From: Eunapius fragilis
Lineage: Eukaryota; Porifera; Demospongiae; Spongillida; Spongillidae
DNA: 64,000 bases
Assembly: GCA_963681505.1 (NCBI GenBank)
Contig: OY811974.1
Location: 7,742,167-7,806,166 of the forward strand
Direction: 5' to 3'
Shown here: piece by piece, positions 1 to 64,000 of the stretch
Position numbering within the stretch: the first letter of the stretch is position 1
How the letters are laid out: each line of letters begins with the position of its first letter
Translations under genes and position numbers: made by a program
The notes under the pieces: model-generated
What the model saw: the letters and a program-made list of their open reading frames with translations, nothing else
The model's database searches: none
What the model was told of the DNA's origin: nothing

Positions 1-609
1 GTTCAATCACACAATGATTTCTAAATGATTTTTCCCGTGTGAAAGTTATAGGTCTCTAGCGGTGTTATGCATTTATATTAGCCTTAAGTGATGCCTTAAA
101 ACACACGTACTTACGTCCATAATGAGACCTAGGGCTACTGTACTCCGCGTTTGACAGACCATAAACTTCTTGAAACGGCCTAGGGCTTTTATTAACAGCA
201 ACCAATCAAGCCATAGCTCCTACGTATCAATCCGAAAACATGCATTCATACCCAAACAAAGAACAACCACTACCATGCAGCGTGGCCAAAACTGAACTGC
301 CATAATCTATTGTCATTACCCTAATGACTATAAGTGTCCCAGGAAGCCAGGGGAAGAAGCCTATGGGCATTAGAACCTGGTTGAAAGTTGCCTTGATCAT
401 GTTACTATCATCTGGAATGATGGATGCAATACCTCCTGTCTTCGAATCAGACCAACAAGAAGAAAAAAAAGCATTATAAAAAAGCAATCTCTTTGGAAGA
501 GTACTAATCCTTATGAGGAAGCTAGTAGTCGTAGGGTGAAAATTATATCAGCCCAGCAGAGTGATAGGTCATGATGCTATCTATCATGAGACTTAATGGA
601 GTTGGCTTC
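1..609. other. Intergenic sequence, no gene seen
   Basis: AT-rich sequence downstream of the P2X receptor gene. Only short chance reading frames are present and no recognisable repeat was found by eye. Confidence 0.5.
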
Positions 610-945
610 CCCTGATTTATGGTACTGAATGAACTTTACCCATGCATTTCTATGACGCGTGCGCGATAAATGTGACGGACGTTTGCAATATTGGTAATGA
701 GCGTCCGAAATTTCATACAATAGGTATTTAACATTGGTCCGGCAAATGAATAAATAACTAAAGTGGGCGGGGATACTTAATAGTGGGCAAAACCACCACT
801 TGAAATCATTGCGAGAAATTTCGGATGCTAGCTCATTAGCAATTCCTGGCCTATTTTGCAAACTTAAGCTTCCGTCACATTTCCCGCGCACGCGTATATA
901 GAAATGTATGGGATAAAGTTCACTTTTCAATACCATAAATCAGGG
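610..945. repeat. MITE-like inverted repeat, about 336 bp
   Basis: The left end (from 610, beginning CCCTGATTTATGGTA) recurs as its reverse complement at the right end (to 945). The arms match over about 75 bp, including a shared GCGTGCGCG-type block and a following TGTGACGG block, with scattered differences. The interior is non-coding. This is the structure of a non-autonomous hairpin DNA transposon. No convincing target-site duplication was found. Confidence 0.75.
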
Positions 946-1145
946 ACAGCAGATAGAGTTATGGTTTATAGAGGTCCCACGATGGATAACATCGCGGACT
1001 TGTGCACAAGTAGCATACATAGGTAAAGATGACAAAGGAATAGGGGTGTACTGTTTCACCTAATATAAGATACAAAAGAGAATATTATTTTTTCCTTTGC
1101 CAGAAATCACTTACATGTTCAGATGGAATGTGTTATGCTGTCACT

Positions 1146-1450
1146 CTAAAAGACATTATTCATTAGCCAAGTCAGCATGCATTGCTGAATTACATCACTA
1201 GTGTTCACACCATTACATGGTGAAGCAAAGCTGAAGATTTTCAGTATATCCTGAAATCTGTGCCCGGACATTTTGAAGCGACTACCAAAGTCTGCACCTG
1301 TGTATACAGTACCAGCTTTACCCGGCGTAAACAGAAATTGGGCCTCTCCTAGGTTCACAGGTCTTAGCAAGTCGCAAACATCAGGAATTTTAAAAACTCT
1401 CTTTGCTGGCACACTGAGACGTTTGCCACGCGGGATTCTGATTAGTGCAT
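1146..1450 (-). pseudogene. Transposase fragment, possibly PiggyBac-like
   Basis: A minus-strand open stretch of about 90 residues contains SRFKMSGHRFQDILKIFSF, which resembles the segment before the first catalytic Asp in PiggyBac-type (DDE_Tnp_1_7) transposases. No catalytic region follows, so this is at best a short remnant. The family call rests on one motif and could be wrong. Confidence 0.35.
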
Positions 1451-1499
1451 TTCAGCATACTGTCAAGGCCACACATAGGATACATTAGGTTGAAATATA

Positions 1500-2470
1500 C
1501 AGTCCAAGTTTGTTTTTCGACTGATCATGGCAACCGCTAGCGTCATAGCGTTGTTTCACTGTCGGGCCGGATCAATTGTACAGTACAATCATTATAGTTG
1601 CATTCAGCTGAAGTGCATCAATAGAAGTCGACCATTTATGTTTGACATAATTGAAATTTAAAGTTTATTCATTATGTGATTGATTGGTCTCATTTAATTC
1701 GTGATACTTGGCCATAAGTTTTTTTGGGTGTGCCTTAATGTTTATTGATTGTTGAACATTAGCAGGATGCAATTTTGAAAATGTAACGAAACAGTGTTAT
1801 TGACCAAACGTTTGCCAAAAACTAACCGAAATAATTAAGGAAAGTGTCACGTGACCAACACACCTATTAGTCTTCGTTTTCAGTGTCCCCAATCCATAAA
1901 ACGGTTTGTAGCATATATCTCAGCTTGAAAGTAGCAGATCAACCCAAACTTAGGAATCTAAGACAAAAGGGAACCTGCGCAGCTAGCGTTTGACAGACTC
2001 AGAATGCTAACCCGCGAACGAGATACGCTGATATAGTACAAAAAAATGTTTCAAGTACCATGAAGTTTTGCACAGCGCGGTACATTCTGTGCCATAATAG
2101 ATCGATTGTTATACTGATAATGGCCGCATTATGGAACCAGTATTTACAGCGTAACTGTTACGTTTATCGTCAAAACTCAGGTTGCAAACAGCGAGGTCTA
2201 AAAAACACTCCATTTTCGTGTGAATTTCATTACAAATGTGACATAATGCACCTATCAATTTCACCCTCCCCCCTCCACCCCCCCCCCCCCCCCCCCCCAC
2301 CCCCGTACTGGGAGAGGCCAGAGCAAGATGGCATTGGGAAGTGAGACCTGGGAGTTAAAAGCCACTACTGCCTGCTGAAGATGGATACTGTCAGCGCTGC
2401 CAAAGCCAGAGGATGAAGCTTAAGGCAGCTGCAGCACGAAGTGAGAATGAGCGAAGACTTATACTAGCGA
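1500..2470. other. Intergenic sequence with a poly-C tract
   Basis: No gene was recognised. A run of about 20 C lies near 2278-2298 and explains the proline-rich and glycine-rich chance frames on both strands here. Confidence 0.5.
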
Positions 2471-2474
2471 CATG

Positions 2475-2640
2475 TTGTCATATTTAACTGTGTGTGCTAA
2501 TATTTGTCTATTTCATTTTTCCTTTTCAATCAGAAACCTTGTTCCCTTGCTTTTTACACCACCATCACCTTTGATTCCTATATTCCACCAACCTTCTCAC
2601 ATACAGAATGATTTTATCCCTTGTTACATGTTATTTTTTT
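2475..2640. repeat. Half copy of MITE family A
   Basis: This stretch matches the right half of the palindromic element at 62538-62823: a CTTGTT-CCTTGC-TTTTTACACCACCA block, then a CCTATAT-CCACCAAC block, then a CTTGTTAC-like end. It is diverged and lacks the left arm. Confidence 0.6.
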
Positions 2641-2848
2641 GCAACGAACGATGATGGTTTACTGATGGATTATAAACATATTGTCGCGCATCCACACGAC
2701 TATATCGATAATTTTTCGAAAGATGGTAAATTATTGATACGTCTAAAATTACTTTGAGTTACAATAAAATTTGAATGTAAACAATTATATCCACTCAACA
2801 ACTATACTAGTTATTCATACAGTCATGTTTTCATACGCTACACATGTA

Positions 2849-2854
2849 TTTATT
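2849..2854 (-). promoter_or_regulatory. Candidate polyadenylation signal for the P2X gene
   Basis: The minus strand reads AATAAA about 80 nt downstream of the receptor stop codon, a normal spacing for a short 3' UTR. The motif is common by chance in AT-rich DNA. Confidence 0.4.
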
Positions 2855-2933
2855 GTTCTGCATCATACAATACTAGTACAATACATTTGTATACATATGC
2901 ATCAGCCAAACGCCTATAAATTAAGAATTAATG

Positions 2934-3611
2934 TTATATGATCTTTGTTCCACCCAAGCTTTCTTGAAATTCTATAGCTACATGATTTGCAGCGTTTTGG
3001 GAGTTTGCAACACTCCTTGCTTCTTTTGGATAATCCGGAAAGTTTTCAATACCATCCCAGGTCATTCTCAGAATCTTTGTTGCATTAGTGTCAGAATGTA
3101 TTTCATATTTTAGAACATCATTTACAACTTCATTGAGGTGAAGTTTAGTATTGCTGGAACATTTACTCAATAAAATCACCACTCCAGATGGTATTACAAG
3201 AATGAGAAGTATAATCAGAACCAACAGTATCAACGGAATTCCTATGATGATTGCAATGCAAAAGATCCATGCAGCATTTATTGCGCTAGCAATGACGCAA
3301 AGGGTGCAGCTATGCATTGTGACCCGTTTTTCTGGCAAACATTCTCTAATGCAATCTTTACTTTTATCTTTGTCAGTCATTCTCTTTCTCCTATTACATT
3401 TACACTTGACCTTACCATAGATGACAGGAAGAAGAATGCAACTGCAACAGATGCCACTCAATAGAATATAAATTATACATTTTGCGATATGCCACAAACT
3501 GCAAGACATGGATTTCTTGCCGCCTTCATTGTTTTTCTTTTTGTCATTCATCACCTCAATGCAATAATTGAGATACCCGTAGACAAGAAGTACAATGAGG
3601 ATGCTTGTAAC
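2934..3611 (-). CDS. P2X terminal exon: rest of TM2 and long hydrophobic C-terminal region
   Basis: Encodes 225 residues and the stop. TM2 ends near GYLNYCIEV. A lysine-rich linker follows, then a hydrophobic segment (about residues 45-70 of the exon, CIIYILLSGICCSCILLPVI), a charged cysteine-bearing loop (KVKCKCNRRKR to CIRECLPEKR), and about 45 nearly continuous hydrophobic residues that could form two more membrane helices. A soluble tail of about 75 residues ends in GGTKII. Typical P2X subunits have only two membrane helices. Confidence 0.85.
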   Translation of the reverse strand, partial: VTSILIVLLVYGYLNYCIEVMNDKKKNNEGGKKSMSCSLWHIAKCIIYILLSGICCSCILLPVIYGKVKCKCNRRKRMTDKDKSKDCIRECLPEKRVTMHSCTLCVIASAINAAWIFCIAIIIGIPLILLVLIILLILVIPSGVVILLSKCSSNTKLHLNEVVNDVLKYEIHSDTNATKILRMTWDGIENFPDYPKEARSVANSQNAANHVAIEFQESLGGTKII

Positions 3612-6600
3612 CTAAAAAAGGTACATTGGGACGTTTATCAAATATTATATCTGACTTACAGTATTAAAATATGCCAATGATGTTCCAAGCCACGTGGTCA
3701 TAGCTTGTACAGAAAACTTCCCTCCCTGAAGAGCAGATAAATATCAATTTTTATGGCACAATTCATTGTCTTACCTGTCCAGTGATTTCAATGATAACAC
3801 GTAGTCCATAGGCTTTGACAAGTGTCCGATAAACCGTTCCATTTGTCATATATCGATTTGTAGTTAATCTAAATAATAAAATGACAGCATCCAAAATTGG
3901 GCTATCCATCGTATACAAGGTACTAAATTTATACACACATTTCAATGCAAGCATAACTTTTCTTTTGGTTGTCCTGGAAATTTTTAAAAAGTATCACAAG
4001 GTGATTATTCAGTTGTGGACATGAAGTGTTACAAAACCCCTTTATAAGCTGTAGTAGTATTATTAGGATGCGCATGTGCATGGTGCTCTATTATTGGAAT
4101 AGATATTTGGTACACACTACATGGTGGCAGCGGTGTTGCTCTAGTCTAGTTTTAAGCCATGGCAACTAGCCAAGTAACACCTCCAGAGGATTTCACGTTC
4201 AACCAACCGGAAGAGTGGCCGAAATGGGTCAGACGGTTTACTCGCGACTGAATTGGACTCAAAGGGTGAAGAGAAACAGGTAAATATGCTTCTGTATACG
4301 ATGGGAGATTTAGCGGAGGATATCCTACACATGTTTAACTTGAGCGAGACGGACAAGAAGTAATACGAGGTGGTTAAACAGAAATTTGACTCTTATATTG
4401 GGAAGAAGAGGAACGTGATTTTTGAGCGGGCGAAATTCAATCGGAGAAAGCAAGAGGAGGGTGAATCTGTCGATGATTTTGTTACCAGTGTGTATGCTCT
4501 TGCAGAACATTGTGGTTTTGCTGGTCTGCGTGACGAACTGATTAGAGACAGAATTGTTGTAGGGCTGAGAGACGTGTCTCTTTCAGAGAAGCTACAATTG
4601 GACCCAGATCTAACGTTAGAAAAAACAGTGACAATGGTTCGTCAATCAGAAATGGTGAAGAAGCAGCAAGTTCTACTGAGAAGGGAAGTGGAAACGGAAG
4701 AGCAAATAGATCGGGTGCACTCTAAAGCTAAACCTGAGGATAGAGAGGTGCGACCAAGGAAAGCACAAGGGTACACACCTGGCGCAGGGGGAGGATCAGA
4801 ATACAGAGGTAAATGCTCCTATTGTGGAAGGACCCCAGGACACAGCTATGAACACTGTCCAGCAAGGGAGTCGATATGTCACAAGTGTAAGAGGCATGGC
4901 CATTGGAAAGCAATGTGTCGCACAAGGACTGCAAGTTCAGTCCAGGCTGTGTTTATCAACACACTTGGAGATGCCAACTTAGACAAATCTCCATGGAAAC
5001 AGAGTCTTAGTTTGAATGGACATCAGATACATTTCAAGCTTGACACTGGCGCAGACGTGACTGTAATTCCCCTAAGTGGGTACAAGCAGTTGAAAAACAC
5101 GACACTTCGCTATCCCAAAAAGGTCCTGTATGGTCCAGGAAATCAAAAACTGTTGGTGAGGGGTTGTTTCTTAGGAACCCTAAGACTTGGGAGAAAAGAA
5201 GTAAAGCAAGATATATATGTCCTTCCTGAACTGCAAGTACCACTACTTGGAAGACCTGCTATTGAATCTTTAAGCCTCTTGCAACGAGTGGATTTTGTGG
5301 GAGTGACAGCAGTGCAACAGAAATATCCCAAGTTGTTTGAAGGATTAGGAATAATGGGACCAGAATACAAGATACGGATGAAAGAGGGAGCCACACCATT
5401 CGCTATCACAACTCCACGAAGGGTTGCCACACCTTTATTGCCTAAAGTCAAAGCAGAGTTGAAGCGGATGGAAGAACTTGGAGTGATATCAAGCGTAGAA
5501 GAACCAACCAATTGGTGTGCAGGGATGGTGGTAGTACCAAAAGCAAATGGGGATATCAGAATTTGCGTTGACCTTACAAAGCTAAATGCGAATGTTTGTA
5601 GAGAGAATCTTCCTTTGCCAGTTGTTGATCAAATCTTAACACAACTCACTGGAGCACAATTGTTCTCTAAATTGGACGCCAATTCAGGATTTTGGCAGAT
5701 CCCATTGGCTCGTGAATCAGCCTTGTTGACAACTTTTATAACTCCGTTTGGGCGCTTCTGTTTTAATCGCTTGCCATTTGGAATCACATCAGCCCCTGAA
5801 TTGTTTCAGAAGAGAATGTCTTCGATTCTTGGGGGTATAGACGGAGTAGTTTGTTTGATTGATGACATTCTGGTTTTTGGAAAAACACGGGTGGAACATG
5901 ACAGAAGATTGGATCAAGTTCTCAAACGTCTACTTTCAGCTGGACTTACACTGAATGCAGGTAAGTGTGAATTTTCAAAGACAGAGATACGATTCCTGGG
6001 TCATGTTGTGAGTAATCAGGGGATCAGTCCAGACCCGGAAAAGATGAAGGCCATCACTCTGTTTCCGGAACCGAAGGATGTTGGTGATACTAGAAGGTTT
6101 CTTGGAATAATCAACCAGTTGAGCAAATTCTCACCTCATATCGCCCATGAAACAAAGCCTCTTCGAGATTTGCTTAGTAAAAAAAATTCGTGGGTATGGG
6201 GAACGGATCAGCAAAGAGCTTTCCAGAAATTTAAAAAGCTACTTAGTAGTTCACCACTATTGGCTTTAAATGATCCTAATCTCCCTACAGTTGTTTCAGC
6301 AGATGCATCCTCATTTGGTTTGGGTGGTGTCCTCTTACAGAAACAGAGAGATAGTAAAATACTTCCAGTCTGTTACATCTCACGAGCTATGACTCCAACA
6401 GAGCAGCGATATGCACAAATTGAAAAGGAGGCGTTAGCGCTAACCTGGGCTTGTGAACGTTTCTCAGACTATTTGCTGGGATTAAAATTCCATTTGGAAA
6501 CAGATCACAAGCCATTGGTTCCCTTGTTGAGTACGAAGAACCTGGAGGAGCTTCCCATCAGGGTACAACGTTTTCGCTTGAGACTAATGCTTCAAGTTTT

Positions 6601-9600
6601 CAATATCACATGTACCTGGCAAAAACCTCACTATTGCTGATGCGCTATCAAGAGCTCCAGTAACTCAACCTTCAGATGAGGAAAAAGCTCAACACAATGA
6701 CATAGAGGCATTCGTTCATTGGATTATCCAGGGTATCCCAGCTACTGACAAGAAACTTAACCAGATACGTCAATGTCAGAAAACTGACAGTGTATGTAGG
6801 CAGATAGCTGCGTACAGCTACAGAGGGTGGCCAGAAAAGAAAGATGTACCTGAAGCAGTTAAACCATATTTTTCAGTTGCTGGAGAGTTGAGCATTGAAA
6901 AAGGGCTACTGTTGAGAGGAAGTAGGATTGTTATTCCAGAGTCACTCCGAACAGAAATTTTAAATAAAATCCATGGTGCACATCAAGGGATAACTAAATG
7001 TAGAGAGCGAGCTCGACAGAGTGTATGGTGGCCTAACATCTCAAAAGATTTGGAGAAATTGGTGAAGAATTGTCCACAGTGCATTAAACATCAATCACAA
7101 CAGGTGGAACCGTTAATACCAACACAGTTACCTTCTTTACCATGGCAGAGAGTTGCTGCAGACATTTTCCACTGGAAAGGGGACAACTACTTGCTTATTG
7201 TCGATTTTTATTCCAGGTTTATTGAGATTGCACATTTGGATCATATGACAGCAGAGGAAGTGATAAGCTGAACAAAGTCAATATTTGCAAGACATGGTAT
7301 TCCTGAAGAACTCATTTCAGACAATGGACCACAGTTTTCATCTCACTCATTCCTGAAATTCAGTCAGGAATATGGATTTGACCATATAACGAGTAGTCCG
7401 TTATTTCCCCAAAGCAATGGAGCAGCGGAGCGAGCTGTAAAAACGATCAAGACAATGTGGAAGAAAACATCTGATCCATGTTTAGCATTGCTATTGTACA
7501 GAGCCACACCTTTGCAAAATGGCTACAGCCCAGCAGAATTGCTAATGAGTAGAAAGTTGCGAACCACTGTGCCAATCATTGAGCAGGAACGCGTTCCTAA
7601 AGTTCCAGAACAAGCTGTTGTCAAGGAAATGGAATCTCAGGTAAAGGGGTTACAGAAAATCAATTTTGATCACCGTCACAGAGCAGTAGAGTTACCAGAG
7701 TTAAACCCAGGTGACAAAGTGTGGATAACTGATCGTAAGATAGAGGGAAACGTTGTCAAAAGAGTAGCTCCCAGATCATACATCATCAACACTACCATTG
7801 GGGAATACCGCAGGAATCGACGCTTTTGACGTTGCTGAAAAGGCAGACTAAAGACAGGACTTATTCTTCTCAATCACTGAATATTAGTGAAGAAAGTGAA
7901 CTTTGGGGTACAGTGGTACAGCAAGAGTCTGAGCCTGAGCCTTTGAGAGTGGAAAATCCAGTTACTGAAGCAGAGGATGAAGAAGAAGCACCTGGGAGGG
8001 ATGAAATAGCTGAAAGCAGGAACAGTGAAACACCTGAGAGTGAGCTTGATGATCAAGACATTCAAGAGAGGTTGGGAATACAAAACGAGGAGAGTGGAAG
8101 GTCCGAAAGAGATGAAAATACTATGCACCAAAATGATGATGCCCAGAAGATAATGTTGCCGCAGGAGGAACAGGAGACAGTAGAAAATGATACAGGAGAA
8201 AGAAATGATGAGGTCAGCAATACACCCCAACAGAACGACATTGCAGAACATGAGGATTTGGTTGCACCAAGTTGGACAACTACAAGAAGTGGAAGAATAT
8301 CCAAGCCACCGGATAGATACTAATGAGAAACATTGTATTGAACATTCTAACAACATGTATTGAAAAGGGAGATGTAGTAGTATTATTAGGATGCGCATGC
8401 ACATGGTGCTCTATTATTGGAATAGATATTTGGTACACACTACATAAGCATAGCATCATATTGACAGGTCAATGACAATTAATATGCATTAACATCTTAC
8501 TCTTATGTTTTAGCTATTAATGAAGTAAGACAACTACTTGTTACTGGCTTTTGAAGGCATTGCATGCAAGAGCTGCACTATTAGCTGGGCTGTGTGGATA
8601 CATGGCTGCATCCTCCTCAGAGTGAAATGCCACACCATGCAAAGCCTGAATACTTATGAATGGTGTACTTTTTGCTTGCTCTCTTATAAAACATGCGTTT
8701 TTCACACTCTGCAATGCAGCTGAACGTGTTGGCAATGGTACTCGATTGTATGTGTCTTGATTATTGATAGAAAACATGTAGGCCGAAAACAACAAAATCC
8801 GTGATATTTATTCATCCGTGTTTTGATTTGCACACAAGTCTTTCAGCATCATTGTCTACTTTTAATATGCATTTTCATAATTGTTTGTCGATATAGGACA
8901 AGGTCAACTTCTTACATCCATACAGTGTCACATGTCTAAACAAAATATAGCCTCTAACAAGTTCAAGCCTGCCATATAGTAATAGAGTGCACGTGGCAAT
9001 GAGGCAATGGTAGTATAGAATCTATAGTAGTGAGATGGAAAGTAGGATGAGAAAAAATCTTCCTAGTCTCTGCAGAGCCACAACCACTATTGCAAACCAT
9101 ACCAAGCTGCTCAGAGTATTTATATTTGTGTCTTCTGCCTTTGGCTAAGAATTCTGCCTAGCCTTCATGGAAACCCAGTTCAACCCTATGAGGTATGACA
9201 TCCGCGAACGGTTTAAACTCTGGTCGGAGATGCAGCGCAAGCCCGGGGAAATGATTCAAGAACTGGCTGCCAGGATACGTCATGATGCTGTTAGATGCGA
9301 TTTTCCCCTTAATTAAGGACCCTCAAGACGAGGCAAAGCGTACATGCTTTATGTGATCAGTGAACAATGAAGCCATACTGAAGGCCCTATTTAAGGTGAA
9401 GGATGACGAACTCACATTCGCTATGGCAATTCAAATAGCACAGGAGACTAAGGAGGCCGCAATTGTAGCTAAGGAGACAGTATATGGAGCCAAACAGATA
9501 CAGCAAAGCCCTCCTCCCCGGTCAACCAGGTTCAGTCATCACAGCAGCAGTCTACTCCGTGGCGTCCTCATACCAGACCAGCAGCTGGTGGCACTCACAA

Positions 9601-12600
9601 GAGATAACCTATCCAAGGTGCGGCAAAACGGATCATGGATCTACGAACTGCCCTCAAAGGGACTGTATGCAACTACTGCCAGAAGATGGGGCATATTCAA
9701 GCAGCCTGTCTGAAGACGGGGAAGGAGTAGCAGCCTGTCAGAACTATTTCAAAACACTCCATTCAGACTATTAAGATCATTGATGCAATCCCACAAGTGC
9801 GAAAACCCGTTTAGATCAAAGGCCAGGATTTTACCTTTGAGGTGGACATCGGTGCGGGGGACAACTACTGTTCTGTTGAGGTGTGGACCTAGATAGGAAA
9901 ACCTACTTTGGCACCAGCTTCTTGTCATTATGAAGTTGCCAATAGACAACCCTTGGCTACTTTGGGAACATTTCAAACAATAGTATCAATGCAAGGAGTT
10001 CAGTTCACTGTCAGCAAGACAGCAAGGCTTAACCTTTTGGGACGAGATGCAATCGTCAAGCTAGGTGTGGACATTCTGGCTCTACTAGGCATACTTTCAG
10101 CAGACAAGCAATTCAATGATGAAGCTGTCCTCTCCATTTCTTCTCAACCAGACCTAGTCCTTCAACAGGCCTGTGAGCAGCTCTGCATGGAATTTCCAGA
10201 CCTTTTCAAGCCAGAGCTTGGCTGTTTGAAGGATTTTCAGCTGGAGGTCAAATTCATGCCGGATGCAAAGCCAGTGTTCTGTAAGCCAAGGGTGGTTCCG
10301 TTTGCTCTCCTGGAAGATCTGAACCAAGCATATGATGCGGCCATTGCTCAAGGAGTATGGAATCCTGTCCAATTCAATTCATACGGGACTCCGGTTGTTC
10401 CCATTCGGAAATCATGTACTCCTAATCAGGCCAAGACCGATATTCATGTGTGTGGAGACTACTCAGTGTCAGTCAACCTACAGCTGGAAGCACATCGCTA
10501 CCCAATGCACCTACCAGAGGATCTCATGTGCAAGCTGAGTGGGGGACATGGTTTCACCAAGGCAGACCTCGCTGATGCCTACAATCAAGTCATGCTAGGA
10601 CCGGAAAGCCAGAAGCGACTAGTGATGAGTGCACACAGGGGATTGCTTCTTCAACTTCGTCTCCCATTCGGGACCAGTTCGGCCCCAGACTATTTTCAAG
10701 AGATAATTGAATAGCTAATTGGCAATCTAGGAGGTGTGGCTAGCTACATGGATGACATCTTGGTCAGTGGATCTAATGCATCAGAACACCTGCAGAACCT
10801 ACGTGCCCTTATTCAACTGTCTCCAAGACAATGGACTCTATTGCCGTAAAGAGAAGTGCCTATTCGCTCAACCCTCCGTTGAATATTTGGGTTACACACG
10901 GTCTAGCAAAGGAGTTGCCAAGGGACGCAAGGTGGATGCAGTGAGGATGATACCACCCCCGGACAATGTCTCCAGTCTATGTTTCCTTCCTAGGGTCAAT
11001 CCAATTCTACAGCAAATTCCTTCCAAATCGCTACTGTTACTGATCCTCTTTACCAACTCACCAAAAAGAATGTCCAGTGGCCTGGGAGTGGGGAGCAGAA
11101 TAGCAAGCAGCCTTTCAAAGTCTCAAGGACTTACTCTGCACAGACACTGTGCTGGCGCATTTCGATCCTCCACTCCCCGTCGGAAATTTTCCTGTGTAAC
11201 TTTAGAGTGTGGCTTAGGAGCTGTGCTGTTCCACCACTATCCAGTTAGCAGTGAGCGTCCTATCGGCAATGTTTCCAAAACCCTAACGGACACTCAGAGG
11301 AGGTACAGCCAAATTCAGAAAGAGGCTGGTCATCGAAGTCAGAGCCTGAAGATCAAGGAAAGGACTACTCAGTGGAGGAAAATCTCAGCTTCACTTTCAA
11401 CTGTTCATGGTTGTCTGCTACATGGCTCCAGAGTCATCATTCCTCCTAGCCTTCAACTTCAAGTCCTTGAACTCCTGCATTTGGGTCACTTCAGGATGCA
11501 AAGGATGAAACAGCTGGTCCGTACAGCTGTGTACTGGCCAAGGATTGAGATGGATATAATGAACCAATGTTCAACATGAGCTGAACACCACAATATGTGA
11601 GCTAAAGCTCCCAATCACCCCTGGATGGTACCAGGAAAACCATGGAGCAGACTCCATCTGGATCATGCCATTAACTTCATGGGAACAAACTGGCTAGTTC
11701 TAATCGATGAGTATACATGCATCCACCCAGTCAGTTCAACTTCAACCAAGATGACTACTGAGCTACTCGAGCAGGACTTTGCTCATTTTGGTTATTCTCT
11801 CACAGTTGGTGGTGACAGATAATGCCACTTCCTTCATATCAGAAGTGTTTCAGGCTTGGTGGAATGAACGGGGTATCACTCACCTGACTGGTGCTCCGTA
11901 TTATCCAGCAACAAATGGTGCCACTGAATGCCTCGTTCAAACCTTCAAGCAAGCGCTCATCAAGTGAATATAGTCACCTCTCTCTCCAAGAGCAGCAATT
12001 CTAGAATTTCCTATGCAGTATCGCAGAACGTCACTTACGTCAGGTTACTCTCACAGTGAGATTCTGATTGGACGGCAGATCCGGTGCAAAATTGACGTCC
12101 TCGTTCCTTCCCCAGCTCACTTTGCAAAACAGGCAACAGAAACTTCTACCCTTAACTTCCCCTTCACACACCTCCACCATCCCATACACACACCTCCACC
12201 ATCCTCTACACACACATCCACCATCCTCTACACACATCCACCATCCCTACACACACCTACACCATCCCCTACACACATATCCACCATCCCTACACACACC
12301 TCCACCATCCCCCCACACACCACCATCCCCTACACACACCTCCACCATCCCCTGCAGACCTCCACCATCCCCTACACACATCCACCATCCCCTGCACACA
12401 CACCTCCACCATCCCCTACACACATCCACCATCCCCTACACACATCTCCACCATCCCCAACACACACCTCCACCATCCCCTACACACACCCCTCCATCCC
12501 CTACACACACCTCAACCATTCCCCTACACACAGCTCCACCATCCCCTATGCACACCCCACCACCATCCACTATACACTCCTCCGTCACCTTCACACACCT

Positions 12601-15600
12601 CCACTATCCCCTACACATGCCTTCACTATCCCATACACACACCTCCACCATTTGTCTGCTTGCCTGCCATATATATGGCTCTAATAACTACTTCCGTTGG
12701 CCAACATCCGGTCCAGGGCAACGCCCAAAAACGTTTTGCCCAAAAAAATTTTATGTCGATATCTAGTGACCAAGTTAAAGGCTTCAGAGTTTTTTTGCCA
12801 AGCATCACTGGACTGACTGTCAGTTTTTGACTATTGTAAGCCTTGAAACGTGGTTGAAGTTACACCTTCCCTTTCGAAGGAAGACATGGATGCTATGGAT
12901 AAGCTCATTTTGGATCACCGGTTATTTATTTAATATATAATTCATTTCGGCTTAAACGCTAGACCTTTCATAAAATGTGCAATTGTCTTTGTCCCTATCA
13001 CAACCACTGCTGCCCCGCCTTAATCATCTCCATATTTGTTTTCCACAACATGATGTATCTATTGACATTGTAAATGGAAATCAGTACTGCTGGGCTGTTG
13101 GTTTATAAAAAGTGATATTGAGCTGGAATTAGTATGATTAATTTACAAAGTATGCAAAATGCTTGCATTACATCATTATTATAAATATTAGCACAAAGTC
13201 ATGAAGGATGAAGTTCCATTGCAAGTATTACTTCGGCAATGGACCTGTCACCTGCCTAAGGTAATGTTTAGCCTGCCATTAATGTCTGCCCAAACTGTAG
13301 GCTTGGGGGAAGACATGCTGATGGCCAGGTGGGATGACAACCTCAAATACATTTCTTGGGCCTCCTTTCCCCAGCTGTCATTGCTTGCACAGCTACAGGA
13401 ATGCAGGTCCAACCCAACTCAAGGAATTTGGACCATTTGAACATAGTTTGGGAGCTAGCAGCAGGGGCTGCCATTTAGTTTGATTCACTCAAGACGGCGG
13501 GGTAAGGGATTATGTCACTGTGAGATCCAGTGGTGTCTGTCCCATCAAGCAATGTGGATATCAGCTGTGAAGTAAGGTTATGATCCCTAGTAAGCCCTTC
13601 CCCTTCTCCAGCCCTACGCCTAGATGGGCACGATGGCAAAGGTCCGCAATGCTTTCCCTCATGAGTGTGTGTCCTATAACCACATCTCCTACATGTCTGC
13701 AGGTCATCGCATGGTGGTCAAGGGAATCAAGGGAGGTTTTGGGGCAGAAAGGGCACATGACCCCACCTGAGGTGTTCAATCCCAGCCACCATCTCAATGC
13801 AGCCTGGTATACATTGGGCTCCAGGTGCAAGCCCAAACCAACAGAGGAGATCACTGATAGCCAAGAAGTCACTGTGAAGAGGTGTGGCTTGTTTGCTGGG
13901 TAGGAGGACTCCACCAGATATTTAAATAGTTTTTCTTCAAACTTCCCAGACAAAACCTTCACTATGTACTTATATATTTTATCGTCTTCTCAATGTGATA
14001 CAAAAATGTCCATATGGAAAGGAACAGAATCGCTCAGAGTATAAGGTAGATGACAGTATGGTTTAGGAAAGGTAAAAACATTGAATGGTTATACCGCAAT
14101 AACCACATTACCTCAGGTTGTAGTTCTTTATGATGAACACATAGAAATACAAATAGGAATCGTGAGTTGGAAAAGGTATCGTCACTTGATAAGGAATGAC
14201 CCAGATGACCACATTACACATTTAATACAATTTTTATGCACTCGTTACCTGATATTGTACCCATCGTATGAACTGTTGCTCCCTCCCTGTCTTGAAAATT
14301 AATAAAGCACAAAATTATATCGTCATTTGCATGCATTGATGAGTATTTGGTATACCTAGTAGCTGAATAATCAGGGGTGCAGTCAGGGTATATCCAAGGC
14401 TCATCAAGAATGCATTTCCAATGTATCTTCAAGTTAATCACAGCCCCCTATTGGAATAATGCAATGATCGTGCTGCGTATTACATACCTGTACAGAAGAT
14501 ATATTAATGTACCATTTATTAGACAATATTCACTCAATCTGATTGATTGATTGCAGGTATCAGAACACGGTAGAGAAACATCGCAAGGGACTCTTAGATC
14601 ATAGTGCCAGAGGACGAGAATTCCCCCCCCTCCCTCCCCCAAGGCACTGGCACTTAGAATCCATGACACTGGCACTTAGAATTCCTCACTTGTGGCACTT
14701 TGAATACCACCGATTAATATTCAAATATCACATGTATTTGCGTACATGATATTTGAATAACTCAATGCTCATTGATACTCTGATCATTACTAGTACACTA
14801 CTAAAAGTTATGTTTGCACATGAGTGGAAATAACCCTCACTAGCTCTAAGAACACCCCTTCTGGCACTTGGAATCTCCACTTCAAAAGCTTCTTGCATAT
14901 CAGTCTGTCAATGAAATCGTCACGAATATTTTCCATTTCATTTTGTGTACCTTTCTTTTAATTGTTTTTTTTTTACTATATGACGAATGAATAATAATAA
15001 TGAACGTTTACATATTATTACAAATGACCATGCACCAATCTACCCTAACCCTCCATTGTCATAGCTTCAGAGATAGACCTTGCAATAAAAGCAGGGCATT
15101 GGCTCGAACTAATAGGATACTTAGCCTGCCATAAATGAAATTTAGCGTGTTAGCCTTTGTTGAATTGCCTTGTGCCGCAAGTCATTCTTTATAATATTAA
15201 TCTGAATATTATCAAGATAACACATTTAGCAACATGTACATGCACTAGTCTACCGTTTGTTCAAATAACTAATAGAAGCCTCAAATGATGCGCCCTTTAC
15301 CTCCCCAGCCAGTGGCTCAATTCAGATGGCTTGACAATGTTTTCAGGTGTAGCCCAGTCAGACGTTGTTAAGTTCAAACTAAATCCTTTCTTAGCCGATG
15401 CACACGGACTTGCAAACGGTACATGAGATCAATGCCCAGAACCGAAAAGGAACACTCACGTGTCCTCCCAACCAAAAAGGAACACTCACGTGCCCTTCCA
15501 TGCCCAGTCCTACAACATCCCCTCCCATTTATAGTTCAACAGCATACACACAAAATGTTCAAAGTTACTGTTTCACGAAATCCTGGACCCATGCTGGGGT

Positions 15601-18600
15601 CTGGAGATCCGACCACTTCGTGTCTTGTATTGACTTGGCCCAATCTCGCCCCAGACCATTTTCTGTGCAGGTTCTGGGTGATTATTGGGCTCCGTCTCCA
15701 ATGCAATGTTCGTTGTTCCTCTCTTGCAGAGCTTTCATCCAGTTGCAGTACATTGGGTACTCCCGCTGCTGTTGCTTGAGCTATGGGCCACAGCCTCTTT
15801 TGTGTTCTCCTCCAACACTTCTTCAGAGCGTGATGGATGGTTCACTGAGGGCTTCAGAAACCTACGATTTCTGTGAACCTGTGATCATCAATGTCCACAA
15901 TATAGGATCAATTTGACAAACGGCCCACACAAGTACCCCTTGAAAGCCTGCATATCTTGAGCCAGCACTGGTTGTCCAATAGCAAGTGTCGGCAGAGTCT
16001 CTCTGGGGGGACCCTTTGATTGGTCCTTAGTATTTGATGCTAGCTCCTGCTTCTTGAGTTTCTCCAACACATGGGGTCAATGACAGGATCCCGTTTGTAC
16101 TCCGCCATCGGAACAACTCCCCTTGTCCGTCGGGCCAACAGTCTCTGACAAGAACTAGACCCCATACCAATGGTAGGGGTGTTCCTCCACTCTAGTAGGG
16201 CCAGGTATGGATCTTTGCTTCTCTTCCACAGCTTCTTGGCAATTTTTACCGCAGATTCTGCCGAACTTTTCCCAGGGTTTTCGCAGAATCTCATTGACTA
16301 GCAACTTCTCTTTGGGAAAAGTTGGGGAGGTTTCTTCACACACTGGACACTGACTCACTGTTATCTCGATGCGGCACCTATAGCAGGCATTACACGGCTT
16401 AACAGGAGTGGCAGTTGTTGCTGATGACATGTATGGTATTGGGAAAACAATGGAGGAAGCCAGATTCAATCACGATGCAAATCTAATGCAACTGCTGAAA
16501 GGAGCGAGGGAACAGCATCTGAAACTAAGTAAGAATAAGTGCGCCTACATTTGATGGAATTGCTGTACATTGGGCATGTCATTTCCGCAAAAGGTATTCA
16601 GCCAGACCCCTCAAAGGTAGAGGCAATATGTGGTATGCCGGAGCCAAAAGGGGACCAGCTGATGTACGAAGGTATTTGGGTATGTGTACCTTGCAAGTTA
16701 TATTGTCAGAAGAGAGCGAACCATTGAGGAGACTGACTGAATCAGATTCCGAGTTCATATGGGGAGAGAGAGAGAAGCAGGCATTCCTGACGCTGAACGA
16801 CTTGATTGCAAAACAACAACTTCTAGCATTCTGTGATGTATGAAACCAGTGGTTCTTCAATGTGATGCCAGTACCAAAGGTTTAGGAGCTACTCTTCTAC
16901 AGGAAGGGTGTCCTGTGCTGTCTGTCTCCCGTTCCCTGACAAGAAGCGGATGAAACTACGTGGCTCTGGAGCTGGAGTGTTTGGCCATTGTATTTGCCTG
17001 CCAGACATTTGACCAGTATATCTTTGGGAAACATGTTCGGGTAGAAACAGATCATAAGCCACGAGAAACCATCATTAAGAAATCCATTCTAGCTGCCCCT
17101 AGACATCTACAGAGAATGTTGCTGCAGCTTCAAATAAATTCCCTGGATGTGGTGTACCGGCCAGGTGAACAGCAGGTGGTTGCAGACACGTTGTCCAGAG
17201 CACCGTTGAGTCAGACAGCAACTGTATGGAAGCAGGATTAGGTGGTTTTCCAGCTGCAAGACATCAAGGAATCAGAATGCATTTCCATATCAGTGACCAA
17301 CGAATTGCAAATGTGAGAAAGCAGGACTTCAGGACGAGGAACCAATGGCATTGCAGAAGGTGATAGCCACTGGTAATATCTCATATACCAGAGGTGGTGT
17401 GCAGCTATTGGAATTTTCATGACACCATGACTGTTCAGGATGGTATCGTGTACAAAGCAGGGCATGTGGTCATTCCGTTGAAGATGAGACCCGATATACA
17501 GCAGCGTTTGCACTCCAGCCATCAGGGCGTCCAGTCCACAGTGAGAAGGGCTCGAGATGTGGCATACGGGCTGGACATGAGTAAGGACTGAAACTCTTCA
17601 GGCGCAAAAGACACACCAAACGGAAGTCTCAGCCATCTGTAACAACCCTTTGGACCCCAGAATGTAGTCAGAAAACTGCTTCTTTCAGACAGTTTTATCT
17701 GTAAGAACCCATCCTTTGTGTCCAGAAGACTGAACAGCTTTGCCTCTTTCAAATTTGGCCAAACATCGTCAATGGTCGGCATGTTGAAATGGTTTCTGTG
17801 AATAGCCTTGTTCAGGTCTCTTGGGTCAAGGCAAATTCTGACTTGCTTCTTGTCCGGTTTCCAAACTGTTGTAATGTTGCTGATCCAGTCCTTTGGCTGA
17901 TCCACTGAAGCTATCACTCCAGCTTTCTCTAGTTGTGCCAGCTTGCTCTTCACTTCTTTCCTCATGGTATGGGGGATCTTGCTGGCCTGTTTTGAACTGG
18001 TAGCACCTTTCATCCAAGTCAATGTCGTATTCGCCAGATAGACACCCTACACCCGTAAACAGGTCTTCAAACTGCTATAAGATCATGAGGTGGAATTGTC
18101 GAAATAGCATCTTTTTCCGGCTGTCTCCCTCCAAAACAGACATGGCCACATCCAGTAAGCGTTTTAGATGGTCTGGGTACATTTGCGGTGTCTCGCCTGG
18201 CCCCAACTTTCATGACTGGAATTCAGCTGAATTGGATAAGCCTCAATGCATTTTAGAGCAATTTCTTCACCTCATCGTGTCTGGATCGGTATGCCTAACC
18301 ACGAAACCGAAGTTTCCTTTTCCAGCAACGTTAGTAACTTTAGAGCCATCGTCTCTAATCCCATTTATTGTCCGCCCCACAAATATCGCTGTCGGCAATT
18401 TAAAAAAAAAAAGCGCTCCATTCCCGCAATCCCGATTGCGATTCTCTGCTACCAGTGTAGTGTTGAGCTCTCAGCTCAATTGTATGTAAGTTACATCAAA
18501 ATACACATGACGTATATATGCAAAACGACACAAAGAACAATATAGGACAACAGCAGTCACTGGTCTGCAACGGCTCCAATTGTGAAGGCACTGCGACAAG

Positions 18601-21600
18601 AAGCGGCGCGGCAACAATGACTGCGCGGTGCTGGTCATATGATTACATGCATCATTACATTACACATGGAAATAGTGATTAGTTCACCCGTACACGGAAC
18701 TCCATGCAAGTGCACATGTGCGCGCATTATGTCGTAGCTACGTATGCTACAGCAGTATAAGGATAGTGACCAATTATAGGTGCTTAGGGGTTTAAACGAA
18801 TAATTAAGAGCTTTGTCATGAAAATTTTGGTTCGCCGAAAATTGGTCCGGGCGGACCATTGCTTGAAATATTTTTGCGGGTAAGTAAAAATTGTCCATTT
18901 ACATTAATGTGTCGATGGTAGAACAGAGAAATCAATTCTGGCACAACTATAAACCCTAAACCCCGCTAGTGGGTGGTTAATAGTGACTGCACGGTCTTCC
19001 ATTGCCCAGCTGGCTGCGACAGGGTCGTCGGGCTACAAATGGTTCGCTAAAATTGATTCTCGGTGAGTCCTAAGGTGAAACCGGGGAACCTGCTGGTATA
19101 GGCATAGACGGCAGTTGCAAGACCGGCCCGACCGGCTACTTTTAACTTAAGGTCCTTAATTAGTGTACGAAGACCGGGCTGGTGTGGGTCCAGCGGGTAC
19201 GCGAACTATTATAGGGTGGCCCTGATGTATGCTATACTATCGCCGTTCGCGTTATTGGATTCAGTAGAGGATTGGAGCTTCGTTACTCGCCACGGTGCTT
19301 GGCCTCTGTCATTTCTCTAAAGAACAGAGGCAAAGCGCCGTGACGTGCGCTGGGGTAAATTAGATACCGCGCCTTCCTTCTTCTCAATGCTCTCCGTTGA
19401 CCGCGTAGAGTAGTGTCGCTCTACATGTAGTTGCTCCGTTTAACTACATTTAAACTGCACTTCAGGAAGCTCGTACCCGGCCAGACGGTGCTGGTGTAAT
19501 CATTATTCTGGTACGCTTGAAACATTATGCGATTATAATTATTATAGTGGACCTACGTACGCAATACAAATGTACGCATGCATGCGCAACATTGCGGGCA
19601 TAGCAACTACTAATTTCTTTAACATGTAGCATACCTTACGGGATAATTCCGTGAAACTTTGTTTTGGTGATATCATTTCAACTATCTGACCCAATGTGAA
19701 GATAGAACATCCTGGGGATTTATCCTTATCATATGTACAATTTTCCAAACCCGACTGTTCATAACCACCATAAATGTTGCTTCTGTGAAAAAAATAGGCA
19801 ACCGTGATTTTAAAAAACGCATCAAGATTTAACTCATCTACCTCGTGTACTTTAAAGAAGAGGTTGGAAATGACACCGTATTTTTAATTAGCACCGTGAA
19901 ATTTATTGCCTCAATCTTTGGATATTGTTTGCTGAATGAATAAATTTAAAAATGGCATTTAAGTGCATATAAACTATTAGCATGGTATTACCTTTCGTTA
20001 CTTTCAGCTTCTACTGGACACCAGGCAAGCACATTGCAAGTCTTAGTTGTTATGTTGCATGTTCCAGTCTGGGGACCTATATTAAAAGATATAAACATAA
20101 TTGTGCCAAACAAATCGAATTTGCAGTTGGCAAATTTTGAGTTCCAAATTAGAGAAAATTAAAGCGTACCATTTCCATTTCGCAGAACCTTTCCATTAGT
20201 GCAGTCTAAATCATTCAGACATCCTGATCCTTTCACAGAGTTCAGATCCTCTGCACATATACCAACTGACTGGTCGCAAGTAATCCACACATTGGTCATC
20301 ACAAAGAAGCTGTCATAGTCCTAACAATTGTGAGGAACATATAAATGTAGGTTTTTAAGTCCTTTATTGCGTACTACAACTGTATCATCAAGCACACATT
20401 GATAAGTGCTTGAATTTATAATTAGCCTTATATGTACATTTCAATGCGAGCGTTACAAATCGTTTGCTTGTCCTGAAAAAATTGAAAAATTATCACAAGG
20501 GAGATATTACTGGACACTGTGTCTCATATATTATTCATATTTGAGTGTGCTTTTTCTTAATACTGCATCGTGGTTGAGCACAAGTTGACCATACTCACAT
20601 GTGCTGTATTAATGCTAGCACGTGTCACGAACACACTTCATTTAAAAATAATAATAATAATATTGTATACCCACCATTTGATATATTTTAGTACCTTTTT
20701 ATATCTCAAGCATATTTGAGCAAGAATAATGACGAGGCAGTGTTAGCTTACGATCTGCAATGCACTGATAGCTATGCTGTAGACAATTAGAAATGGTATG
20801 TCTGGCCCCAAACACTGGTTGTAAATAAAAGTTTAATTTAAACGAATTCCTTGCATATGCATTGCATTGAAAGAGACAGTTCTAGTATCAAATTACTGCT
20901 TATTTTTTCCATTTGAAGTCTGCTCACTTTGAAATGCGCCTTTTAATAAAGACTGACTTTTTGTTACAGCCGCATCATTATATTCGTTTTTACTTCTTTG
21001 TTTCCTATATTGATGTTTGATCACATAAAAACCCACCTCATTTAATAGCTATGGATATTATTTTTTATAGTTTCCTGTTACTTGTAAGCAATAAAGCATT
21101 TTAATTAAGCAGAATTGCTCTTATAACTTTATGATGAATAGCCCAGTTTTGCACTGCATAATAATTTTGATTTACATTCATACATGGTGCAAATGTGTAT
21201 GCAAATATTGTATATGTGATATTTCTGCTATATATAATTCATCCTTTATACTTACTGTTGTGTTGATGTCACATATACCATATTTACTAACACATCTGCA
21301 CCACATTTGATCAGTAGTAAATACATTGTAAATGCAAATTATTATGCAATGTTGGATGCCTAAGGATCATTTGATAGAAGCTCTTTGGAGTTCACGGAAA
21401 ATCAAAAATTTGAAAACTTGAAAAAGTACCCAGAATGGTGATTTTGCTAAACACTGTCCCATATTTATTTACATACATAAAGAAGAAACACTTGCACTTG
21501 ATGCTAAAAACGCTCTCTCCTTTCTGCCCTGTTTAGATCTGCTCTGGTTTGGTCCTTAGAACGCTGGATGAAACATTTTGTAGTTTGAGCTTCCTAAGAA

Positions 21601-24600
21601 CAAGCAGCTTTCATGTGAAGCAGGTGTTACGTCATCAATAGTATAGCATTGAAATATTGAAATGCAACTCATATAAGCCTGAACACCTGAGCATACTTCT
21701 AAATATAGCCACACAAACTTACAATTAAACAGGCATTTATATTCCTTGCACAAAATCTTGCTCAGCCACATGCTTCTTTTTCAAGCATGTACTAATAATC
21801 GCGATCCACGCTAACGGGTGCTATATAGGATTGGTTCCGAGGGTGGATTACTGGATATCAACAACTCAGAATCCAAGCTTGCAACATTACAACAAGATTA
21901 AACACAAAATAGTCCTGGAAGTGGCTGGAAAAAAGTCCCTATCTAGAAAGTGATTTTATAGATGTAGGATTGGTGGTGCTGAAAAAGGTACAGATCTGCT
22001 GAAATGGGTTTTTTAATTCTATAATTAGAATTAGTAGGACTGCATAATGTAGAAACCCTGCACTTATCTAGTTTCATTATTACACCACCAATTCTACAAC
22101 CAACCGATCACTTTTTTGGTGGAGAAGTTATATAGCATGTAATTGATGTCAGGTAACGGATGTAATAAAAAACGTGACTCGCATCTGGATGGATGATGTG
22201 AATCGGATAAGTTTCCTTTTTGTCGCTATCTAACAATAACACAATTAGGAAAAGTTTTGCGTTGGTTCTGTGTCATAACAGCGCGCTTTAAGTGAACAAA
22301 TATACTCTTGCTCACGCTTCGTACCCGGTCCAATTGTTTATACGCCGCCATTTTTGTTCTCTTTCATACATTAAAAGATCGATCATTATAATTCAATCAA
22401 ATGCAAGATAACCACTGATTCTCCACCTTCTCCTTCCTCTAATCGCATGCTAGTTTCTGACCCCCAAAGATACAATATGCTGAAGCGATTGGAGGAAGGA
22501 GGAGAATCACTGGTCATCTTGCATTCGAAAGAAAGAACCAACGCAAAACTTTTCCTATTAGTGTTATTGTTAGATAGCGACAAGAGGGAAATTATCCGAT
22601 TCAACTCCTCCATAATAAGAAGGTACGGGATATTTTGTTTATTAAACCTATCAGTATTTCTCTCATTTGTTGTATTTTGCTTAATAAGTAATGTATCGAA
22701 TATAGGCTTAATAAACAAAATATTCAGTACCCTCTCATTGTGCAAATCACCGATACACGAAAAGGGTTTGTAGAGCAAGATGGTTTCACATGTGTATGCT
22801 TGTGAGAATTAATTGCACTGTTTTGTGAGTTACATATACTTGGTGGTAATGTAGGTAAAATAAATGTTCTAATGACTGCAACCTCTCCATATAGGTACAT
22901 GTACGCCTTGTATGAACCCAGGAGTATAATGGTGGTCTTGAAAAAGCTCAGCACCAGTGGACACCCTGCTAGCTTCATCAAGTTCCCTTTATGTTGGGGC
23001 ATCCACATCACTACATGGCCCCTCATTCCTCTCATCAGGATACCCACCCACCCCCGCCCCTCCCCCTCTCCATTTACTTAGATGCTGCACTTCCACATTG
23101 GGACACCTCACTTGGACCATTCCATCCGGTACACGCACCTTCCCTTCCTCCACATAGTATACCCCTCCTGCTCCAGCAACCCCCACTTTCACCACCAGAA
23201 GTAGACACCACTGGGGATCCTAATACACCATCTTCGAATCTAGAAGAGGGGTCTGCTGCAACTAATTATTGTTGCAGCTCAATTGGATACAATGTCATTA
23301 TCTCCCACAAGGGTGTTCATATAACACAATTTGCTTAGCTTCAAATTTGTCAATTGGGTGGCTGGTTTAAATTGCAGGAGCGATGGGTGAGAGAATGATG
23401 AGTGACACCACAAAATTAAATGATCTTATTTCAAATTGTCTAGTTACTATCTCTTATCTCATGAAAAATTTAAAAACAGTTGGGACAAGTAATAAAAACA
23501 TTCTCTACAATAAATGTTATGCAGGAGCTAACCGATTATCAGGTTTCGTGCAGGATACGCAAAAAACTATCCTTTCGAATACCAAAACGGTGTTATTCGG
23601 TAAAATCGGTTATTGGATTTTTTATACTCGAAAAAAACCGGTTTGCGTTTCTCCATTCGGAAGTACTTCGGCATTCGTCTTTGGAATCGATTATTCGAAT
23701 ATCTTTTTAAAATGTGAATATCCGCGGAAATTGTATATCGCATAATTAGAGTTCTGATTTTCAACGTTCGTTAAATTTTAACGAGTTGACCATGTACCAG
23801 TGGATGAACTAGTATGTAATGGCGTGGCAGGTGCACGCGGTCCTCTTGGGCCTGGTATATAGGCTTCACTTATCATGCAGAGAACTCGCCCTATACATAT
23901 ATAACGCCTCAAGACCCGCTACTATTAGAGCTAGTCCTAAAACTGCGGCAAAAGGAAAAACAGTTGACTGTGCTGTGCTACCAAGCGAATATTCAACGAC
24001 TTCAAGTAAACTATACAATCACCGTCCTATACGCTGGTTTGCTTTGTATAATAATATCTTTGTAAAGAGTTACTTAACGATGAAAAATAATAAATTGTAT
24101 TTTAAATCTCTAACCAGCAGGCATTCTAGTCCCAAACTGGTCCCTCTCACGCCCAGCTGCATTTGACATAAAGGTCATCAATCCGCTTAATTTGCATTTA
24201 TACAAGAAGCGGCTCAAACCTGTGGTCATGCAGCTGAGATGGGAGAAGAGGCCAAGCACTCAAGAAATGATGAGGCATGTGCCCTTAGAGGATGGTCATG
24301 CATCTCTTTGGTTTTAGAAGTGTTTGGGGGATGGGGCAATGAAGCTATCAATGTACTTTTGGCCATATCCAAAAAGGTAGCCACGCAACTATGTCGACCT
24401 CTGAATATGAGGTTATGTCGGGCATCTACAGTCGCCTCAGCCTCACCCTCATGAGGCAGAATGCCAGGGCAATTTTGGCCAGATGTGTCTCACCAAACAC
24501 GTCCTATGTGACTTTTAGTTATTTGTAGGGCTTACAGTTTATATGTTTTAAATTCATGTATTCGGGGTATACTATTAAAATGATTATAATATTATACACG

Positions 24601-25731
24601 TACACAGCTTATGCAGCTAACTAATAATGTGATAATGGTGCACAAAATATTGGTGCATGATACCTTTTATATTTGTTTCTGTTATAGTGATGAGCAAGTT
24701 CTCTAGTCCAGTTTTACTACATTCTGTCAGGCTACTATAACAGTGTGAAATCATATGTAAGAAAACTATGTATTCCGCTATCAAATTGACAATGGCTTTT
24801 CGAAAAATTGATTTACTAATTTAAAATTATTCGGAAAAAATTATTTTCAGATCTAAATTAACCAGTAAAATTAATTTTTAACTATTCGGAAAAGCCGATT
24901 TTCATTTTCAGAGGAGGCAATAGTGCGTAAAAAGGGAGGAAACAAGAAACGGAAATGCAAAATCCTATTAGTAAACAAACATAATGTCCTACAAATGGAC
25001 TAAATATAGAACTATTACATTTTCCTTTCTTATTAAACCTTCTTCCCTTGCTGTTTACACCACTATTGCCTTCCAATCCTACATGCTACCAACTTCATAG
25101 ATAATTTTTTGCTATTAACTCTAGTTATGAATAATGACATCAACCCTATCCATTAGCACATTAATAAAAATTGCAAGAATGCAGGAACACACTTGTATGT
25201 AGAATAAATACATGATATAAAAACACAAATCACGAAACAACATACAAACTCAAATGCATTCTTCATGAAGTTTGAACTAAATAACCTTCACATTTTAAAT
25301 GGAAAATGAGCGGGCCATACAGCTCGGATAATACCCTAGACTTGGGTCTGGATGATGTAGTGGCTAGGTGAGAGGCTAACATGGAAAATGCCTCCATAGC
25401 CTCCTTCCACCTTGCTCCGTATGTTTCCACAACCAAAGGGATACAGATACACCAAGATCACAACACTTGAATTCATTAGCGTCATGTTATAATACTGTAT
25501 TCATTGTTATGCTAACAATGCAACATGCACAATCCATTTTTGTGACCAAATCTTACATCAATAATGCTGTATTCTGGAGAGTCAAACACATGTGTGTCGT
25601 TTCGCCCCTGACAGTTCTGAAGAAATGTCACATTTTCATTTGGCTTCAGAACTGAAAATCCCTTGATTTTTGAAACAGCATATCCCTCGATTTCAAAATA
25701 CTTGCGATACCCATCCACATGAAAGAGTAAA
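2934..25731 (-). CDS. P2RX-like: P2X purinergic receptor (ATP-gated cation channel), 5' exon missing
   Basis: P2X receptors are trimeric plasma-membrane channels opened by extracellular ATP. Nine exons (25557-25731, 20170-20320, 19992-20076, 19842-19931, 19635-19782, 14356-14447, 3775-3868, 3660-3725, 2934-3611) chain with GT-AG borders and matching phases into about 525 residues. Seen in order: SKIKGFSV after TM1, VFDSPEYSI, FFVMTN, TGTC and AWCPVE, NFTVLIKN, NCTY with SPGCSIF, HWKC, RTLVKAYGLR, GGKF and TM2. All ten family ectodomain cysteines have counterparts, as do the ATP-contact lysines of the KxK and LVKAYG motifs. The cytoplasmic N terminus and most of TM1 were not found. The canonical NFR motif is not seen; the 14356/3868 junction is about 15 residues shorter than in vertebrates. 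The C-terminal region is unusually long and hydrophobic. Introns are filled with retroelements. Confidence 0.9.
3660..3725 (-). CDS. P2X exon: GGKF and start of TM2
   Basis: Encodes 22 residues, GGKFSVQAMTTWLG then TSLAYFNT, matching the conserved GGKF before the pore-lining TM2. Bordered by a TTCAG acceptor and a perfect GTAAGT donor. Confidence 0.9.
3775..3868 (-). CDS. P2X exon: RTLVKAYGLR segment
   Basis: Encodes LTTNRYMTNGTVYRTLVKAY and GLRVIIEITGQ, the hallmark RTLIKAYGIR segment with its ATP-contact lysine. Ends at CAG|GTAAGA in phase 0. Confidence 0.9.
4050..4121 (+). repeat. 5' LTR of the Gypsy element
   Basis: 72 bp with short inverted ends TGTAGT and ACTACA. Matches the 3' LTR at 70 of 72 positions. 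Confidence 0.92.
4122..4135 (+). promoter_or_regulatory. Primer binding site, tRNA-Leu type
   Basis: TGGTGGCAGCGGTG follows the LTR directly. It is complementary to the 3' end of eukaryotic tRNA-Leu of the AAG-type, which ends ACCGCTGCCA plus CCA. Confidence 0.75.
8362..8372 (+). promoter_or_regulatory. Polypurine tract
   Basis: The purine run GAAAAGGGAGA lies immediately before the 3' LTR, as expected for the plus-strand primer of an LTR element. Confidence 0.75.
8373..8444 (+). repeat. 3' LTR of the Gypsy element
   Basis: 72 bp, TG...CA, followed directly by the second copy of the TAAGC target duplication. Confidence 0.92.
8450..9149. other. P2X intron sequence, nothing recognised
   Basis: AT-rich intronic DNA between two retroelement fossils. 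No exon or repeat was recognised on either strand. Confidence 0.4.
9150..12030 (+). mobile_element. Second Gypsy-type fossil, heavily decayed
   Basis: Parts in plus-strand order: gag-like region about 9165-9720, protease/linker region about 9810-10080, reverse transcriptase about 10200-10900 with a YMDD-type centre near 10747, RNase H remnant near 11150-11330, and integrase zinc-finger and core remnants about 11400-12030. It is a different lineage from the 4050-8444 element. It is badly broken, with roughly ten or more breaks, and no LTRs were recognised, so it is much older. It lies in the same P2X intron and orientation as the first element. Confidence 0.8.
12165..12655. repeat. Minisatellite of CACCTCCACCATCCCCTACA type
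   Basis: About 490 bp of imperfect tandem units of roughly 20-25 bp built from CCACCATCCC and TACACACA blocks. Proline/threonine/histidine frames here are by-products of the repeat. It directly follows the decayed Gypsy integrase region. Confidence 0.9.
12660..13195. other. P2X intron sequence, nothing recognised
   Basis: AT-rich sequence between the minisatellite and a LINE remnant. No exon or repeat family was recognised. Confidence 0.4.
13200..13970 (-). pseudogene. Non-LTR retrotransposon remnant, C-terminal region (family 1)
   Basis: The minus strand encodes a cysteine/histidine cluster (ALRWWLGLNTSGG, CPFCPK, DHHAMTCRHVGD, RAHLGVGLEKG) and, further on, LGWTCIPVAVQAM. This order resembles the region after the reverse transcriptase in LINE-like elements common in corals and sponges, where a zinc-knuckle-like cluster precedes a PD-(D/E)XK-type nuclease. 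The second part carries several stops. The class call is inference from remembered family patterns. Related remnants are at 24130-24540 and 25308-25455. Confidence 0.55.
14356..14447 (-). CDS. P2X exon: WxC...C segment
   Basis: Encodes GAVINLKIHWKC and YPDCTPDYSATR, matching GGxIGIxIxWxCDLD...CxPxYSFRR and providing cysteines 9 and 10. The 3' border is placed at AG|GTATAC because this gives the phase needed by the next recovered exon. An alternative longer exon, or a missed small exon in the following 10.5 kb intron, is possible. Confidence 0.8.
14448..15400. other. P2X intron sequence, nothing recognised
   Basis: AT-rich intron sequence with a short C-run near 14624-14640 and a small direct repeat built on TGGCACTTAGAAT near 14650-14690. 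No exon was recognised. Confidence 0.4.
15500..18250 (-). mobile_element. Third Gypsy-type fossil, internally rearranged
   Basis: Pieces lie on both strands. Minus strand 15570-16410 carries an integrase core and a tail with TRSGRISRP. Plus strand 16410-17590 carries the second half of a reverse transcriptase, RNase H (LETDHKP-like motif near 17040) and an integrase zinc finger. Minus strand 17590-18060 carries the first half of a reverse transcriptase (RICLDPRDLNKAI, LPFGVSFAPEEFQ). The strand switching indicates an internal rearrangement after insertion. It is broken, with several breaks besides the rearrangement. The outer limits are approximate and LTRs were not established. Confidence 0.7.
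18251..19634. other. P2X intron sequence with a GC-richer block
   Basis: No gene recognised. The segment 18960-19480 is GC-richer than its surroundings but lacks long frames and did not match rRNA or tRNA signatures. A stretch near 18818-18870 shares TGAAAATTTTGGT and GGGCGGACC with 57870-57910, so it belongs to a dispersed repeat. Confidence 0.4.
19635..19782 (-). CDS. P2X exon: NC...PGC and LGQIV segment
   Basis: Encodes ENCTYDKDKSPGCSIF and TLGQIVEM, matching the family C...PxCPIFRLGDI signature with conserved cysteines 7 and 8. Phase 2 in and phase 0 out, with a good GTATGC donor. Confidence 0.92.
19842..19931 (-). CDS. P2X exon: NFTVLIKN segment
   Basis: Encodes KQYPKIEAINFTVLIKN followed by TVSFP, the family segment carrying a threonine and a lysine that contact ATP in known structures. 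Phase 2 in and phase 2 out. Confidence 0.88.
19992..20076 (-). CDS. P2X exon: second part of the cysteine-rich head
   Basis: Encodes GPQTGTCNITTKTCNV and AWCPVEAE, matching the family TGxC...C...AWCPxE signature with the last three head cysteines. Phase 1 in and phase 2 out. Confidence 0.9.
20170..20320 (-). CDS. P2X exon: first part of the cysteine-rich head
   Basis: Encodes DYDSFFVMTNVWITC and then three of the six head-domain cysteines (ICAED, SGCLND, LDCTN), ending in GN. Phase 0 in and phase 1 out, which agrees with both neighbours. Confidence 0.88.
20321..22139. other. P2X intron sequence, AT-rich
   Basis: Intron between the exons ending at 20320 and starting at 25557. No exon, repeat array or transposon was recognised in this part. 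Confidence 0.4.
22140..22620. repeat. Inverted pair of dispersed repeat family B
   Basis: A segment at about 22150-22265 (minus orientation) and another at about 22540-22615 (plus) share CTATTAGTG-, TTAGATAGCGACAA and ATCCGATTCA blocks as reverse complements. A third copy lies at 37955-38060. The pair may be the two ends of one foldback element. Confidence 0.65.
22860..23240 (+). repeat. Dispersed repeat family C, copy 1
   Basis: About 350 bp including CCAGTGGACACCCTGCTAGC and CTTCATCAAGTTCCCTT matches the reverse complement of 36430-36790. Reading frames on both strands are partly preserved between the copies, which may reflect a former coding end of an element or simply high nucleotide identity. 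Confidence 0.7.
23485..23508 (+). repeat. Terminal fragment of MITE family A
   Basis: Matches the first 24 bases of the family A terminal repeat (ACAAGTAATAAAAACATTCT) and then diverges, so it is a truncated end. Confidence 0.55.
24130..24540 (+). pseudogene. Non-LTR retrotransposon remnant, nuclease-like C terminus (family 1)
   Basis: The plus strand encodes PAAFDIKVINPLNL, then in another frame EAKHSRNDEACALRGWSC and ISLVLEVFGGWGNEAI, followed by a degenerate end. The same order is seen in the remnants at 13200 and 25308. The D-x-K/V pattern is compatible with a PD-(D/E)XK-type nuclease strand. At least one frame change is present. It lies in a P2X intron, opposite in orientation to the gene. 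Confidence 0.55.
24896..25115. repeat. Diverged copy of MITE family A
   Basis: Left part GGAGGCAATAGTG-GTAAAAAG-GGAGGAAACAAG and right part CCTTGCTGTTTACACC, TTGCCTTCCAATCCTACAT and CTACCAACTT mirror each other, as in the intact element at 62538-62823. Confidence 0.6.
25308..25455 (-). pseudogene. Non-LTR retrotransposon remnant (family 1), short
   Basis: The minus strand encodes ICIPLVVETYGARWKEAMEA and FSMLASHLATTSSRPKSRVL, matching the extreme C-terminal segment of the remnants at 13200-13440 and 24240-24460. Only this segment is present. It sits 100 bp from the first recovered P2X exon. Confidence 0.55.
25557..25731 (-). CDS. P2X exon: end of TM1 and start of ectodomain
   Basis: Begins after a TTCAG acceptor and ends at GAT followed by GTAAGA. 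It encodes HVDGYRKYFEIEG, equivalent to the family KGYQ region, then SKIKG (the KxK ATP-contact pair) and VFDSPEYSIID. The start phase requires two nucleotides from an upstream exon that was not identified. Confidence 0.8.
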
Positions 25732-25837
25732 CTGAAGTCCGAAAAGAGAGAATTACAACCAGATGCGTACTAATTTACCATGTATCATAACAAGAATACC
25801 TTGACCACATACATACAAGAATACAGAACCAGCTAAC

Positions 25838-26029
25838 CAATTCCATCCTTAAAGAGATGGAGTCCTGCACCTATTGCCACATCAGTTATGTATTTTATCA
25901 CACTTATGAACCCTATACACCCGTTCGTGTCAATTAACTTTCGGTAACCCTCAGGGTTAAGAACGCGTAAGACAGAACGAAGGAGCGTATCCTTGGCGTC
26001 AAAATTGCAACGTACCCGAAGGAGTCCAT
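25838..26029 (-). other. Exon-like open stretch, unassigned
   Basis: One minus-strand frame is open for 64 codons and ends at a possible donor G|GTTAGC. It reads LLRVRCNFDAKDTLLRSVLR, then LNPEGYRKLIDTNG, then a hydrophobic segment CIGFISVIKYITDVAIGAGL followed by HLFKDG. The place and the hydrophobic segment suit a missing P2X first exon, but the phase does not fit the exon at 25557-25731 and no family N-terminal YxTxK motif is present. Identity unknown. Confidence 0.3.
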
Positions 26030-26522
26030 TTTGCTATTGGATTCTTTAGATCGTTAAATAATACTTACTCTTACAACCGATCCTTGTACTAGTTACCATT
26101 TGTAGCCTGGCTGATGTTTAGAACACCTTCAGGCTTGTTCAAAAAATAAGACTACAGTTCACTTGGATCATGTGAGAAGCTATTGAATATAATTATGTAT
26201 ATGAATATGATTATAGTCGCAAAGTACGATAAAAGAATGCTGGCGGGGACCAGAAACTAAAGCCGGATTGATTTGGTGTAGCCTAACTAGGTTTGATCAC
26301 GTCCGTGACTGTCAGGAAAAATGGATACTTGAATTAGTTCGCGAAAAAGCGTGGACCGCCAAAAATTTGAGGTCCACTTCCGGTCAGCTGTGCAAGGAAC
26401 AATCTTCCCGGGAACCTGCAGTATTCATACACCCACAAGTTAGCGACAATTTGATAACAAGATGTACTCTGGCCGCGGACCGTTTTTATATTTTACACTG
26501 CATAATCATTTGGATTTACATT

Positions 26523-26850
26523 GTATCAGAAATTTCGCTAGAACTTCCATATACGATTTGACCCCGACTATGAATATCATTAAAAACACGTGACCCTGTT
26601 GTAACGACACTTCTGATGATCGGATCGCTTAGCTGGTTGTTTTATTCGAACGATAATATGACAGTGATCAGTGAGTAATTTCGCCATTTGTTACATGTCT
26701 CAAAACCGCGCAGTTATAGAGAACAAAAGAGTACTGCCCGTACTCGTACCCAGTTCAAGAATAATCCTCCCTCTCCTCCATCTTCTTGACCACACATAAC
26801 TTAGGATAGGAACACATTTAAAGAATGTAAATTTCCCCAATAACTGGGGG
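26523..26850 (+). repeat. Dispersed repeat family D, copy 1
   Basis: About 330 bp matches 61955-62282 in the same orientation. Shared blocks are ACTTCCATATA-GATTTGACC, CCGACTATGAAT, GATCGGATCG, GTACTGCCCGT-CTCGTACCC and CATAACT-AGGA-AGGAACA. Identity is roughly 75-80 percent by eye. The nature is not established; it has no long frame. Confidence 0.7.
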
Positions 26851-26956
26851 GTGACGTCTCTAGAAGGCAGCATGCACCTTTTATACCTAGAATTAAAACA
26901 GCGTGACTCACAGAACACGCAGCAAATAAAATTCGGTCCGAATCGGTTCATAGTAT

Positions 26957-27231
26957 ACAAGTAACCAAAAACCTTCTCTATGAGAAAGTTGGTGGGATAT
27001 AGGATTTGAAGGCAATGGTGGTGTAAAAAGCAAGGAAACAAGGGTCTGTAATAGTAAGGGAAAATGTAATAGTCCTATTTAGCCCGTTGCAGCATATACC
27101 ATGTTCGTGTGCTAAATATGAGACTATGACATTTTCCCTTACTATTACAGACCCTTGTTTCCTTGCTTTCTAAACTATATCTCACCAACCTTGTCATGAA
27201 GATCTCATAGAGAATGTTTTTAGTTACTTGT
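26957..27231. repeat. MITE family A copy, 275 bp
   Basis: Terminal ACAAGTAA and TTACTTGT with inner inverted blocks GAGAAAGTTGGTGGGATATA and GCAAGGAAACAAGGGTCTGT. The arms are imperfect, so this copy is older than the one at 62538. Confidence 0.8.
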
Positions 27232-28925
27232 TTCATAGAATTTTTCTCATCGCATTACACTGACCGAATAGATATAGTTGATTTTGAATCATGACCTAAT
27301 TATCACTTTTTGACACTGCCTAAAACACACAATTATACAGCACTTTACTCAATTTCAATTTTACACACATATACGTAAAAGATTATAATATCACTCTGTT
27401 CATGGTGTATAGGTGATGGGTGTAAATATATGATAACTCAAAATGCTGTTGAAGTGGTTGTTTAATAGGGGGTACAGGGTTTCCAATCTCATTACAGTAA
27501 TTGCATTCATAACTACAGGAGAGTTGCACAAAGGAGAGTTGTGCCACTCTCCTGTAGTTATTATTAATTTGCATGTAGTACAATTTATTTATTTGCTGAG
27601 ATGCAAAAAAACCCCCCGCATGTGCCATACTACCCTTAACCCCCAAGCAAGTCCATTGTTACAAGCATTAGCTCATACTATACGTCCATAATTGAGTCGA
27701 TCGTACAAATGAAATTCTGCAGCCTGATTTGAATTCGCTTGTGCTGCAGGTTGTTACTGCTAGTTGGAAAGCTCTTTTATTGAAATCAAATACAGACAGC
27801 CTTCCAAATGAAATTATGGCACACCACTGACATCCCCCGCACAAATGTTCATAATACTGCTGTTAGAGGCAAATTAAACCAAGCTACAATTTGATAGCTA
27901 ACTGCATTTAAAACCGAACCTGGGACACTGAATATCATCTACCATGAGGAAACATACACAGAAGAAATTTCGAGTATATGAAATCAAGCCTCAGTTGTGA
28001 TGGCAAGCAGCTAATATAAGCCTTCCAGAATAGATCTCGTGCAAAGTTCTGCAACCACACCTATTTTAGTCCTACTGTGTTACTGTTGGAACCATCCAAA
28101 TAAACATCGTTGTGAAGTACTCCATATATAATTGACACCATGTGATGCAACTTCAAAGAATCCGTAGAGTAGTCAATAGACAGTTCAGCCTATTTTTAGT
28201 AACACGATCCTATATGCCGCTACCTGCAAACCACTGTGATCGTCATCACCAGCTAGTCCGGTCGCTTATCTCACTATGTTATTTTTGATTATGTAATTGC
28301 GTTAAGAACGGTAAATCCTAGTTCAGCCAACCTGACCATGCATAAGCATGGCTACACCGGAGGGGGTAGGGGCTTTCCCCACCTCCTGTCTAAACCCATA
28401 CCCATACTCTGTGCGCACCTGGCAATTAAGAGTTTGGCAAGTGTTGGTCTAAATATATAAGCCCAGGCTAAACTACCGTGACAAACTATCAGTAACCTGT
28501 ACTTGAATTGGGTGGGTAGCCATACACCCAACACGCCTCCAGTGTGAACAACGGCTTCTTGGGAGTCAGGGGAGAACCCCAGAACGCTCAACATTGATCA
28601 CCCAAAAATGGCAAAAATTATTGAGCCAGAGAGATAAGTGTTGATAAAGAGACAACAGAAAGATTTAATACTGCACATGTATAAAAGGGATGGACTAATT
28701 TTTAGTGTGAAGCTGTAGAGGACTAGGTGCTGTGCCTCATAGAATAATTTGATCAGTGCGCTCTCCTAGGGTAGGCAAAGTTTTATAACATCGCGTTAGG
28801 TCACTGCTTCAATCCCAAATTATCGTAGTTCTGAAAATAACGTTTTGCAACATTACGATGACGTCACGCTAGCTTTGTCAAGCACGCGACAGTTTACGCG
28901 ATCATAGCAACGTTGTATAGAGCTC
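27232..28925. other. Intergenic sequence with one small hairpin
   Basis: No gene recognised. A hairpin at about 27508-27558 is built from AACTACAGGAGAGTTG and its near reverse complement. The rest is AT-rich without visible repeats. Confidence 0.45.
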
Positions 28926-28929
28926 TTTC

Positions 28930-29222
28930 ATCATGTGACTTAATAGCATTCATCTTCTAATTAGTCCGCCATATTGGTGCTCGTTTACAATGGAGAAGTA
29001 TGGGCTTATGCTTAGTTTTGGTACGTAACATTACTTCAGAGTGTCGTTTAAATATACATTATTGTGGTCACTAACACTTGCAAAATATGATTTTTACTTG
29101 TGCCCTCGGTGCGCGTATCAAAAGTACCAAAACCGAGCATAAGCCCATATATTTCCATAGTAAACCGCGCACCAATATGGCAGACAATAAAGCAATCAAA
29201 GCCCACGCGTCATGTGACCATA
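28930..29222. repeat. Foldback/MITE, about 290 bp
   Basis: The left arm (CATGTGAC ... CCATATTGGTGC ... GGGCTTATGCT) near 28932-29024 recurs in reverse complement near 29127-29219 with substitutions. The interior is AT-rich and non-coding. Confidence 0.7.
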
Positions 29223-30170
29223 GAAGGTTCTAAACGCGCACACATATCTCGGCCGCTAAGTGAGTCTACTGAACTAAATACATATAAGCATGTCTCTTGC
29301 CCCCCCCCCCCCCCCCTCCTCACCAGTCGGAGAGGTCTGAATTGAAATTGCGCCCTGGCGCCGCTTTGGCGCCCCCCTTTTTTGGGTCCGCTGGGGCCGT
29401 CCACTCCAATGGTCACAGGCACCACGAGGCGCGCCTCCACTCCAGGGACCACCCACGTTGGTTTGGGGGGCATTTGCCCCTCCCCCTGCACCCCTGGCCA
29501 GACCGCCACTGCCCCAAACACACACAACCTTATGTAGGCTATAGCTAGGTGTACGACAAGCGATGTGAAAATTATAAAACGTGTTGGAAAAACCACCAAA
29601 CACGCCTCAAATGAAATTCGGTTACTTACCTCATTGTGAATACCGGCCGCGAAGTTTGGAAACCTATACCTTGAAACACCGATTTTCTAATACAATAGGC
29701 GCGCGGCCCTATCCTATAAGTCATGTGCTTATGACCTCACGTCTCAAGATTTTAAATTAAAAAAATCATGTTGAATACGTACGCCGCTGAGCCTACAAAA
29801 AAGAACGTGTATGTGCATGTAGAGGGTATTATGTATGTGCATGTGCGTAAGTGTGCATGTGCGTATGCGTGCATGTGCGTAAGTGTATGCGTGCATGTGC
29901 GGATCTCTCTGGGGGTTGTTCCACTGCAGATTTGGACATTGCAAAGGGAGCCAAATCACACCAGAGATAATATCACACCCAGACGCGAAGTACGTAAACA
30001 TGCTTATGAACTTAGTAGACCATATAAACGTATGATGTGTTGCTAATTTAGCTAAGACAACCGCGGTTTCTGCATGGACAATACCTCTGGTTTTATTGTA
30101 CGTACTATGTGCGTAAGTACATCATGAAGTGACACAGTTTGTAGGCTTACACGACCCACTACCTGCGTTG
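29223..30170. other. Intergenic, GC-rich block and TG-rich minisatellite
   Basis: A run of about 17 C lies near 29300-29317, followed by a GC-rich block to about 29530. At 29810-29905 are short tandem units of the GTGCATGTGCGTAAGT type. No gene was recognised. Confidence 0.5.
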
Positions 30171-30881
30171 TTTAAAAAATGACAGTGGCAGATGGGTGGT
30201 GGGGTGGAGGGGGGAGGGACGGTGGGTCTTTCATGGGCTTAATGGGGCGATAATCCCCAAAGCTGGGCCCAACTGTACCCAGGGCTCCTCACCCTTTGCC
30301 CCAAATGGTACTGATATTTAAAAACATATGGGTCGGGGAGTGGGGAGGGGAGTGGGGAGGGTACACATCCTGTGGGGATTATTGCTCGTTTCTCCATGCC
30401 AGAATGCCAATTCTGCTGCTGTGGCAGTAATGAAATCATTGTCTAGTACTTGCCCACTCCCTCATTGTGATGGGAATGACCTCAACAGTATAGTCATGCT
30501 ATGTAATGGCAACCCTTTGCTGTTTACATATATAACACATGTGGTTTGATTGAGGTACAAGGTATATTGGCACTAATTAGGCTATGTACTGCAAAGCACA
30601 CTCTAGTAGATTTAATTAAGAGTATAGCAATTAGAACTAAACCATGGACTCTTCATTTGAAGGCTTTTAGACACATACATGTGAGACATCCGAGCTCTTG
30701 GCACAAGTATGTTCCGATTGGAGGGACCACAGCATGTCACCCCTCATAGATGATGGGCAATGGGGTAGTGTGTATGTATGTAAGCCCCTCACACCTCTTC
30801 CCCTTTCCTCACTCAGCAGGGGCGTGGTCTTCTTCCACCAAGCAGCCTCCATGGTGATGTCTTTCCTTTATGATGATGTCC

Positions 30882-30882
<1 letters not shown>
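30171..30882. other. Intergenic, nothing recognised
   Basis: Contains a G-rich tract near 30195-30225 and GTGGGGAGGG repeats near 30330-30362. No gene recognised. Confidence 0.4.

Positions 30883-30947
<65 letters not shown>
30883..30947. repeat. (TG)n microsatellite
   Basis: About 32 uninterrupted TG units. Confidence 0.98.
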
Positions 30948-30950
<3 letters not shown>

Positions 30951-31114
30951 TGGGAAGCCATGGCTTTGAACCAGAGAAGCTGAAGTAGGGCTTCTAGAGT
31001 TCATGTCAGGTGTGGAGATGGTGGGTGTGGCCTATCTGAGATGTGTCAAGGAAGACGAACGTAGGCAAATGGTGCATGTGGTCAAGTGTTGGGTTGCTTC
31101 CTGTGATACATACG

Positions 31115-31120
<6 letters not shown>

Positions 31121-31174
<54 letters not shown>
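31121..31174. repeat. (CA)n microsatellite
   Basis: About 27 uninterrupted CA units, 170 bp from a TG tract of opposite sense, so the two tracts could pair as a hairpin. Confidence 0.98.
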
Positions 31175-31176
<2 letters not shown>

Positions 31177-31299
31177 ATATGGAGGTACCTTCCTTTGTGT
31201 CAGAGGTTTGAACTTCACACTTGTAGCATCAGAACAAGACCCTCGTCCCCAGGCCAAGGTCTAAATGGTAGCCATCTCCATTCCTCACTTTTGTTCTGA

Positions 31300-32580
31300 G
31301 TGGGTCAAAAACGATATAATTAGAACAATGCTAAACATACCGTAATAATGGCGTCATTTAACGCACTCATAGTACAGTAATGTGTACGGAAGGCACTAAC
31401 AAAAGAGACAATAGAAAGGTCACAATCTATATAAACCTAATTCACAACGTGGTCTAGCCAAGAATCAAATCCTTAACAGCATTCGCAAAGATCAGCTGAT
31501 TGATGAGGGTGGATATACACATGGAATGAAATCATAGATTATAATTTATAAATATATAATTAAATCCTGCAGTCCAACATTGGAGCTCATTTTAAAAAAC
31601 AACAATTATTCACTGCATATGGGATCGAGACAGCGAATAGGAACCTAGCGCGCATATTTTTTCCAAGCTTTCAAATTATTTCATATTCTAACAGAAACCT
31701 ATGTCCTCAGCAAATTCTTTCTTACGCACTGGAAATTAGTGTGTCCATGAAGTAATAGTTGCCTGATTTTTTAATTACGGGAACATTTTAATCATCTTGG
31801 AAAATATGCGCTTAGTCCCTTTTCGCTGCCTCGACCCCATACGCACATGAGTCTGAATCATACACAGCAACATACCATTATAAATGTATAACACTGAACA
31901 ATGCACTCAGATTTCACTCGTTTATTGCATATCACTTTTGGTGCTTTCTTTGCTTTTTCATTATAGTTAATAGTGTCTTATATAACTTCTAATCCTTTTC
32001 CTTGTGGTCTCCATTTTACCCTGCAGCTGAATTAGTGCCATCGTGATCGATGAATCTCACGAGTATTGCTGTTAATTCACGCGTGGTATACATGACCAGC
32101 TATTCAGTGCACCCCCTTCTGATGCATATGCAAATGCCACGGCGATCGTTTACATTTTTACCCGAGGACCATGAAGTAATGGATTGTTAACACTAAACCT
32201 TAATCTTAACTTGAAGGTCCATTGAACATTTAGAATTTAAATGTTATACTTAGTTAGAATTTCAGGTATTCGCGTATACATGAAGAATCAGGTGCGTACA
32301 CTGTTTGTGAATACATTAGACACATCCGAATTTTTGAAAAATACCTATGCGTATTACACAACCATGCGTTGTATTCCTTTCTTTCCCTCCGGATGTAATT
32401 AATGTTTTAATAACATCATGCGTAACATACATCAGCAAAAGACTCACATGCACACATAGTAGCAATCATACGTATCATATAATGTTATCAAAATCGGTTA
32501 AATAAACGATTCAGGCTACTTCAATGCATTATTGAGTAAAGAGCCCCCCAGACCTCCAATTTTACTCTAGAACCCCTTAA
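31300..32580. other. Intergenic, nothing recognised
   Basis: AT-rich sequence downstream of the gene at 32587-34333. No exon or repeat was recognised. Confidence 0.4.
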
Positions 32581-32586
32581 TGTGCA

Positions 32587-34333
32587 TTAGCCATTTGCTT
32601 GCAACCATTCTCTTAAGGAATTGCTGCTTTGCTTCCCCTTTGCTTCCCGATGAAGAAGTCCATCAACTGAAGCCACAAAGAAATTGTTTTTAAAAAAGTA
32701 ATGGTGTACAAAAAATATATGCAAAAATATATAGTGTATACTGCACAGCGCTAGACCTACAACATTAAATATAGCGATTGTATAAACGCCACGCCTCATG
32801 GCTATGGACATGGAGGCTCTCTTACTCTTTGCCTCTTGTACCTGTTTATCTTTCGTTCTCACACTTGTGTAGAGTTCTTCAGCCAAACCCAGCTTTAGAA
32901 TGTAGCTATAATGCATTCACAACGTCCGGCGATGTCAATCGGCTTACAGTAGTACTAACAGTTATTACACATGACGCTGCAAAGTGCACTATTGCCCACG
33001 TGTTCGCTCCACATGCTGGTACGGTCACTAATCACATCGCTTTGGTGTACGTATACGTTTCGATCCAGCGCCATTCGAGAACGTCGTTAAGTTATACGTT
33101 TGTTATAGTATATGCACGCAATGTCTCACTTAAAAAAAACCCGCCAGTAGACCATGCAGATGAAGGTGCTTTGAGGTGCTTAATGGAGTTTCCAAATCTG
33201 CCACAATATTGCCCTGCATAAGTACCGAATTCAATTCAAAGGCAAAATAATTCATAGTACTAAGGGCTATGACATGTACATGTATGTATTTCAGTTACAT
33301 ATTACGAGTAGTGATCTTAAAACATATATCTTAATTAACCGCTCATCATAATTGGATTGTCATACCTTCATTATCATCACTATCAGCATCAACAGCATCA
33401 TCTAAACCATCATCATCATCATCAGCCTTTGCTAGCTCAGTATTTTCTGAACCAGTAGAGCTCACAAATTCATGTTTATCCATCCGAGTATAAAACTGCA
33501 GGTCAAAGCAAATACCAGATTGAATGGCGATCTAGGTGGAAGATGTGGAAAAAAATTTGAACCCACCTCAGGAATCAAAACTTAATAAACATAGTATATG
33601 CTATATCCACGCATCATATATGTGTTGGTAATAGGACCCAGATAAGTACACAATTATCCTTACTATACGGTGCAAGTATTTAACTATGTAAGTGTACATG
33701 TACTACTTTATTCATGACTAACCAAATGATCAGGCAACTCTTTGGATGGTCCAAAGTTATCATGGAGGCGAATGTTACTTTTCTCACTCTTGCTACCATG
33801 CCAGTATATCTTGTGCAAATTAGAGTTTGTTTTTCCCTCTATTATATCAATGAGTTCTGGCTGCATGTGTTGATGGATAAACTACACATGGTATGTACCT
33901 TCAATCGATCCATTTCTGCTTTGATATAGTTGAACAGGTGCATATCGGCAGGTCTGTAAAGAATTTGCATGCAGAATTGTTTGCATAATGCAACATTGCA
34001 TAACATAATAATACTTTACCTTGCATAGAAGTCATCTTGATCTTGTGCAGCAGACGCTAGTATATAAAAAAATATGTACAAGATATTACCCATAATGCAT
34101 TTGTATTCAAGCCTTTTTAACCTTAATTATACCGATGACCTAATATTAAAATGCCATATAGTTTATACATATGGGTTTTTTTCTTACTTATGCATTGTTT
34201 TACATCTGTTTCACTATGCTTTGTATCTGAATCTAGACTTAGACTAAGAGTGATGTTATAGTGTACACATACAAACTACATATAATTTACTGACCTGTAT
34301 CATCACTTCCTTCCTTATCAAAAATACCAGTAG
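32587..34333 (-). CDS. Unrecognised acidic multi-exon gene (3' part)
   Basis: Five short exons (34295-34333, 34188-34232, 34020-34056, 33899-33953, 33366-33495) have GT-AG borders whose phases all agree. They read TGIFDKEGSDDT, DSDTKHSETDVKQCI, TSAAQDQDDFYAR, PADMHLFNYIKAEMDRLK, then FYTRMDKHEFVSSTGSEN followed by an Asp-rich run (ADDDDDGLDDAVDADSDDNE). A likely continuation is 33153-33213, an exon beginning near 32892-32907 and ending at 32826 (LGLAEELYTSVRTKDKQVQE), and a terminal exon 32587-32666 ending in LREWLQANG. The 5' end was not found. There are no membrane segments and no family was recognised; it looks like a soluble, charged intracellular protein. Confidence 0.65.
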
Positions 34334-34393
34334 CTGTAAATGAAAAATAACTTGATCTGAATCAATGCGACACAAAAGCCAGTTGATATGTTA

Positions 34394-34675
34394 CCCCCCC
34401 CCCCCCCCCCCCCACCTGTAACATATTCATATTGCCATGCTACAACATTATTTCTATTCCTCCAGCAATAGACAGTAAATATTTCCCCATAGTCTGTGAT
34501 GTTTAGCTAGCACAGCAATATGCAGCAGGGCAGGGGGAAGAGGACAACTGACTATTACCTGACTCCAGCAATGGACAGTGAATTTTTCCCCCTACTCAGG
34601 GACATGTATAGAACAGCCTCTGATGCATAGGTAGCATGGCAATACGGGGAAGGGGGGGGAGGGGGGGGGGGGGGG
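34394..34675. repeat. Duplicated segment between a C-run and a G-run
   Basis: A run of 20 C (34394-34413) and a G-rich run (34640-34675) flank two related segments of about 110 bp, each with TCCAGCAAT-GACAGT-AAT and a following TTCCCC block. The two runs are complementary. Confidence 0.6.
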
Positions 34676-35950
34676 AGACTCTCAGGTATGTTAAGGATGG
34701 CTACACCTATTTGGAATTACCAATATATCAGCAATTTCAGCCATTACAAGATGCCGCATTTCCATAAGGATGCTGTTTTCTTTGTATCAAATATTTGTAC
34801 AATAATCCCACTAATCAATTTAATTGATAGTTGTCATAGCAACCACCCCCGTTTGTAATGTGGGGGGCGTTTCTTAACGTTTTTGCAAAACCCGGATGAT
34901 TAAACATCGATCGTATGGAATAAAAACGTATCTATTTGCTACTGATCTAATAAATGTCACCACTAGTAGGCAAAATGAAGCTTAACATCGTACGCGTAAG
35001 TTGCATTCGAAAACGGTCAATTTTTTTGCTTAATTTTTCGCAGTTTTATAGTTTGCCTGCAAGCGCTCTAAGCGTTTCAAAATACGGATTATTATGCCTA
35101 CCAAGGTAATTAGGTATGGGTATTCCTGGAATAGAAGAGCTGTAGAGACCTGAGAAAATTGATATTCTTATCATCCGGGTTTCCATATTTTAAAAATACT
35201 TCACCGCACGTAACCGTTGTCATAGAAACGACATTATATAATTATAAAGTTAATAAAGTGTTATCAATCCAAAGTGTATGGGACATCATGAATCCTGTGG
35301 TAAGGTCCCCCGTGTAGGAATAAATGATTCCTTTGGCAGCCATTTAAACATTTCATGATCAAGTGTAGCCATGATCAAGTGTAGCTGTTCTATCCATGTG
35401 CCCTGAGAATGGGAAACCATTCACTGATTAAAGTTCAATAGTAGCACAGTTGTGTACCCCACACCTATAGCTACTGTAGCTATATTGCCATCCTGCCAAC
35501 ACCAGATACAGTTGAAGTGTATTAATTCTTAGTGGTACAGTTGTTAGTTGGCATGTGCCACAACCCAAAAGGCTGTTCTGATATGACATCGCCAAAACAA
35601 CAAAGTCACTGAGGGTGCCAGAAAATATCTGCCTGTGCTTGAGATGGCTAACCTAGCTCAAAAATGCAGATGTCTCTATGACATTGTAACTTGTAAGTGC
35701 ATATATGCCTTTAAGATATCAATAACAACTTAATCAATAACCATACAACTGTATAAAATAAGTGTGTGTGTGTGTGTGTGTTCACAAGAAGGCAATAAGA
35801 ATGGAACTACAGCTTCACAATGCAAACACTCATAGCTTCTAATAATAGCTGCACAAGATTTCTCATTTCTTCATTTCCATAGTGGATGATAATCTATTGA
35901 GTGGGAAGAAGAGGGTAAATGAAATGGTTCCAAATGGCATGGGCAACATG
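34676..35950. other. Intergenic, nothing recognised
   Basis: AT-rich with a short TG repeat at 35763-35781. No gene recognised. Confidence 0.4.
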
Positions 35951-35956
35951 TCAAAC

Positions 35957-35997
35957 CACACACACACATGCACACACACACATGCACATACACACGT

Positions 35998-36088
<91 letters not shown>
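35957..36088. repeat. (CA)n microsatellite
   Basis: An imperfect start with CATGCA interruptions, then about 44 uninterrupted CA units from 36001 to 36088. Confidence 0.98.
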
Positions 36089-36089
<1 letters not shown>

Positions 36090-36145
36090 CCCCAAGTACA
36101 TGTAGGTCCAGCACAAACCAATGTGTCAAGCTGGAGTGATTATGG

Positions 36146-36419
36146 ACAAGTAATAAAAACATTCTCTATGTGAAAGTTGGTGGCATATAGGATTGGAATA
36201 AGGCAATAGTGGTATTAAAAGGAAGGAAACAAGGGTCTAATAAGAAGGGGAAATGTAAAAGTCCCATATTTCACCCATTTGTGGGACATTATGCTTGTGT
36301 GCGAAATACAGGGCTATTATACATTTTCCATTCTGTTGTTTCCTTCCTTTTTACACAAATATTGCCTTCAAATCCTATATGCCACCAACTTTCTCATAGA
36401 TAATGTTATTATTACTTGA
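36146..36419. repeat. MITE family A copy, 274 bp
   Basis: Starts ACAAGTAATAAAAACATTCT and ends with ATTACTTG; inner arms carry GAAAGTTGGTGGCATATAGG and the reverse complement. Moderately diverged. Confidence 0.8.
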
Positions 36420-36429
36420 TTAATGTTTT

Positions 36430-36790
36430 TTAAATTTCTGGAGGTGGAAGTGGGGGTTGCATGTAATGGTGGAGCAGGAGGGGTATATTGTATGGAGGGT
36501 GGCATCTACTGAATGGAATGGACCTTGAGAGGCAGTGTCCCGATGTGGAAGTGCTGCATCTAAGGAAATGGGGGGCCTTGTAGTGGTGTGGATGTCCCAA
36601 CATGAAGGGAACTTGATGAAGCTAGCAGGGTGTCCACTGGTGGAAGTCCAATGGACACTATTACAGTACACCTTGCGGAGCTTTTTCAAGCAACATCATT
36701 ATACTCCTGGGTTCATACAGGGAGTAGTTATAGGAAATGATTGCAGTCACAAAAAAACATTTCTTTTACCAATGTTACATTTTAGTCACT
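36430..36790 (-). repeat. Dispersed repeat family C, copy 2
   Basis: Reverse complement of 22860-23240 with extra sequence near the CCAGTGGACACC block. It abuts a family A MITE; copy 1 lies about 250 bp from a family A end, so the two repeats may once have travelled together. Confidence 0.7.
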
Positions 36791-36894
36791 AGGTTTATAG
36801 CAGTGTAATTAATTTCCCCAGCAGTTAACACAGGCCTGCATGTGAAGCCTTACACATACATCAGATAATGCTTTACAACCATAGATGATTTAGA

Positions 36895-37165
36895 GAGAGA
36901 GATTGGAAGCATGGTCACATGGGAGCATACTTCTATAGTGGCACTCCGTGATACGGTAAGAACTATCCCTTGATTAAGAACGCAATCCACATCCACATGA
37001 GCTTGAAACAAATTACACAGTGGGATGCAGCACAGACCAAGCTACACGAACATGCCGTTTAAAACAAATAGTCGCATAGGATGGCAGAGATTAAAAGATA
37101 ATTCATGGAGTGCCACTATAGAAGTATGCTCTCACATGACGAGCTTCCAATCCAATCTACAACGT
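36895..37165. repeat. Inverted-repeat element, about 270 bp
   Basis: TTGGAAGC and AGCATACTTCTATAGTGGCA near 36903-36955 recur in reverse complement near 37100-37152. The interior is non-coding, consistent with a MITE. Confidence 0.7.
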
Positions 37166-37950
37166 GAACCCACGCACATTGATCTTACCTTTTTGATGGT
37201 ATAGTTCAGGCACAGTGTTGGTAGTTGTAAGACCCTACAGCAATGCGGCATCTTTGGAACAAGCTTTGTGACTGGACGTCCGGGTCTCGTATTGAATTTG
37301 CTTAGCAAATCGGACAGGTTTAATATTCATGTACATACCACTAGCAACTACCTATAGGTAGATTTTTAGTCTGTAAAGTAAATAATTACCAATAATTTTC
37401 TGGACTCACTGAGTGAGCTATTAGGCCTTCTACTTTCCTGGTTCAGCCTCATAGCTGTCACGCTCATAGACTTTCTTTTCTGGATTAGCCTAGCTCATAG
37501 CTGATGCACTTATACTCTTTTTCTGCATCAGCCTTGTAGTTTCCGCCCTTCTTTATGGGATTCGCTTTATATCGTGCTCGCCTGGTAACTATTGATAAAG
37601 CGTAGGTGTGACTTACAGTATGCCAGTGAATAGCATAGTAGATATATAGACAGGGTACAAGATTTTTTGTTTATCCAGCCCTGTATAACAAAATAGGTTC
37701 TACTTGCTTTTTTATTTCGCACGATACGTCATAAATGTTTCTGACCCGTTAAGATAAAATCTGGATACATGCTGAAGCGATTAATACTGTTGGCGCTCAT
37801 GGACAATGTTTCTAGCTCAAGTTCTTCGTGGCGGAAGGAAGAAGTGGGAGGAGGAGAATAAAAATGGCGGTGAATAACAGTTGGACTGGGTATGAGACAT
37901 GGGCACGAGTATTTTCATTCTCTAAAAGCGTGCGCAGTTGACACAGAACC
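37166..37950. other. Intergenic with one exon-like stretch
   Basis: Mostly AT-rich with degenerate CTCATAG-containing repeats near 37430-37560. A minus-strand stretch of about 50 bp near 37190-37240 is bounded by CTGTAG and a GTAAGA donor, and could be an isolated exon. Nothing else supports it. Confidence 0.3.
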
Positions 37951-37954
37951 AACA

Positions 37955-38060
37955 CAAAACTGATCCTATTAGTGCTATCGTTCGATAGCGACAAAGAGGG
38001 AAATCATTCGATTCACCGTCGTCCAACCAGACGCGAGTCACGTTTTTAATGACTTCATTA
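37955..38060 (+). repeat. Dispersed repeat family B, copy 3
   Basis: Contains CCTATTAGTGCTATCGTTCG, ATAGCGACAAAGAGGGAAAT and CGAGTCACGTTTTTAATGAC, which match both copies in the 22140-22620 pair. Confidence 0.65.
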
Positions 38061-39419
38061 TACGACATCAATCCTATATGGAACCTGCTTCCACAGGTTC
38101 CGATTATGGGGGACATGCACACATCAGCATGTCTGCATTGCCACCGTACCCCCTGGACTTACAAGAATACAGGGAATGCTGTTACACATCAGATGTATTT
38201 AAAAGTGTGGCATGGGGACAAACACATGGGCTGTCAAAAGACAGGGGGGGGGGGGGGGGGAAAGAGAGATCTGACCTCAATTTTTAGGGAAGTACCCAGA
38301 CCTTGTATATTCAGATGTGGTTGATACACCCTATGCAGCAGTGATATAAACTTTCCACAGATGTTATAATAGACTACATCCCCCCCCCCCCCCATCCCTC
38401 TTCTAAAGGTGAGGGGGCAATGTCCCCTTCCGACAAAAGTGTCCCCTTCCGACAAAAGTCTGGGGGTCCCTGTGCTGCCTACACCACTACACATGTATCC
38501 TGAGGCAACAACCAGGGGACATGGGTGCTGTTTTAGTTTAGCTGGTCATGCCTGTGTAGCAGGTGTCAGTAGGATTGTTTGGGTGGGTGGGCCAGTACAT
38601 AAGGTAACAGGCACACACACATGCACACACAAGCACACACAGTGTGTAGAGGTGGAACACATTCAATAGCCCTCATGAAATGCAAGATGCAAATGTAAAG
38701 CATTTGTGAAAGATACTTATAAACTACATTACTATTTTACAAAGTGTCTTCTCAGACAAGCTGTCAACCAGGCTATAAACTGCAGCTGCTAACATGACCT
38801 CATTCTTATTCATTACCCTTATCATGTATATGGTGGGTACATGTAGTAATATCCTTTGACTCTACACTTCCCAACCCCTTCAGTATTTTGTGCCTCTATA
38901 TGTCCCAACCCCCTCCTCCTCTCAGAAGGGCTTAGTCCCTTCCCCCTCCTCCCCTAAAAAAGGCAGAGTGCCTCACATGTCCTCTTCTGCACTAAGCCCT
39001 TCAGAGGGTAGGAGGGGATTGGGACACACACAGTGCTTAGAGATGGAACTCACAACCATAGCAACCTTGTTACAGGCCATCCACCATCCTGAAGAGAGTG
39101 CAGGTGTCAGTACGATATTTGGGTGGTCACAATAAGCTTCACTTCATCACCTAGCAAGCTGGGAGATACCAAACCCCTGTGAAAAATAGAGACCTCAAAA
39201 CAAATACAAGTATCCACAATCAGATAAAAGGTACATGTAGGCAGCTGGAACAGACAAATACACAACCACATATGTACATAGGCATTGGATATGAATATAA
39301 TATACCAGACAGTAGTTCCATAGGCTCTCAAAAAGTACATCACACTCAGGGCTCTTTAGGCTGCATGGATCAGGCTTGACCCTTTGTACTATTGGAATGT
39401 TTACCACACACACAGGACA
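38061..39419. other. Intergenic, low-complexity tracts
   Basis: A G-run at about 38244-38261 and a C-run at about 38380-38393 form a complementary pair 120 bp apart. CA-rich words lie near 38610-38642. A hairpin-like GGGCTTAGT/ACTAAGCCC pair lies near 38927-39000. No gene recognised. Confidence 0.45.
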
Positions 39420-40240
39420 ACTTAAAAGCCCTGTGAATGTGGTGTACTTTCCAGGGGGTGTGAGGGGTTAAGGAGCATAGCTGACAATAAAGAGCCCTGT
39501 GGGGGTGGTGTACTTTCCAAGAGTGTGAGGGGTTAAAAGGAACATAGCCGACAAAAAGCCCTGTGGGTGTGTGAGGGATTAAGGAACGTAGCCAACAAAA
39601 AGTGGGTGTGGTATTACTTTCCAGAAGTGTGAGGGCTTAAGGAACACAACCGACAAAAAATGAACCCTGTGGGTGTGGTGAGGAGTGTGTGGATTATTGG
39701 CTATGTTCCTTAACCCTCACACTCCTGGAAATAACACCATACCCACAGGGGTCTCTTTTTTGTAGGCTATGTGCCTTAACCCCTCAAACTCCAGGAAAGT
39801 ACACCATACCCACAGGACTCTTTTTGTCGGCTAGGCTCCTTAACGCCTCACACTCATGGAAAGTACACCACACCCACTGGGGTCTGTTTTGTTGGTTATA
39901 TTACTTAACCCTCACAATCGTGGAAAATTCACCACACTCACAGGGCTCTTTTTAGTCCGTTCCTTAACCAGAAAGTTCACCACACCCACAGGGCTCTTTT
40001 TTGTCAGCTGTTGCTTAACCCCTCACACTCCCAGAAAGTTCACCACACCTAAAGGGCTCTTCTTAGTCGGTTACCCCTGCACTCCTCACCACACCCACAG
40101 GGCTCTTTTGCTGGATCTTGATTAACCCCCCCCCCCCCCCCCACCCCGCACTCTTAAATAGTAAAACACACCCATAGGGCTCTTTTTATCAGCCTAATCT
40201 TAACCCCCACAGTTTCTTTCAAATTAGACCACACCTGTTC
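39420..40240. repeat. Head-to-head tandem array, about 60-bp unit
   Basis: From about 39420 to 39690 the unit runs as CCCTGTGG-TGTGGTGTACTTTCC then GTGTGAGGGGTTAAGGA. From about 39695 to 40240 the reverse complement is tandemly repeated (TCCTTAACCCCTCACACTCC, GGAAAGTACACCACACCCAC, AGGGCTCTTTTTG). Units are diverged and roughly 60 bp, with about four in the first orientation and eight in the second. Confidence 0.85.
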
Positions 40241-40890
40241 TTTAAGTCTGCTAAGCAGGCCACACCAACACTATACTGCTCACAACATGAGTAGCCTTGT
40301 TACAGGCAATCCACCATCCGCAAGTGAAACGAAGAGGACAATAGAAAAGCGAGGGAACATGCATTCTTTATCACGGGACTATTTATTCCGTGATAAAGGT
40401 AGCGATGAGTAAATATAATACGAAGTGGCCATTTGATATGAAAACAAGTACAAAAATTACCCAAAGGTCTGGGAACGATAAACCTGTCAATTTATTTTTG
40501 TGCATGCGTAAGATGCGTTTATACTTTAGTGCTACAAAACGAGTCTTTTCGCGATGAAAATTACAGCACTCGTCGTTTTATTAGTTACCTATGATGAGGC
40601 ATTCTTAAATTCTGGAAATAAAGTTAATTCATTTTAATTAATAATTTGTTGTTTTGAAAACATGATAAAATTTATTGGTGAAATCAGAAATTTGATATCA
40701 TTATCCTAACGTAACTTACTATTCATGTCCTCAATTGCTGGCCATGTAGAAAACAGACTTTCCTTAGAGAGACAAAACGAACAATAGATTCTCTTAGAAT
40801 ACCTTTTATTTAATTTTTTAAAATTAATTCTTATGAATAAATCCAAATATACAAAACAATGCACAAAAAACAAAAGTGTTACTGATAGAT
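40241..40890. other. Intergenic, nothing recognised
   Basis: A block near 40290-40325 (CCTTGTTACAGGCAATCCAC) repeats sequence at 39065-39095 on the other side of the array. Otherwise AT-rich without a gene. Confidence 0.4.
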
Positions 40891-40892
40891 CA

Positions 40893-41309
40893 TTAGACTG
40901 AGGATGGTATCTTACCCTCAACAGTGGCAAAGGTAAGGTCATGTTCGTAAATAGGGTGGTGATGTGATGACCTGCTTCCACTAATGCACAAAACAGCAGC
41001 ATGAAAGGAAGCATAAGAGAGTCCAGTGCGTAGCCAGCTAACTACAAGAGAATAGGGTTTGTCCTGCTTGATGGAAATCATGTCTGCCAAATGCCTGTAA
41101 AATATTGAACACTCACGAGCCATTCCTCCTGTTGTACTAAAAACCAGTGGTGTAAAGACCCCATGCTCAACCCATTGACTTTTTTTTTCTGATTCATGTC
41201 TGTGGTATACTGCTGGCAAGTCCATGGAACGGTAGCTTGGAGCATTAGGGTGGAAAACCCTTACATCAAAGTAAGCATCCCTAAACACATCATCACACAC
41301 ATAACCCAC
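40893..41309 (-). pseudogene. Retroelement protein remnant, DVRVFHPNAPS family (family 2)
   Basis: One open minus-strand frame reads FDVRVFHPNAPSYRSMDLPA, VYHRHESEKKSQWVEHGVF, TPLVFSTTGGMARECSIFYR and LSYASFHAAVLCISGSRSS. This corresponds to a conserved C-terminal region of reverse-transcriptase proteins abundant in cnidarian and sponge genomes, where the FFDVRVFNPNAPS strand is thought to belong to a nuclease fold. No reverse transcriptase lies upstream in the window, so this is a truncated copy. The frame is open, suggesting a young fragment. Confidence 0.65.
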
Positions 41310-42177
41310 AGATACTTAGGATAGAACTGATATTCTTTTGGCATGAATCCCGTGCTATCATTTATAGTGCATGAAAACTGTGTTTCTGGACTTGTGTGTG
41401 GACTGTGAGCACAAGTACACCACATTTAGAACACAATTACATATACACTGAAGTACCCATGAAAATACTACAGTTATGTGATAACTATCCTGTGTGTTCT
41501 GTGTGTGGTGCACACATACACACCTGCTCACTCAATTCAACAGTCCACAAACACTATTCACTCCCCCCCCACACACGCACCATGTACAATTCATGTATGG
41601 CAAAGAGCTCTCACCAACACTAACTTTGATCCTTCAAACACCACCCTGAAAAACATAATAGCATACTTGTGATGCTCTCAATGAACTCTTTGAAGTTGGG
41701 ATATTATGTCACCCCTCCCTCCCTCACTCCCTCCCTCCCTCCCTCTTGCAAATGACCATACGTGGTAAAATTACTACACCAATTTGTTCTTCGTTATAAG
41801 GAGTCTTCTTACAACCCAATAATTCCTTGTGGTCACACACTTACACACATTCTCACACTGTTCAGTCCACACGTTCACACACTTACATTTTGCAATGGCA
41901 TAAGTAATGTCATGGTAAACAGTGGAAATAAAATAGGACTGAAAAAGGACACTATACACTGGCTAAATAAATTAAGTGTACCACATTGGGTATACACCTC
42001 CATTTATTAGGTATATATACCCCTCAAAGTATAGCATCTCATTGCTCCTTCCATCCTGGACTGGTGTCTTGCATGTACTGGAGTAGTGCGTTGTATGCAC
42101 AGGCATGTTGTGGACCATGCAACATGAACATGTACCTACATGTACATGTAAATAGAGCACCTCATCTACATTATCAT
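41310..42177. other. Intergenic, nothing recognised
   Basis: Contains a short C-run near 41563-41570 and a CCCT-type tandem at 41714-41745. No gene recognised. Confidence 0.4.
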
Positions 42178-43100
42178 GTCCCATAGCTTTCACTACATGG
42201 TCCTGTCCCATAGCCTTCACTACATGGTCCAGTCCCATAGCCTTCACTACATGGCCCTGTCCCATAGCCTTCACTATATGGTCCTGTCCCATAGCCTTCA
42301 CTATATGATCCTGCCCATAGCCTTCACTAGATGATCCTGTCCCATAGCCTCCACTACATGGTCCTGTCCCATAGCCTTCACTACATGGTCCTGTCCCATA
42401 GCCTTCACTACATGGTCCTGTCCCATAGCCTCCACTACATGGCCCTGTCCCGTAGCCTCCACTACATGGTCCTATCCCATAGCCTTCACTACATGGTCCT
42501 GTCCCATAGCCTCCACTACATGGTCCTGTCCCATAGCCTTCACTACATGGTCCTGTCCCATAGCCTTCACTACAAGGTCCTGTCCCATAGCCTTCACTAC
42601 ATGGTCCTGTCCCATAGCCTTCACTACGTGATCCTGTCCCATAGCCTTCACTACTTGATCCTATCCCATAGCCTTCACTACATGGTCCTGTCCCATAGCC
42701 TTCACTACATGGTCCTGTCCCATAGCCTTCACTACATGGTCCTGTCCCATAGCCTTCACTACATGGTCCTGTCCCATAGCCTTCACTACAAGGTCCTGTC
42801 CCATAGCCTTCACTACATGGTCCTGTCCCATAGCCTTCACTACATGGTCCTGTCCCATAGCCTTCACTACTTGATCCTATCCCATAGCCTTCACTACATG
42901 GTCCTGTCCCATAGCCTTCACTACATGATCCTGTCCCATAGCCTTCACTACATGGCCCTGTCCCGTAGCCTCCACTACATGGTCCTATCCCATAGCCTTC
43001 ACTACATGGTCCTGTCCCATAGCCTTCACTACATGGTCCTGTCCCATAGCCTTCACTACATGGTCCTGTCCCATAGCCTTCACTGCATGGTCCTGTCTCA
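42178..43100. repeat. 27-bp minisatellite, about 34 copies
   Basis: The unit is CCTTCACTACATGGTCCTGT plus CCCATAG. Because 27 is a multiple of three, frames stay open on both strands: plus gives a nine-residue MVLSHSLHY repeat (277 codons) and minus gives KAMGQDHVV. Higher-order variants (CTACTTGATCCTAT, CCACTACATGGCCC) recur at matching spacings, which suggests segmental duplication within the array. No start context or splice evidence supports a real gene. Confidence 0.95.
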
Positions 43101-43240
43101 GAGCCCTAAGTCATTTTTTAAACCTCTCAATAGTGCACAGTCTGGATTTGAGCATATGCAGTAGAGGCATGAGATGCCATTGACATGTAGCAGAGGCCAT
43201 AGCACTCTTCTGGATGTGCTTTAAGTGTGTGTGTGTGTGT

Positions 43241-43400
43241 AGAGAAATGCACCCACCTCCTGTTGGCAAATGAACTTTGTGATATTCAACGCCATTTACA
43301 GAACAGTACCAGTAAACTAACCAGCACCCTGCAATGAAATCAGAAAGCACAAGGTACTCTTATAACACACCATGGTGGTCATCCTGTACTTGGTAAGGGA
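43241..43400 (+). repeat. Direct duplication, copy 1 (160 bp)
   Basis: Highly similar to 44009-44167 from AGAGAAATGCACCCACC to GGTGGTCATCCTGTACTTG, with about a dozen differences. Confidence 0.85.
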
Positions 43401-43410
43401 GGACACTAAA

Positions 43411-43620
43411 CTATACGGGCTTCTGCAATTAGATGCTATTACGCTCGGCAACTGTGAATGCACTTACACTGAATTCCCAGTTGCTGAACGTAAGTGCATC
43501 TAATTGTGGAAGCCCGAAGCCCTATTATGCATATATGCATGTACATATCATGTTGATAGGTGAGCGATTTTTTTATCTTGCTTTTAAAAGCAAGATAAAA
43601 AATTGCTCACTTATCAGCAT
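43411..43620. repeat. Two hairpin elements side by side
   Basis: A hairpin at about 43415-43517 has arms CGGGCTTCTGCAATTAGATG and its near reverse complement. A second at about 43558-43617 has arms around GCAAGATAAAAAA. The first shares its arm with sequence near 44990-45020. Confidence 0.6.
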
Positions 43621-43689
43621 CGTACGTACGCATAATTATACTTTTTGACCTGAAGAAATCATCAAGTAATGTACGATCATCACAGTGTA

Positions 43690-43870
43690 AAAGGCATTAC
43701 TATACAGTACTGTATAACGTGTGTATTCTTCTGTTATCCACACGTTATACACTTCAGTATAACATTGCGTATTGATGTATAACAATAAAAGTATAACACC
43801 GAGTATAACAGAAGTATAACATTGAGTATACCTATGTATAACAACGCAATATAACACACTCATGATATTC
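43690..43870. repeat. Cluster of GTATAAC motifs
   Basis: The octamer-like word TGTATAAC or its reverse complement occurs many times at irregular spacing. A second cluster is at 45255-45345. No gene is associated. Confidence 0.6.
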
Positions 43871-44008
43871 ATAATCCTCATTTCCAAGCAACACAATTAT
43901 GTGAAACCACAACTTTGATAAAGTAACATCCTAAGTCCATGCATGATGCGGTTAGCATAAAGGTTACGTCTTTGTGGATGTCATATCTGCTCTCCTGTCC
44001 CAGTGTGT

Positions 44009-44950
44009 AGAGAAATGCACCCACCTTCTGTTGGCAAATGAACTTTGTGATATTCTACACCATACACAGAACAGTACCAGTAAACTAACCAGCACATTGC
44101 GATGAAATCAGAAAGCACAAGGTACTCTTATAACACACCATGGTGGTCATCCTGTACTTGTAAGGAAGGCAACATGACCTCTCAGAACCTGTGTAATATT
44201 AATATTCTAATGCACATCACATAGCAGAGCAGTGCCCATTGAACTAACCATTCATCAGCAAGATGTCAAAAGCACCATGCACTCTAAAGCCACCATGGTG
44301 GTCATCCGGTAACACTTGGCTTCAACCTGTGTGATATTCCACATGTTGTACACCATACAAAAAGCATCACCCATTGTACTTATCACACATTGCCAGGACA
44401 TCACAAGCACCATGCACTCCACAGACACCATGTGTAAGAAAGGCAACACTTGGCTTCAACCTGTGTGATATTCTAAATGTTGCAAACCATACACAAAGCA
44501 AACTTTACCCACTTGGAGGACACTATAGTAGGCATCCTGAAAGAGAGACAACACTTGGATTCAAACAACTTTCTAAATGTTGCACATCATACAAAAAGCA
44601 GCACCGATTTAACATATAAGATGCCAATAGAACCATACACTCTTAGGTCAACATTTTGGACATCGTGTAAGAAAGGCAACACTTGGCTTCAAACAATTGC
44701 AATATTCTAAATGTTGCACACCATACACAGAGCAGCACCCATTGAACTTACCACACGTTGGCAGGTTGCCAAGATACAAGAAGCACTATGCACAGTGGAG
44801 GCCAATTTTATGGTCACCTGGAAGAAAGGCAAGACTCGGCTTCAAACAACCTGTGCGGTGTTCTAAATGTTCCACACCATACACAAAAAGGCGAAGGAAG
44901 ACACATACTTGCAGAACAACAAATAGGTCACAGGTGTATTGAAAAGATGC
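44009..44950 (+). repeat. Duplicated and degenerate tandem units, about 150 bp
   Basis: 44009-44167 is the second copy of 43241-43400. It is followed to about 44950 by four to five diverged units sharing GGCAACACTTGGCTTCAA, CTGTGTGATATTCTAAATGT, CACACCATACACA-AGCA and ACCATGCACTC blocks. Confidence 0.75.
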
Positions 44951-45479
44951 GCAGACCAAAGCTCTGTAAAAGGTGTACACTAAACTCTACGGGCTTCCGC
45001 AATTAGACGCACTTAATACGCTCAGCAACTGGGTAGCAAGATACAAAATTGACCGTACATAATTATTGACTTGTTGACAAGAAGGAATCATGAAGTAGTG
45101 TACGATTGAGCGCCAAGCTACTAGATGAAAGAGAAGAAGTATAACGTACGTAATCCGGCCGCTTGAAGCTTGACATTGCGCACGTGTGGGTTTTAAAAAT
45201 TAATTAATTATGAAACCATATTGTTATCGCAATTGACGGGTGAGACCATGGCCATATACTCAGTTATACACAGTTATACGCAATGTGTATAACAGATTAT
45301 GTATAACAGCGTGTATAACAATGTTATACCGACGTGTATGACAACCTTTTTAAAACAGCGTTAGCATGTAATGGAATATGGGATATGAGTATATATGTAG
45401 TGGGTGGTAGGACATCATGTAAGTGTATGCGCACGTCATGTAAAAAGCGATTATCATAATCATCACAACCCACAGCACT
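44951..45479. other. Intergenic with second GTATAAC cluster
   Basis: Sequence at 44990-45020 matches a hairpin arm at 43415. A GTATAAC cluster lies at 45255-45345. No gene recognised. Confidence 0.45.
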
Positions 45480-45700
45480 CTGGCGGTATGGTCGTGTGAG
45501 AATGCATGTATATCATTTGCACTTAAAGAGTTAGTCTCGGCTCCAGTAAACGTTACCTAATTGGCCTATTTCGAACGATGCATGCAGTGATGTATCCAAC
45601 CACGCGGTAATTAACGTACAAGGCGCTACGCATAACTATGAGTAATCAGGTTGGAACCTCCCCCTTTAAAATCCTGGCGGCGGATCATGCTTAAGCCGTT
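45480..45700 (+). repeat. Dispersed repeat family E, copy 1
   Basis: Diverged match to the reverse complement of 51165-51380. Shared blocks are GTGTGAGAATG, GAGTTAGTCTCGGC, TTGGCCTATTTCG and CCTTTAAAATCCTGG. Confidence 0.6.
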
Positions 45701-47867
45701 GGGTTCTCGGTGGGTGTAGTATAGCATCCCACGCCAGTAAGCACAGCAAAAAAAGACTGCGAATCAATTTCATAAATGATTTTTAAATCACTTGGAAAAT
45801 CATCGCATGATTGAACAATACTATTACGCAGGCGTGCTCAATTACCTGGAAAATCAAAAATTGATTGGACGGGTTTTTTTCCCTGTGAAGGTGCGGCAGA
45901 AACACTGTATGGCTTGAACAATTCTTGAGATGTGAATGCAATTATTATAGCGCTGATGTTGCGCATACATTCTTGAAGGGAGGTGATGGGCACATGCCCC
46001 ACCCCTGAGGTATGTACCCAATGCGGAGGTATTATACCCAATGCGGAGGTTTATACATATACCCAATGCGGAGGCATATACATCCAATGAATGTGTGGAG
46101 GATGCGCTGACTCTTTGCAGTATAAGAAATGAGGGGGTATATGCACCTAATGAATAGAAGTATGTAGCCAATGTTACACATAATTGAATGGGACATAGTG
46201 TTGAAGAGCTGGTATACTTTTGGCATGAATCCTGTCCCATACCATATCTTTAGTCTACCCCTATCCGAATGTTTATCTGCCCCACATAAAGGGGTAGTGA
46301 TTAACATATACTACATGTACATCTAACAGTTTCTTGTACTTATTTTTCCTACTCTACATGAAATGCTCTCTAGGCGACTTTATGATTATTGTGATACAGC
46401 CAACATGAGAAAAAGCTTCAGCAACAACTCAAATAGAAGAGGCATTTGCAGGCTTTGTGTAGTCACAAAGTAGATACAAGGTTCTGCAGACTTCATTTGA
46501 TGCATGCATGTAGATTTGTGAAGTGCTTGGTATTTGTAATTGGTGGATGTATAATCTGTGCATGTGAATGTGGATAGTTACAGAAGATGCTGGTATGGAA
46601 CTTTGGACAAATGGCTGAAAGCAGTATATCGGTGTTTATGCATGTAACCCTTACCTTCTCTCTTTATAGAAACTTGACCTGATGAGTGTGCAGCAATACA
46701 ATAAATACAGATGACTGTACATGTAATAATATAAAATACACTGCTTGGAACCACTCGACCCAATATCATAAACCTTGCAAAGAGATCATACACAATTTAA
46801 AAATATTATTTAACACAATTACCCCTCTGGACTGAATTGCTGTTTCCATATGCAATGACGGTTGAGTTTTTTATTTTCCTTTTCCATGTGCTCTACTCTT
46901 TCATCCTCCATATTGCATTCATTATCACTGGCCAATTCAACTACGTCATCAACAGCCCCAGCACTAACCCCTTTCTCCACACATTTGGCCATCATCACTC
47001 AATCGCTCTTTGACACCATCACTGGCCCCTTGTTCCACACCATCACTAATCAATTGTTTGACAGACTCAAAGTCCATATAACCATTGGCCTCTCCGTTTG
47101 TGCTATCATTATCACCTTTGTATCATTACTCCCTCCTTTATATGGCTACTCTGTACTTACACACAACAGTCAACAACCATTCTATCAATAACCAGATTTA
47201 TCAGCTTGGCCTCTTGTGCAGGTCAACACGCATGGCAAAATATATACAATTAAACATTATCCGAGTATTGTTGGTGCATGAATGTATTCTCTTGTTTATG
47301 AACTTATGCATGAATACATGAATTGTATTCTTGTGAGCTTGTTTGGTAGTTCAGTCTATAAGCTGAGAATTTAAAAATGTACTACCATTGCTAACAAAAT
47401 TACCATGCAGTCATCACCATGATATGATACTGTACATTGTGAACACAATCCTACATGACAATGATTACCTGTACCTTAATATTTTAATATATATTATACA
47501 ATGGAGTGTCTATGTTGTCACCTTGCACATATTCCACACCCACAAATGAATCCAGGTTTTCTAAAATGTGCACTATTTTTGCAAAATGCAAGAATACGTA
47601 GTTTACATCAGTTTGGAAGACCCATGCAATCAAATGGGCAGTCTTTAGCGGCTTGGTTGCAGTAGGACATTCTTGATCTGGAGATAGTCCTTGACTAAAG
47701 ACTCATTTACAATTTCTTGCATGAGGTCTACATTGGAACCAATTTCTAAATATGACCACACACTACCTATACATCTTAAGCCAGACTATTATGAGTGGGC
47801 GGCATACCAACAAAGGAGAAGCGTGGGACAGTCAATACTGCCTGGACATTTCAGCAGCAACAACAAT
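45701..47867. other. Intergenic, nothing recognised
   Basis: A short tandem of ACCCAATGCGGAGG units lies at 46017-46070. A direct or inverted gene could not be recognised; upstream NOS exons were looked for here and not found. Confidence 0.4.
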
Positions 47868-48834
47868 GTGGGAGTAACCCCAATGGAATTATTGTTATGT
47901 GCTGTTCTCTGAATACAAATGCCACTAACGTAATTCTATATGTAGATCCAGACAATCTGATCGCTGCCAGGGTAAGTGAGTATTTGTAACAATTGGGGAC
48001 CTATGAATTGTTACAAATACTCACTAACCCTGGCAGCGACCAGATTGTCTGGATCTACATATAAAATTACGTTAGTGGCACTTGTGTTCAGAGAACAGCA
48101 CATAACAATAATTCCATTGGGGGTTACTCCCACACTTTGGGGGAACCAACCATGTGGTGCTTGGTCACCAATTTGTTACATTCATGTGGCAAAAAAGGAA
48201 CAGTCACCTCTGGATCTGGTTTGAAACTTACATGAGTGGCATCCATCTCCAAAGAGTATCAAATATGACTAAACTCATTCCAATGGGTGTCACTAGTACT
48301 TACCTAGTGGCAACACGGATGCTACCAAATTCTAATGTTTTAAGGATATGATTGGGGCCTGCTATAGAATATAAAAACCAATTAAAGTGGCGATGTGGTC
48401 TAGGGTTTTGATGATGAAGCAACACTTCCTGCTCACTGGTAATACACTTTAGCATGTTTAATTCAGTCCTATTTATTTCCGCAGTTTATCTATTTCATGC
48501 CATGATATTAATTATGCCATAGCATAAAAGTGACACCCATTGGAATGTGTGTTTAGTCATATTTGATATTCTTTGGATGGATGCCACTCATGTAAGTTTC
48601 AAACCAGATCCAGAGGTGACTGTTCCTTTTTTGCCACATGAATGTAACAATTGGTGACCAAGCACCACATGGTTGGTTCCCCCAAAGTGTGGGAGTAACC
48701 CCCAATGGAATTTTTGTTATGTGCTGTTCTCTGAACACAAGTGCCACTAACGTAATTTTATATGTAGATCCAGACAATCTGGTCACTGCCAGGGTAAGTG
48801 GGTATTTTTAACAATTGGGGGCCTATGAAGTATG
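47868..48834. repeat. Three-armed foldback element
   Basis: An arm at about 48005-48287 recurs in reverse complement at about 48547-48834 with only a few percent differences. Part of the same arm (about 130 bp) occurs again at 47868-47998 directly abutting the first, forming a tight hairpin around 48000. Shared words are AACCCTGGCAGCGACCAGAT, ACGTTAGTGGCACTTGTGTT and AGAACAGCACATAACAA. The 260-bp centre is unique and non-coding. Confidence 0.85.
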
Positions 48835-49132
48835 CTGAACCTGTGTGTGTGTGTGTGTATGTGGTGTATATTTATCACAGGTGTTCGTTCATCAACCAAC
48901 ATATGTAAGCCCACAACCCCACAAGTCTTGTTTGCTTTGCTTGTATCATAATGGGAAAAAAAAACTGTCGTAATACGTTTATGTATTTCAGAAGACAAAT
49001 GGGAATGTGGGTTTACATACATTGATTATTGTATGTATGTGTGTGTATAAATGTTAAACACGCTTATAAAATACACCCATCTGTCCTTGAATTCAAATTT
49101 TATCCATACATGACACCTGACATTCCAAATAG

Positions 49133-49237
49133 GTGTTTTGCATGGAGTCCTACAACAGGGCCAGTCTGGAACATGAACAGCTGTTGATATTGGTCACCAG
49201 CACTTTTGGTAGTGGTGATCCACCAGCAAACGGCGAG
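49133..49237 (+). CDS. NOS exon: FMN domain, TSTFGSGD loop
   Basis: 35 codons, phase 0 at both ends, encoding [20 protein letters not shown] and [15 protein letters not shown], close to vertebrate VCMDEY...LLLVVTSTFGNGD. It is the first NOS exon recognised. Confidence 0.92.
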
Positions 49238-52200
49238 GTAAAGAAAAGGAGGGCAGAGAGGGGAGGGAGGGGAGGGGAGGAAGGAGAGGAGAGGGAGGAG
49301 AGGGGTGGGAAGAGAGGGGAGGGAGGAGAGGGGAGGAAGGAGAGGGGAGGGAGTAAAGTGCATAGGTTGTTCATGTGTTGCATTCCACATCTCTTTCACC
49401 TTACGTACACACACTCTTGCCCCCTCCCTCATAAACATGCTAGTCTTTTGGTCGTTATCTGCTGGATCTACGAAATGGTGTCAGACCTGGGTAAGGTGGT
49501 GGGGATAGTTGGAGAGGGGGATCTCTCAGACCATCCTGGTCCTCCTTTACTCACTACCCACCTTTCCAGAGCAAAGCAGCCACAACGTAAGCAGCGTATG
49601 AGCACGGTTGTGGCCCCATCACCACTTGAACTGATGGATGGAAAGGCGAATCGAACAACACATCAACTTTCTCAAGTCAAGTATGGCAACCCCCACCTCT
49701 ACAAAGCCCCTCCCACCTCACTCATCTCATACATAGTGCTTCTACCGCACCCCCCTCCTCCCCCCCTTATAGATATGCTGTGTTTGGACTCGGCTCCAAG
49801 GCATATCCCAACTTCTGCACCTTTGCCCACACATGTGACAACCTTCTGAAAGACCTCGGAGCAGAGCAGATATGTTTGTGTGGTGAGGGCAATGAGCTGT
49901 GTGGTCAGGAGGAAAGCTTCCAGCTCTGGATAAGGCAGTGCTACCTGGTGAGTGTGCTATGGGTGTGTGCATGTGTGTGTGTGTGTGTGTGTGGGGAGGG
50001 GTGACAATTCACATCGATTCTATATTATGTCTGATTATATCAATGACGGCCTCTTGCCCAGCGAGCATGTGAGATCTATAAACTGGATCCCAGGCTGGAC
50101 AAGAATGATGATACAGGCCTAGCACCCGGCTATAGTAAAGAGAACTATCGCATACAAACCGTTAGTGAACTCAGTGTGACGAGAGACATACAGCAAGGTG
50201 CGCACGGGTGGCACCGCATTCTGCTGACATATGAACACTTCTGTCCCCCAGACCTCAAGACTGTCCATGGCAAAACGATTTTCACACCCATTGTCAAGTC
50301 TCGGGTAAAACTTCAGGCGCCAACCTCAGAGTGAGTTCATCACTTGATATTACGTATAGTATCAACTTCCATCTTGCTAAGGCGTTCCACCATTCTCCTT
50401 TGCCTGGACCTGAATGGCCATTGCATGCCATATGAGCCTGGAGACCATGTGGGTATCTACCCACAGAACAATGCTAAGATGGTGGCTGGGCTATTGGAGC
50501 AACTGTCCCTGCCACTGGACCCTGACTTGCCCATGTACATGCAGTCATGCAGGGGAAGCGCTTCTGGTTAGTATTGGAATTGTGCAACATTGATTAGTTC
50601 CTCTCCCCCACCCCCACCCCCCTACATGTTTGCATTCCACCAGGTAATAAGTGGGTTTCTGAGAAGAGACTGCCCATTCCTGTGACCCTGCGTGAGGCAT
50701 TCACTCTGTTTCTGGACATCACTACACCACCAACCCCTCAGTTCTTGAAACTACTTGCCAAGCAAGTAATGCGCCATTCTTGGGTATAACATAGTCATCA
50801 AAATAGACTGTAGGATGGCAAGAGGAGTGGGATGGGTCTTTTAGGGAATAGAAGAGGTAGGGACTGATAATGGACGAACTGTGGTCTGTTAGTTTTTCAC
50901 CAGACGATAGGGTGTATAAACGGGTTTTCAGGTTATGCGATTTCCTAGTTGGTCGACTATCAGAATGTATTAGAACTATTCAGATTGTCTGATTTCTATA
51001 GCCGGAAAAACCGATTCCGTTTTCATCAATATTTCTTTCTTTCATACGCAGAAATAGGTTTGAAATCGATTACCTTTTTATGCCCTGTCATCACATGTAC
51101 ACTGGCTACTTGGCAAAAAAAAAATTGTTGATGTAATCAACTTTTAGTCTGAATCATCAGTCGGGTCCCGCATATCCAGGATTTTAAAGGGGGCTGTTGT
51201 TAAATTGGTAATTACGCGTAGTCTCGGCCCCTCTTCCCTAGTACGGTTAGATTACATCCGAAATAGGCCAAGAACGTGCTACGGGTGACGTTTATGCCTA
51301 GGGGCCGAGACTAACTCATTGAACCCGAAGTGTATTTATACATTCATTCTCACACGATCGTAAACTTTGTGCCAGAGTAGAAGATCGCTTTTTTTTTTAC
51401 TGCCATTGAATACATGGAAGACAGCGATGCTCAAATAATTAACACTTTTTAGCCCATTTGGGAGTATCTCGCACGTAGGCCGAAGGAGTGAACTGGCGGA
51501 CACATAATGTACTACATTGATTTTGGTTATGCATTCCCGATGTACTGGAATGATGCATTATTGAATTAAGTCGTCTGAATAATGGATTCTTGAGAAGACA
51601 CAACATGCAGCCTATATAGTAACCAAGCATGTCGCCTCCCACCTCTTCCCAACAGATAACTTCCGTCACACCTCTCTCCCACACTTCATCTGTTAGAAAT
51701 CATCTTTTGACTATGAAAAAAAAAAAGTCAGACTAATCGATTTTTCTGGTTTATAGTTTATAAATCGGTTATAAAATTGAGTTTGGCGATGAATGAACTA
51801 AATTAAATAATTTTCCGATTTTTATGATAAACTTGTTGACTCTTCCTCAAGTCTATTTTACCATTTTCTTTTGTCGCTATTCCTTTTAGCTTATCAGCTA
51901 CAACACGTGCCCTGTAGTTATAATGCATTGTTCAAAAAGCATGCCCCCCCCCCCCCCCCTTCCCACCTCGGTTCCGAGGCTGTCATGCAGGTGTCATCTT
52001 TGATACACCCTTTTCCAGACGTTCCCCATGATATCTTACATTTTTTGATCGGAGGCTTTATCATTTGCGTGGAGCGGCGCTCCACCAGAAAATTTGTTTC
52101 TGTGTCGCGTTTGCGATTTATTGGAATAGAACACAAAGCTGGTGCATATGAGTACGTTACGGTAGCGCGTCACATGTGCTATATAGCAGAAAGAGGGAAG

Positions 52201-55200
52201 GTCAAAAGATCTATAGCAATAATCGTATTTATAAATTGCCGTGTGCAGGAGCGTATCCATAGAGCCGGGGAACGACCTCCCCCCCCCCCCCCCCCCCCCC
52301 CCCCCTCCAACCAGGTTAATTAATACACAACGTTGCAAAACCAACTGACGTATTTGTGTAATTTGTCATTACGCGTATCAGTTTACAACCTTTGGACGCC
52401 ATGCATGCAAATTAATGTATGCATGCAAATAAGTACGCTCAACCGTTATAGATTCTACATACGCTTATCACAAAAACGTCATGATGCATTCAAATGCTTG
52501 CTGCGCGTGTTACGTTATAAGCACAGCGAAGAGACGTGGAGGAGCATGTTAGTTCAAACTTTGGCATCCATTTCAGGCAACTGATGCAACACAACAGGCA
52601 GAGCTGGAAGAATTAGCCAAGGGAGGAGATGTTTATGAAGACTGGAAATACGAGTGCTTTCCAAATCTGCTTGACGTCTTCAATCAATTCCATTCCCTTA
52701 AAATTGACGCCACTCTTTTACTGCACCATCTTCCACTTCTGCAATGTGTACGTGTGGCACTTGTGGCATGGTGGTGTATATGACACATGGTATTAATTAT
52801 CCTTATCTCTGGTCACCATAGCGATACTACTCCATCAGCTCCTCCCCTTCCATGTTTCCTAATGAGCTGCATATGACTGTATCTATTGTGTCCTTCAAAA
52901 GGCAGAGTGAGTTCGCATAAGTTTTGTGGTGTCAGTTTAATGGTGTATTGGGTGGCATAGATGGAATGTAGAGGTGGAACGAGGTAAAAATGGCGGGAAA
53001 TGGCACCTTGTTTCTATGACGTGAGGCTTCTATTATAGTTTTAATCAACATGTATCGCTTTGCAATTACATAAAATTGACAATAGAACCGACTGCACTGG
53101 TCGAAGAATGATATTCAAAAACTTTCGCCACAGCTAGGCGAACTGCACCCCCGGCAATCATATCGCCGCGAATTAAGCGGGAAAATGTGCACATACGTCG
53201 TTCACCCATAAATCTGTAACGGATCGATTAAAATTCAACATTTCAATAGCTACAGCACGTTACTACGTACCAACCTAATTTGAAACGATTAGTGTGCTCC
53301 TATCAAAAGATTTGGCAGTTTGAATCCAATATGGTGTCTGACCTCGGAGTGCATGATGGCAAGGAATTAGTGCAAAATCCTACTATATGTTATACGATAG
53401 AAAACAGTCTGATGTGAAGTACTGAATCGAAGATAGAACATCGATAACATGAATCGTTGCAAAGTTATAGCGAGTCATGCGAGCATGAATCTTTGCAAAG
53501 TTACTGCGAGTCATGCATAAAGCATTCATTTACTATTTTAGTGGCATATATGTTCCATATAAACGTACAGTTTATAAACTATTTTGTGTGTAAAACATGG
53601 CGGCTCTCTACCTGTTATAGTTTTTGAAAAAGTTTGAAGCAGCGGTAAGTGGTGCTAATCTATAATCATTTGTCTCAATAGCACCACCTAAAACAACCGT
53701 GATATTTTTCAAACAATCCTGTAATTCCTAATACTAAGTTCCGCCTCTAGTTAAAATGATGTATACTTTTGTTATTGCACACCAGATGAACAAGGATCAC
53801 GGCACAATGGAGTGTGTTCAAACTGGCTGAATGAGATAGAGATAGGTTCTGCAGTCCCATGCTTTATCAGAAGGTAACCCCAATGCACCGACAAGCAAAA
53901 GTAAACTGTTCGTATTTGAGCACGCTCCAACTTTTGCACAGTGCTCCGACGTTCCACCTTCCTGATGACCCAGAGACGCCAATCATTATGGTCGGCCCAG
54001 GCACAGGCATTGCTCCATTTCGTAGCTTTTGGCAGGAGAGAATGTACAGAAGAATTGAGGCCTCGAAAATGCAGTTGGCTCTGTCTAAACCTCCATCTCT
54101 AATGGCATTGGATGACAGCAAGATGCATAAGACATCAGCTAAAAAACATGAAGCATCCCTTTCTGTCCCTATAATAAAGAGGCAGTCAGTCTCTGATGCA
54201 GCAGACAACCACACCATGGCACCGATGATTGAGGAGGAGAAAGCTTGGGGCACCATGGAACTATACTTCGGATGTCGCACAGAAGATGTTGACTATATAT
54301 ACAGAGATGAGATATCCAAGGCACAAACATTTGGAGCACTAACTGAGGTGCATGTGGCCCTGTCAAGGCAATCAGGACAGCCCAAGGCATGTACACGCTT
54401 GCATTCAAGTCACATGTGCCATAATTTACCTGTCGTGTGATTTTGTAGACTTATGTTCAACACCTTCTAAAGAAGAATGCTGAGTCCATTGTACGTACGT
54501 TGATTGAAGAAGGAGGCCATTTCTATGTTTGCGGAGACATCTCCATGGCAGCAGCAGTGTGCAGGAATCTGCAGGTGAGGAGTTGAGGTGGGATAGTGGG
54601 GTGGGGGAGAGGGTCGGAATGGGAGTCTGATAGGATTGTCATAATGCCCTGGGGAAGAAGAGGGTGTGTTCAGTTATATCAGTGTGGAAGGTGATTGTGA
54701 AAAGATTATATATCTGCAATATAAATTTCCAGAACATTTTAGAAGACAATGCTGCCATGTCTGCTGATGAGGCCAGAAGCGTGATCGAGTCTTTGAAGGT
54801 CCGGTGTAGGCTAACAGACCTCACTTGTCCACCCCTGTCATCTTTGTTGTTTCCATGTGTAGGATAATGGCTTCTACCATGAAGACATCTTTGGAGTGAC
54901 CTTTAAAACAGCTGAGGTCACAAATAGAGTCAGGACTGCTGCAAAGAGGTGAATTCATTGATAGAGCTGTTATTTATTGCTCCATTGATGGTGGGCGTGG
55001 TCATTGTAGGGCTTGGAGGAAGTCCTACAGCCGTCAATCTACTCATGAATTTGAGACACGTCCAAACCAGCTATCTGATGTGAAGAGCCCAACCATTACA
55101 TCACCGATGAAGCCAGGTTCAACTAACACATCTCCAGAAAGGGCCCCTGAAAAATTGTAAGTTATATGCATGTGTAATGAATAACAGGACAAAGAGATGG

Positions 55201-55571
55201 CAAGGAATGGCAAGGGGAGGAGGGAAAAAGGAAACAGGAAAGAGAGCTGAGGGAGGAATTTGAAATAGCTTTTTTCATTCCAACGCATTAGATCAACTCC
55301 CAGATTTCCTATTGGGGAGACAAGAGTTCAGAAGGCTTGCTTGGATCCAATGGAACCTTCACCTGAACGGGAAAGTTCAGTAAGTGGGTCTGAAGAAGAT
55401 GTGTTCCTGCAGCCATCAGATGAGGACACAGAAGTGAAGAGTCACCAGGGCAATGCCCGCCAGAAGCTTATATGGCGTCAGCATCCTGTTATCATTGAAG
55501 AGAGCATGCATCACATTCAACAGGATGAAGGGGGAAATCCCTGTTTCACAGCATACAATGATACATATTGA
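49133..55571 (+). CDS. NOS: Nitric oxide synthase, FMN/FAD/NADPH reductase half
   Basis: NOS makes nitric oxide and citrulline from arginine; its C-terminal reductase passes electrons from NADPH through FAD and FMN to the haem. Fifteen exons with agreeing phases give about 810 residues: FMN-binding ([31 protein letters not shown]), connecting domain, FAD-binding ([20 protein letters not shown]), NADPH-binding ([35 protein letters not shown]) and [20 protein letters not shown]. The haem oxygenase domain, calmodulin site and first part of the FMN domain were not found upstream. Oddities are an insertion of about 60 residues after SFWQER, a tail of about 140 residues after the usual end, and a probable GC-AG intron. 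General P450-reductase kin are less likely because SSSP, GVCSNWL and YHEDIFGVT are NOS-type. Confidence 0.93.
49577..49680 (+). CDS. NOS exon: FMN-domain insert region
   Basis: Ends at AA|GTATGG in phase 2, completing LSQVK before YAVFGLGS in the next exon, as in family LxNVRFSVFGLGS. The 5' border is uncertain: acceptors after 49576 or 49579 both give the right phase. The encoded [18 protein letters not shown] lies where an autoinhibitory loop sits in vertebrate constitutive NOS, but is shorter. Confidence 0.65.
49773..49947 (+). CDS. NOS exon: FMN domain, second half
   Basis: Encodes [29 protein letters not shown] and [13 protein letters not shown], matching the FMN-binding GLGSxAYPxFC and GDELCGQEEAF signatures. 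Ends CTG|GTGAGT in phase 0. Confidence 0.95.
50062..50330 (+). CDS. NOS exon: FMN-FAD linker
   Basis: Begins [17 protein letters not shown] and ends [16 protein letters not shown]. It covers the hinge and start of the connecting domain. Phase 0 in, phase 2 out. Confidence 0.9.
50382..50566 (+). CDS. NOS exon: connecting domain, PGDHVGIYP
   Basis: Encodes [20 protein letters not shown] then [11 protein letters not shown], matching RSTIFVRL...YQPGDHLGVFPGN. Phase 2 in, phase 1 out. Confidence 0.95.
50644..50765 (+). CDS. NOS exon: [10 protein letters not shown]
   Basis: Encodes [20 protein letters not shown] then [19 protein letters not shown], a strong match to the family [11 protein letters not shown] segment. 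Phase 1 in, phase 0 out. Confidence 0.95.
50766..52576. other. NOS intron, 1.8 kb, with repeats
   Basis: Holds family E copy 2 (51165-51380), a C-run at about 51943-51959 and a C-run of about 27 at 52279-52305. No exon was recognised inside. Confidence 0.75.
51165..51380 (-). repeat. Dispersed repeat family E, copy 2
   Basis: Reverse-complement match to 45480-45700. It also carries an internal inverted pair, AGTCTCGGCCCC near 51220 and GGGGCCGAGACTA near 51301, giving a hairpin of about 95 bp. Confidence 0.6.
52577..52747 (+). CDS. NOS exon: connecting/FAD domain
   Basis: 57 codons encoding [35 protein letters not shown] and [16 protein letters not shown], matching the family EYEEWK...FPS...ATLLLTQLxLLQ. 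Phase 0 at both ends. Confidence 0.93.
52822..52906 (+). CDS. NOS exon: FAD-binding RYYSISSSP
   Basis: Encodes [20 protein letters not shown] then SIVSFKRQ. RxYSxxSS is the FAD-binding signature of the ferredoxin-reductase fold. Confidence 0.96.
52907..53785. other. NOS intron, 0.9 kb
   Basis: AT-rich. Contains a short direct repeat of the ATGAATC-TTGCAAAGTTA-GCGAGTCATGC type at about 53450-53516. No exon was recognised. Confidence 0.7.
53786..53873 (+). CDS. NOS exon: GVCSNWL
   Basis: Encodes [20 protein letters not shown] then SAVPCFIR, matching family GVCSTWL...VPCFVR in the FAD domain. Phase 1 in, phase 2 out. Confidence 0.95.
53942..54386 (+). CDS. NOS exon: NADPH-binding domain with insertion
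   Basis: Begins [20 protein letters not shown] then [17 protein letters not shown], with the NADPH-binding [13 protein letters not shown]. About 60 extra residues (54066-54249, Lys/Ser/Met-rich) precede [19 protein letters not shown]. It ends at PK followed by GC rather than GT; the next exon continues in phase. Confidence 0.93.
54387..54448 (+). other. Probable GC-AG intron in NOS
   Basis: 62 nt with donor AAG|GCATGT and acceptor TTGTAG|ACT. Only this choice joins QPK to TYVQHLL in phase with the family sequence PKKYVQD. The nearby GT at 54391 would break the frame. Confidence 0.8.
54449..54574 (+). CDS. NOS exon: [12 protein letters not shown]
   Basis: 42 codons encoding [20 protein letters not shown] then [20 protein letters not shown], matching KYVQDxL...GGHIYVCGDVTMAADV. 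Ends CAG|GTGAGG in phase 0. Confidence 0.96.
54733..54798 (+). CDS. NOS exon: [12 protein letters not shown]
   Basis: 22 codons encoding [20 protein letters not shown] then LK, matching the family LSAEDAGVFISRMR helix. Donor is GTCCGG, weaker than the others. Confidence 0.9.
54863..54948 (+). CDS. NOS exon: [10 protein letters not shown]
   Basis: Encodes [20 protein letters not shown] then NRVRTAAK, a near-exact match to the family C-terminal signature [21 protein letters not shown]. Phase 0 in, phase 2 out. Confidence 0.96.
55010..55156 (+). CDS. NOS exon: C-terminal tail, part 1
   Basis: Encodes [20 protein letters not shown] then [20 protein letters not shown]. Serine/threonine/proline-rich, with no recognised domain. 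Phase 2 in and out. Confidence 0.85.
55292..55571 (+). CDS. NOS terminal exon: C-terminal tail, part 2
   Basis: Encodes [20 protein letters not shown], an acidic serine-rich stretch ([20 protein letters not shown]) and a tail ending CFTAYNDTY before TGA. A perfect GTAAGT at about 55380 inside this exon could act as an alternative donor. Confidence 0.82.
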
Positions 55572-56404
55572 TGATTTTTCAGTAGTAATGAACAAATAGA
55601 ATTTACTCCTCATAGAGAAGGACATCAAATATGGCGCATTTTAGAACGTTTTATAATACCAAGCATAATTCTACGATGTACACATTGACACACAGATTTG
55701 CAGTGATTGTGGCTTGTGAACTGGTTATGGTGTGTCGTACGTACGGAAAGGTTGTCCAAAGTCAAATGTGGATTAACTTTATGTACATGATGTATTGCCA
55801 ATACATTGTAATACACAGCAAACTGTTTGCTATTTGGACCGCAAGTTTTAATGCCTGCATAGTTTTGCATAATTAATACAGAAGTGGAAACATCATAAGG
55901 GGCATAGTTATTTCCATCAGGTATATTGGCTGCATTGTGCCTTTTGCATCGCGTCCCTAGTACACCAATGGTCTCTCCAAACCTTCACATATCAAGCCTA
56001 TACCTCTGACGCGGTGAGATAGAGACAAAAATGACGGAAGTATTCATTGAAACCAGGTCACTCGACCCGTGAATGGTTTGATAAACATTATTTTACACCT
56101 TTAAATACTAGAAACAATCCTTGCGTACTGTACCTACATGTACGGTTCAACAATAATTTGTGAACAAATCACCAAATAAGGTGCTTTAAAAAAACTTTAA
56201 CGCTATGTAAACAAGAAGTCACAAAAATGATGCCGATCGGCAGGAGGGCTCGGGCATTTGTTACTACTTGAAACGGTACTCAACAATAATAAATTGGGTG
56301 ATTTCATTCCTTAAAATGGTACACCATGCTGGAAGGAGTGAGATCACTCAAAAAAAATAAATATATATATATAGGATGACAGGTGGTGTCCTTTTTCTTT
56401 TAAG
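55572..56404. other. NOS 3' flank
   Basis: AT-rich sequence after the NOS stop codon, probably including its 3' UTR. No gene recognised. A small TATATA tract lies near 56362-56373. Confidence 0.4.
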
Positions 56405-56543
56405 CTCTGTGACCTCCATCCCTACGTCACAGGGAATAGTGGCGAGACCATTCAGAGACAGATACAGTACTGATCACAGCAACAGAGAGGTGGAGCAGTG
56501 TACAAAGAAACTCTCATGGCCTCCTCCAGGACTGGATAACTAA
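56405..56543 (+). other. Exon-like stretch, possible alternative NOS 3' end
   Basis: After a pyrimidine-rich CTTTTAAG acceptor, one frame reads SVTSIPTSQGIVARPFRDRY then STDHSNREVEQCTKKL and stops at PPGLDN. A second frame, LCDLHPYVTGNSGETIQRQI, fits phase 0 from the possible internal donor near 55380. Neither is proven; no independent homology was recognised. Confidence 0.3.
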
Positions 56544-56886
56544 GGGTATATAGATAGACTGTGTTCATGTTTCATATGATTAGATGCATGCACTTATAAA
56601 CCGCCTACGGTGATTCGCGACATTTCATTTGTAAATAAGTAATGAGTAGTTCGCACACAGTTAACTAGTATGTATACTTTACCATTTATAAGTTAACCCT
56701 TGAAGTGCGGAAGGCCCTTTATGTGCCCATGCAACAACTATGATGTCATATAGTTGCGAGTTACCCGTAACTGCCTAGTTTCACCGTTTGCAGCAGTCAC
56801 TCAGAGCTGTGCATACAATACGTTGGAAAGATTACTAATAAATGGCCTATCAGCTGGAGCTAGATAAATTAGTATACATCAACTTG

Positions 56887-57080
56887 CGGTTTTTCTTTGG
56901 AACTGTGTGCTTGCATGCAGGCGCTGCAATGGAAACTAATATTTCTCTATTCTCAGTACATGTACTCATATTGCTTCCACTGAAGCCCTGCATGCAGTAC
57001 ACCGCACACTGCCACACAGTTCCAAAGAAAAACCACAGAGGGTAGTCTCGTACCCAGACCACGATGACGTCCGTCATAAG
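56887..57080. repeat. Hairpin followed by a MITE end
   Basis: GGTTTTTCTTTGGAACTGTG near 56887 recurs in reverse complement near 57014-57042, with CTTGCATGCAGG/CCTGCATGCAG inside, giving a hairpin of about 155 bp. It is followed at 57043 by TAGTCTCGTACCCAGACC, the terminal sequence of the MITE at 62361-62495. Confidence 0.65.
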
Positions 57081-57639
57081 TCCCTTATTTATGCTGTTCT
57101 ACCGTTTGCGTTTGACCACCTGCAGTGTTGCATATTACTTTAAAACCTACTCCCTTTCTCTCTTACACACACAGACACACAGACAATTGGTTCATGCACA
57201 TCACCATCCTTGGCGCATAGGCACCTGCTCACCTATTTGTGATATCACTCTTATGACAGCTGTCACATTATCAGCAATGCCAACAAGTGGTGTTAGCCGC
57301 TGCCCGTACATAATTACTTCTATGGCACAGTCACACAAAGGAGATGAATTATATTAAGATAGCTGGCTTTTACATTTACAATCAGTGCACTCACAGTTCT
57401 ATGCACAACATTTTTAACGAAAGGGGGGGGGGGGGGGGGGGGAGAACCTGCAAGTGAGGCAAACAAGGCCTTCAAAGTTTTGGCCCAAACAGAAAAGGAC
57501 TTATAAAACGTGACAAAACCACTAAACGGCATTTAAATGCTGAAACGGAGGGACAAGTTGTTTTCTATACCCCCCTAAATGGTGTCCGATCACGGAGCAC
57601 GCAGGATAGTAGGCATTACCTGGTTCTTTCTCTTTTTTT
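57081..57639. other. Intergenic with a G-run
   Basis: A run of 20 G lies at 57423-57442. No gene recognised. Confidence 0.45.
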
Positions 57640-57800
57640 TTGTAGAAAAGTACACCATTATTCAATTCAAATCTCTTACATGTAGCTTTCGTCTGATATT
57701 CCTCTTGTGACTTAGAGTACAGCTATCCGGGTACTTTCCATCTTTCAGATATTGAAACACGTCGTGGACTAAGTAGTCTACAGACTCTTCTGTTTCGTCA
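57640..57800 (-). mobile_element. Integrase fragment of an LTR-type element
   Basis: The minus strand encodes DYLVHDVFQYLKDGKYPDSC then KRNIRRKL. This resembles the stretch that precedes the integrase zinc finger (YLxxGxYPxGxxxxxKRxIRRKA) in Gypsy-like and domesticated GIN/KRBA2-type integrases. Only this short piece is present, so it is a fossil remnant. Confidence 0.45.
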
Positions 57801-57839
57801 AAACTCATCTCACACACTCGCACGTGGCTAATTGAATGC

Positions 57840-59350
57840 GGAAAATACACAGACTTTTTTTCCGGGCACGGACCAATTTTCCATGAAAATTTTGGTCCGG
57901 GCGGACCAAATATTTAGGCAGACCAAAATTTCCGTGACAGATTTTTGCAGCTTTCAAGATAGCATGAAATAGCATTTCCTTAATCAAGAGCTATCCATCC
58001 ATAATACAAAATAAAATAATAAATAAATATCTTTTGTCACATTTTTCATCTGTTATGGTTGCAGCTCCTCTGTGACATGCTCTTCTTACTCAGTCTGTTT
58101 TCTTCATAGTACTGTATTTGCATGCCAGTTAGTAACAGAGATAAGTGTTAGAATTGTGCACCTCAGTGTTACCAAACCCACATCCAGACACATCAAAATC
58201 TTTCTCACAGACACATTAAAGTCCCATACTATTCGTCAATGTATAGCCCTAATTCGATGCATCTGAAATTTCAGACCTGTCAAATCTATTGAAACAAAGC
58301 AGTTGTAACCACAATGCATAGAGGGTTATAACTGTACATCTCAGTGCTGCCATATCCATATTTGAAATTTCAGACTCATCAAATTTTTTCTCCCTGACTC
58401 ATCATAATCCCCTACTATTAATCAATGTAAAGCCCTAATTTGATCTATTTGAAATTTTAGACCTGAAAGTGAAAGTCAAATCTAAACAAAAGCAGTTGTT
58501 ACAATGATGCAAACAAGTTAGGTTTATATGAATGTTTAATATATAACCTTTTGCTGAATGCTTGTAATTTTTGTACAAAGGTAAATATTACATTTAATGC
58601 ATTAACAGTGCAATGTGCATTAACAATTCAAATGCATATTTCAAAGGACAATAATAATATATCATGAATGAATTTCTAATTTTAAGTTTACCTTTAACGT
58701 TCAAAACTTCTTTCAGTAAATTGACATTAACATTTACTCATCGCAATCCAAAGGCTTGTACCTGCAATATTCTTACAGATAATTACTAAGTACAATGTTA
58801 CATCTTGCATAAATTCAACACACTCTTTAACTTCTGAGCAATATTTTGGTGCATCCTATGTGACTTGGAAAGAGTTATTCTATTCATCACAATGCAGTTC
58901 TAAGACTTGTGGATTGTAATCAACTGAGGTTGTGATTTAACAACCCAAGGTTTCCATGTACCATGGTAAGTTCCAGTCCACCATTCCACAATTACTTCAT
59001 TATCTGTCACTATTCACATTTTTGCAATTTGAGGCAATTCGTCCTAGTATTGTTGTACAATGCCTCCATCATTAGAAGTCGAAGCTTTTTCAACAGTGGC
59101 AACATTCACAGAAATGTTGCTGCAGGTGGCGCTTCATTATCCTAATAAATATATTAGTAGGTCATAAATAGTAATTATTTTTCCATGTTTGATGTGTAAC
59201 TTAAATTTCATATTTAAAACTATCAGTAGTTATAGGAATTCGTTTCAAATAATATGTTTACTAGCTTAAAGTGCAACTAGTATCGTGAATAATAGCTGCA
59301 CAGAATAATTGTATTAGTATTTGTAGTTTGCTTCATTATTAATGCTAACC
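57840..59350. other. Intergenic, AT-rich, with a tandem duplication
   Basis: 57870-57910 shares TGAAAATTTTGGT and GGGCGGACC with 18818-18870. Two to three diverged copies of a roughly 190-bp unit containing ACTATTAATCAATGTAAAGC and TGAAATTTCAGACCTG lie at about 58140-58480. No gene recognised. Confidence 0.5.
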
Positions 59351-59352
59351 TG

Positions 59353-60287
59353 AACATTATGTTCCAATCTTTTCTTTACTGCTGCGGGCTTGTTGGCTTT
59401 GTTTCTCCTAGATACAATATATACCTGAGAATATCATTATAATGGAATACTGTATATTATTTTAAATATTTACTTTGACTTACGTCCGGAATATCATTAA
59501 TAGTATGTTTGTGATGTTCAATCAACTTTGATAGCAGAAGTGAACTTTCAGGTAGTGTTAGAGTTTTATGCTCTTTAACCATGCATACAATGTCCAATAA
59601 ACCCAATGTTTCTTCCTCTTCTATAGACTCAGCGTTAAAACTGCATGTACCATTCAACTCTTCAAGGAATGATAACCACCATTTCTTATGCATTTCTTCA
59701 AGGCACAAGTACTTTGGTAAGGCAGCAGTAAGAGCTTCTATATCCAGTTTAGCAGAACAAGGTTTAACAAGAAGGGGAATGCTGCTTGGGATCATCTACA
59801 GGACAAAAATTTCATCAATGTGAACAATGATGTTTTATTTCCGTTATGCTATAATGTGCTGCATTATCACTTGAATATCAATGAACATTCACCTTTAGCA
59901 GCTTCAAACCAAGTTGGTTCCCACTCGGCTTCCAACTGTCATTAGTCCAGTGCTTTTACTTCATTTCTGCATGCCTGTCAATATTTCTGTCGAATCTAGA
60001 CATGTGTAGAATTGAGTGGTTGTGCAGTTCCTCTGTTTGAGGCAAAAACCACGATTTAACATCTGCCATTTTTTAACTAACTGCCTCCATGAGCATTTTA
60101 TTTGAATTTTTGCATCCAGAAAGTAAATCTATTTAAAAATATATATTTGTGCACATTTTCATAACAATTTAAATCCTTCTTACCAGGAACAATAAGTGCA
60201 TTGTTTTTTTAACCTCTTTCCGATGTTTCCAAATACAGCATCAATGTCTTCATGGGTGTGCCCAACCATGAGAAAACCGAGTTCTAT
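59353..60287 (-). pseudogene. Transposon-derived gene remnant with GHTHEDID motif
   Basis: An exon at 60184-60287 encodes IELGFLMVGHTHEDIDAVFG then NIGKRLKKQ, the signature of a domain (DUF7869-type) found in transposon-linked proteins. Downstream lie ADVKSWFLPQTEELHNHS (about 59960-60070) and DSWKPSGNQLGLKLLK (about 59893-59945), which follow the same order as the family C-terminal part. In-frame stops separate these, so the copy is decayed. An open stretch at 59486-59795 (ALPKYLCLEEMHKKWWLSF) with a GTAAGT donor may be a further exon. No neighbouring nuclease or terminal repeat was identified. Confidence 0.5.
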
Positions 60288-60949
60288 CTGTGTGAGGTCA
60301 AAAGGATTATTAGTACTTCAAAGCCAGTAAAGGCAATGTTGCATGTAGCTCCTTATTTCACCCAATTACCTCTTCAAATACCTGTAGTTCTACTAACAAT
60401 GAAAGAAACGACAGCATACAACAGTTCTTATTTATTGTCAAGTCATATGTATAAATGTTTTGGAATAGGCCGAGACAAGCAGGACTGCGTCTTGAAGTGT
60501 GATTGTACAACCTAATTACATTAAGAAAACGTCGCACGATACCTTTTGTCAAAACTAATCGCGTGCTATTTATTTAATGATTGCAGTGTGCAATGTCATG
60601 TTAAAGCACCTGCAGCGCTTATTTTAAATTCGCTTAAAAGCTTTCATTGAATCTATACCAATTTCTTAACCTCCTCAGGCCGCCTAAGCAATATCAGGCC
60701 AGAGATAATATTTTCTCTGATCAGGCTATTAAGGACATAAAATGCATAAAATGCATTTGACATATTCGCTGAGTTGCGAAAATCAATGGAAAAGCGATGG
60801 CTCCTGCATGCAAGCATATAGATATAGAATTACGCAACATCAACATGCGGGTTGATACTAGTCGTAAGCGAATCCGAGAGAAGCAAAATATAATTTGCTT
60901 CAGTTATATTGGGACACATTGCACGATTATGTAATATACAGATATATCT
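60288..60949. other. Intergenic, nothing recognised
   Basis: AT-rich. Upstream exons of the transposon-derived remnant were looked for on the minus strand and not found. Confidence 0.4.
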
Positions 60950-61130
60950 ATGTCTAGACAATACAAGAACAGCTCCTTTTACTCCGGCCCCCAGTACTTC
61001 CACCAAAAGACTACACCATATGTGTATGCTTTGCAGCTTGCCAGGGTCGAGCGGGGCGTGGCTGACGGTGCGGCAAAGGTGGCTCTGGACACTGCAAAGG
61101 AGGCGCTAGTTGTGTACATACTCTTTAGCC
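60950..61130 (+). other. Exon-like open stretch, unassigned
   Basis: A plus-strand frame starting at ATG reads MSRQYKNSSFYSGPQYFHQK, then TTPYVYALQLARVERGVADG and AAKVALDTAKEAL. The composition is protein-like, and it stops being plausible at the MITE boundary at 61135. No family recognised and no splice partner identified. Confidence 0.3.
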
Positions 61131-61134
61131 TCGT

Positions 61135-61228
61135 CCCCAGGCCCTATTTTGATATTAAAGTTAGCTGGACAAAAAATATTTTGTCCCGCTAACTTTAACA
61201 TCAAAATAGGGCCTGGGGACGAGGCTAA
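61135..61228. repeat. Hairpin MITE, 94 bp
   Basis: Arms TTAGCCTCGTCCCCAGGCCC and CTATTTTGAT, with a matching reverse complement ending GGGGACGAGGCTAA. The inner GTTAGC and AAAGTTAGC blocks also pair. The ends resemble those of the MITE at 62361 (TTAGTCTCGTACCCAGACC), so both are probably mobilised by the same transposase. Confidence 0.85.
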
Positions 61229-61249
61229 TAGCTTTTGAACAAGGACACA

Positions 61250-61735
61250 GCCATTGATGGTGGACAGAGCTGATCATCATGTGAGGGGTGACAATCAGGT
61301 AAAGGTTGACCATCAGGTGAGCGGTGACCATCATGTGAAGGAGGACCATCATTTAAGAGGTGATCATAAGATGAGTGGGTGACCATCAGGTAAGGGGTGG
61401 CCATCAGGTGAGGGGTGACCATCAAGTAAGGGGTGGCCATCAGGTGAGGGGTTAACGATGGCCATCTGGTCACCACCAGGTGAGGGGTGAACATCATGTG
61501 AGGGTGACCATCAGGTAGGGGTACAAGGTGTGGGGGGTCATCCAGTAAGGGAACCATCAGTTGAAGGGATGACCGTCAGGTGAGGGATAACCATCTGGTG
61601 ATGAGTGGCCATCAGGTGAGGGGTGACATAAGGTGAAAGGTGATCTGAGGGTAACCATCAGGTAAGGGTTGCTGCTATCAGATGTAAGGGGCCATCAGAT
61701 GAGGTGAATTAACGGATGACCATCTGGCCACTTGG
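61250..61735. repeat. Tandem array of GACCATCAGGTGAGGGGT units
   Basis: About 480 bp of imperfect 17-20 bp units (variants ATCATGTGAG, ATCAAGTAAGG, CCATCTGGT). Some pairs form longer units of about 40 bp. Reading frames here are repeat by-products. Confidence 0.9.
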
Positions 61736-61954
61736 ACTATAACCAAAGGCATGTGCTGGGGGCGAGACGAGCAATGGGCAGATCAATGTCGGGGGCGCGG
61801 TGGGCGAGGTACCCCTCCCACCCCGAGCATGCAAGAGGTGCGGTGTACGCACTCCCATAAGACGGGAGGGGGGTTGGGGAGGGGGGGGGGGGGGGGGGAG
61901 GGGAAAGCGGGGACCCCGAAGCTGTGAATTTTTTCAGCGGTTCATAAGTCGTTG
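61736..61954. other. Intergenic with a G-run
   Basis: GC-rich sequence with a G-tract at 61880-61898 separating the tandem array from repeat family D. Confidence 0.5.
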
Positions 61955-62282
61955 TATCGGAAGTTTCGTTAGAAACTTCCATATAGGATTTGACCCCGAC
62001 TATGAATGGCATTAAAAAAACGCGACCCGTCTGTAACAACACTCCCGACGATCGGATCGTGTAGCTTGTTTTAGCAATCGATCTAGAAGTCAAAAATGAG
62101 TAGTTTCGTTTTTGTTTCATGTCGCTGAACCGCGTGGTTGTTGAGAACAAGAGTGTACTGCCCGTCCTCGTACCCAGTCTCGGAACAAGGGGCGGGTCGT
62201 CTTCTCATTCTTCTTCTCCTTCTTGGCAACGCATAACTCAGGACAGGAACATTTCTAAGCGATGAAAATTTCACCAATAGCT
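61955..62282 (+). repeat. Dispersed repeat family D, copy 2
   Basis: Matches 26523-26850 in the same orientation. See that entry for shared blocks. Confidence 0.7.
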
Positions 62283-62360
62283 TCAGAATCGGCTGGAGGA
62301 CTCGCTTTTATATAATATAATACTTTGATAAACAATCGACTATCAGCCTCCTATGTCTTG

Positions 62361-62495
62361 TTAGTCTCGTACCCAGACCGTCTATGACGTAAGCGATTAT
62401 CGCTGTAAACACTACGTCCATACGTATGGACGTAGTGATTATACTGTTTACAGCGATAATCGCTTACGTCATAGACGGTCTGGGTACGAGACTAA
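62361..62495. repeat. Hairpin MITE, 135 bp, with 7-bp target duplication
   Basis: Perfect 51-bp inverted arms begin TTAGTCTCGTACCCAGACCG. The centre holds a second perfect palindrome, CTACGTCCATAC and its complement. The element is flanked by TGTCTTG at 62354-62360 and 62496-62502, a clean 7-bp target-site duplication. Perfect arms and a perfect duplication mean a recent insertion. Confidence 0.93.
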
Positions 62496-62537
62496 TGTCT
62501 TGTATAATTAAATGGGTATGAAAAAAAAATAAAGAAA

Positions 62538-62823
62538 ACAAGTAAATAAAAACATTCTCTACGAGAAAGTTGGTGGGATATAGGATTTGATTATGACATT
62601 GGTGGTGTAAAAAGCAAGGAAACAAGGTCTTATCAGAAGGGAAAATGTCATAGTCCTATATTTAGCACATTTCTAGGGCATGTGTTGTTTGTGTGCTAAA
62701 TATAGGACTATGACATTTTCCCTTCTGATAAGACCTTGTTTCCTTGCTTTTTACACCACCAATGTCATAATCAAATCCTATATCCCACCAACTTTCTCGT
62801 AGAGAATGTTTTTATTTACTTGT
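62538..62823. repeat. Palindromic MITE family A, youngest copy, 286 bp
   Basis: Two 131-bp arms (62538-62668 and 62693-62823) are exact reverse complements by eye, around a 24-bp loop. Termini are ACAAGTAAATAAAAACATTC and its complement. Related copies are at 2475, 23485, 24896, 26957 and 36146. No coding capacity; a full-length partner was not seen. Confidence 0.93.
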
Positions 62824-63164
62824 AACTATAGCACAGATCTTGCGCGATCCTACATAATTAATGACGTGGATGGCACATGCCCCGAGTGTGGAGCTGAGTT
62901 AGATGTACACCAGCGTAACATTGCAGGCCAAGGGCAAAATTTTGAAGCCATGCGATCGCGGCGTCAATTATCAAAAGTATAGCTTTTTGGGGATGTGACC
63001 ATATACACCTTAGCTTTGAAACATTATTAATTCTTCCGGCTTCAGTTTGTTTCGTGGAAATGTATGTAACTGCGGTTAACCGCGGCAACTCTGCATGTAC
63101 AAATTCGCGGCGTCAAAATTGGTGCTTGCTAATTACTCTCAGTTGGAATTTTTCCAATCACACT

Positions 63165-63605
63165 AATACTATGACCACATTACAGGGGGGACTCGTTGCC
63201 TCTCCACCTCTGCCTACTTCTTACCTTCATTATATGAGGCTATATGTACCGCACACGCTAACTTCCAGTCATAATAACAGCTTCAACCTTGCTTTGTTAC
63301 CTTGATGTTAACTTTGAATGATGCAATACACAGTACACTGTTCCTGAACCAAGAGAACACGAGTGCACGTGTATATCATCAAGCAAGTGAACACTTGAGC
63401 TAAAATTGAAGTCCGGAACAGTGTTTTGAATAGTGCATCATTCAAAGTTTCCTTCTTTGAGTTGGGTACTCAGTTGTGTCCATCCCTCCATCAAGGCAAC
63501 AAAGCAAGGTCGAAGCTCGTATTGTGACTGGAAGTTAGGAAGCAGGTATTAGCTATTGGTACACATAGTCTCGTATAATGAAGGTACATAAGAAGTAGGC
63601 AATAG
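63165..63605. repeat. Large inverted repeat, about 440 bp
   Basis: 63165-63330 recurs in reverse complement at about 63440-63605 (GCCTACTTCTTACCTTCATT, CTAACTTCCAGTCA, GCTTTGTTACCTTGATG, TTTGAATGATGCA), with about 80 percent identity by eye. The centre contains a small AAGTGAACACTTGA palindrome. Confidence 0.75.
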
Positions 63606-64000
63606 TTTGAAAAAAGGGGCGGATTACGAAGCACTACACAACGTTTTCAGCCAATGAATGTCAAAAGAGGTACTGAAGCCAGCATTATTATATCAACTGA
63701 CAGTTATTATAAAGGTGCAGAATGTTGCGTATTTTCTCCATCTGCGTGGTGCGAAAAGTCTCCATTTGCGAATCCCCCTGTAATGCACTAAGCCTTGGTT
63801 GAACCACAAACCGCAACCATGTTTACCGCAAACAGGGACCTTGTTGATTACGTTTCGTGTACAGCTGGTTATAATATCTGTTACTAATTCAATAATTCTA
63901 GATCTGGGGCGTAGGGCCTAGTTTCTATGCGTTCAATGCGAGCAGACCGCCTGAAGATATGGCGTGCTCTTTTTTGTTTTTGTACTTTATCTTCCTTTTG
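63606..64000. other. Intergenic, nothing recognised
   Basis: No gene or repeat was recognised up to the window end. Confidence 0.4.

Follow-up and report, generated by a model that had tools for sequence, protein, structure and literature searches.

P2X receptors are textbook two-helix channels, in which two membrane segments are usual rather than defining, and in any P2X subunit the chain that follows the second membrane helix (TM2) is cytosolic. In the genome of the freshwater sponge Eunapius fragilis, an open frame at positions 2934-3611 (minus strand) of the 64,000-nucleotide stretch analysed here (the window, corresponding to C4:7742167-7806166, where C4 is chromosome 4) runs from the middle of TM2 through further hydrophobic stretches and a Lys/Arg- and Cys-rich loop into a polar end, and it raises the question whether a P2X subunit can carry additional membrane segments. 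The frame forms the terminal exon of a P2X gene, one of two in this genome, and we give a probability of about 0.5 to the reading that its tail re-enters the membrane as hairpins, where it may anchor TM2 or set the location of the receptor. Should a lineage possess conserved extra membrane segments, it would show how the tail of a channel can be rebuilt, and it would offer a natural test of what the tail contributes to gating and to desensitisation. Purinergic signals are described as making a freshwater sponge contract without nerves (PMC11883242), and an ATP receptor of unusual build in a sponge of this kind therefore bears on that coordination.

P2X loci of Eunapius fragilis

According to a splice model with exon boundaries placed by hand, the frame corresponds to the terminal exon, number 11, in a P2X gene, and the coordinates of the original prediction coincide exactly with this exon. 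It is open for 225 codons, with an AG preceding the 5' end and a TAA closing the 3' end. The same gene has nine more exons inside the window, up to position 25731 (Table 1), and exons 2 to 11 are connected across GT-AG introns (9 of 9) into one open frame of 539 amino acids. Two of the introns contain remnants of mobile elements: a retroelement at 4140-8410, between exons 8 and 9, with protease- and reverse-transcriptase-like frames that were judged by eye and of which the longest comprises 758 codons (4364-6640, plus strand), and a reverse transcriptase fragment at 17528-18046 (minus strand; PF00078, E = 4.1e-10), between exons 6 and 7. Additional long frames at 9893-11576 are similar in appearance to those of the former element.

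Table 1 Exons and tail segments of the window gene, and related copies on C4 (window positions unless a C4 coordinate is given)
Feature	Position	Strand	Basis or remark
P2X exon 2 (ectodomain start, KxKG ATP-site motif)	25557..25731	-	splice model; match C4:7767723-7767896
P2X exon 3	20170..20320	-	splice model; PF00864 match
P2X exon 4	19992..20076	-	splice model; ectodomain search match
P2X exon 5 (NFTVLIKN, ATP-site Thr)	19842..19931	-	splice model; ectodomain search match
P2X exon 6	19635..19782	-	splice model; PF00864 match
P2X exon 7 (WKCILD)	14356..14447	-	splice model; paralogue counterpart in L010
P2X exon 8 (GYNIR, counterpart of NFR motif)	14249..14290	-	splice model
P2X exon 9	3775..3868	-	splice model; PF00864 E = 2.9e-10 jointly with exon 10 and start of exon 11
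P2X exon 10 (TM2 start, GGKFSVQ)	3660..3725	-	splice model; PF00864 match
P2X exon 11 (TM2 end, entire C-terminal tail, TAA)	2934..3611	-	splice model; 59% identity to C4:2887891-2888484
TM2 second half (VTSILIVLLVYGYLNYCI)	3558..3611	-	hydropathy; coordinates hand-counted from alignment
Hydrophobic block H3 (LWHIAK...VIY), ~27 aa	3417..3497	-	KD19 maximum 2.58; coordinates hand-counted from alignment
H3-H4 loop, Lys/Arg- and Cys-rich	3297..3416	-	13 K/R, 5 D/E
Hydrophobic block H4/H5, central GIP, ~44 aa	3165..3296	-	KD19 maximum 3.63
Polar C-terminal segment	2937..3164	-	8 K/R, 10 D/E
Breakpoint in intron 1	27292 (C4:7769458)		comparison with truncated third copy
Complete P2X paralogue	C4:2870568-2888499	+	splice model
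Lone exon 1 copy	C4:7119603-7119713	+	genome search with paralogue exon 1
Third P2X copy (L018/L020)	exon 1 C4:6729756-6729866; exon 2 C4:6727428-6727601	-	genome search with paralogue exon 1

The genome (218,937,333 bases in 24 sequences) yielded five matches to the family profile PF00864, all within two loci on C4, and a query made of the ectodomain and TM2 yielded 19, distributed over the window gene (9), a second gene (8), a truncated copy (1) and C1 (1; E = 0.295). The second gene is a complete paralogue of 11 exons, with GT-AG borders at 10 of 10 introns and with the layout and phases of the window gene plus an exon 1; its product comprises 597 amino acids when counted from the ATG chosen as start. 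As duplicates, the two genes lie fairly close to each other in sequence, with 73% DNA identity over the 3' region and 65.5% amino acid identity in exon 2. The proteins encoded by the last exons are 59% identical by BLAST (query residues 1-217) and 56% identical by alignment, and the tails without TM2 are 53% identical over 182 aligned codons; the evidence on the tail given below comes from comparing a single gene pair in a single genome.

The assignment to the P2X family made in the original prediction is borne out. The paralogue matches PF00864 with an E-value of 4.8e-74 (profile positions 9-346 of 361, the best stretch being paralogue residues 57-406), a draft join of the window gene lacking exons 1, 7 and 8 reaches 2.5e-53, and TM2 of the window gene together with the preceding strand reaches 2.9e-10. 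All 10 cysteine columns of the P2X1 ectodomain hold Cys in both proteins. At the positions which we take to form the ATP site (the two Lys of KxKG, a Thr, Asn-Phe-Arg and a Lys), the paralogue keeps six of seven residues, namely the equivalents of Lys68, Lys70, Thr186, Asn290, Arg292, and Lys309; the Phe of the NFR motif is replaced by Thr in the paralogue and by Ile in the window gene, and the KIKG of the window protein aligns to the KLKG columns of the paralogue. Each subunit would have the standard pair of pore helices together with an ectodomain that binds ATP. The YxxxK trafficking motif is replaced in the two genes (Y-C-I-E-V and Y-Y-I-E-V after TM2), as is the TM2 aspartate (Ile in both proteins), so that channel function is uncertain; OtP2X is described as having neither feature, and neither is universal (PMC3853471). 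P2X-like sequences are contained in a transcriptome of E. fragilis (PMC11883242), which indicates that some P2X of the species is transcribed, a statement that applies to the species rather than to either gene or its tail.

No exon 1 of the window gene was found in the window: a permissive search remained at chance level among the matches listed (best E = 1.2), and a genome search with exon 1 of the paralogue found none there. The same genome search detected a lone exon 1 copy, with no exon 2 in the 20 kb examined around it, and a third P2X copy, whose exon 2 is 88% identical to that of the window gene and after which no further exon was found in the 20 kb examined or in the ectodomain search. 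This third copy (C4:6727428-6729866) is probably a truncated duplicate. Window positions 25865-27292 match it at 89%, and this match stops at the point where the match of the lone exon 1 copy starts; when both are aligned with the third copy, similarity reaches up to C4:7121036 for the lone exon 1 copy and runs from 27292 onwards for the window, the two meeting at a shared ATG. The lone exon 1 is located ~648 kb from exons 2 to 11 and on the opposite strand. The simplest reading of this arrangement would be a single inversion that spans ~648 kb and has a breakpoint inside intron 1, either real or made by the assembly. No N is present in the window or in the 20 kb examined around the other end of the breakpoint; the inversion may nevertheless be an artefact, because the published description of the assembly gives a contig N50 of 0.49 Mb, 802 gaps and many joins made during curation (PMC12616128). 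A real inversion would mean that this haplotype carries a disrupted window gene, which would make the complete paralogue the proper object of study.

Apart from the P2X gene, the window contains pieces of a flavodoxin and NAD-binding reductase-type gene at 49133-54437 (plus strand; PF00258, E = 4.3e-05, just under the cut-off, and PF00175, E = 7.4e-10), perhaps coding for a nitric oxide synthase or a P450 reductase, and a minisatellite at 41975-43161 that is open over long frames in either strand, with GYGTGPCSE and SLHYMVLSH repeats. Elsewhere in the genome, silicatein-like active sites (CGASYAF) with Ser replacing the catalytic Cys were found at three places (L052 on C10, L060/L068 on C5, and L065 on C3) out of 30 loci of the cathepsin family that were inspected, as expected in a demosponge.

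Layout and constraint of the C-terminal tail

In both genes, two further hydrophobic blocks above threshold, designated H3 and H4/H5, follow TM2; this is a result of hydropathy, and their membrane insertion is predicted. The Kyte-Doolittle maxima over 19 residues for TM2, H3 and H4/H5 are 1.78, 2.58 and 3.63 in the window protein and 1.86, 2.53 and 3.25 in the paralogue, and the maximum of the tail was equalled in 0 of 2000 shuffles of the former and in 1 of 2000 of the latter. H3 has a core of ~20 residues, and H4/H5 is uninterrupted over ~44 residues, with 54 covered at threshold. The blocks of the two proteins coincide in the alignment, and the Gly-Ile-Pro in the middle of H4/H5 is invariant. 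By a crude insertion score, H4/H5 comprises two segments in the window protein but a single one in the paralogue, and since no separate H4 is found in the latter, H4/H5 may be a single span. The linker between TM2 and H3 contains five Lys/Arg and two Asp/Glu in both proteins, the H3-H4 loop 13 versus 5 in the window protein and 8 versus 4 in the paralogue, and the near-neutral C-terminal segment 8 versus 10 and 12 versus 12, respectively. An AlphaFold model of the tail built from the two sequences (mean pLDDT 49.2, pTM 0.29) was set aside as too poor for topology.

The original prediction had described three hydrophobic stretches that are separated by Lys/Arg- and Cys-rich loops and followed by a soluble tail. 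The in-frame run from TM2, the H3-H4 loop and the polar end agree with this description, but the three stretches are better read as two blocks, the second of which perhaps forms two helices, and H4/H5 contains just the Gly-Ile-Pro in place of a basic loop. The more general proposal of a membrane-embedded C-terminal region gains support from the hydropathy profile and from its conservation in the second gene, insertion itself being predicted.

The aligned tails differ at 151 of 549 bases, and neither contains a stop codon. Neutral simulations with a simple substitution model, applied to this one sequence pair and evaluated by one-sided, uncorrected P values, produced a mean of 4.9 stops in the tail when started from the window sequence, with none in 0.6% of 5000 runs; for the hydrophobic blocks (71 codons), in which 20 amino acid differences include no gain of Asp, Glu, Lys or Arg, the neutral mean of such gains was 4.2-4.3 (P ~ 0.008 in either direction). 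The count of 20 amino acid changes as such is not below neutral (22.3-22.6, P = 0.18-0.21). The stop codon and charge simulations speak against the explanation that the tails are alike merely through recent duplication (P = 0.006-0.008), a result that stands against codon-based dN/dS values near 1: the ratio for the tail is 0.79 with NG86, 0.99 with YN00 and 1.02 by maximum likelihood (ML), compared with 0.43 for the ectodomain. Within the tail, H3 has a dN/dS of 0.36 (NG86) or 0.75 (ML), H4/H5 of 0.93 and the C-terminal segment of 1.12 (both NG86); for the H3-H4 loop (23 codons), NG86 gives no dS and the ML estimate is saturated, with a ratio of 5.3. Amino acid identity to the paralogue is 77% in H3 (31 codons), 65% in H4/H5 (48 codons) and 43% in the C-terminal segment (68 codons), the least conserved part being the H3-H4 loop with 35% over its 23 aligned codons. 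Gaps of whole codons were rejected as proof of the frame, as protein alignment produces them by construction; a plain DNA alignment of the tails has gaps of 12, 1, 35, 3, 6, and 12 bases. With no stop codon in either tail and no charged residue gained in the blocks, the tail looks like real coding sequence, and it seems to be constrained in frame and hydrophobicity and hardly in its exact sequence.

Membrane topology and alternative readings

In the reading that we favour, the chain would return to the membrane after TM2: H3 would dip into it as a shallow or re-entrant hairpin, H4/H5 would form a hairpin of two helices, and both the charged, cysteine-rich H3-H4 loop and the polar end would face the cytosol. 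The trimeric channel would thereby gain an extra ring of membrane segments. By analogy with the cysteine anchor of P2X7, the tail would most probably fasten TM2 to the lipid at its inner end and so slow desensitisation or keep the receptor in a particular membrane. The argument draws on the positive-inside rule for membrane proteins. If H3 crosses the bilayer, the most basic loop comes to lie outside, and if H3 dips into it and H4/H5 forms a hairpin, the basic loops lie inside; cytosolic hairpins fit better because five helices would place the Lys/Arg-rich loop after H3 outside the cell. A point against them is that H3 is short for a hairpin.

The original prediction had considered a P2X with five helices. 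If H3, H4 and H5 each crossed the membrane, the H3-H4 loop would be extracellular and the C-terminus would end outside the cell; the ~20-residue core of H3 suits one span, the ~44 residues of H4/H5 leave room for two, the crude score picks both halves of H4/H5 in the window protein, and the C-terminal segment of this protein contains an N-x-T sequence (NAT). We nevertheless regard this topology as unlikely, since it would expose a strongly basic loop in both proteins, contrary to the positive-inside rule, the score gives no H4 of its own for the paralogue, and the NAT is absent there at the corresponding place. Doubts of another kind concern the use of the tail, as transcripts could end or be spliced before H3, leaving the remainder as decaying 3' sequence of a gene pair that is turning into pseudogenes. 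The dN/dS near 1, the neutral number of amino acid changes in the hydrophobic blocks, an exon 1 that is detached from the rest of the window gene and the reduction of the third copy to exons 1 and 2 would all be in accord with such a decay, which is however quite improbable in view of two tails devoid of the stop codons expected, of blocks that gained no charged residue, and of the fact that TM2 is completed only in exon 11, so that a normal P2X needs at least the start of this exon.

The original prediction had also considered a fusion with another small membrane protein, and the capture of such a coding sequence by a P2X gene, in the way P2X7 obtained its ballast domain, would have a precedent in P2X7 itself (PMC7016195) and would agree with the resemblance of the tail to a compact module. 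A donor was found neither by BLAST of the sponge genome with the tail, which retrieved only the P2X paralogue (next match E = 2.64), nor in Pfam, in which no family scored above cut-off on either tail, nor in the PDB, for which a profile of the two tails gave four matches up to E = 10, none of them below E = 0.88 and none a P2X7 chain. The tail moreover shares one exon with half of TM2, and no intron marks the supposed joint, which makes a fusion very unlikely. The Pfam matches below cut-off (OPT with E = 0.015, PE-PPE, Sigma_reg_N and TMEM154 for the window tail; TcpE and DUF2070 for that of the paralogue) were rejected as composition because they are below the cut-offs and differ between the two tails, and a match to DUF1129 (E = 0.031) was rejected likewise. 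Pattern searches of viral contigs (140 matches) and prokaryote genomes (102 matches) revealed no relatives, as expected for an animal gene.

Comparison with known systems

On the strength of the genome sequence alone, the object to be compared is a pair of predicted sponge P2X genes with a common hydrophobic tail. Among the matches listed for the open-access literature, the titles and the beginnings of the abstracts describe no P2X with extra membrane segments. The tail of P2X7, whose cysteine anchor is palmitoylated, is the closest point of reference. The best PDB matches of the TM2 region of the window protein are P2X7 chains. In P2X7, as in the sponge proteins, a long cysteine-containing tail is encoded after TM2; it is described as consisting of an intracytoplasmic cysteine anchor, linked to the lack of desensitisation, and a zinc-binding ballast (PMC7016195), whereas the sponge tail has two long hydrophobic blocks. 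The zinc-binding ballast (ZCD) was not found in the sponge tail, either among the PDB matches of the tail profile or among Pfam families above cut-off. By analogy, the cysteine anchor is the nearest precedent for function, not for sequence.

In layout only, the tail resembles the hairpin proteins of the Reticulon and REEP families. These have two long hydrophobic segments with a charged loop between them, and both of their ends are thought to be cytosolic; neither family appears among the Pfam matches of either tail.

The P2X proteins of Ephydatia muelleri (Em0004g77a and Em0004g666a), as well as vertebrate P2X1 and P2X4, have the P2X profile, the cysteines and the KxKG motif in common with the E. 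fragilis proteins. E. muelleri is also a freshwater sponge, its genes are, judging by their names, perhaps likewise located on chromosome 4, and extra membrane segments are not mentioned for them in the text covered from the study concerned (PMC11883242). Em0004g77a and Em0004g666a may have the same tail as the window gene. As a tentative proposal, freshwater sponges could possess a third structural class of P2X, in which two to three extra membrane-embedded segments per subunit surround the trimeric pore, so that a channel has 12 to 15 segments where the usual number is 6; these additions would determine its gating, its desensitisation or the membrane in which it resides.
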